DNA of 33,593 bases from assembly GCA_016794835.1 (NCBI GenBank), contig JAEUJL010000028.1:1-33593 (forward strand), given 5' to 3'. Below are positions 1 to 33,593 of the stretch, one piece after another. Origin of the DNA: Gemmatimonadota bacterium. Its GTDB lineage: Bacteria > Gemmatimonadota > Gemmatimonadetes > Gemmatimonadales > Gemmatimonadaceae. The position numbers and the translations under genes are program-made. Position 1 is the stretch's first letter. Every line of letters starts with the position of its first letter. The notes under the pieces were generated by a model, which saw nothing but the letters and a program-made list of their open reading frames with translations, searched no databases and was not told the DNA's origin.

Positions 1-384
1 TCCGGCCCGGATACCCTGCTCGTCCCGGGCGAAGGCTTTGTGGACGTGAAGCGCTCACGCGACCTCTGGCAGGAGGTCTTCAAGGGGCGTGACTCGTTCG
101 TCCGCAAGAACGGCTGGGTCGACAAGCCGTCCGTGGGCATCCCCGCCCTCTATGTCCAGACCGGCTTCATGGTCTACGACATGTTGCAGACCATTGGGGA
201 CCAGCCCGGGGCCGCGAAGGCGCTCGCCGATGCCAAGGCGGTCGCGCAGGCGACGCGCATCAGCGAGTTCTTCAACTTCAGCGCGGTGGAGCTGCCGCCC
301 CTGCTGCCTGGCGACTCCCGGCCGGCAGTTCCGGTACCACTCCCGGCGCCACCGGCAACCCCGCCGTCAAACCCCAAGCAGTAA
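1..384 (+). CDS. C-terminal fragment of a large protein, possibly DUF2723 family (5' truncated)
   Basis: The frame is open from the first base, so the start lies outside the window. About 127 codons remain before a TAA. The visible part contains GWVDKPSVGIPALYVQTG followed by an Ala-rich helical stretch, and ends in a Pro/Ala/Val-rich tail. The WVDKPS..GIP.LYVQTG pattern resembles what I recall of the C-terminal soluble part of DUF2723 (glycosyltransferase-like multi-spanning membrane) proteins in Gemmatimonadota. No catalytic motif is visible in this fragment, so the family call is weak. The gene converges on the PP2C phosphatase gene, with only 22 bases between the two stop codons and a shared hairpin there. 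Confidence 0.6.
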   Translation, partial: SGPDTLLVPGEGFVDVKRSRDLWQEVFKGRDSFVRKNGWVDKPSVGIPALYVQTGFMVYDMLQTIGDQPGAAKALADAKAVAQATRISEFFNFSAVELPPLLPGDSRPAVPVPLPAPPATPPSNPKQ

Positions 385-391
385 ACGGGTC

Positions 392-421
392 GGCGTGCCG
401 CGCCGCTCAGCGCGGCACGCC
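392..421. terminator. Shared hairpin between convergent genes
   Basis: Bases 392-403 pair perfectly with 410-421 (12-bp G+C-rich stem) around the 6-base loop 404-409. The phosphatase stop codon (407-409 on the minus strand) sits in the loop, and one arm encodes its last residues. There is no T tract on either side, so intrinsic termination is plausible but not proven. Confidence 0.5.
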
Positions 422-1291
422 CCCCTGCACCGCACGACCGACCACGATGGTGATGTTGTCGGTCCCGCCCGCGGCCAGCGCATCGTCCATGAGGTCCTCG
501 CAGACCTGGCGCGCTGACGTCATCGACATCAGGCGCTCCCGGATGCGCTCATCGCTGACGTGCTTGGTGAGGCCATCGCTGCACAGCAGGTTGACCACGC
601 CCCATCCGACCTCGACCCCGGTGACGATCGGATCGGTTTGCGGCCCGCCGATCGCACTCGAGAGGGTGTGTGCGAGCTGCGCGGCTGCACGATCGGTGCG
701 CGTGAAGACCCCACGGTCGATGAGCTCCTGCGCCAGCGTCTGGTCGCGGCTCACCTGCGTGAGCACCCCATCGCGCAGCTGGTAGTACCGGCTGTCACCC
801 ACCTGGAGCAGGTACGCCCGCGGCCAGACGCCGAGCCAGAGGGTCAGTGTCGTCGCCCCCATGCGGCGCCCCTCCCGCTCCCCCCGCTGCAGCAGCTCCT
901 CGTGACAGCGATACGCGGCATTCTCCAGCGCCTGGATGAACGCCGCGTCGTCCGTCGTGTCCGCCGTGTAGTAGCAATGGGTGCTGTGCGTCAGGTACGA
1001 GGCGATGGTCTCCACCGTGAAACCAGAGGCCTCTTCCCCGCCGGCACTCCCGCCAACGCCATCCGCCACCATGGCGAGAAAGGCCAGGCGATCGGTGCCC
1101 GGCGTGTGCAACTGCATGGTGGGAAGGCTGGTGGAGTGCACGTCGAGCTGCTTGCGCAACGAAGCGACCAGGAAGTGATCCTGGTTGGTCTTGCGGACGC
1201 GACCCACGTGCGTGAGCCCGAACACGTCGATCTCATGATCGAGCGGCTTGACCACGATCGGCGCTGCCTGCTGTACCTCGGAACGGTCCAT
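407..1291 (-). CDS. PP2C-family serine/threonine protein phosphatase
   Basis: A 294-residue cytosolic PP2C (PPM) phosphatase that removes phosphate from Ser/Thr with two bound metal ions. The family motifs are in order: NQDHF at about residue 36, ADGVGGSAGGEEAS at about 76, VGDSRYYQLRDG, a late CSDGLTKHV and a terminal GGTDNITIVV. The Asp residues of the ADG, SDG and TDN motifs are the expected metal ligands. I chose ATG 1291 because a GGGGGGAGGG Shine-Dalgarno-like run lies 8 bases upstream; the frame is open to 1348, but the extra residues look non-coding. It follows the PQQ dehydrogenase gene on the same strand with a 66-base gap, so read-through is possible. No cognate Ser/Thr kinase is in the window. 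Confidence 0.9.
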   Translation of the reverse strand: MDRSEVQQAAPIVVKPLDHEIDVFGLTHVGRVRKTNQDHFLVASLRKQLDVHSTSLPTMQLHTPGTDRLAFLAMVADGVGGSAGGEEASGFTVETIASYLTHSTHCYYTADTTDDAAFIQALENAAYRCHEELLQRGEREGRRMGATTLTLWLGVWPRAYLLQVGDSRYYQLRDGVLTQVSRDQTLAQELIDRGVFTRTDRAAAQLAHTLSSAIGGPQTDPIVTGVEVGWGVVNLLCSDGLTKHVSDERIRERLMSMTSARQVCEDLMDDALAAGGTDNITIVVGRAVQGGVPR

Positions 1292-1357
1292 GGCCTGTGC
1301 CCTCCCCCCTCGTGTAGGGAGTGTGGGCCCCGGACCCCTCGCCGTCAACCGGGAGGG

Positions 1358-3367
1358 TCAGGGCGTGTGAAGGCTGAACACGGTGATGGTCGGGCTGCCG
1401 GGGAACGGATCGCTCCAGTACCGCGAGGTGGTCCCGGACGCGACCGCGACATATTGAGTTGCGCCGACCTGGTACGTGACCACCCCGCCGCCCGCCTGTC
1501 CCCCGGTATTGTGCCGGAACAGCACCGCGCCGGTGCGCGCGTTCAGCACGAGGAAGTCCCCGGTCAGCTCGGCGGCAAGAACCACCCCTCCGGCCGTCGT
1601 GGTCACGGCTGCGACGACCGGCTTGCGCGAGGCATAGCGCCACCGCACGGCCCCGGTCGAACCATCCGAAGCGGTGATCCAGCCGCGCGACAGCGTGTCG
1701 AGGGTGACCCGGCCGCCCAGGTAGTTGGTAAACGGCACGAACTTGATGTCGTCTTCCTCGTCAACGAAGAAGGTGGCGCACCAGTCGACCGCGGGCGTGA
1801 CCAGCAGGTTCCCGGGCTGGAACCAGGCGGAACCATTCCACTGCACCCCACCAAAGACGCCAGGGCAGGCATGCGTCCCCTGGGTGGTGACCGGCGCCTC
1901 CGCGTTGAGGATCGTGGTCACCGGTACCTCGAAGATCCGTTCGTGCGTCTCGCGATCGATCACCCGCAGGTGCCCGTCCTTGCCCGACGTCGCCACCAGG
2001 TCACGCATCTTGCCCTTCGCCATCGCGCGATACTGGGGACTGACCTGCGTCAGGTCCCAGTCGTGATCATCGAGCGGCACGAGTTGGTCGTACCAGGCCA
2101 GCGTACCTGACGCGGCGTTGAGCGCGACCAGCGAGTTGGTGTACAGGTTCGTGCCGCCGCGAAGGGCGACGGGAAAGTCCGGCGCCGGATTGGCTGCCGG
2201 CACGTACAGCAGGCCCCGCGACAGGTCGAAGGACAACGGGGTCCAGACGGCCCCTCCCCCGATCGGCAGCTTGCTGTCCTGCTTCCACGTCTCGGCGCCG
2301 GGCTCCCCCGGCTCCGGCACGATGTTGAAGCGCCAGACCCGTTCGCCATCGCTGACGCGGTGCGCCGCGATCCAGCCGCGAATGGCGAATTCGCTGACCG
2401 CCGTGCCGATATAGACCAGGTCGTCGTGGATCGTGGGCGGCATGGAGATCAGCTCGCCCTTGAGGGCGTCCGACACCCGTCGCGCCCATAGCAAGCGGCC
2501 GGTGGCGGCATCCAGGGCGACGAGATATCCGTCGAGCGTCGCGCGAATCACGCGTCCTTCCGCGATCGCAACACCACGGTTGGCCAGCCCGGTCGGTGCC
2601 CCGGGCATGGTGGAGCGCCACTCGTGCCGCCACTTGGGGCGACAGGTGGCCGCATCGATCGCCATCGTCACCAGGCTTGCCGTGAAGTACATCGTGCCAT
2701 CGTGGACCACGGGACCGGTCTGGAACGCGGCCGTCTCGCCCACCTGAAAGGAGCAGGACACCCGGAGCCGCGACGCATTGGCGGCCGTCACCTGCCGCAG
2801 CGGAGAGAAGCGCGTCCCGGCATAGTCACGCGTGTGCATGAGCCAGTCGCGGCCCGACGGCGAGCCGGCGCGCAATTCCGCACGCGACGGGGAGGTGGTC
2901 GTGGGTTGCAGTCCCCGTGGTCCGGGGACGAAGTCGGGGCGTCGCGGCGGCTGCTGTGCCGTCGTGCGCGCAGGAGGTGCCAGGGAGACCGAGGCGAGGA
3001 CCGCACTATCCGCCACGAGGGGGCGCGCGCCCGCCGCGAAGCCGTTCTCCTCCAGCAGGTGCGCCGTCACCGCGAGGTACTCGTCGTCGGTCAAGGCGTG
3101 CGTCGCGCCTGACGGCATCGTGGTCCTCGTCAGGTGGAACAGGTCGCGCAGCGTCCGTCCGCCGGTGGACCACTTCGCGAGGAACTCCCGTCCCTTGAGC
3201 GCAGCGGCACTGCCACCGGTCAGGTCGCGTCCATGACAGGCCGCGCATTCGCGCGCGTACAGCGTACGCCCGCCGGCCGCCTGCGCCTCGGTGAATGGCA
3301 CCGCGCCCGCCTGGGCCTCGACGCCTAACGCGGCGCACACCACACTCATGACCACGATCCCACGCAT
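1358..3367 (-). CDS. Secreted cytochrome c-PQQ-dependent dehydrogenase
   Basis: A 669-residue periplasmic quinoprotein. A Sec signal peptide covers about residues 1-20. A cytochrome c domain follows, with heme-binding CAACH at 41-45 and a likely distal ligand at Met84. From about residue 160 to the end is an eight-bladed PQQ-type propeller, with repeats such as DGYLVALDAATGRLLW, DGHLRVIDRETHERIF and GDFLVLNARTGAVLF. Such enzymes oxidise alcohols, aldoses or similar substrates with PQQ and pass electrons through the heme to the respiratory chain; the substrate cannot be read from the sequence. The heme domain is N-terminal here, whereas classical quinohemoprotein alcohol dehydrogenases carry it C-terminally. 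ATG 3367 has GGGAG 8 bases upstream. It is divergent from a cytochrome c'-type lipoprotein operon. A TTA codon in the octamer CGTTAGGC falls inside its signal peptide. Confidence 0.88.
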   Translation of the reverse strand: MRGIVVMSVVCAALGVEAQAGAVPFTEAQAAGGRTLYARECAACHGRDLTGGSAAALKGREFLAKWSTGGRTLRDLFHLTRTTMPSGATHALTDDEYLAVTAHLLEENGFAAGARPLVADSAVLASVSLAPPARTTAQQPPRRPDFVPGPRGLQPTTTSPSRAELRAGSPSGRDWLMHTRDYAGTRFSPLRQVTAANASRLRVSCSFQVGETAAFQTGPVVHDGTMYFTASLVTMAIDAATCRPKWRHEWRSTMPGAPTGLANRGVAIAEGRVIRATLDGYLVALDAATGRLLWARRVSDALKGELISMPPTIHDDLVYIGTAVSEFAIRGWIAAHRVSDGERVWRFNIVPEPGEPGAETWKQDSKLPIGGGAVWTPLSFDLSRGLLYVPAANPAPDFPVALRGGTNLYTNSLVALNAASGTLAWYDQLVPLDDHDWDLTQVSPQYRAMAKGKMRDLVATSGKDGHLRVIDRETHERIFEVPVTTILNAEAPVTTQGTHACPGVFGGVQWNGSAWFQPGNLLVTPAVDWCATFFVDEEDDIKFVPFTNYLGGRVTLDTLSRGWITASDGSTGAVRWRYASRKPVVAAVTTTAGGVVLAAELTGDFLVLNARTGAVLFRHNTGGQAGGGVVTYQVGATQYVAVASGTTSRYWSDPFPGSPTITVFSLHTP

Positions 3368-3465
3368 GCGATCGCTCCCGGGCGACGAGGACCGACAATG
3401 CTCGCAGCCACGCCGCGAGGTCGCAAGCCGTCTGGTGCCCCGCGCCGCCGCTCGTAAGTTCCGGC

Positions 3466-3924
3466 ATGCGCTCTCCTGTGCTTCTCCTCATGGTGGTGGC
3501 GTCCGCCTGCGACCCCCGACCGCCGCAACCGTCCTTTGAGCCCATGAGTGACGTCAAGACACTCATGGCCGCCGTGATCGAGCCCGCCGCCGAGGTGTAC
3601 TGGGATGCCGTCGGGTCGTGGGACGACTCGACGGGAACCCACGTCATGGTCCCGACCACGGACAGCGCCTGGTCCGCCGTGCAGGCCGCCGCGATCACGG
3701 TCGGGGAAAGTGGGAACCTGCTGTTGATCCCGCCGCGCGCCGTGGACCAGGGGACGTGGGCGCAACTGGCACGAGGGATGACGACGGCCTCCCGCGAGGC
3801 GCTGGCGGCGGCCATCGCGCGCGACACGTCCCGCGTCTTCAGCGCGGGCGCGGCGCTCTACGACGCGTGCACGGCGTGCCACGCCAAGTACGCGACGGAG
3901 ATCCTTCGCCCCAACGCCAAATAG
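3466..3924 (+). CDS. Cytochrome c'-like monoheme lipoprotein
   Basis: A 152-residue protein with a short hydrophobic leader ending in a lipobox (VASAC, lipidated Cys15), predicted to be anchored in a membrane and facing the periplasm. A single heme-binding motif, CTACH, lies near the C-terminus at 135-139. The C-terminal position after an Ala-rich helical body is characteristic of class II cytochromes (c'/c-556 four-helix bundles) rather than class I. It is the first gene of a compact operon: its TAG is one base from the ATG of the first DUF6644 gene. Its role could be electron transfer or binding of a small gas ligand; the sequence does not decide. The 98-base gap to the divergent PQQ dehydrogenase must hold both promoters, but I see no strong hexamers in it. 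Confidence 0.8.
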   Translation: MRSPVLLLMVVASACDPRPPQPSFEPMSDVKTLMAAVIEPAAEVYWDAVGSWDDSTGTHVMVPTTDSAWSAVQAAAITVGESGNLLLIPPRAVDQGTWAQLARGMTTASREALAAAIARDTSRVFSAGAALYDACTACHAKYATEILRPNAK

Positions 3925-3925
3925 C

Positions 3926-4477
3926 ATGCTCCGCGACGCGCTCACCTGGCTCGCCGGGACGCAATGGAGTGTGTCGCTGCACGAGTCGCTGTGGGTGTGG
4001 CCGCTGCTCGAGTCCACGCATGTGCTCGCCCTGGCGTGGTTCGTCGGCGCCGCCATTGCGCTCGACCTGCGACTGCTTGGCGTGACCCCGCGCTCGATCC
4101 CCGCGCGCAGCTACACCCAGCGACTCCTTCCCTGGACCCGTGCCGGGTTCGCGCTCATGGTCGTGACCGGTGTCCTCCTGTTCACGGCGACCCCGGTGAC
4201 CTACTACGAGAGCCTCTTCTTCCGGATCAAGGTGCTCCTGCTGTTGGTGGCCGGTGCCAACGTGTGGTACTTCCACGGTCGCACCCAACGCGGGGTGGCC
4301 GCGTGGGACACGGGGGTGCGCCCGCCCCGGGCCGCGCGCGTGGCGGCCGTGGTCTCGCTCGTCGCGTGGGGAGGCGTCGTGGTGGCGGGCCGCCTCGTGG
4401 CCTATAACTGGTTTGCGTGCGACCTGCAGACGCGGGCAACCTGGGTGACCCGGCTGTCGGGATGCCAGCTCCCGTGA
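3926..4477 (+). CDS. DUF6644-type multi-spanning membrane protein, copy 1
   Basis: A 183-residue membrane protein with about four to five hydrophobic segments (around residues 25-50, 70-90, 95-115 and 140-160). Its layout matches the next gene: an LLESTHVLALAWF segment with an in-membrane His, then a TGVLLF...YYESLFFRIK block. I recall this architecture as DUF6644, a family without assigned function. Conserved in-membrane His residues suggest possible heme b or quinone contact, but that is inference. Start ATG 3926 is one base after the stop of the cytochrome c'-like gene, so the genes are almost certainly co-translated. The final 16 bases overlap the start of copy 2. Confidence 0.75.
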   Translation: MLRDALTWLAGTQWSVSLHESLWVWPLLESTHVLALAWFVGAAIALDLRLLGVTPRSIPARSYTQRLLPWTRAGFALMVVTGVLLFTATPVTYYESLFFRIKVLLLLVAGANVWYFHGRTQRGVAAWDTGVRPPRAARVAAVVSLVAWGGVVVAGRLVAYNWFACDLQTRATWVTRLSGCQLP

Positions 4478-4950
4478 TCGAGCTTCTCCCCTTCTTCGAG
4501 TGGTGCGAGGCGAGTGCGCTCGGCCAGGTCGTGCGCACCTCCGTCTGGCTCTTCCCGGTGATCGAGGCGGGACACCTGCTGGCCCTCTGCCTCCTGGGCG
4601 CGGGCTTGCTTGTCGTCGACGCCCGCATGCTGGGCCGCGGCCTCACCGACGTGCCCATCGCCGAGATCCACGCCGCGCTCGCGCCGTGGCTGCGCCGCGG
4701 CGTCTGGCTCCTCATAGCCACCGGGGTACCCCTGTTCATGTCCGAGGCGGTGAAGTGCTACTACAACCCCAGCTTCTGGGTGAAGATGGCCACGCTCCCC
4801 GTCGCCATCGTTTTTACCTGGCGGGTCCGCTCGCGCGTGGCGCGCACTGCCGGAGAGGCGACCGCACACACCCGACTGGTGGCCGCGACGTCGATGGCGC
4901 TCTGGTTCGTCGTCGCGGCCGCGGGGCGGTGGATCGGCTTCTCGTCCTGA
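4462..4950 (+). CDS. DUF6644-type multi-spanning membrane protein, copy 2
   Basis: A 162-residue membrane protein clearly related to its upstream neighbour. FPVIEAGHLLALCLLGAG aligns with the copy 1 segment around ESTHVLAL, and ATGVPLFMSEAVKCYYNP aligns with copy 1's TGVLLF...YY block. Both keep the His after the acidic E, a Gly-Val turn, a YY pair and a following Lys. I place the start at ATG 4462, which overlaps copy 1 by 16 bases; a longer in-frame start at 4417 would add an unlikely polar leader. Divergence between the copies suggests a heterodimer rather than a recent duplication. It ends 7 bases before the convergent DUF6152 gene, with no hairpin between them. Confidence 0.75.
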   Translation: MPAPVIELLPFFEWCEASALGQVVRTSVWLFPVIEAGHLLALCLLGAGLLVVDARMLGRGLTDVPIAEIHAALAPWLRRGVWLLIATGVPLFMSEAVKCYYNPSFWVKMATLPVAIVFTWRVRSRVARTAGEATAHTRLVAATSMALWFVVAAAGRWIGFSS

Positions 4951-4957
4951 GACGCGC

Positions 4958-5404
4958 TTACGGCTTCTTCTTTGGCGCCTCGGTCGGATCCCGACCATCC
5001 TTGGGCGCCCCGGTGCCTGACGAGCCCATGAAGATCTTGCGCCCGTCGGTGAACGTCACGTCCCGTCCGTTGGCCCGCTTGAGCGAGTGGTCCTTGGTCT
5101 GGTAGCCGTCGATGATCAGCTCCGTGCCAAAGGTCAGCGATTGCCGCGTGAGCCCCCGCCGCAGGAGCGTGTTGGGGGTGCCCCCCTCGATCATCCACAC
5201 CTCCGCCTTCCCCTGCTTGTTCATCACCTCGACGTGGATCCACGCATGGGGGTTCACCCACTCGAGCTTGACCACCTTCCCCTGCAGCCGGATCGGCGCA
5301 TTGGGATCAAACTCCGCGCCAAAGGCGTGATGCGCCCAGAGCGGCGCCGTGGAGGCCAGCACCAGCACCATCGCGGCCGCGGCCGCAGCGAGAGATCGTC
5401 GCAT
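4958..5404 (-). CDS. DUF6152 family secreted protein
   Basis: A 148-residue protein with a signal peptide (Ala-rich hydrophobic core ending ...LWA) followed at once by HHAFGAEFDPNAPIRLQG and EWVNPHAWIHVEV. This start is typical of DUF6152, a small periplasmic beta-rich family of unknown function. The tail is Lys/Pro-rich. ATG 5404 shares one base with the TGA of the upstream gene (TGATG), and a GGAGGAG Shine-Dalgarno lies just upstream, inside that gene's end; a GTG one codon earlier is also possible. It is the last gene of a three-gene operon. From what I know, proteins of this family often sit beside the type of secreted protein encoded just upstream, which suggests a shared but unknown substrate. 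Confidence 0.85.
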   Translation of the reverse strand: MRRSLAAAAAAMVLVLASTAPLWAHHAFGAEFDPNAPIRLQGKVVKLEWVNPHAWIHVEVMNKQGKAEVWMIEGGTPNTLLRRGLTRQSLTFGTELIIDGYQTKDHSLKRANGRDVTFTDGRKIFMGSSGTGAPKDGRDPTEAPKKKP

Positions 5405-6474
5405 CACTCCTCCTTCGGGTTCGGCTTGCGGGCGGGCGCGGGTTTCCGTCGCGCCGCATCCCGTTCCTGCGCACGTGCCCCGCTCAGGACGTTGGACAGG
5501 GCGTAATTCCCTTCATGACACGCGTACTCGTAGATCTGCTCGTCCATCTTGAGGAAAGGTAGTTCCCCGCCCCACGGCGCCGAGAAGGTGGTCGAGTCCT
5601 CGACGTGGAAGCGGTAGTTGAGGGCGCGCTCACCGACCCGCACGAGGCGCTCCGTCACCTTCAGGTGCTCCGAGGCCCCGCGGAAGGTCTGGTCGGGATG
5701 GAAGTTGGTGGTCTCCACCACCAACGTGTCGCCGACCCAACGGCCGTACGACAGCCCCATCCAGGGGCGTTGCGTCGAGGGCTCCGCCGGTGGGGCGCCG
5801 AGGTGGATGATCCGGGCATCGTGGACCATCTCGGTCATGATCATGACATGGTCTTTCGTCTGCACGATCGTGTAGTTGTTGTTGTAGAAGTAGTTCGGGA
5901 GCATCGGCGGCCCCGCGTTGGAGCCAAAGCTCATGATGCACCGCTCGGCCAGGGGTCGATTCTCGGGATTGTCGTACTGGCCCATGCCCGCAAAGCGACG
6001 CGCGCGTTCCATCTGGCGCGACCGCGCCCCGGCCGTGAGCGCCGGCACCCGGCCGTTGGCCGGGTAGGTGATGATGGAGCCGCGCGCCTCCCCATTCACG
6101 ACCATGATGTGATCGCCGGCGTCGATCCAGAAGTAGTTGTACCCGCCGACCATTCCCGCGGCTCCGGTGGAACCATCTCCACCCACTGGAGGCGCGGTGC
6201 GATTCGGGTCGCTCTTCTGGCTCAGCTTGTCGATGGAGTCGGTCCGCACCTTCTCCAGCATCGCGACCTGCGCGGCGCTCAGCACCAGCGGGAGCCCGGC
6301 GGGCCGCTCCAGGGGAGTCAACGTCGCGTTGGTCCAGTTCCCCTGGAGGTCGGGATGTCCGTGGCTGGTCCGCGAGGGGACCCAGGGGCGCGCCGGTGCG
6401 GCGGCCTGGGCAAGCACACCACCCGCCGGCACCAGGAGAAGCACGACGACCGCGGCAAGGCGAGGGATGGTCAT
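5404..6474 (-). CDS. Secreted protein of unknown function (PDLQGNW / GRWVGDTLVVET type)
   Basis: A 356-residue exported protein. The signal peptide is MTIPRLAAVVVLLLVPAGG plus LAQ, then comes HGHPDLQGNWTNATLTP, a pattern frequent in Acidobacteriota, Gemmatimonadota and Sphingomonadales proteins without assigned function. Toward the C-terminus it has YGRWVGDTLVVETTNF, TERLVRVG and DEQIYEYACHEGNY. These landmarks recur, diverged, in the C-terminal half of the upstream gene product (GRPDLSGIWQ, VGRWDGDTFEV, VVERYTLLG, KCVEFVEEL), so the two are paralogs. ATG 6474 overlaps the upstream TGA (ATGA), and its own TGA overlaps the next ATG, so all three genes are translationally coupled. I see no enzyme motif. 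Confidence 0.85.
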   Translation of the reverse strand: MTIPRLAAVVVLLLVPAGGVLAQAAAPARPWVPSRTSHGHPDLQGNWTNATLTPLERPAGLPLVLSAAQVAMLEKVRTDSIDKLSQKSDPNRTAPPVGGDGSTGAAGMVGGYNYFWIDAGDHIMVVNGEARGSIITYPANGRVPALTAGARSRQMERARRFAGMGQYDNPENRPLAERCIMSFGSNAGPPMLPNYFYNNNYTIVQTKDHVMIMTEMVHDARIIHLGAPPAEPSTQRPWMGLSYGRWVGDTLVVETTNFHPDQTFRGASEHLKVTERLVRVGERALNYRFHVEDSTTFSAPWGGELPFLKMDEQIYEYACHEGNYALSNVLSGARAQERDAARRKPAPARKPNPKEE

Positions 6475-8396
6475 GGCTTGAGGGGTGACTTGCGCAGGTG
6501 CCCGTAGAGCAGCTCCTCGACGAACTCCACACACTTGAACTGCCCGAGGCGCGCCTCGGGGTCGACGTTGCGGTACAGCGTCAGGCGCATGGACCACGGC
6601 CGCGTGAAGGTCTCCGGATCGTCGATGGTGGCCTCGTAGCGCATGTGGTCGCGTCCGAGCAACGTGTACCGCTCCACCACCTTCATGGCGGCGCTGTGAT
6701 GGTTGCCGGCGCGGTCAAACCAGGTGGCATCGTTGAAGCCGCGCACGGTGACCTCGAAGGTATCACCATCCCATCGACCAACCGATTGCCCCATCCACGC
6801 GTCCACCTGTGGTTCCCCCGGGTCGCTGAGGTAGATGTGACGGACCGCCCCCGCGTACTCGTATGTGAAGAAGGTCGCCGAATCGCCCTGGAAGATCTGG
6901 AACGGGTACGGCATGTACGTCGCCCGCGGAACACCCGGGAGGTAGCACCGCACCTCGGGATCGCGCGCCAGCCACTGGGCGCGGTTCTCGTTGCGGCGAG
7001 CCAGCGCTTCCGGCTTGTAGGGGAGCGGGCCGCCCGCGACGATCCCCGGCCCACCGGGCACCGCGCCGATCGCGCCGAGGGCCACGACCTCCTTCGCCGG
7101 GACCGGCACGACGGGCCCCGGCCGCAGGGCCAGCGCCGCGCGCGGATCGTGCGGCTCGATGTCGTAGTTGGCGTGGGTGCCTAACGCCTGCCAGATCCCG
7201 CTCAGGTCCGGACGTCCCTGCGGGGTCCGCGGAATCCCGGGAGCGTCCTGTCCGGACGGCGCGCCGCGCTGCATCCAGGTGCGCGCCTGCGCCCGGACCA
7301 CGTCGAGCAGGTCGCCCATCACCAGGTTGACGTCGATCAGGTGCAGCCCCCACACCGCCTGTGCCGCCGTACCGGGGCCGATGTCACCGGGGATGTCATC
7401 GGCCCGTGGATCCGCCGGATCGGCCTGCACCGTGACCTCCAGCCGTGACCCGTTGGCATCGGCCACGCACGCCGCGCGCAGCAACCCCGGGACCTTCACA
7501 AAGGGGGTCTCGATCGCTGTCCCACCGGTTACCCAGGGATGCGGACGCGTGCCCGCACTGCCGGTGATGGCGCGTCCCTTTCCCGTCAGGTAGGCCTGCA
7601 GCGGTGCGGCACCTCCCGCCAGCGCAGCCGGATTGGTGCACGCGGCCTCCTGGCCGGCCGCGGCGACACGACCGAAATACGCGCGTGCAGCGGGGGGCAC
7701 GGTCGACCGAAACGCACCAAACGAGATGAGGCAGCCGACCTGGCCGTTCGTGCGACACAAGGGAATGGACTGATACGTGGCACCCACATCCCGGCCGGCG
7801 GTCACCGGGATCGCCGTCCCGAGGAGCATGGCCGAGACCAATTGCCGCTGGATCGGCTTCCCCTCGATCTCGTGCTTGATGAGCTCCGTCAGCACCATCG
7901 CCCCCTGCGAGTGGCCGACCAGCACCACACCGCGCCCCTGGTTATCCCGGCGGAGGTAGTCGTTCCAGGCCGCGAGCACGTCACCGTAGTGCTGGCCACG
8001 CGTGAGGGAGACCGCCTGCCCCCCCGCCAGCGACTGACGCAGCGCCTTCAGCGTGACCTGGCGATACAACGGGGCAAACGGACGACAGACGGACGCGAAC
8101 CGGGCGAACTGCTGGCGAATGACGTTGCGCTCCTCCTCCCCGGCCACCATGTCGCTGTAGGTCGTCGTGTCTTCCGACACCGTCGGGTACACATAGAAGC
8201 AGTCGATGCCCGGATTCGCCGCCGGCGTGAACGTCTCGGCGGTGGTGCGGCCGTCGGCGGCGACCACGGTCGCCGTGAGGTCGATCGCGCAGGCGTCCAC
8301 ACGGCCCGGTCGACACAGCCATGATTCGTCGCGCGCGTACGACACGGTCGACGGGAGCTGCTGCAGCGCGAAGAGCAACGGAAGGAGCATGTACAT
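6471..8396 (-). CDS. DUF3089 alpha/beta-hydrolase fused to a PDLSGIW-type secreted domain
   Basis: A 641-residue exported two-part protein. After a signal peptide (about 1-21), residues 22-372 look like DUF3089, a lipase-like alpha/beta hydrolase. This part has CFYVYPTVSEDTTTYSDM at about 66, the nucleophile elbow GHSQG at 161-165 (Ser163) and GLHLIDVNLVMGDLL near 350, whose His352 is a candidate catalytic His. After a linker, residues about 390-641 form the same unknown secreted domain as the next gene product (GRPDLSGIWQ, GRWDGDTFEV, KCVEFVEELLYGHL). DUF3089 proteins are, to my knowledge, usually about 350 residues and stand alone. ATG 8396 fits the signal peptide; ATG 8390 is also possible and no clear Shine-Dalgarno decides. 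It is the first gene of the operon. A CGTTAGGC site lies in the linker-proximal part of the second domain. Confidence 0.82.
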   Translation of the reverse strand: MYMLLPLLFALQQLPSTVSYARDESWLCRPGRVDACAIDLTATVVAADGRTTAETFTPAANPGIDCFYVYPTVSEDTTTYSDMVAGEEERNVIRQQFARFASVCRPFAPLYRQVTLKALRQSLAGGQAVSLTRGQHYGDVLAAWNDYLRRDNQGRGVVLVGHSQGAMVLTELIKHEIEGKPIQRQLVSAMLLGTAIPVTAGRDVGATYQSIPLCRTNGQVGCLISFGAFRSTVPPAARAYFGRVAAAGQEAACTNPAALAGGAAPLQAYLTGKGRAITGSAGTRPHPWVTGGTAIETPFVKVPGLLRAACVADANGSRLEVTVQADPADPRADDIPGDIGPGTAAQAVWGLHLIDVNLVMGDLLDVVRAQARTWMQRGAPSGQDAPGIPRTPQGRPDLSGIWQALGTHANYDIEPHDPRAALALRPGPVVPVPAKEVVALGAIGAVPGGPGIVAGGPLPYKPEALARRNENRAQWLARDPEVRCYLPGVPRATYMPYPFQIFQGDSATFFTYEYAGAVRHIYLSDPGEPQVDAWMGQSVGRWDGDTFEVTVRGFNDATWFDRAGNHHSAAMKVVERYTLLGRDHMRYEATIDDPETFTRPWSMRLTLYRNVDPEARLGQFKCVEFVEELLYGHLRKSPLKP

Positions 8397-8715
8397 CCGT
8401 AGTGGGGACCCGTGACGCTCGACTCCCCGCGACCCTTTGTCAACCCGATAAGAGGCGCCCAAGACACCGCGCGGCGTCTCGGGGCGCCGTGACCACCGCT
8501 GTCATCCCCCTTCCCGGATCGCGGCGCCCACCATGAACGGCACCGTGCGTGCCACCCGCTCTTCGGTCACTGGGGCCTCGCAAGCCTCGATCGAAAGATC
8601 GGGAGAGGTGGAAAATCCCCAATCCCGACGTTCCGAGAGGTCACGGCGGACTGGCGGCCCCAGGTGTCATCGCAGGCATGACCCATGCGTCCGCCTCGCC
8701 TGCATGGCATGGCCC
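8397..8715. other. Intergenic region without a recognisable gene
   Basis: These 319 bases separate the 5' end of the DUF3089 operon from the 3' end of the BNR-repeat gene. On the minus strand a perfect TTGACA (8443-8438) could be a -35 for the operon, but the position 17 bases further has only GAGCGT, so I do not call a promoter. A small hairpin (cgatc-gaaa-gatcg) is present near 8590. No open frame here looks coding, and no clear terminator for the BNR-repeat gene is visible. Confidence 0.5.
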
Positions 8716-11700
8716 TCAGCTCACCCCACTCCGCGGTCGCACCACGATGTTCGGGATGTTCCTCGACTTGAGCAGGTCGTTGAACGCCTGCAGGTCCCGT
8801 GAGATCAGCAGGTCCAGCGCATTCAGGTGATCCCGCAGCTGCGTATTCAGGATCGTGCGCACCTCGGTCGCCTGGTCGGTGGGTTTGTGATCGGACGCCG
8901 AGAGCCCGCCGGTGAGGTAGTTGAGCTTGGAGAGGAGCTTCGAGCCGAAGCGCACCCCGTCCTGGCCCCCGCCGGTCTGCCGCAGGTCGACCAGGTTCAT
9001 CTCGAGGTCGATGAGCTTCTGCTGGAGCTCGGTGGCCGTCCGCCGGACCTGGGCATCCTCGACAGCGCGCCCGATCCCTTCGAGCTGCACGCGCATCGAC
9101 TCGATGCGATGCACGGCATCGGCGCCGTCGTTCATGTCGCGCGCGATCTGCGTGAGCATGGCCACCTGCGCGGTGATGTCGCCCTCGGTCCCGCCGCTGT
9201 TCGGGTCCTTGCGCACCTCAACGGTCTGCGACTGTGATTGGCCCCCGGCGTTCAGCGTGACCGTGTAGGTCCCCGGTGGCGCGAGGATGCTGAGCCGACC
9301 CGTGCCCGGCGCCACGCGTCCCTCCGGTCCCGGGATGATGTGCGGCGCGTACATGGGCGAGGTGCGCAGCCGCACCTCCATCGTGGGCTCGTACCGCAGG
9401 TCCCAGTACACGCGGTTCACGCCGGCCGTGTTGGTCCCCGTGAGGGTGCGCACCACCTGCCCCTGGGCATTCGCCACCGTGAGGGTCACGCGTCCCTGCA
9501 CCGGCTGCTTGAGGAAATAGTTGATCCCGGCGCCGTACCGCGGGTTCTCCCCGGTGGTGGGATCGTCGTAGGTGGTCGACGGCGCGGTGATCGGCCGGAA
9601 TCGATAGGCAAAGCGCTGCGTGAAGAGGTGCACCTCCTTCGCCAGCACCTCCGGGGTCAGCTGCCGGAGCACGGTGATGTCATCCATGATCCAGAAGCCG
9701 CGCCCATACGTCGAGATCACCAGGTCGCTGAAATGCGGCTGGATCACGATCCCCGACACCGGCGCCGCCGGCAGGTCGTTCTGCAGTGGCTGCCAGTTCT
9801 CCCCGTCGTCAAAGCTCACGTAGATCGCGTTCTCCGCCCCGGCGAAGAGCAACCCGCGGCGCACCGGATCCTCGGCGATCACCCGCACGTAGCTCAATGG
9901 ACTCACCGGGATCCCGTTCACGATCTTGCGCCAGGTGCGGCCGTAGTCCGTGGTCTTGTAGATGAACGGGTCGCGGTTGTTCACCTGGTGGTAGTCCACC
10001 GTGAGGTACGCGGTGCCCGCGTTGTACCTGGACGGCGCGATGGAGCGGATCGAGCCCCAGGGCAGCAGCCCCGGGAGGTTTGCCGTCACGTTGGTCCACG
10101 TCTTCCCGTTGTCGCGCGTCAGCTGCACCAGCCCGTCGTTGGTCCCCACCCAGATCAGCCCCTTCTCGATCGGCGACTCGGCAATCCCGTACACGACACC
10201 GGTGTACTCGACGCCGATGTTGTCCGGGGTGAGCCCGCCGGAACTCCCCTGCCGGCTCTTGTCGTTGAGCGTGAGGTCCGGCGAGATCACTTCCCAGCTC
10301 TGCCCGCCGTTGGTGGTGCGGTGCACGTGCTGGCTTCCCACGTACAGCGTGTTCCGGTCGTGCGGCGAGATCTGCAGCGGTGAATCCCAGACAAAGCGGT
10401 ACTTGTGGTCCGCCGGCGGGCCGTTGAGCTGCTGCGGCCAGATCTCGACGTTGCGGAACTGGCGACGCTCCTCCTCGAAGCGCACCACGATCCCGCCCAC
10501 CATCCCTGATCCCGAGGCGGTCGACCAGACGATCTTCGAGTCGACCGGGTCCGGCGTAGCCCAGCCGCTCTCGCCGCCACCAACGGAGTGCCACATCCCG
10601 CGCGGGATGCCCCCGTCCCCGCCGAAGCCCTGCACCCGACTATTGGACGGCCCGCGATACGACGGCTCGTCCTGCTTGTTGCCGAGCACGTTGTACGGAA
10701 TCTCGTTGTCCACCGTCACATGGTACATCTGCGCATTGAGCAGGCGCTGGCGGAACCAGGTCTTCCCGCGGTTCTGCGAGATAGACAGCCCCTGGTCGTG
10801 GGCGACGATCATCCGGTTGCCGTTGCCGGGATCGATCCACATGTCGTGGTGGTCACCGCCCGGCGCCTCGCCGCGCTGCAGGACGTTGATGGCGCGCCCG
10901 CCGTCGATGGTCTTCGCGAAGGACGCGGTCAGGAAGTACGCCTCGTCTTCATCCGAGGGATTCACCACGACGCGCGAGTAGTAGTGCGCACGGCCCATCG
11001 CGTTGCGGTCGCGGGAGATGAGGGCCCAGTTCGCCCCACCGTCCTCGCTGCGCCAGAGTTGCCCGCTCTCGGTCTCCTGCCCTTCCCAGGGCACACCATC
11101 CCCCGTCTCGATCAACGCATACACGCGATCCGGGTTGGACGGCGAGATGGCCAACGCGTGCTTGCCGGTGGGCTTGGTTGGGAGGCCGCGCCCGACGAGG
11201 CGCGTCCAGGTGGTCCCACCATCGCGCGACGTGAACAACCCACTCCCCGGGCCACCGCTGCGACGCCCCCAGGTCTTGATCTCGAACTGCCACATCCCCG
11301 CGTAGAGAATGCGGGGGTTGCGCGGGTCCATGGCGAGGTCCGAGCACCCGGTGTTCTCGTCCACATGCAGCACGCGCGTCCAGTTGGCGCCCCCGTCCGT
11401 CGTGCGAAAGACACCACGCTCCGGCTGGGGGCCATACGAATGCCCAAGGGCGCACGCCAGCACGACATCCGGGTTCTGCGGATGGATCGCGATGCGCGCA
11501 ATGCGCCCCGTCTTCTCCAACCCGACCTGCGTCCAGCTCTGTCCGGCGTCGGTCGACCGGTACATCCCCATGCCGAGCGAGATGTGCGAGCGAATGTGGG
11601 CCTCGCCGGTGCCCGCGTAGATCACGTTGGGATCCGACTTGGCGATCGCGAGCGAGCCGATCGACTGCACGGGATGTCCATCAAAGATCGACTTCCAGTT

Positions 11701-11922
11701 CACACCGGCATCGACGGTCTTCCAGATCCCCCCGGAGGCCGAGCCGACGTAGTAGGTCATCGGGTCGCCGGGAACGCCGGCCGCCGCCGAGAAGCGGTTG
11801 CCCTCCGGGCCGATCGTGCGCCAGTGGAGCCCCTTGTAGACGTCCGGAGACACACGTGCGCCCTGGGCGGTGGCCGTCAGGGCGTAAGCGGCGAGGGAGA
11901 GTACGGCGGCGGAGCGGAACAT
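8716..11922 (-). CDS. Large secreted sortilin/VPS10-like BNR (Asp-box) repeat protein
   Basis: A 1068-residue exported protein. The signal peptide MFRSAAVLSLAAYALTATA precedes YKGLHWRTIGPEGNRFSAAA, and the chain then carries at least ten Asp-box motifs (S/T-x-D-x-G-x-x-W), among them KTVDAGVNW, RSTDAGQSW, RTTDGGANW, TSRDGGTTW, RSEDGGANW, RTTNGGQSW, LTRDNGKTW and VSFDDGENW. These mark one or two BNR/sortilin-type beta-propellers over about residues 30-750. A beta-sandwich-like segment (VVRTLTG...NRVYWDLRYEP) follows, then a helical, coiled-coil-prone C-terminus. Many database entries call such proteins glycosyl hydrolases, but no catalytic residues support that, and a binding or scaffold role is equally possible. 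ATG 11922 fits the signal peptide. A good promoter lies about 45-70 bases upstream, so the gene has its own transcription unit after the efflux operon. Confidence 0.87.
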   Translation of the reverse strand: MFRSAAVLSLAAYALTATAQGARVSPDVYKGLHWRTIGPEGNRFSAAAGVPGDPMTYYVGSASGGIWKTVDAGVNWKSIFDGHPVQSIGSLAIAKSDPNVIYAGTGEAHIRSHISLGMGMYRSTDAGQSWTQVGLEKTGRIARIAIHPQNPDVVLACALGHSYGPQPERGVFRTTDGGANWTRVLHVDENTGCSDLAMDPRNPRILYAGMWQFEIKTWGRRSGGPGSGLFTSRDGGTTWTRLVGRGLPTKPTGKHALAISPSNPDRVYALIETGDGVPWEGQETESGQLWRSEDGGANWALISRDRNAMGRAHYYSRVVVNPSDEDEAYFLTASFAKTIDGGRAINVLQRGEAPGGDHHDMWIDPGNGNRMIVAHDQGLSISQNRGKTWFRQRLLNAQMYHVTVDNEIPYNVLGNKQDEPSYRGPSNSRVQGFGGDGGIPRGMWHSVGGGESGWATPDPVDSKIVWSTASGSGMVGGIVVRFEEERRQFRNVEIWPQQLNGPPADHKYRFVWDSPLQISPHDRNTLYVGSQHVHRTTNGGQSWEVISPDLTLNDKSRQGSSGGLTPDNIGVEYTGVVYGIAESPIEKGLIWVGTNDGLVQLTRDNGKTWTNVTANLPGLLPWGSIRSIAPSRYNAGTAYLTVDYHQVNNRDPFIYKTTDYGRTWRKIVNGIPVSPLSYVRVIAEDPVRRGLLFAGAENAIYVSFDDGENWQPLQNDLPAAPVSGIVIQPHFSDLVISTYGRGFWIMDDITVLRQLTPEVLAKEVHLFTQRFAYRFRPITAPSTTYDDPTTGENPRYGAGINYFLKQPVQGRVTLTVANAQGQVVRTLTGTNTAGVNRVYWDLRYEPTMEVRLRTSPMYAPHIIPGPEGRVAPGTGRLSILAPPGTYTVTLNAGGQSQSQTVEVRKDPNSGGTEGDITAQVAMLTQIARDMNDGADAVHRIESMRVQLEGIGRAVEDAQVRRTATELQQKLIDLEMNLVDLRQTGGGQDGVRFGSKLLSKLNYLTGGLSASDHKPTDQATEVRTILNTQLRDHLNALDLLISRDLQAFNDLLKSRNIPNIVVRPRSGVS

Positions 11923-11965
11923 GGCAGGACGGGTGCGGGGGGCAGGAGCCGGGCGCTTGGCCCTG

Positions 11966-11994
11966 ATCCTACCCCCCGATACCACGGCCGTCAA
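11966..11994 (-). promoter_or_regulatory. Sigma70-type promoter of the BNR-repeat gene
   Basis: On the minus strand TTGACG (11994-11989) and TAGGAT (11971-11966) are separated by exactly 17 bases. Both hexamers match the vegetative consensus well for DNA this rich in G+C. Transcription would start near 11959, giving a leader of about 37 bases before ATG 11922. It is the best promoter match I found in the window. Confidence 0.6.
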
Positions 11995-12045
11995 AGCGAC
12001 GTGTTCAAGGCTTCGTCCATCCGGGCAACCCAACACCAGCGTCGC

Positions 12046-15000
12046 TCACCTATCGGCACCTGCCAGTTCGCGCTCGCGAAGGTGAGACCAGAGGATGGGC
12101 ACGACCACCAGGGTGAGTATCGTGCTGGACGCCATGCCACCGATCATCGGGACCCCGATCCGCTTCATCACGCTGGCGCCCGTCCCATCGGCCCACAGGA
12201 TCGGGAGGAGGCCAATCATGGTGGACGCCACCGTCATCATCTTCGGGCGCACCCGCTCCACCGCCCCTTCCATCACCGCGAGATACAGGTCCATACGCCC
12301 CGGCCGCCGACCGGCTTCCCCCGCCTGCGCGGCGCGCCGCGCCCACGCCTGGTCGAGGTACACCAGCATCAGGACCGAGGTCTCGGCCGCCACTCCGGCC
12401 AGGGCAAGGAATCCCACCGTCACCGCCACCGACCAGTTGTAGTCGAGCGCCCAGAGCAACCACACGCCCCCCACGAGCGTGAACGGCACCGACAGCATGA
12501 CGAGCAGCGTCGCGCCAACACTGTGGAAGTTGAAGTACAGCAGGAGGAATACGATGACGAGGGTCGCCGGGACGACCAGCCGCATGCGCTCGGCGGCGCG
12601 CTGCATGTACTCGAACTGTCCGCTCCAGGTGAGGGTGTAGCCTGGCGGCAGCGACACACCGCGCGCGATCTCCGCACGCGCGCGGGCGACGTAACCGCCG
12701 AGGTCGTCACTGGCGACGTCGACGAAGACCCACGCCGTCGGCACGGCCCCTTCCGTGCGGACGACCATCGGGCCCGGTACCTGCTTGATGGTGGCCACCT
12801 GGCCGAGCGGGACCTGCGCCGTCCGCGCAGCGGTGGGCATACCCCCGGCACTCCCCATCGCGGCAGGGACTGCGAGGCGTCCTCCCTCGTGCGCCACGGG
12901 GACAAGGACAGCGGCGAGACGCTCCGGCGTGTCGCGCAATTCCTGCGGGTACCGCACGCGTACCCCGTAGCGCGCGCGCCCCTCCACGGTCTGGGTGATG
13001 GTCATGCCGCCAATGGCGGTGGCGATGACGGTCTGCACGTCGCCGACATTGAGGCCGTGCCGGGCCGCCGCCTCGCGGTCGATGTCGATGTCGAGGTAGT
13101 AACCGCTGACCGCGCGTTCCGCGTACGCACTCCGTGTTCCCGGGAGACCCTGCAGCACACGCTCGACCTCGGTCCCGAGTCGTTCGAGGACGGCGAGGTC
13201 AGGCCCGAACACCTTGACCCCCACTGGGGTGCGGATCCCGGTCGCGAGCATGTCAATGCGCCCGCGAATCGGCATCGTCCACGCATTCGTGACGCCCGGA
13301 AGGCGAACCGCCGCGTCCATCTCGGCAATGAGGGCTTCGGTCGTGAGTCCGGGGCGCCACATGGCGCGGGGCCTGAGCTGGATCGTGGTCTCGGCCATGT
13401 CGAGCCCCGCAGGATCGGTCGCCGTGTTGGCCCGCCCGGCCTTGCCCCACACACTCTCCACCTCTGGAAAGCGTGCGAGGATCGCGTCCTGCTGCCGAAG
13501 GAGCTCGCGCGCCCGTGCCACGCTGATGCCGGGCAGCGTCGTCGGCATGAAGAGGATCGTCCCCTCGTCCAGCGGCGGCATGAATTCGCTCCCGAGTCGC
13601 TGGAAGGGGATCCAGGTCAGGACAAACAGGGCGACGGCGCCCCCAACCACGCCGGCGCGGTGGCGCAGGGCCCACTCGAGCACCGGACGATAGGCGGCGA
13701 TAAGGAGCCGACTCAGGGGATTCGCGTGCTCCCGGTAGATGCGCCCACGGATGAACATCCCCATGAGCACGGGAACCAGGGTGACGCTGAGGAGGCTCGC
13801 CGCCGCCATCGCGAGGGTCTTCGTCAGCGCGAGCGGCTTGAAGAGGCGTCCTTCCTGTCCCTCGAGCGTGAACACCGGGAGGAAGGAGACCGTGATGATG
13901 AGCAGGGAGAAGAACAGCGACGGGCCCACCTCCCGCGCGGCCGCCCGTGCCACCTCCCAGCGCTCCGTGGCGGTGAGCGACGCGGTGTCGATGAAGGCCG
14001 CCCCGTCCGGCATCCGCCGTTCCAGGTGCTTGTGCATGTTCTCGACCATCACCACCGCGGCGTCCACCAGCTCGGCGATCGCGAGGGCGACCCCGCCTAA
14101 CGACATGAGATCCACCCCGATCCCCAGCGTCTTCAGGCCGAGGAAGGCCACCAGCACACTGACCGGGAGGGTGACCACCGCCACCAGGGCCGACCGGGCG
14201 TGCAAGAGGAAGACAATGCAGATCGCGGCGACAATGAGCGCCTCCTCCCACACCGTCCGGCGCAACGTGTCGATCGCCTCGAGAATGAGCCCGCTCCGGT
14301 CGTACACCGGCCGCACGACCACTCCCGGTGGCAATCCGGCGGCGACCGCCACCATTCGCTCCTTCACCCGCTCGATGGTCAACAGGGCATTCTCGCCGGA
14401 TCGCATGACCACGATCCCCCCGACGGCATCGCCGCGACCGTCGAGGTCCGTGATGCCCCGGCGCACCGCGGGGCCGATGGTGACGCGTCCCAGTTCCGCC
14501 ACGCGGACCGGGGTGCCCGCGGGAGTGGCCCCGACGACGACCTGCTCGATATCACCAATGCCATCGAGGTAGCCGAGGCCACGCACCATGTGCTCGCGCT
14601 CGGAGAGCTCCATGACCATGGCGCCAACATCGCTGTTCGCTCCCTGGAGGGCCGCCATGACGCTCGTCACCGGGATCCCGTACGCCAGGAGGCGCGCGGG
14701 ATCGAGGTCCACCTGGTACTGCTTCTCGAACCCACCCACGGTTGCCACCTCGGCGACGCCCGGCACTGCGGTGAGGGCATACCGGATCGACCAGTCCTGC
14801 AGGCTGCGCAACTCCGCGAGGCTCATCCGACCGGTGGTATCCTCCAACACGTACTGGTAGACCCAACCCAGGCCGGTCGCGTCGGGACCCAGGGTCGGAG
14901 CGACCGTGGCGGGGAGGCGTCCGCGCAGGCCCGCCAGGTACTCCAACACGCGCGTGCGCGCCCAATACAGGTCCGTCCTGTCGTCGAAGATCACATAGAC

Positions 15001-15279
15001 GAACGAGATGCCGAAGAACGAGTACCCGCGCACCGTCCGGGCGCCGGGCACCTTGAGCATCTCGGCCGCGATGGGATAGGTGACCTGGTCCTCAACGATC
15101 CGTGGCGCCTGCTCCCCGTACTCCGCCTGCACGATGACCTGCACGTCCGAGAGGTCCGGGATGGCCTCGAGCGGCACCGTGCGCAGCGCCCACAGGCCCG
15201 CCATCGCGAGGACGCCCGTGAGCAGGAGGACGACGAACCGGTTGCGGATGGACCAGTCGATCAGCGTGTGCGGACGCAT
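12046..15279 (-). CDS. cusA: CusA/CzcA-family heavy-metal efflux RND pump (Cu/Ag type)
   Basis: A 1077-residue inner-membrane RND pump that exports metal in exchange for protons. It starts with a typical TM1 (IRNRFVVLLLTGVLAMAG) and the PLEAIPDLSDVQVIV block of the heavy-metal subfamily. The TM4 proton-relay region is AELVDAAVVMVENMHKHLE, with the expected Asp and Glu. The periplasmic metal cleft has LDMAETTIQL and RIDMLATGI, whose Met residues correspond to what I recall as Met573 and Met623 of E. coli CusA, favouring Cu(I)/Ag(I) over Zn/Co/Cd. The C-terminal part has VRPKMMTVASTMIGLLPILW. ATG 15279 is preceded at 7 bases by AGGAGGA, which lies inside the end of the adaptor gene. It is last in the efflux operon. 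A CGTTAGGC site codes Ser-Leu-Gly near TM4. Confidence 0.93.
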   Translation of the reverse strand: MRPHTLIDWSIRNRFVVLLLTGVLAMAGLWALRTVPLEAIPDLSDVQVIVQAEYGEQAPRIVEDQVTYPIAAEMLKVPGARTVRGYSFFGISFVYVIFDDRTDLYWARTRVLEYLAGLRGRLPATVAPTLGPDATGLGWVYQYVLEDTTGRMSLAELRSLQDWSIRYALTAVPGVAEVATVGGFEKQYQVDLDPARLLAYGIPVTSVMAALQGANSDVGAMVMELSEREHMVRGLGYLDGIGDIEQVVVGATPAGTPVRVAELGRVTIGPAVRRGITDLDGRGDAVGGIVVMRSGENALLTIERVKERMVAVAAGLPPGVVVRPVYDRSGLILEAIDTLRRTVWEEALIVAAICIVFLLHARSALVAVVTLPVSVLVAFLGLKTLGIGVDLMSLGGVALAIAELVDAAVVMVENMHKHLERRMPDGAAFIDTASLTATERWEVARAAAREVGPSLFFSLLIITVSFLPVFTLEGQEGRLFKPLALTKTLAMAAASLLSVTLVPVLMGMFIRGRIYREHANPLSRLLIAAYRPVLEWALRHRAGVVGGAVALFVLTWIPFQRLGSEFMPPLDEGTILFMPTTLPGISVARARELLRQQDAILARFPEVESVWGKAGRANTATDPAGLDMAETTIQLRPRAMWRPGLTTEALIAEMDAAVRLPGVTNAWTMPIRGRIDMLATGIRTPVGVKVFGPDLAVLERLGTEVERVLQGLPGTRSAYAERAVSGYYLDIDIDREAAARHGLNVGDVQTVIATAIGGMTITQTVEGRARYGVRVRYPQELRDTPERLAAVLVPVAHEGGRLAVPAAMGSAGGMPTAARTAQVPLGQVATIKQVPGPMVVRTEGAVPTAWVFVDVASDDLGGYVARARAEIARGVSLPPGYTLTWSGQFEYMQRAAERMRLVVPATLVIVFLLLYFNFHSVGATLLVMLSVPFTLVGGVWLLWALDYNWSVAVTVGFLALAGVAAETSVLMLVYLDQAWARRAAQAGEAGRRPGRMDLYLAVMEGAVERVRPKMMTVASTMIGLLPILWADGTGASVMKRIGVPMIGGMASSTILTLVVVPILWSHLRERELAGADR

Positions 15280-15282
15280 GGG

Positions 15283-16602
15283 CTAGTCCTCCTTTCGCCG
15301 ATGGCTCGTGTCCCCCGCCTGGCCCCGCACCACCGGAGCGGCAGCGGGCGGCATGGTGATCTCCATCCCCGGCATGTCGCCCATGCCGCCTAACGCGGTC
15401 CCCAGGTTGGACTCGGCATCCACGAGGAACGTACCCGTGGCCACGACCGTGTCGCCGAGCGCCACCCCGCGAAGGATCTCGACCATCTCGTGCGTCGTGG
15501 CGCCGATGGTCACCTGGCGCGGCTCCAGCCGGCCGTCGGCACGCTTCACGAACACGAGGGATCGTTCCCCGGTGACGAGGACGGCGTTCCGCGGCACCAC
15601 CATGACCGGCGCGGCCCCACTCGCCGCACCGGCAATCGTCAAGACGGCGGCCATCCCGGGCTTCAGGCGCAGTCCGCGGTTCGCCATCTCGACGCGCACC
15701 CGCGCGGTGCGCGTCTCCAGTGACAGGGTGGGCGCGACCCAGGAAATCCGGCCGCTCCACCGCTCCCCGGGCAAGGCGTCGAACTCCGCCGTCACCAACT
15801 GTCCGATGCGCACGGCCCGGAGGTCCTGTTCGTATACCTCGCCTTCCACCCAAACGGTGGAGAGGTCGGCCACGCGGAAGAGGAGGTCACCGGCCATGAC
15901 GCGCTGCCCCGGCGTGACGTTCTTCTCCACCACCACGCCCGACGCCGGCGCGTACAGCGTCACGGTGCGCTCGGCGCGCCCCCCGTCCTCGATGCGCGCC
16001 ACCATCTGGGACGGGATCTCAAGCAGCGCGAGGCGGTTCCGCGCCGCCTCCACCAGGTCCCGGGCGTTGGCGAGCGCTTCCGGGGTGCCACCCGCCACCG
16101 TCGCCTGCAGGCGGCGCGCGAGCAGCAACTCTTCCTGCAGGGCGACCAGCATCGGGGAATACAGGCTCAGCAACGGCTCGCCCCGACGCACGGCTCGTCC
16201 GGTGAAGTCCGCGTGGAGCGTCTCCACCCACCCATCGACGCGCGACCCCACCGCCGACTGGCGTGTCTCGTCCACCGACACCTGGCCGGCCGTTCGCACC
16301 TCACGGGACAACGCCTGGAGGGCAACCGGCGCGTAGGTCACACCGATCCGTCGCGCCTGGTCGCTCGACAGGGTGACGAGGCTGCCTCCGCCGGATGAAT
16401 CGCGCGCGACCATTGCCGCGTGGTCGTGCGCGCCGGTCGCCGCCGGCGCCGCCCCGGGCTCGCGCGTCATCCACCAGGCCACCCCGAGGGCGAGGAGTGG
16501 CAGCAGGACACCACCGGCCGTGCTCACCATCCTCCGTGAACCGAACGCCGCGGCAGTCGCGGCGTCGGCCGGCGTCGAGTCGTGCAACGGGCGCTCAGTC
16601 AT
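15283..16602 (-). CDS. cusB: CusB-like periplasmic adaptor (membrane fusion protein)
   Basis: A 439-residue adaptor that links the inner-membrane pump to the outer-membrane factor. A single N-terminal membrane anchor spans about residues 26-46. It is followed by a short His/Met-containing stretch (GAHDHAAM), then the barrel-sandwich and hairpin region with VDGWVETLHADFTGRAVRRG and the CusB-typical LYSPMLVALQEELLLARR near 148. The VEKNVTPGQRVMAGDLLFR and VWVEGEVYEQDLRAVRIGQ blocks and a C-terminal membrane-proximal domain complete the fold. The C-terminus is Met-rich (DMPGMEITMPP), in keeping with metal hand-over. ATG 16602 overlaps the end of the outer-membrane factor gene by 8 bases; longer frames upstream lie inside that gene. 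Its TAG is 3 bases before the pump ATG. A CGTTAGGC site encodes part of TALGGM near the C-terminus. Confidence 0.92.
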   Translation of the reverse strand: MTERPLHDSTPADAATAAAFGSRRMVSTAGGVLLPLLALGVAWWMTREPGAAPAATGAHDHAAMVARDSSGGGSLVTLSSDQARRIGVTYAPVALQALSREVRTAGQVSVDETRQSAVGSRVDGWVETLHADFTGRAVRRGEPLLSLYSPMLVALQEELLLARRLQATVAGGTPEALANARDLVEAARNRLALLEIPSQMVARIEDGGRAERTVTLYAPASGVVVEKNVTPGQRVMAGDLLFRVADLSTVWVEGEVYEQDLRAVRIGQLVTAEFDALPGERWSGRISWVAPTLSLETRTARVRVEMANRGLRLKPGMAAVLTIAGAASGAAPVMVVPRNAVLVTGERSLVFVKRADGRLEPRQVTIGATTHEMVEILRGVALGDTVVATGTFLVDAESNLGTALGGMGDMPGMEITMPPAAAPVVRGQAGDTSHRRKED

Positions 16603-17929
16603 GGAACGACTCCGGGGGCGATGAATGGGTGGGGAGAAGGGACTGACCGAGGAGCATCTCGAGTTCCGCCCAGGCTCGACCCTCATCCGCCTCGAGGGCG
16701 AGCAGTTCCTGGCGATACCGGTTCAGCATCATCCGGCTTTCGAGGACCGTCATGACATCCACCCCTCGATTCCGGTAGGCATTGAGCGTCGCATCGGCCG
16801 TCGCGAGCGCCTGCGGCAAGACGGTGCCCTGGTACAGCGCCTTGAGGCGTCGCGTGCTGGCGATCGCCAGCCGGGCCTCGGTCACTTGCGCACGGGTTTC
16901 CGCGCGCATGCCCGCGACCTCCGCCTCCGCCATGCGCCGCATGGCCGCGGCCTCCGCGCGCATCGGGAGTTGGCGGGACCGCGCAAAGATGGGGAGCGAG
17001 GCGCCGAACATCAGCGATCCCATCCGGTCGATCCCCATCTCGGCACGACGCTGGCCATACTGCATCCCGACTTGCAGATCCGGCCAGCGCTCTCGGCGCG
17101 CAACGTCGCCATCGGCAACGGTGACGCGCACATCGGCCGCGCCTGCCGCAAGCATGGGCCGCGCGTCCAGTGCCTTCAGCAGCAAGTGGTCCAGCGACGG
17201 CACGGAGTCCGGAAAGAGAGGGAGGACCGGCGCTCCCGCAACCGCATCCGCACTCGTGTCGGCGATCGACGCGAGCCGCGAAACCGCGACCTCCTCCATC
17301 GCGGTCATTCGGATGATGTCCTCTTCCATCCTCGCGACCTCGACCTGCGCGCGTAACACGTCGGACTGCTGCCCCTCCCCGACCGCATACATCGCGCTCG
17401 CCGCGGTGGCGGCTTCCTGCAGGAGGCGGCGGCCTTCGACGGCGACCCGGGCGGCCTCCCACGCATACCAGCGGTCGTAGTATGCCATGGCCGCCGCGGT
17501 CCGGGCCTCCCATACGGCCACACCAACCCGGGACTCCGCCGCCACCACGCGAGCCCGCGCCGCCATCGATGCCGCAGAGAGCTTGCCGGGAAGCGGGACC
17601 ATCTGCATCACCTGCAGCTGGGCCATCCCCAGGCCGGGATCGGGCCGCAGCGCAGGCAGTGTGTAGTTCATGAAGCCGAGCTGGACCTGCGGATCCGGTG
17701 GTCGTGCCGTCCCAGGCACGCGCGCATCGGCCGCGCGCGCGCGGGCGTCGGCCGCAAGGACGCGGGGACTGCGCGTCGCGACCAGCGCCTGGAGGGCGTC
17801 GAGTGTCAGGCGCCGCGGCTGCGCCTTGCCGGGGAGTGGAATGAGCGCGCAGGCAGCCGTGATCGCCACGCGGGCGCCTCGGAACCACCGCGTGCGCGCA
17901 AGGGCACGAGGATGAAACGGTCTGGACAC
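16595..17929 (-). CDS. TolC/CusC-like outer-membrane efflux protein
   Basis: A 444-residue outer-membrane factor forming the exit duct of the metal pump. A cationic N-terminus and hydrophobic stretch (VAITAACALIPLPGKAQ) serve as signal peptide. The mature protein has two long heptad-rich Ala/Arg helical pairs typical of TolC. The block QVMQMVPLPGKLSAAS near 105 is characteristic of metal-type outer-membrane factors, and the second half repeats the pattern with GASLPIFARSRQLPMR. I chose GTG 17929 because GAGAGG lies just upstream; TTG 17944 in frame is the alternative. The gene overlaps the adaptor gene by 8 bases, so outer-membrane factor, adaptor and pump are encoded in that order in one operon. 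Confidence 0.88.
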   Translation of the reverse strand: MSRPFHPRALARTRWFRGARVAITAACALIPLPGKAQPRRLTLDALQALVATRSPRVLAADARARAADARVPGTARPPDPQVQLGFMNYTLPALRPDPGLGMAQLQVMQMVPLPGKLSAASMAARARVVAAESRVGVAVWEARTAAAMAYYDRWYAWEAARVAVEGRRLLQEAATAASAMYAVGEGQQSDVLRAQVEVARMEEDIIRMTAMEEVAVSRLASIADTSADAVAGAPVLPLFPDSVPSLDHLLLKALDARPMLAAGAADVRVTVADGDVARRERWPDLQVGMQYGQRRAEMGIDRMGSLMFGASLPIFARSRQLPMRAEAAAMRRMAEAEVAGMRAETRAQVTEARLAIASTRRLKALYQGTVLPQALATADATLNAYRNRGVDVMTVLESRMMLNRYRQELLALEADEGRAWAELEMLLGQSLLPTHSSPPESFHD

Positions 17930-18005
17930 GGGACCTCTCGTCAAGTGTTGCCGCAGAGTTCACGCGGCGAAAACGGCGCCCGTCGGTGGACGCCGCCTGA
18001 CGAGT

Positions 18006-18356
18006 TCAGTCCTTCGGCGGGGGAGGTTCCGGCTTCTGGTCGCGGCCATGGGGCATCGCCGCGGCACCGGGCGCTGGCATCGCGGTGGGCGCCGGCACAA
18101 AGGCAACCTCGGTCATCCGTGCCAGCTGCCCAACCACTCCGCAGTGCGCCGGGGCCGCACACCGGTCATCACCCTCCGGCGCGCCATGTCCCACCGGGTG
18201 ACGACAGACGCCATGATCCACGGGGAGATCCATGCCGTGGCCCGTGTGTCCCACCACCACCGTCGAGGCGTCCGTGCATCGAGGATGCACCCGATCGAGC
18301 GTCGTCATCGTGACGCTGAGCATGGTGACGACGAGGACGATCCGCGACAACCACAT
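18006..18356 (-). CDS. Small His/Cys-rich secreted protein at the head of the efflux operon
   Basis: A 116-residue protein with a hydrophobic N-terminus (MWLSRIVLVVTMLSVTM) acting as signal peptide or anchor. The mature part is dense in potential metal ligands: GHTGHGMDLPVDHGVCRHP and VGHGAPEGDDRCAAPAHC, giving nine or so His and several Cys within about 60 residues. A Met/Pro/Ala-rich tail ends in a Pro run. I do not recognise the family. It lies about 77 bases upstream of the outer-membrane factor gene on the same strand, in the position where many cus-type operons carry a small periplasmic metal-binding protein, so a role in Cu/Ag binding is inferred. ATG 18356 has no clear Shine-Dalgarno. 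It could also be an unrelated small exported protein. Confidence 0.6.
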   Translation of the reverse strand: MWLSRIVLVVTMLSVTMTTLDRVHPRCTDASTVVVGHTGHGMDLPVDHGVCRHPVGHGAPEGDDRCAAPAHCGVVGQLARMTEVAFVPAPTAMPAPGAAAMPHGRDQKPEPPPPKD

Positions 18357-18546
18357 AAGATGAGGCGAGGCACCGGAAGCGCCCGCGCGATGCGACGAAG
18401 TCCCTCCATGCCGTCACGCCGGGCTCGAATTCAATTCTGCCTGCCCACCCGCCGAACGCAAGCCCCATGACTGCGCGGCCAAGTGCATCGGGCGCGCGGG
18501 ATGGCGACCGCGGGCGTACCGGCGGATGTCCCGCCACACTCGTGTA

Positions 18547-18557
18547 GGGGAATCCCC
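18547..18557. promoter_or_regulatory. Palindrome GGGGA-a-TCCCC, possible operator
   Basis: A perfect 5+5 palindrome with one central base. The 10-base imperfect palindrome acac-tc-gtgt lies immediately upstream (18536-18545). The position between the divergent efflux and lipoprotein genes makes an operator plausible. No regulator gene is adjacent and I cannot assign a family. Confidence 0.3.
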
Positions 18558-18651
18558 GTTGCGCTCGCCTCCCCTTTCGTTGCAGCCCCCGAGCCGTTCC
18601 CATCGGCGCCGGCACGCCCTCCCCGCGGCGGTCATGCCTTGAACGGCGTCA

Positions 18652-18682
18652 GGGAATACCGTCGGTATCCCGGGGGATTCCC
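18652..18682. promoter_or_regulatory. Nested inverted repeats, possible operator or hairpin
   Basis: Three inverted repeats are interleaved: ATACC-gtc-GGTAT (18656-18668), ATCCC-gg-GGGAT (18667-18678), and outer arms GGGAAT (18652-18657) with ATTCCC (18677-18682). The GGGGA/TCCC words echo the palindrome at 18547. G+C-rich palindromes of this kind occur in copper-sensor operators such as those of CsoR, but no match can be claimed from sequence alone. Confidence 0.3.
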
Positions 18683-18820
18683 GCTTGGCAGGCCGCCGGC
18701 GCCACTACAGCTTAATGTGGCGTGAGCGGCCGGCGGCACGAGCCCCGGCGTCACGCGGTACCTGCCTCAAGGGCCCGATGACATGCGAGCGCGGTAGCGC
18801 ACTCAGGCGCCGCCGGCGGT

Positions 18821-18850
18821 TTGCACGAGTCACCCGGGGCCAAGGATGAT
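18821..18850 (+). promoter_or_regulatory. Possible promoter giving a leaderless lipoprotein mRNA
   Basis: TTGCAC (18821-18826) and GATGAT (18845-18850) are 18 bases apart. The -10-like element ends 6 bases before ATG 18857, so transcription starting at the usual distance would begin at or beside the A of the start codon. The G-run between them (AGGGGG) is too close to the ATG for normal ribosome binding. Confidence 0.4.
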
Positions 18851-18856
18851 AGGGGG

Positions 18857-19552
18857 ATGCGTACCAGGACTCTGCGCGCCGCGATGGCGGCTGCGCTCGG
18901 CACCATGGGAGTCGTTGCCTGCACCGATGGCGCAACCGCACCCAGTGAGACCGTTCGCGTTGCCCAGCTGGAGCAACTCGCGACACGGGCCATCGCCGCC
19001 GGCGACCTCTCTGGCGGGGAGCGCCTCAAGGTGGTGGCCAATGCGATCCGCTACGGCGTTCGGCCGGGACGGTACGAGGCCTTTACCGGTGACCGCGTCG
19101 AGGAATATCTCGCGCTCGTCCTGGTGGAGGAGCATCGCGGCCTTGAGCCGTACATGCACGACCGCTTTGATCGCTTCTTCTTCCTCTGGCACGAGGCCGA
19201 CCAGACCAGCCTGCACCTCATGCGGATGAAGACGACCGGAGAGACGGGGGACATGGCGGCGAGCGCCAGCGACCCGGGAGCTGCCGAGTACATGGAAAGC
19301 CCGGGGACGTTCACCCACATGAGCGCCTTTGCCGGATTGGGGCGCATCATGGAAGTGGAACTGGGTCGTGCCTGCGAGAACGTGCCGGAGGCCCGTCAGC
19401 TGCATCGGGTGGCGTGCCACCGGGCCCTCTTCCGGGTGGGATTTGAGGTAGAGCTCGCCCACGACGAGGTCGGCGCGGCAACGCACATGAAGATGTGGGC
19501 GCCAGCGCAGAACGTGCGCGGCATCAAGTGGACGCTGTACGACCCCGAGTAG
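18857..19552 (+). CDS. Lipoprotein of unknown function
   Basis: A 231-residue protein. The leader MRTRTLRAAMAAALGTMG ends in the lipobox VVAC (Cys22), so it should be lipidated and periplasm- or outer-membrane-facing. The mature protein is largely helical and rich in Met, His and Glu (LHLMRMKTTGETGDMAAS, FTHMSAFAGLGRIMEVE), with two Cys (CENVPEARQLHRVAC) that may form a disulfide. I do not recognise a family. The Met/His content next to the divergent copper-type efflux operon invites a metal-related reading, but the residues are not arranged in a known site. ATG 18857 gives the proper leader. A strong intrinsic terminator follows, so it is a one-gene transcription unit. Confidence 0.8.
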   Translation: MRTRTLRAAMAAALGTMGVVACTDGATAPSETVRVAQLEQLATRAIAAGDLSGGERLKVVANAIRYGVRPGRYEAFTGDRVEEYLALVLVEEHRGLEPYMHDRFDRFFFLWHEADQTSLHLMRMKTTGETGDMAASASDPGAAEYMESPGTFTHMSAFAGLGRIMEVELGRACENVPEARQLHRVACHRALFRVGFEVELAHDEVGAATHMKMWAPAQNVRGIKWTLYDPE

Positions 19553-19573
19553 TCGACGGGACGATCAGCGAAC

Positions 19574-19606
19574 GGGCGGGCCGGGGCAACCCGGCCCGCC
19601 CTATTT
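19574..19606 (+). terminator. Rho-independent terminator of the lipoprotein gene
   Basis: A perfect 12-bp stem (19574-19585 with 19590-19601) closed by a GCAA tetraloop is followed by TATTT. It lies 22 bases after the TAG of the lipoprotein gene. It is the clearest terminator in the window and may also act on the opposite strand for the convergent phosphoesterase gene. Confidence 0.85.
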
Positions 19607-19691
19607 CACGCCGTCGGCACCCGCAACCCACCGGGCATGCGCTCCACCGCAGGGACCGTGGGCTTTACGCCGGGGGAATGGACGGCACCCC

Positions 19692-20900
19692 TCAATGGCA
19701 GGTCCCGGTACCGGAGTCCGTGAAGGTCTGTCCCGCGACGGGGATGAACTGCCACGCATAACTGCCCGCGCCCAGCGTCAGCTTGAGAACGCCGAAGGTC
19801 GAGTTGTTCCGGACCTGGCTATTCGGCTGGATCGTCCCGAGGTTGTAGAACGCGCGGCCGCCGGTGCCTACCGTGAACTGGCGAACACCGGTCGCGGGAT
19901 CGGCGACCGCAGAGGGCGTCTGCGGAGCGAACCGCTCATACAGGTGCTCGTGCCCGTTGAGGATCACCTCGGCTCCCGCGGCGTAGAGTGCGTCCCAGAA
20001 GGGCGCCACGCTGGTGTTGTTGCCATGCGAGGCACCCGAATTGAATCGCGGATGGTGCCAATAGGCGAGCACGCAGGCCTTCGTGGTCGCTGCCAGGTCC
20101 GCGTGCAGCCACTGTTCCTGTGCCGAACCCACCGCGCAGCTGACGATCGTACAGTTGCTGTTGAGGACGACGACGTGCCACGCACCAAGGTCGTAGCTGT
20201 AGTATCCCTTCGTCGGATCGCCAGCGGCGGCGCCGAAGTACCCGTAGTACCCCGATGCACCGGCCGTTTGGTACTCGTGGTTGCCCACCGATGGCTTGGT
20301 GCGCGCCTTGAATGCCCCCCAGGACGGGTCGTAACAGTTGGTGAACTCGGCCGCCGTTCCGGAGTTGTAGACGTTGTCGCCCAGGACGGCAACGGTCCCG
20401 GGGATCGTTGCGACGAGCGCGGCCGTGGCCTCGTCGTTCGTACTGGCACACTGGGCGATGTCACCCGCTGCGATCATCGTTTCCGTCGCCGGGGGTGGCG
20501 GCGGCGGTGCATTCACCGTAATCGTCGACGTCCCGGTCTTGCCACCACCGGTTGCCGAAATCGTCGCCGTCCCTGGCGAGACGGCGCTGACGAGTCCGCT
20601 CGCTGATACCGTGGCGATGGCGGCCGAGCTGGACGCCCATGCGAAACTCACGCCGCCAATGACATTTCCCTTGCGATCAAGCGCGGTGGCCGCCAGCTGC
20701 ACCGTCTGGCCGGGATCGCGAGTGGCCGTCGCGGGAGAGACCACGATGCGCTGTACTGAGGGCGCGCCACCACCACCACCCTTTGCGAGGAGCGCTTCGT
20801 TGGGTTGCACGAGGACCGGCCGCGACGGGCCATCCGTACATGAACCGACCGCGAGGGCCAAGGCCAGCGGGAGCAGGGAGACAGGCCGAACAGGAGGCAT
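19692..20900 (-). CDS. Secreted Big2-metallophosphoesterase lipoprotein
   Basis: A 402-residue protein. The leader ends in the lipobox VGSC near residue 20, then a Gly/Lys linker, then a bacterial Ig-like (Big2) domain at about 55-135 (VVSPATATRDPGQTVQLAA, VSASGLVSAVSPGTATISA). A Pro-rich linker leads to a calcineurin-type metallophosphoesterase domain with AAGDIAQC, LGDNVY, VGNHEY, YWHHPRF and LNGHEHLYER, which are the expected di-metal ligand motifs in order. It therefore probably hydrolyses a phosphomono- or diester outside the cytoplasm. ATG 20900 gives the lipoprotein leader; the frame continues upstream to 21005, but that stretch overlaps direct repeats and does not look coding. It is convergent with the preceding lipoprotein gene across the terminator. 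Confidence 0.88.
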   Translation of the reverse strand: MPPVRPVSLLPLALALAVGSCTDGPSRPVLVQPNEALLAKGGGGGAPSVQRIVVSPATATRDPGQTVQLAATALDRKGNVIGGVSFAWASSSAAIATVSASGLVSAVSPGTATISATGGGKTGTSTITVNAPPPPPPATETMIAAGDIAQCASTNDEATAALVATIPGTVAVLGDNVYNSGTAAEFTNCYDPSWGAFKARTKPSVGNHEYQTAGASGYYGYFGAAAGDPTKGYYSYDLGAWHVVVLNSNCTIVSCAVGSAQEQWLHADLAATTKACVLAYWHHPRFNSGASHGNNTSVAPFWDALYAAGAEVILNGHEHLYERFAPQTPSAVADPATGVRQFTVGTGGRAFYNLGTIQPNSQVRNNSTFGVLKLTLGAGSYAWQFIPVAGQTFTDSGTGTCH

Positions 20901-20977
20901 CGATGCGCTTGTGAGGGTCACGGTCCGCCAGTGTTCTGGCGAGGTCGACAATAACAACGAGGCCGCGCCCGTGGAGT

Positions 20978-21009
20978 GACACAAGACACATTGACCTGCG
21001 GACACATTG
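20978..21009. repeat. GACACA(TTG) direct repeats upstream of the phosphoesterase
   Basis: The nonamer gacacattg occurs at 20985-20993 and again at 21001-21009, with a shorter gacaca at 20978. The copies lie about 78-110 bases upstream of the phosphoesterase start, where an activator or operator could bind. The 16- and 7-base spacings do not match the 11-base period of a Pho box. Confidence 0.4.
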
Positions 21010-21025
21010 TCCCATGACCGCCCGT

Positions 21026-21048
21026 GGCGAGCGCCTGTGACGCTCGCC
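21026..21048. terminator. Hairpin downstream of the serine hydrolase gene
   Basis: GGCGAGCG (21026-21033) and CGCTCGCC (21041-21048) form a perfect 8-bp stem with a 7-base loop, about 55 bases beyond the stop of the minus-strand serine hydrolase gene. There is no T tract, so termination is only a possibility. Confidence 0.4.
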
Positions 21049-21101
21049 GATCGCGGTCACCCGCCGGCGCCCGAACCGCCGCCCTATCGCGGGAGAGTCA
21101 A

Positions 21102-22343
21102 CTACTTCGCGACGGCGCCCAGCAGGAGGCCGAGGAACTCATTGATGGCGTTGTTCTCGATCCACCGCACGACCACGACCAGGTCGTGTTCCGGGCTCAC
21201 GAAGACCAGGTTCGTCCCGTTCCCCACGTGCCCGAAGGCGCTCGCCGGCGCGTTCGGCATCCACTGGCGATCGGTGTTGAGGAACCAGTTCATGTAGCCG
21301 TACGTCGGCTGCGGAACGGTAGGGGTCAGGCTCAGCTTGACCCACTCCTCGGAGAGGATGCGCTTGTCCCCCCACATCCCACGGCGCTGCGTCAACAACC
21401 CGAACCGCGCCATGTCCCACGCATTGATGAACATTCCACCGCCCCAGTGCCCACCCCCGGACACGGCCTGCACCGGACGACCATCGAGCGTGATCCAGGC
21501 GTTGTCGTACCCGTTCCATCGCCAGGTGCGCGAGGCACCGATCGGGTCCATGAGGTGATCGCGGAGCACCTCCGGCAGCGGACGCCGCCAGATATTCGTG
21601 GCCGCGAGCGCCAGCACGTTCACCCGCACGTCGTTGTACTCGTACGTCGTCCCGGGCTGTGCGCGCTTTCGCGTGCGCCACTCGGCGGGGTTCTGCGCCG
21701 GGCGATCGGCCCAATCGGGCTTGCCCCACAGGGTCCCTTCCCAGTCGCTGGTTTGCCGCAGCAGGTCATCCCAGGTGATCGTGCGATTGTGCGGCGTCCC
21801 CCATGGGTCGATGAAGTCCGAGTGCCCCTCTGACGTGGCGGGCTCGCTCGGCGCCTCGAGCCGCAAGCGATACACCGGGGCCTGCGACTTCCACACCGTA
21901 TCGCGCACCGACGGTATCAGCCCGCGATCCCAGGCGAGCCCCACCGTCGCGCTCAAGAGGCTCTTCGTCACCGAGTGCGTCATGTCGACGCGGTCCGGCT
22001 CGCCCCACGACGCGATGACATATCCACCACGCAAAACCACCCCGCTCGGTTCACCGCGCGGCTTGAAGGGGCCTATCCCCTGGCCGTATGGCTCACGCCC
22101 GAAGCTCTGGTAGTGCGAGAGCTCCATGTCGCGTGGGGCGCGCGCGTCCTTCGCCTTGGCAAACTCGATCGCCGCCGTGAGCTTCGCGGGATCCAGGCCA
22201 GCCTCCGCGGGTGTCTTTCGCTCCCAGGTGGCGCCGGGGACGTATGGCGTCGCGGCTACCGCCGGACGGGTGCGCGCTTGCGCCGCGACTTCGAACGCGC
22301 AGGGTGCCACCAACGCGAGCGAGACAACGAGGGAGCGAATCAC
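21102..22343 (-). CDS. Secreted serine hydrolase, beta-lactamase class C family
   Basis: A 413-residue exported protein with a signal peptide (SLVVSLALVAPCAFEVAAQA). The class C beta-lactamase / penicillin-binding-like fold is shown by the nucleophile motif SVTK (Ser124, Lys127), the YEYND tyrosine motif in the middle, GGGHWGGGMFI, and a late FGHVGNGTNLVFVS in the place of the KTG element. Such proteins are commonly esterases or peptidases; actual beta-lactam hydrolysis should not be assumed, because the KTG motif is not standard (HVGNG). The start is GTG 22343, chosen because the leader begins there; the Shine-Dalgarno is weak. A TAGAAT -10-like element lies upstream at 22376-22371. It is divergent from the M20 peptidase gene. 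Confidence 0.88.
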   Translation of the reverse strand: MIRSLVVSLALVAPCAFEVAAQARTRPAVAATPYVPGATWERKTPAEAGLDPAKLTAAIEFAKAKDARAPRDMELSHYQSFGREPYGQGIGPFKPRGEPSGVVLRGGYVIASWGEPDRVDMTHSVTKSLLSATVGLAWDRGLIPSVRDTVWKSQAPVYRLRLEAPSEPATSEGHSDFIDPWGTPHNRTITWDDLLRQTSDWEGTLWGKPDWADRPAQNPAEWRTRKRAQPGTTYEYNDVRVNVLALAATNIWRRPLPEVLRDHLMDPIGASRTWRWNGYDNAWITLDGRPVQAVSGGGHWGGGMFINAWDMARFGLLTQRRGMWGDKRILSEEWVKLSLTPTVPQPTYGYMNWFLNTDRQWMPNAPASAFGHVGNGTNLVFVSPEHDLVVVVRWIENNAINEFLGLLLGAVAK

Positions 22344-22370
22344 GGGAGGCTCGGGCTATGGGTCGGCCGA

Positions 22371-22376
22371 ATTCTA
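22371..22376 (-). promoter_or_regulatory. -10-like element of the serine hydrolase gene
   Basis: TAGAAT on the minus strand matches TATAAT at five of six positions and would start transcription about 20 bases before GTG 22343. No good -35 is visible at 16-18 bases. Confidence 0.35.
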
Positions 22377-22447
22377 CTCGCCGGACGAGCCTCCGCGATG
22401 CCGCGACCTCTGGCCGGGTGCCGCGTTGGGGCGACAGATTCGCGCCC

Positions 22448-23926
22448 ATGAAGCGACTCCTCCTCGCGCTCCTCGCGCTCGTCACCGGGCTGGGCGGCAC
22501 CATGGTCTCCCGCGCCGCCCGCCTTGTTCCCCCGCTCCCCGTGGACACGAGTGGCCTTCCGCCTATGCCATCGATTGACTCCGCGGGCGCCATCCAGCGC
22601 CTGGCCGGCGCCATCCGCTACCCCACCGTCTCCTACGCGTCCGGCGCCCCCATCGACACAGCGGCCTTTCGCGGCTTCCACGACCACCTCGTCGCCTCGT
22701 TTCCGCAGGCCCACGCCACCCTGACCCGCGAACTCATCGGCGGGCTCAGCCTGCTCTACACATGGAAAGGTGCGGACGCCGCGGCGGCCCCCATCGTGCT
22801 GATGGGCCACATGGACGTCGTGCCGGTCCCTGAGCCCAACCTGCCGCAGTGGACGCACACCCCGTTCTCGGGGACGATCGCCGACGGGTTCGTCTGGGGA
22901 CGCGGCACCCTGGATGACAAGTCAACGGTCCTGTCCTCCATGGAGGCGGTGGAAACGCTGATCCGCAGCGGCTACGTCCCGCCGCGCACCATCTACCTCA
23001 CCTTTGGCCACGACGAGGAAGTCGGTGGCCGATACGGGGCACGCGCGATGGTCGACACCCTCGTCGCGCGGGGGGTGAAGCCCGGCCTGGTCGTCGACGA
23101 GGGCGGCTTCATGGCGTCCGGACTCCTCCCCGGCCTCACCCAGCGGGTGGCCATCGTCGGGATCGCCGAGAAGGGGTACATCTCGCTCAAGCTCACCTCG
23201 CGCGCCGACGGTGGACACTCGTCCATGCCCCCGGGCCGCACCTCGGTGGGAGCGCTCGCCCGGGCCATCGCCGCCCTCGAGGCCTCGCCGTTCCCGATGT
23301 CCCTCGATGGGCCGACGCGTGGAATGCTCGATGCGATGGGACCGTACCTGCCGTTCTCGCAGAAGGTGGTGATGGCCAACATGTGGCTCACCACGCCCCT
23401 GGTCCAACGCACCCTTGCCGCCAACCCCCTCGGCGGTGCGCTCATGCGCACGACCACCTCACCGACCATGCTGACCGCCGGGATCAAGGACAATGTCCTT
23501 CCGCCGGAAGCCACCGGGGTGGTGAACTTCCGGATTCGCCCGGGGGAAACGTCGGAGTCGGTGATGGCGCGCGTGCGGGACGTCATCGCCGACACGATGA
23601 TCACGGTCGCGCCGCTCGACAGCGCGATTGCCAACCCCTCGCCGGTGTCGTCGACCCGCAGCCCGGCCTGGGCGCTGATGCGGAAGACGATCAGCAGCAT
23701 GATCCCGGGCGAGCAGCCCCCGGTGATTCCCTACCTCGTCATGGGCGGGACCGACGCGAAATACTGGGGACCGCATTCCGACGCGGTCTATCGCTTCCTG
23801 CCGATCCCGTTAGGCGACGGCGACCGCGAGCGCGTGCACGGCCTCAACGAACGGGTGGCTGCCAGGGACTACGCGTCCGCTGTCACCTTCTTCATCCGCC
23901 TGCTGCAGGGCGTCGGCGGACTCTAG
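22448..23926 (+). CDS. M20-family metallopeptidase (carboxypeptidase S / PM20D1 type), exported
   Basis: A 492-residue protein with a signal peptide or anchor (KRLLLALLALVTGLGG). M20 zinc motifs are in order: GHMDVVP with His121 and Asp123, GRGTLDDK with the bridging Asp156, GHDEEVGG with the general base Glu190 and metal ligand Glu191, VVDEGGF, and DGGHSSMPP of the dimerisation/lid domain. The GRGTLDDK and DEGG wording is closest to carboxypeptidase S and PM20D1, which cleave or form N-acyl amino acids and dipeptides. ATG 22448 begins the leader; the frame is open upstream, but that part overlaps the divergent promoter region. A CGTTAGGC site encodes Pro-Leu-Gly near the C-terminus (IPLGDGD). 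Confidence 0.9.
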   Translation: MKRLLLALLALVTGLGGTMVSRAARLVPPLPVDTSGLPPMPSIDSAGAIQRLAGAIRYPTVSYASGAPIDTAAFRGFHDHLVASFPQAHATLTRELIGGLSLLYTWKGADAAAAPIVLMGHMDVVPVPEPNLPQWTHTPFSGTIADGFVWGRGTLDDKSTVLSSMEAVETLIRSGYVPPRTIYLTFGHDEEVGGRYGARAMVDTLVARGVKPGLVVDEGGFMASGLLPGLTQRVAIVGIAEKGYISLKLTSRADGGHSSMPPGRTSVGALARAIAALEASPFPMSLDGPTRGMLDAMGPYLPFSQKVVMANMWLTTPLVQRTLAANPLGGALMRTTTSPTMLTAGIKDNVLPPEATGVVNFRIRPGETSESVMARVRDVIADTMITVAPLDSAIANPSPVSSTRSPAWALMRKTISSMIPGEQPPVIPYLVMGGTDAKYWGPHSDAVYRFLPIPLGDGDRERVHGLNERVAARDYASAVTFFIRLLQGVGGL

Positions 23927-23934
23927 CCCTCAGG

Positions 23935-23964
23935 CGCCGTCCGCCTGCGGGACCGAGGACGGCG
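23935..23964 (+). terminator. Hairpin after the M20 peptidase gene
   Basis: CGCCGTCC (23935-23942) pairs with GGACGGCG (23957-23964) across a 14-base loop, starting 9 bases after the TAG. No T tract follows. It is a candidate terminator of moderate quality. Confidence 0.4.
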
Positions 23965-24004
23965 TCGGGCGCCACGGCTCGATGCGGGACGACGGGAGCG
24001 ACGC

Positions 24005-24040
24005 CCGGCCGGTGAGCACCGGCCGGCGAGGCTCGCCGGC
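24005..24040 (+). promoter_or_regulatory. Two overlapping, mutually exclusive hairpins
   Basis: CCGGCCGGTG and CACCGGCCGG (24005-24014, 24017-24026) form one stem. GCCGGCGAG and CTCGCCGGC (24022-24030, 24032-24040) form another. They share bases 24022-24026, so both cannot be complete at once. They lie between the peptidase and thioesterase genes and could be a terminator or attenuator-like switch, or simply stacked terminators. Confidence 0.35.
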
Positions 24041-24136
24041 GGTCCCGGTCGCGTCGGAGCGCTCGACGATTTCAGGAGGGTTCTGGCTCATGCCCCGTGG
24101 ACGCCCAATGCGCTCCTTCGGTCACATTGCCCGGTG

Positions 24137-24142
24137 TATCAT
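24137..24142 (+). promoter_or_regulatory. -10-like element next to the thioesterase start
   Basis: TATCAT ends 8 bases before ATG 24151 and is separated from it only by TCCCCCCC, which cannot bind the ribosome. This suggests a leaderless or nearly leaderless mRNA. No good -35 is seen. Confidence 0.3.
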
Positions 24143-24150
24143 TCCCCCCC

Positions 24151-24594
24151 ATGCCTGCCCCACGCCCCGATCCCGATTTCGAGATCCCGATCGTTGTCCG
24201 CGCCGAGGACATCGACCACATGGACCATGTGAACAACGTGGTCTTCCTGCGCTGGGTCCAGGAGGTGGCGCTCGCACACTGGCATGCGCGGGCAACCCCG
24301 GAGATGCTCCGTGACCTCGGGTGGGTCGCCACCCGCCACGAGCTCGACTACTTCCGCGAAGCCCGGCTCGGCGAACCCCTCGTTGCACGCACCTGGATCG
24401 GCCAGGTCGACTCCCGACGATTCGAGCGATTGACCGAGATCGTGCGGCCGTCAGACAACGCCCTGCTGGCCCAGGGGCGCACGCTGTGGACGATGGTCAG
24501 CCGGGCGACCGGACGCATCACGCGGATTCCGGACGCGCTGCGCGAGCGTTTCCCCTCCGCCGCACAGACAACAGCCACTGCGAAGCACGGGTAG
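24151..24594 (+). CDS. Hot-dog fold acyl thioesterase (4HBT family)
   Basis: A 147-residue cytosolic protein. The N-terminal block AEDIDHMDHVNNVVFLRWVQE is the active-site helix signature of YbgC/FadM and acyl-ACP-thioesterase-like hot-dog enzymes (D-x-D...HVNN...Y/F..W). HELDYFREARLGEPLVARTW and RFERLTEIVR continue the single hot-dog domain. It should release acyl groups from CoA or acyl carrier protein as a dimer or tetramer; chain length is unknown. ATG 24151 is the natural start; an in-frame GTG at 24097 has a Shine-Dalgarno that is too distant. The last codons lie inside the left arm of a long inverted repeat. It is convergent with the cystathionine beta-synthase gene. Confidence 0.85.
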   Translation: MPAPRPDPDFEIPIVVRAEDIDHMDHVNNVVFLRWVQEVALAHWHARATPEMLRDLGWVATRHELDYFREARLGEPLVARTWIGQVDSRRFERLTEIVRPSDNALLAQGRTLWTMVSRATGRITRIPDALRERFPSAAQTTATAKHG

Positions 24595-24683
24595 CACGCG
24601 CGGCAGGAGCAGCACGGTTCCTGGGCAGCACGGGTCTCGTGCCACGCGTGCTCCGCGGGCTGCCCGTACCGCCCGTGCTTCGC
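24580..24683. repeat. Nested inverted repeat with AGCACGGG-like units between convergent genes
   Basis: Outer arms of 12 bp pair perfectly (24580-24591 with 24672-24683). Inside them AGCACGCG (24593-24600) pairs with CGCGTGCT (24645-24652), and GCACG (24628-24632) pairs with CGTGC (24638-24642). The word AGCACGSK recurs four times on the left half (about 24584, 24593, 24611, 24627). The outer left arm encodes the last residues of the thioesterase. It could act as a bidirectional terminator or be a degenerate copy of a genomic repeat family. Confidence 0.55.
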
Positions 24684-24706
24684 TCTAGCTGTTGAGCGGT
24701 CCCCCC

Positions 24707-26074
24707 TTACATCGCCTGCAGCACATCGTATCCCGTCAGCACGTAGACCTTGTTCGCCGGGAAGTCACGCACCAGGACCGCCGGGTTCTCCGGCGTGATC
24801 ATCGGGGCGAGCAGTTCCACCGGGGTCTCGATGTCGACGTAGGGAAACGCCTTCTGCATGATCCCCTGCACCGGCCCGCTGCGCACCGCGGGATCCTTCA
24901 CGATGCAGGCGTAAGCGTGCGCCTCGGACAGGGAGCCCACGATGCGCTCCTCCTTGGTCACGGGGATCTGGGAGAAGTTGTTCTCGCTCATTTGTCTGAC
25001 GGCCTGGTCCACCGTGGCCGTGACCGGCACGCCGACGATGTCGGAGACCTTCTTGTTCCGCACCAGGGTGCGCGCCGTCGCCCCGGGCAGCGGCTCGTAC
25101 CCGGTCCGGAGCATCCAGTCGGGATTGAAGATCTTCCCCAGGTAGCGCGTGCCGTGGTCATGGAAGATCACGACCACCGTCTCGCCGGGCTGGAACCGCG
25201 CCTTGAGCTGGCGCAGCCCGGCAATCGCCGACCCCGCCGAGTATCCGGCCCAGATCCCTTCCTGCCGCACGATCTCCCGCGTGAAGATCGCCGCATCACG
25301 GTCGGTCACCTTCTCGAAGTGATCGATGATCGAGAAGTCCACGTTCTGCGGGAGGAAGTCCTCGCCAATGCCCTCGGTGACATAGGGGTAGATCTCGTGC
25401 TTGTCGAGGATCCCGGTCTCCTTGTACTTCTTGAAGACCGAGCCGTACGTGTCGACCCCCCAGACCTTCACGCTCGGCTTCTGTTCCTTGAGGAACCGGC
25501 CCGTGCCGCAGATGGTCCCCCCGGTCCCGACCCCCACCACCAGGTGGTCGACCTTGCCTTCGGTCTGCTCCCAGATCTCGGGCCCGGTGGTCTCGTAGTG
25601 CGCCGCGCTGTTGGACAGGTTGTCGTACTGGTTGGGCTTCCAGGCGTTGGGGGTCTCACGCTCGAGGCGCGAGGAGACGGAGTAGTACGACCGGGGATCC
25701 TCGGGCTCCACGTCCGTCGGGCAGACAATCACCTCGGCGCCAAAGGCCCGCAGCGCATCCACCTTCTCGCGTGACTGCTTGTCCGTGGTCGTGAAGATGC
25801 ACTTGTAGCCCTTCACGATCGCGGCGATCGCCAGCCCCATCCCCGTGTTGCCGCTGGTGCCCTCGATGATCGTCCCCCCGGGCTTGAGCACGCCGCGACG
25901 CTCGGCGTCCTCGATCATGCGGACCGCCATGCGATCCTTGATGCTGTGGCCGGGGTTGAAGGTCTCGACCTTGGCATAGACGGTCGCCGGGATGTCAGCG
26001 ACCAGCTTGTTGAGGCGCACCAGCGGGGTGCGGCCGATGGTGCCGAGGATCGAGTCGTGGACGTTGAACGGCAT
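24707..26074 (-). CDS. cbs: Cystathionine beta-synthase with C-terminal CBS domain pair
   Basis: A 455-residue cytosolic PLP enzyme that condenses homocysteine with serine (or an activated serine) to cystathionine. The fold-type II catalytic domain covers about 1-330, with PLP lysine Lys46 in GHSIKDRMA, the substrate loop EGTSGNTGMG at 71, and the phosphate-binding GTGGTICGTGRFLKE. From about 335 there is a pair of CBS domains (VRNKKVSDIVGVPVTATVD, NNFSQIPVTKEERIVGSLS), the adenosyl-ligand module that distinguishes this family from plain O-acetylserine lyases. The length agrees with bacterial two-domain forms. ATG 26074 fits the family start; GTG 26083 in frame is an alternative. No partner cystathionine lyase gene is in the window. 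Confidence 0.92.
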   Translation of the reverse strand: MPFNVHDSILGTIGRTPLVRLNKLVADIPATVYAKVETFNPGHSIKDRMAVRMIEDAERRGVLKPGGTIIEGTSGNTGMGLAIAAIVKGYKCIFTTTDKQSREKVDALRAFGAEVIVCPTDVEPEDPRSYYSVSSRLERETPNAWKPNQYDNLSNSAAHYETTGPEIWEQTEGKVDHLVVGVGTGGTICGTGRFLKEQKPSVKVWGVDTYGSVFKKYKETGILDKHEIYPYVTEGIGEDFLPQNVDFSIIDHFEKVTDRDAAIFTREIVRQEGIWAGYSAGSAIAGLRQLKARFQPGETVVVIFHDHGTRYLGKIFNPDWMLRTGYEPLPGATARTLVRNKKVSDIVGVPVTATVDQAVRQMSENNFSQIPVTKEERIVGSLSEAHAYACIVKDPAVRSGPVQGIMQKAFPYVDIETPVELLAPMITPENPAVLVRDFPANKVYVLTGYDVLQAM

Positions 26075-26179
26075 GGAGCACACGGGTGGTGGCGTGGAAC
26101 CCTGCGGGTGCGCAGCAGGTGCGGGGTGTCCCCATGCGTCGCCGGGGACGACGAAAGATACCCGGTCGGGTCAGGGATG

Positions 26180-26203
26180 CCCACGCGCCAGCGCGCGCGT
26201 GGG
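26180..26203 (-). terminator. Hairpin between the hydrolase and cystathionine synthase genes
   Basis: CCCACGCGC (26180-26188) and GCGCGTGGG (26195-26203) form a 9-bp stem with a 6-base loop, 12 bases after the hydrolase stop on the minus strand. A second small stem (ACCCG/CGGGT) and a tatcttt stretch follow. It probably ends the five-gene operon before the cystathionine beta-synthase gene. Confidence 0.5.
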
Positions 26204-26215
26204 ACGTTCGCCGCC

Positions 26216-27094
26216 CTATCGCCGCGGGACGAGCGCCCGCAGGCCGTCCATCACGGCGCGCCACGCCGGCGCGAACGGGGCGATCACGTCAAAGTGCCCC
26301 GCCCCGGGGACCTCGACCACATGGAGCCGCCGGTCCCCGGCCTCCATCGCGCGACGCACATAGGCGCGACCGACCGGGGCCCAGCTGGCATCCGCCTCCC
26401 CGATCACGGCCTCGGTGGGCACATCGATCGGCGCCAGCTGCATCAGGGATGCCGCCGCATAACGAGTGGGCACCTCGGTCGGCGACCCGCCCATCAGCCC
26501 GTTGATCACCTTCCCGCACACCCCCGCCTGGTGCAATCCCTCGAGGTCCGGGGCCGGTGCCAGCCCAAGCACCCCATGCACGCGCAGGGGATCCGGGTCC
26601 CGGAGCTCCGCCCCCGCCGGCAGCTTGTGACGCGCGGCCAGCCACAGCGCGAAGAAGCCGCCCGCGGAGTGCCCCGCGGCGATCACGCGGGTGAGGTCGA
26701 GCGGATACCGCCCGGCCACCGTGCGCAGGTAGTCCGCGCCGGCGGCGACGTCGCGAAAGGTCCCGGGCCAGCCGCCCCCGGGATTCCCGACGCGACGATA
26801 CTCGAGGCTCCACACCGCATAGCCGGAGTCCGCCAGCGCCTGCTCCAGCGGCGCCGCGTGCTCGATCCCGAACTGGGAAAGCCAACACCCGCCGTGGATG
26901 AACACCACCACGGGGAACGGGCCCGTCCCACGCGGGAGTCGCAGGTGACCGAACTGTTCCGGCGCCTCGCCGTACCGGATCACCTGGTCCGGTGCGCGCG
27001 TGGCGACCCCCATCACCTGCTGCAGGGTGACCGGCGCCTGCGCAGGCAGCGCCGCGGCACACGCGAGGAGTAGTAAGCTGGCGGTCGATCTCAT
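26216..27094 (-). CDS. Exported alpha/beta hydrolase (BD-FAE / carboxylesterase-like)
   Basis: A 292-residue protein with a signal peptide (STASLLLLACAAALPAQA). The esterase signatures are the oxyanion-loop motif HGGCW at 67-71, the nucleophile elbow GHSAGG at 141-146 (Ser143) and a C-terminal GAGHFDVI with the catalytic His. HGGxW occurs in kynurenine formamidase-like and BD-FAE-type esterases, but the export signal argues against a cytosolic kynurenine role. ATG 27094 has GGAGGG 3 bases upstream. It lies 59 bases after the VOC gene and is the last member of the minus-strand operon. It contains one of the few TTA codons outside the CGTTAGGC context (in the signal peptide). Confidence 0.85.
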   Translation of the reverse strand: MRSTASLLLLACAAALPAQAPVTLQQVMGVATRAPDQVIRYGEAPEQFGHLRLPRGTGPFPVVVFIHGGCWLSQFGIEHAAPLEQALADSGYAVWSLEYRRVGNPGGGWPGTFRDVAAGADYLRTVAGRYPLDLTRVIAAGHSAGGFFALWLAARHKLPAGAELRDPDPLRVHGVLGLAPAPDLEGLHQAGVCGKVINGLMGGSPTEVPTRYAAASLMQLAPIDVPTEAVIGEADASWAPVGRAYVRRAMEAGDRRLHVVEVPGAGHFDVIAPFAPAWRAVMDGLRALVPRR

Positions 27095-27153
27095 GAACCC
27101 TCCGGGTCCCGGGAGAGGTCGGTCGGTGCCCGATGGCCGGGTGGCGCGCCCCC

Positions 27154-27564
27154 TCACGTCGCGGGGACGGAAGGTCCGCACGGTTCGCGGAGCTGGAAGA
27201 CGTTACCCTCGGGGTCCGTTCCGTCCAGGTGGCGGCAGCCGCGCCATTCCCACGCGGACGCATCCGGCTGGAGGGTGCCCCCGAGGCGCGCGATCTCGGG
27301 CCGCGTGCCCGCGATGTCGGGGACCGGGAACGAGAGCTTGATCGGGGTGTCCTCGCGCGCCACGGGAGGGGACGCGATCTGGATCTCGGCGGCATACGCC
27401 TCCGGGATCTGGACCACCGAAAGCTCGTACCCGCGTCCGGAGAGGAGGACGAACCCGCGACCCTCCTCCGCGAACGCGAGCGACAACACCGCCTGGTAGA
27501 ACTCACGCAGCACGCGCAGTTCCTTCGCGTACAACACCGCCTGGAACACCATGGGTGGCGTCAT
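27154..27564 (-). CDS. VOC-superfamily (glyoxalase-like) protein
   Basis: A 136-residue cytosolic protein with the beta-alpha-beta-beta-beta layout of the vicinal oxygen chelate fold: FQAVLYAKELRVLREFYQAV, then ELSVVQIP, PIKLSFPVPDIAGTRPEIARLGG and DPEGNVFQLREP at the end. The closing DPEGNVFQL is the most diagnostic element. The first metal ligand His of glyoxalase I is not evident (LYAKEL in its place), so a bleomycin-resistance-like or binding role is as likely as an enzyme. ATG 27564 overlaps the TGA of the transporter gene (ATGA), so it is translationally coupled; ATG 27552 is a less likely start. Confidence 0.82.
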   Translation of the reverse strand: MTPPMVFQAVLYAKELRVLREFYQAVLSLAFAEEGRGFVLLSGRGYELSVVQIPEAYAAEIQIASPPVAREDTPIKLSFPVPDIAGTRPEIARLGGTLQPDASAWEWRGCRHLDGTDPEGNVFQLREPCGPSVPAT

Positions 27565-28796
27565 CGTGACCGTGCCGCCCAGGCCGCCGCCGTCACGTCG
27601 CCCGTCACGTTCACCACCGTCGCGCACATGTCCGGGATCAGGTCAACCGCGATGAGCACGCCGATCCCCTCGGCCGGGAGGCCCACGGCCTCGAAGAGCG
27701 GGGTCAGCAGGAGGAACGCGCCGCGCGGCACCCCAGGCGCGGCAAACGACACGAAGACGGAGGCCAGCGCCACCGTGGCGAGGCCACCCATCGTCAGGTC
27801 GACCCCATAAAACCGGGAGATGAACAACGCCCCCACGATCCACATCACCGGCGCCGCCGGCTTGAAGACACTGACGGCCAGTGGCAGGACGAACCCGCTG
27901 ACCCGCGAGGGAACCCCCAGGACGTCGGCGCTGCGCACCATGGCGGGCAACGACGCCACCGAGGACGACGTGCTGATGCCGATCAGTTGGGTGGGCAACA
28001 CCGCGGAGGCAAAGCCGCGCACCCCAGCCTCCCGGCCAGCGATCGGATAACACAGGGCCGTCACCGCCAGGCAGGTGAGCGCGATGGCCAGCACGTAGAA
28101 GCCCACGGCCCCCACGAGGGCCCCGCCAGCCTGCACCGCGAGTGGCAACATCAACGCGAAGACCGCCACCGGGGCCAGCGCGACGATCCACCCCACGAGT
28201 CGCGTCATGGCACTGCCTAACGAGGTAAAGAACCCCACCACCGGTGCGCGCTCCTCCGCCGTGCCCCGCGCCAGCGCGAGCGCGAGAAGCCCCGTGAACA
28301 CGATGAGCGACACCATGTTCCCCGACGCCGCGGCGGCAACCGGGTTCGACGGCAACAAGCTCATGACGAAGTCCATCACCCCCGTTGGCGCCGCCTTGGC
28401 CACCTCCGCGGCCGCCTCCTGCGCGCCGGGCGGCAGGGGGACCTTACCCACCAGCGCGGTCGGGAACAGAGCGAAGAGGGGCAGCGCGACGGCAAGGGTC
28501 ACCGCCGCGCTGCCCACCAACATCGCCCCAAAGATCCCCAGCGTCCTTGCCCCCAGGCGGCCAAGGCTCGCCACGTCAGCCGCCGCGGCGATCCCGGTGA
28601 TCAACAGCGACACCACCAGCGGGATCACGGTCATCCGGATCGCGTTCACCCACAGCACGCCCACCGGCTGGATCGCCGTGGCCGCCCGCGCGGCCCCGGC
28701 ATGCCCGCTCCCGGCGATGATCACGCCAAGCACCATCGCCGCGACGAGGGCGAGCAGCACGCGCGACCCATCGCCGCCGGGCAGCCGCACGGTCAC
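27561..28796 (-). CDS. Divergent DAACS (glutamate-transporter-fold) symporter, possibly neutral amino acid type
   Basis: A 411-residue inner-membrane transporter of the dicarboxylate/amino acid:cation symporter fold. Landmarks align with archaeal GltPh: HP1 STSSSVASLP near 275, HP2 AAPGVPRGAF near 352, and TM8 DMCATVVNVTGD at 389-400. Two hallmark sites differ. The TM8 arginine that binds acidic side chains (GltPh Arg397) is Ala392, and the TM7 sodium-site motif NMDGT is replaced by FKPAA (311-315). Asp389, Thr393, Asn396 and Asp400 are kept. I infer a non-acidic substrate and altered ion coupling. GTG 28796 overlaps the FabH TGA (GTGA); the long upstream frame lies inside that gene. A CGTTAGGC site encodes Ser-Leu-Gly near residue 192. 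Confidence 0.85.
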   Translation of the reverse strand: MTVRLPGGDGSRVLLALVAAMVLGVIIAGSGHAGAARAATAIQPVGVLWVNAIRMTVIPLVVSLLITGIAAAADVASLGRLGARTLGIFGAMLVGSAAVTLAVALPLFALFPTALVGKVPLPPGAQEAAAEVAKAAPTGVMDFVMSLLPSNPVAAAASGNMVSLIVFTGLLALALARGTAEERAPVVGFFTSLGSAMTRLVGWIVALAPVAVFALMLPLAVQAGGALVGAVGFYVLAIALTCLAVTALCYPIAGREAGVRGFASAVLPTQLIGISTSSSVASLPAMVRSADVLGVPSRVSGFVLPLAVSVFKPAAPVMWIVGALFISRFYGVDLTMGGLATVALASVFVSFAAPGVPRGAFLLLTPLFEAVGLPAEGIGVLIAVDLIPDMCATVVNVTGDVTAAAWAARSR

Positions 28797-29935
28797 GCCG
28801 GCCGCGGGGCGCTGAGCGTGCTTTCGGCGAACACCGGTGCCGCCAATCCCGCCGCGGAGCGCCCATGCGGATCCTGGCCCGCCCGGATCGCGTTCACCAT
28901 CTCCAGGGCACCGCGCGGGTTGTCCGGGAACGCCATCGACGACTCGCCTAACGGGGTCACCCGCTCTCCCCACTGCACGAGGAGGGCACCGAAGGTCAGC
29001 CCACCACCAAAGCCCGGCATCAGGATCCGCGCCCCGGGGGTGATGCGCCCGTCCTTCAGCGCCTCGACCAGGCTGACCGGCACGGTGGCCGCGCTCATGT
29101 TCCCGTACTTGTGCACGGTGACAATCACCCGCTCCATCGGCACCCCGGCGTACTTCGCCACCGATTCGATGATCCGCAGGTTGGCCTGGTGTGGGATCAC
29201 GAGGTCGATGTCGTCCGCCGTCACCCCGGCCTGCGCCATCACCCGTGCACAGGCTTCACTCATCCCCTTCACCGCGCGCTTGAAGATCGCCTGCCCATCA
29301 AAATCCCACGCCGTGTCCCCCAGGGTGATCCCCACCCCGGCATAGGTGCACCCCATCCCGCGCACCCGCAGCACCTGCCGCGCCTCGGCGTCGCAGCCGA
29401 GCACGGAGCCCAGCACCCCCTCGGGGCGGTCCGTGGCCTGCACCACCACCGCCGCCGCGCCATCGCCAAAGAGCACCGCCACATTGCGGTTGCTCCAGTC
29501 CATGTAGCGCGAGATCAGCTCCACGCCGATCACGACGGCATTGCGCACGGTGCCGTTCTGGATCATCGCGGTCGCCGTGGACAGCCCGTAGATGAAGCTC
29601 GTGCACGCCGTGTTCACGTCCATGGCCGCGGCCCGGGTGGCGCCTAACGCCACCTGCACCCCGCTCGCGCTGTTCGGCACGATCTCATCGTTGGAGCACC
29701 CGCCGTAGATGACCAGGTCCACGTCGCTGGCATCGAGGCCCGCGCACGCCAGGGCGCGCGACGCCGCCAGGGTGGCCATCTCGATCGCCGACACGTGCGA
29801 GATGCGCCGCTCCTTCATCCCGGTGCGCGTCGTGATCCACTCGTCCGAGGTCTCGAGGAAGGTCGAGAGGTCCTCGTTGCTCAGGACGGCCGGGGGCATC
29901 CCGTCGCCCCATCCGGTAATCGCCGCGTAGGGCAT
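28793..29935 (-). CDS. fabH: 3-oxoacyl-ACP synthase III (FabH family) with C-terminal extension
   Basis: A 380-residue ketosynthase III that condenses an acyl-CoA starter with malonyl-ACP. The catalytic triad is complete: Cys111 in DVNTACTSF, His249 in IPHQANLRI, Asn279 in KYGNMSAAT. TSDEWITTRTGMKERRI at about 29 and LMPGFGGGLTFGALLVQW near 305-322 are family signatures. It runs on about 55 residues past the usual end, with ERVTPLGESSMAFPDNP and an Ala/Pro-rich tail; typical FabH ends near 320. ATG 29935 shares one base with the dehydratase TGA (TGATG). The operon context with a threonine/serine dehydratase suggests propionyl-CoA as starter, which is inference. It has two CGTTAGGC sites (VALGATR and TPLGES). 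Confidence 0.9.
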   Translation of the reverse strand: MPYAAITGWGDGMPPAVLSNEDLSTFLETSDEWITTRTGMKERRISHVSAIEMATLAASRALACAGLDASDVDLVIYGGCSNDEIVPNSASGVQVALGATRAAAMDVNTACTSFIYGLSTATAMIQNGTVRNAVVIGVELISRYMDWSNRNVAVLFGDGAAAVVVQATDRPEGVLGSVLGCDAEARQVLRVRGMGCTYAGVGITLGDTAWDFDGQAIFKRAVKGMSEACARVMAQAGVTADDIDLVIPHQANLRIIESVAKYAGVPMERVIVTVHKYGNMSAATVPVSLVEALKDGRITPGARILMPGFGGGLTFGALLVQWGERVTPLGESSMAFPDNPRGALEMVNAIRAGQDPHGRSAAGLAAPVFAESTLSAPRPA

Positions 29936-30894
29936 CAGTTCCACCTCAGGCCGCGCAACTGGTCCAGGTTGAGGTTCCCGCCAGACAGGACCCCGACGAC
30001 CTTCGAGCCCGGGGGCACCTTGATCAAGCCATGCATCATCGCCGCCACGCTGGCGGCCGCCGCGCCTTCCACCACCAGCTTGCACCGCTCCATGATCCAG
30101 ATCATCGCGTCGAAGATCTCACGATCCGGGAGCGTCACGATCTCGTCCACGTGCCGCTTGACCATCTCGAAGTTGATCACCCCGGCCCGTCGCACGCGCA
30201 GCCCATCGATGATCGTCCGGCAATCGATCGTCTGCAGTTCGCCCGCGTCCAGGCTCATCTTCATCGCCGGACCGTCGGACGACTCCACACCGATCACCTT
30301 CGTCTTCGGGTTGTGCGCCTTGATGGCCTGGCATACCCCGGCGATCAGCCCGCCCCCGCCGATCGGGACGACGATCGCGTCCAGCTCCGGCCAGTCCTGC
30401 ACCACCTCGAGCCCCAGCGTGCCCTGCCCGGCGATGAGTTGCTCGTCATCGAACGGGTGGACGTAGGTGAGCCCCTCGGTGCGGACCAGCTCCTTCGCCT
30501 TTTCGTTGGCCTCGTCCCAGATCGACCCGTGCAGCACCACTTCGCCGCCATAGGCCTTCGTCGCCGCGATCTTGGCGGGGGTGGCGTTGGTCGCCATGCA
30601 GATGACGGCCCGGATGCCATGAATGCGGGCGGCCAGCGCGACCCCCTGCGCATGGTTCCCCGCCGACGAGCACACCACCCCTCGCCGTTTCTCCTCCTCC
30701 GGCATCTGGGCAAACTTGTTCAGCGGGCCGCGAATCTTGTACGAACCCACACGCTGGAAGCACTCCGCCTTCAGTCGCACGTCAAAGCCGGTCACCTCGC
30801 TCAGCTGCCGCGAGGTGAGGAGCGGGGTGTGCTTGATGTGGGGCGCAATTCGCGCCCGGACTTCCTCAAAGTCCGCAATCGTCAGGCTGCGCAT
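29935..30894 (-). CDS. Threonine/serine dehydratase (PLP, no ACT domain)
   Basis: A 319-residue PLP enzyme of fold type II that deaminates threonine to 2-oxobutanoate or serine to pyruvate. The PLP lysine is Lys53 in GSYKIRGP, the substrate loop SSAGNHAQGVA follows at about 77, the phosphate-binding loop is PIGGGGLIAG, and SGGNLNL lies near the end. The lack of a C-terminal regulatory ACT domain makes it a short catabolic (TdcB-like) or serine-racemase-like form rather than the allosteric biosynthetic IlvA. ATG 30894 (MRSLTIADFEEV) fits family starts; a TTG at 30918 has a GGGGTGA-like Shine-Dalgarno and is possible. It heads the coupled operon and lies 53 bases after the DUF5107 gene on the same strand, so transcription may begin further upstream. 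Confidence 0.9.
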   Translation of the reverse strand: MRSLTIADFEEVRARIAPHIKHTPLLTSRQLSEVTGFDVRLKAECFQRVGSYKIRGPLNKFAQMPEEEKRRGVVCSSAGNHAQGVALAARIHGIRAVICMATNATPAKIAATKAYGGEVVLHGSIWDEANEKAKELVRTEGLTYVHPFDDEQLIAGQGTLGLEVVQDWPELDAIVVPIGGGGLIAGVCQAIKAHNPKTKVIGVESSDGPAMKMSLDAGELQTIDCRTIIDGLRVRRAGVINFEMVKRHVDEIVTLPDREIFDAMIWIMERCKLVVEGAAAASVAAMMHGLIKVPPGSKVVGVLSGGNLNLDQLRGLRWN

Positions 30895-30947
30895 CGAGTC
30901 GGGAAAGGGGCCGGCCAAAGGTCACCCCGGACGCGGGCCGGGGGAAG

Positions 30948-33593
30948 TCATGGACACGCTTGCGTCACCGCGGCCACGCGCGCCCGCACGGGCTCCCGCG
31001 TGAGGAACGGCGCCATTCCATCCTGCGTGAACGACCTGCCGGGGACCGGCACGGCCAGCCCGCGCACGATCGCCCGGGCCTCCTCGCATCGCCCACCCCG
31101 CGACGCGGCCAGCGCCCGCAGGGTGCGCACCTCCATCCAGACCCCGCGCGGGTTGGTGCCGCCCTCGACGCGCGAGAACCAGCGATCGGCGAACAACCGC
31201 TCGGCGTCGTCAAACCGGCCGGCCTCGGCCAACGCGCGCGCATAACGATAGACCAGCGCGGTTGGCATCCCGGCCTTGTCGGGGTAGCCATCGAGCAGTG
31301 TCGCCCGCGCGGCAGGCGACGCGCGTCGCAGCACCTGCACCGAGTCGGCGAGGCTCCAGACACCGGGGTTGCCCGGCTCCTTCCGCGTCCCCTCCACCAG
31401 CACGGCACCGGCCCGCGCCGTGTCACCCAGCAACAGCGCTGCTGCGCCGAGGTTGCGATACAACGACGGAAAGGTGACTCCGGCATCACGCAGCGCTTCC
31501 CACCGGCGGGCCGCCATGGCGACATCCCCGCGTTGCATCTCCACCATCCCGAGGAGGAACTGCGCGGTCGTGTCGCGCGGGTTCGCCCGCGTGGCGCTGT
31601 CCAGCACCTGTCGCACGACCGCGCCCTGGGGGAACACGTAGTGGACCGGGCGTTGGCTTGCGCTGTCCTGCAGGTGCGAGAAGTCCGTCAACTTCGTGGC
31701 CCACGTGTACCACTTGAGGTAGGCCACGATGGGGTCGTTCCGAGGGTGCGGCACCCCTGCTTCGGGCACACCCAGCGGCCCGGGAAGGGACCGCTCGAGG
31801 ACTCCCTGCGCCCAGAGTGACAGCCCGTACTCGAGGTAGCGCGACGCGATGCTGACGACCCGTGAGGGATCGGCCGCCAGCTCCGCGAGCAAGGTCCGAT
31901 CGGTCCCGCCTGCCGCGAGGACCTCCCAGCGTGCGAGAAGGTTGGACGGGTCCCGCTGGAGCGCCACCTGTCGCCAACGCGCCGATGCGCTCGCGCGCGA
32001 GGCGCCAGCAGCGCGCAGCAGGATGGCGGCCTCCAACGCGAGGTCCGCGTTGAGTGCGGCGGCCCGTTCCAGCCGGTTCGCCGCGTCAGCCAATCGCCCG
32101 AGTCGCGAATCGATCCTCGCGAGCCCCCGTTCAGCCGCCCACCGGAGCGGTCCCTGCTGCCGGGCGAACTCGAAGGCCAATCGTGCCTGGCGCAGGTCGC
32201 CGGCTCGCAGGTGGGCGAGGCCCCGGTAGTACGCCGTCTCGTGATCCCATGGCACCTGCAGGAGGTATTCGGCCAGCCACGCCTCGCCCTCTGCCTCGCG
32301 GCCCATCGAGACCGCCAAGCGGCCGGCCGCCTTGAGCAACGACAGGCTCCCGGGCACCGTGCGCAATCCCTCGCGGTACGCGGCGAGCGCGCCAAGCCGG
32401 TCGCCATTGACCTCGCGTTCCGCGCCCCAACTGAGCCATGCGCCATCCGACGCCCCCAGGCGCGGGCGGTCGCGAGGCCCGGGCTGCGGCCCCGGGTTCA
32501 CGAGCGAGTCCGCTGTGAAGTCGAACGCGTCTTCCGTCTGCGATATGACCACCACACCCGCGCGATCAATGACGGTGAACGTGACCGCCCCCGCACCGGC
32601 TGGCACGGGCCACTCCCACGACCCGGTCGACCGGGGCGAGAGATCATGCAGCGCGTTGTGCAGCGTGTGCCCCGCGGACCAGACCTGCAGGCGTGCCCCG
32701 GGCATCGCCTCGGCCACATTGAGGTCCACCCGCACGCGGGAAGGGTCACCCGCCGTCCGTCGGAGGTGCAGCGCAGCGCGTGGCGCCACCCGGGTCACCC
32801 CACCGAGACCGCGGAGCGGCAACCACGTCTCGGTGAACTCGATGTGGTCGTTGGGCTCGAGCCACGCGTACGTCTCCTGGTCCCGCAGGAGCCCGGCCTG
32901 GATCTCCACGTAGGCGCTCGAGTCATCCGACAGCGCGCGTCGCCAATCCATGGCATCGGCGTCCACTCCCCACGACCAGATCTTCTTGGCCGGCAATTCA
33001 TCCGGTGGTGCGTAGTGCCCCACGCCACTGTTGGTGCGCGGTTGCCAGATCGCCATGTAGCCCTCGCGACTCGCATGGCTGAAGCGGGAGACCGGCCCGT
33101 AGGTGTGGTTCCGCAGGACCGAGTTGTCCGTCCCGCGACGATCCACCGGCCAGGTGTCCACGTCCGTAAAGCCATGGGACGCGGTGTACTTCATCGGGTA
33201 CAGGATCTGCGTGTCGTCAAAGGCCCGCACCGCCGCGTTGGTCCACCAGTAGTAGCGCTGGCGCGTGTCGGACGGGTTGGTCAACGTGACGCGCTGATCG
33301 AGCGCCGCGCGGCCCGGGCGGAGCGACAGCTCAACGACCCAGCGCAGGCCATACACGCGGTCGGTGTTGGCCACGTACACGGAGGCGCGCCCGTCCGCAT
33401 GACGCCGCGTGGCCACCTCGACCGGTGAGGTCGTCATCCAGTTGTGCGACACCGGGAAGTTGAACTCGATCCCGAACGCCGCCCACGAGCCGCGATAGGC
33501 GATGTTCGAGAACTTCATCGCCGTGTTCGCGTAGAACATCTCCTGTCCATTGATCTTGTCGGTGCACCCGTACAGGTGGCCGCCAAGGTCCGG
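30948..33593 (-). CDS. DUF5107 - tetratricopeptide repeat protein (5' truncated)
   Basis: The frame runs off the right edge, with 881 codons visible. The segment beginning LGGHLYGCTDKINGQEMFYA, then WAAFGIEFNFPVSHNWMTTS and TNAAVRAFDDTQILYPM, is characteristic of DUF5107, a beta-rich domain resembling the galactose-mutarotase/glycoside-hydrolase sandwich fold; it covers roughly the first 290 visible residues. After a beta-sandwich linker, about residues 390-880 form tandem TPR-like helical pairs rich in Ala, Leu and Arg (for example GDRLGALAAYREGLRTVPGS and AGDLRQARLAFEFARQQGPL). The signal peptide, if any, is outside the window. DUF5107-TPR proteins are probably involved in carbohydrate handling, but no activity can be assigned. 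Confidence 0.85.
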   Translation of the reverse strand, partial: PDLGGHLYGCTDKINGQEMFYANTAMKFSNIAYRGSWAAFGIEFNFPVSHNWMTTSPVEVATRRHADGRASVYVANTDRVYGLRWVVELSLRPGRAALDQRVTLTNPSDTRQRYYWWTNAAVRAFDDTQILYPMKYTASHGFTDVDTWPVDRRGTDNSVLRNHTYGPVSRFSHASREGYMAIWQPRTNSGVGHYAPPDELPAKKIWSWGVDADAMDWRRALSDDSSAYVEIQAGLLRDQETYAWLEPNDHIEFTETWLPLRGLGGVTRVAPRAALHLRRTAGDPSRVRVDLNVAEAMPGARLQVWSAGHTLHNALHDLSPRSTGSWEWPVPAGAGAVTFTVIDRAGVVVISQTEDAFDFTADSLVNPGPQPGPRDRPRLGASDGAWLSWGAEREVNGDRLGALAAYREGLRTVPGSLSLLKAAGRLAVSMGREAEGEAWLAEYLLQVPWDHETAYYRGLAHLRAGDLRQARLAFEFARQQGPLRWAAERGLARIDSRLGRLADAANRLERAAALNADLALEAAILLRAAGASRASASARWRQVALQRDPSNLLARWEVLAAGGTDRTLLAELAADPSRVVSIASRYLEYGLSLWAQGVLERSLPGPLGVPEAGVPHPRNDPIVAYLKWYTWATKLTDFSHLQDSASQRPVHYVFPQGAVVRQVLDSATRANPRDTTAQFLLGMVEMQRGDVAMAARRWEALRDAGVTFPSLYRNLGAAALLLGDTARAGAVLVEGTRKEPGNPGVWSLADSVQVLRRASPAARATLLDGYPDKAGMPTALVYRYARALAEAGRFDDAERLFADRWFSRVEGGTNPRGVWMEVRTLRALAASRGGRCEEARAIVRGLAVPVPGRSFTQDGMAPFLTREPVRARVAAVTQACP

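Follow-up and report, generated by a model that had tools for sequence, protein, structure and literature searches.

A gene row placing a FabH2-type synthase between a predicted dehydratase and a permease in a Gemmatimonadaceae genome

The gene row and its junctions

Re-reading of the window, by which we mean the whole analysed stretch of 33,593 nt, confirmed five minus-strand reading frames and every junction between them (Table 1). The TGATG, GTGA and ATGA overlaps that the initial annotation had described for the dehydratase, FabH, permease and VOC genes were all borne out, as was the spacing of the exported-type hydrolase, which starts 59 bases past the VOC stop and whose N-terminus appears signal-like by eye. 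Overlaps of 1-4 bases are an ordinary feature of bacterial operons, and those found here argue for joint translation, not for a single pathway.

Table 1. Features of the gene row and its surroundings, in window coordinates
Feature	Position	Strand	Basis
Dehydratase, PLP-dependent threonine/serine ammonia-lyase (predicted), 319 aa	29935..30894	-	TIGR01127, PF00291; TdcB 2gn0
FabH2-type beta-ketoacyl-ACP synthase III with C-terminal tail, 380 aa	28793..29935	-	TIGR00747, Cys-His-Asn, nearest structures V. cholerae FabH2
DAACS/SLC1-type permease, 411 aa, NMDGT to FKPAA, R397 to A, D394 kept	27561..28796	-	PF00375, alignments
VOC (glyoxalase-like) protein, 136 aa	27154..27564	-	Glyoxalase_6 PF18029
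Alpha/beta hydrolase, BD-FAE family, signal-like N-terminus (by eye)	26216..27094	-	PF20434
Cystathionine beta-synthase-like protein, next gene after the row	24707..26083	-	PF00291 + PF00571
TGATG junction dehydratase/FabH	29933..29937	-	Sequence; same junction in G001 and G003
GTGA junction FabH/permease	28793..28796	-	Sequence
ATGA junction permease/VOC	27561..27564	-	Sequence
GC-rich hairpin, 9-bp stem, after hydrolase	about 26180..26203	-	Folding against shuffles, terminator listing

Two of the four same-genus relatives (G001 and G003) keep the row order. The GTGA-type overlap of FabH and permease is not seen in these two, where the permease starts slightly downstream. No match to the VOC gene was found in either row, hence we rejected it as a part of the unit; in G001 an opposite-strand gene resembling T4 gp19 is present. 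The hydrolase follows the permease in both relatives, and the next gene in all three loci is the cystathionine beta-synthase-like one (TIGR01137, 455 bits, below the 510 cut-off). Nothing was found in favour of the proposal that the hydrolase releases an amino acid outside the cell, its best Pfam match being an esterase family. The hairpin after the hydrolase is present, but its folding does not exceed that of shuffled controls (z -0.43; 66 of the 200 controls were equally good), it lacks a T-run, and the two terminator-like sites listed (1.7 expected by shuffling) do not include it. We therefore rejected it as a terminator, and it gives no evidence of an operon end.

The dehydratase resembles the threonine ammonia-lyases TdcB and IlvA in scoring just over the TIGR01127 cut-off (380.2 bits against 378.75) and in having TdcB as its best solved relative in the PDB. 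Unlike them it has no C-terminal regulatory domain, covering positions 1-291 of the 380 in the model, and its activity is a predicted one. Against the hydroxyaspartate lyase profile it scored 298 bits, below the cut-off of 452. The predicted uptake of hydroxy amino acids links the row to E. coli SstT and to TdcC, the partner of TdcB; SstT, unlike the permease of the row, keeps NMAG in TM7, and TdcC is a member of another transporter family. To our knowledge the TdcB/TdcC set includes no FabH.

The FabH2-type enzyme and the permease

The FabH scored 333.5 bits against TIGR00747 (cut-off 292.1), and the equivalents of the catalytic residues C112, H244 and N274 are kept in all 20 aligned sequences. 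Its phmmer match to V. cholerae FabH2 (E 1.2e-115) reaches query residue 348, within a tail that extends beyond residue 322 and past the usual FabH end. The five structures nearest to a predicted model of mean pLDDT 74 are all V. cholerae FabH2 (4wzu, 4x0o, 4x9k, 4x9o and 5kp2; Z 41.5-42.4, 46-49% identity). By tail and nearest solved structure the enzyme is of the FabH2 type; it differs from the V. cholerae protein in that its family adds a largely conserved extreme C-terminal stretch, QDPHGRS..GL.AP.F. We rejected an assignment as BioZ (PMC8024396; see also PMC11801535, both in excerpt), identity to BioZ structures being about 29%.

In the alignment the family carries V, C or A at the position of E. 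coli F87, which hints at longer acyl primers rather than a preference for propionyl. It should be noted that the genome's housekeeping FabH likewise lacks F here, having L instead, and that positions 205 and 207 are W and F, bulkier than the L and M of E. coli, so the primer length is uncertain. The PDB titles of V. cholerae FabH2 name octanoyl-CoA and acetyl-CoA, 4x0o being an acetyl-CoA soak, and together with position 87 they hint at use of medium-chain acyl-CoA. The claim that this FabH starts from propionyl-CoA describes a possible primer, but not an indicated one. The RsFabW and PA3286-type enzymes of the medium-chain acyl-CoA shunt likewise represent a KAS III additional to the housekeeping FabH; the excerpt of PMC4549310 proposes a similar role for these, which we liken to our FabH by role and not by sequence, and describes FabW, the second KAS III of Ralstonia, as accepting C2 to C10 acyl-CoA. 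Within a partial coverage of the literature, no paper was found on FabH2 with octanoyl-CoA in V. cholerae, on VCA0751 or on a Gemmatimonadota FabH.

The permease matches PF00375 with 263.6 bits (cut-off 27.9) over residues 15-409 of 411, which places it in the DAACS superfamily with GltPh, GltP and SLC1, and D394, N401 and D405 are kept. Unlike these relatives it reads FKPAA for NMDGT and A for R397, and it carries K311. According to the excerpt of PMC12668577, Na+-coupled members show N310, [M/S]311, [D/E]312 and D405, and H+-coupled members L311 and N405. With F310, K311, P312 and D405 the permease follows neither signature (positions 92-93 are placed insecurely), while E. coli GltP has the L and N in the two H+ columns. 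Among other permease-related literature is PMC5110648 (in excerpt). The initial annotation had proposed a transporter for neutral threonine or serine, and by the rule in the excerpt of PMC12668577 the loss of R397 with D394 kept would agree with a neutral amino acid; because of K311, however, a neutral substrate is not certain.

Position 311 is basic in 70 of 84 homologues, 65 of these 70 forming one clade, and a basic 311 comes with no acidic 312. R397 is lost only where 311 is basic, namely in 40 of 69 evaluable basic-311 homologues against 0 of 14 without it (kinship uncorrected), and is kept in 29 of the 70. Outside the order Gemmatimonadales, five plasmid copies were read out of 388 matching plasmid records, and two of them, from Sphingomonadaceae, have FR for NM. 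We tentatively suggest, while holding it to be rather unlikely, that the permease represents a branch of SLC1/DAACS where Lys/Arg 311 replaces the sodium motif, giving sodium-free transport or substrate binding by a relocated charge, and that in this lineage the branch is a hub of small catabolic operons with PLP dehydratase and FabG-like or FabH-like genes, in which amino-acid uptake would be wired to lipid initiation.

Gene order and recurring neighbourhoods

The conservation of gene order across Gemmatimonadota, on which the reading of the row as a dehydratase-to-lipid operon depended, was followed in 179 genomes of the family, 90 of which have a FabH2-type FabH. The dehydratase lies within 5 kb of FabH in 3 of these 90, all three in the genus of the window, although broken assemblies may hide neighbours in the other 87. 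The order is thus not conserved, and the row does not qualify as a conserved amino-acid-to-fatty-acid operon of this bacterial family. Most genomes possessing a given gene of the row have it without the others nearby, and a search with eight other window proteins placed none of them near FabH in 11 of 14 wider loci of relatives or in any of 80 loci from the genome collection. As FabH is kept elsewhere in most relatives, the row seems to have been put together recently and locally and not to be a conserved amino-acid-to-lipid pathway.

A conserved FabH partner elsewhere was also rejected, since its neighbours varied in the scanned relatives (12 of 14): UPF0182, penicillin acylase, M24, phosphodiesterase, MaoC, S9 peptidase, chemoreceptor, histidine kinase, patatin, GMC oxidoreductase, protein kinase, acyltransferase and SDR. 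The MaoC (G028), SDR (G027) and acyltransferase (G007) neighbours would suit lipid or CoA metabolism. By eye, among the clusters listed for 23 genome-collection loci, SDR genes lie near at least four and a FabF-like gene near at least three; such loci include L149, L150 (an ordinary FabH without the tail) and L146 (tail present), so genes of the FabH2 type can also occur near fatty-acid genes.

Dehydratase and permease occur together in 21 of the 179 genomes against 8.5 expected (Fisher p 4e-7, kinship uncorrected), an excess that is absent in genus g20 (both in 5 of 18 genomes among the rows listed, 6 expected). FabH showed no significant excess in the 179 genomes with either dehydratase or permease (21 and 23 against 19.6 each; p 0.72 and 0.28). 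In 4 of the 21 genomes with both, dehydratase and permease lie within 5 kb, in two arrangements, where a simple random-placement estimate gives 0.05. A genome of another genus (G081) has a row of dehydratase (82-83% identical), FabG-like SDR and permease, the SDR start overlapping the dehydratase stop, and a paralogous permease and dehydratase sit together with a barrel-like gene in four genomes of two genera. In G097 the permease adjoins a D-aminopeptidase and another PALP dehydratase, but the colinear G100 has neither beside it. Thalassospira has a row annotated as hydroxyaspartate ammonia-lyase, RidA and permease; no paper on a hydroxyaspartate dehydratase with RidA and a transporter was found in the partly covered literature. 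From the co-occurrence, the G081 row, the paralogous pairs and the Thalassospira row, dehydratase and permease look like a functional pair, and this link is better supported than that between FabH and propionyl-CoA.

Of the 23 genomes that have FabH as well as the permease, 6 carry the two within 5 kb of each other, which exceeds the chance estimate, in three arrangements: that of g1, a divergent one in g27, and one in g26 with an SDR between. The g1 and g27 arrangements could share one origin. Since two further genera show this closeness again, FabH may be no mere guest, and the recurrence leaves room for a lipid link.

Interpretation of the row

From the protein families, junctions, distribution, neighbourhoods and catalytic residues we favour, with moderate confidence, an amino-acid catabolism operon with a FabH2-type enzyme placed inside. 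The permease would import a beta-hydroxy amino acid, most likely a neutral one (threonine or serine), and the PLP dehydratase would deaminate it to 2-oxobutanoate or pyruvate and ammonia. These products could feed 2-oxoacid dehydrogenases, of which two E2 genes are present in this genome. The FabH2-type enzyme would be an accessory gene, which most sampled relatives place away from the remainder of the row; its probable task is to start fatty-acid synthesis with various acyl-CoAs, including those of medium chain length. One branch of the genus has it between dehydratase and permease, the slot of the FabG-like reductase in the genome of another genus, and the presumed co-expression may let catabolic acyl-CoA enter lipid synthesis.

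The initial annotation went further, with imported threonine giving 2-oxobutanoate and then propionyl-CoA, from which FabH starts odd-chain or branched fatty acids. The dehydratase/permease pairing in that proposal is supported, while the order proved not to be conserved and FabH to be of the FabH2 type. We consider this pathway quite improbable: the TGATG coupling kept in three genomes, the FabH-permease closeness in two further genera, the E2 genes, the same chemistry engineered in E. coli and yeast (PMC6987463, in excerpt) and the C2 to C10 range of Ralstonia FabW (PMC4549310, in excerpt) speak for it, but the octanoyl-CoA (and acetyl-CoA) titles of V. cholerae FabH2, the V, C or A at position 87, the 87 of 90 genomes with no dehydratase within 5 kb of FabH and the lack of excess FabH-dehydratase co-occurrence speak against it. 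At the other extreme, the row might consist of unrelated genes brought together by chance in a single lineage, sharing expression without a common process. This seems unlikely, even though the order is kept in just three of five genus genomes, G001 has the T4 gp19-like gene and no VOC, and each gene mostly stands apart, because the proximity of the permease to the dehydratase and to FabH is seen again in other genera above the random-placement estimate, and because G000 and G003, with 79% identity between their FabH proteins, share the dehydratase-FabH junction.

A further alternative, which we regard as very improbable, is that the substrate of the permease is an acidic hydroxy amino acid, for example 3-hydroxyaspartate, with K311 in place of R397 as partner of the side-chain carboxylate and the dehydratase being a hydroxyaspartate ammonia-lyase. 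The restriction of R397 loss to basic-311 proteins (again kinship uncorrected) and the Thalassospira row would fit; the dehydratase, however, scores 380 bits as threonine ammonia-lyase against 298 for the hydroxyaspartate profile, the Thalassospira permease is of the ordinary NMDG/R397 type, and 29 of the 70 basic-311 proteins retain R397.

Taken by itself, the row combines known kinds of enzyme in a modest arrangement specific to its lineage, and it corrects a tempting pathway reading. The placement in the FabH2 type covers the FabH carried by half of the family genomes surveyed (90 of 179), and the permease branch could serve as a natural test of the loss of sodium coupling in the glutamate-transporter family.

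Gene row and its conservation

The TGATG, GTGA and ATGA junctions of the row that had been reported in the initial annotation are all present, and the hairpin placed 3' of the hydrolase gene matches the expectation from composition, no better. The assembly holding the window (contig C706) comprises 4.33 Mb in 894 contigs and is 82% complete, and a search of this genome detected two genes for the E2 component of 2-oxoacid dehydrogenases. Three genes on the minus strand at 12046-17944 of the window resemble by eye an RND metal-efflux pump, a membrane-fusion protein and an outer-membrane channel.

Genes of the row and adjoining genes, in window coordinates
Feature	Coordinates	Strand
DUF5107/TPR protein, upstream of dehydratase	30948-33593	
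PLP dehydratase	30894-29935	minus
FabH	29935-28793	minus
DAACS-type permease	28796-27561	minus
VOC protein	27564-27154	minus
Alpha/beta hydrolase, signal-like N-terminus	27094-26216	minus
Cystathionine beta-synthase-like (CBS) gene, next after hydrolase	24707-26083	minus

In a first sample of 60 genomes, own included, a FabH orthologue was detected in 15 (69-100% identity), and wider stretches around FabH were compared in the 14 other genomes. The gene order, whose conservation had been proposed as a check, was found outside the window's genome only in G001 and G003 (dehydratase-FabH-permease-hydrolase-CBS), and two members of the same genus, G002 and G004, lack it. In G001 the permease and hydrolase genes are separated by a T4 gp19-like tail-tube gene on the opposite strand (locus L032, 11379-12116, plus), in G003 by a short gap, and the VOC gene is not at the row position in either.

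Further we searched 179 genomes of the family, own included (taken to be Gemmatimonadaceae from the nearest named matches, at 79% identity), and detected FabH in 90 (E 1e-140 or better), the window-type dehydratase in 39 (E 1e-110) and the window permease group in 39 (E 1e-95). The dehydratase-permease pair occurs in 21 genomes where 8.5 would be expected (Fisher p 4e-7); for FabH the counts are 21 together with the dehydratase and 23 together with the permease, against an expectation of 19.6 in either case (p 0.72 and 0.28, respectively). Counted by genus, 10 of 35 genera hold both dehydratase and permease, 2 the dehydratase alone, 3 the permease alone and 20 neither (p 8e-5). Within another genus, g20, there is no such excess (5 with both, 6 expected, in 18 genomes among the rows listed), hence part of the dehydratase-permease signal may come from kinship. 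Of the 21 genomes having FabH and dehydratase, 3 have the two genes at most 5 kb apart; the corresponding numbers are 4 of 21 for the dehydratase-permease pair and 6 of 23 for the FabH-permease pair, all lower bounds because fragmentation of the assemblies may conceal neighbours. A simple random-placement estimate puts closeness above chance for dehydratase and permease (2 arrangements, 0.05 expected) and for FabH and permease (3 arrangements, 0.05 expected), and dehydratase and FabH are close in a single arrangement only. The three FabH-permease arrangements lie in the window's genus g1, in g27 (divergent) and in g26 (with an SDR in between); those of g1 and g27 may have one common origin.

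The FabH enzyme

The window FabH scores above the FabH cut-off and retains Cys-His-Asn. Its closest solved relatives by sequence and fold (model mean pLDDT 74) are V. cholerae FabH2 entries, whose titles name octanoyl-CoA in two cases and acetyl-CoA in one. Like V. cholerae FabH2 it has a tail beyond residue 322, as do 11 of 12 aligned collection homologues, which come from Gammaproteobacteria, Myxococcota, Acidobacteria, Acidimicrobiaceae and others. The final stretch of the tail (tail residues 325-380, window 28796-28963), QDPHGRS..GL.AP.F, is largely conserved across 15 family sequences and is missing from most other tail-bearing homologues aligned. At 80 of 80 genome-collection FabH loci, none of eight other window proteins (M20, hotdog, CBS, hydrolase, VOC, permease, dehydratase, TPR) had a match at E 1e-3 in the flanking sequence retrieved. 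In Pseudidiomarina (loci L141 and L143, about 7070-7822, plus) a gene resembling by eye enoyl-CoA hydratase comes after the FabH2 gene, which would fit a link to beta-oxidation, and in one Acidimicrobiaceae genome a gene that by eye looks FabF-like lies near a tail-bearing FabH (L146, 8075-9313, plus).

The stop of one further FabH in the assembly, 38% identical, directly abuts a sequence that by eye resembles the start of fabD, and we therefore take this gene as the housekeeping copy. It has L at position 87; the F of E. coli FabH at this position is replaced in the 15 family sequences by V (12), C (2) or A (1). Positions 205 and 207 carry W and F in place of L and M. Residue 87 of E. coli FabH limits primer length, and its replacement here may give only a hint of the primer length.

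Permease and related rows

The permease was aligned to an ancestral aspartate transporter, E. coli GltP and E. coli SstT, and GltPh numbering was placed by alignment. The TM7 motif N310-M311-D312-G-T reads F-K-P-A-A and R397 is replaced by A, while D394, N401 and D405 are retained. PMC12668577 defines sodium and proton signatures for DAACS and reports that R397 and D394 determine whether the substrate is acidic, neutral or a dicarboxylate; neither of those signatures is matched at 310-312 and 405. Residues were read in 84 of 96 homologue matches, own included, with 12 weak, partial or unfetched ones left out (the other 83 are at loci L047-L065, L107, L109-L111 and L209-L268). K, R or, once, H at 311 replaces the NMDGT motif in 70 of the 84, D or E never occurs at 312 in these 70, and 40 of the 69 that are evaluable have lost R397, versus 0 of 14 others (p 4e-5, ignoring kinship). 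Of the basic-311 proteins 65 form one clade (support 1.0) and five another. From this pattern a neutral amino acid seems the likelier substrate, though a charge moved to another position could allow for an acidic one.

G081, of genus g20, has a dehydratase, a FabG-like SDR whose start overlaps the dehydratase stop, and a permease; this is the same plan as in the window, with the SDR in the FabH position. DUF969, DUF979 and DUF2891 genes come after this row (L294, 3505-9721). In the 50-60% permease group, 20 of 27 loci have the SDR gene immediately upstream of that for the permease. A paralogous second permease adjoins another PALP dehydratase and a barrel-like gene in G000 (the window's own genome), G003, G002 and G030 (L108-L111, contigs C159, C5, C15 and C27, respectively); the latter gene has no Pfam match, and its likeness to an outer-membrane barrel was judged by eye. 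Next to a close relative of the permease (72%), G097 carries genes for an M55 D-aminopeptidase and for a PALP dehydratase, both lacking beside the permease of the colinear G100. In Thalassospira marina a canonical permease is downstream of an annotated threo-3-hydroxy-L-aspartate ammonia-lyase and RidA.

Role of the row

The initial annotation proposed that threonine is converted to 2-oxobutanoate and propionyl-CoA, with which FabH starts odd-chain or branched fatty acids. A threonine-to-odd-chain route is already known as an engineered one (PMC6987463). This pathway is possible in the window, mainly on account of the FabH-permease neighbourhoods seen in two further genera. Its individual steps, i.e. 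the propionyl-CoA primer, the hydrolase as amino-acid supplier and VOC as a member, are nevertheless unsupported. A propionyl preference is not indicated by the FabH2 kinship, by position 87, or by the enzymes of similar role that divert medium-chain acyl-CoA into fatty-acid synthesis (PMC4549310) and a broad-range, dispensable KAS III (PMC11801535); C3 use by the window enzyme is still possible. The most economical reading is that the row is an operon that arose recently in one branch of the genus, for predicted hydroxy-amino-acid uptake and deamination, in which the permease would take up and the dehydratase deaminate the hydroxy amino acid, and the FabH2-type enzyme would have been inserted between the two.
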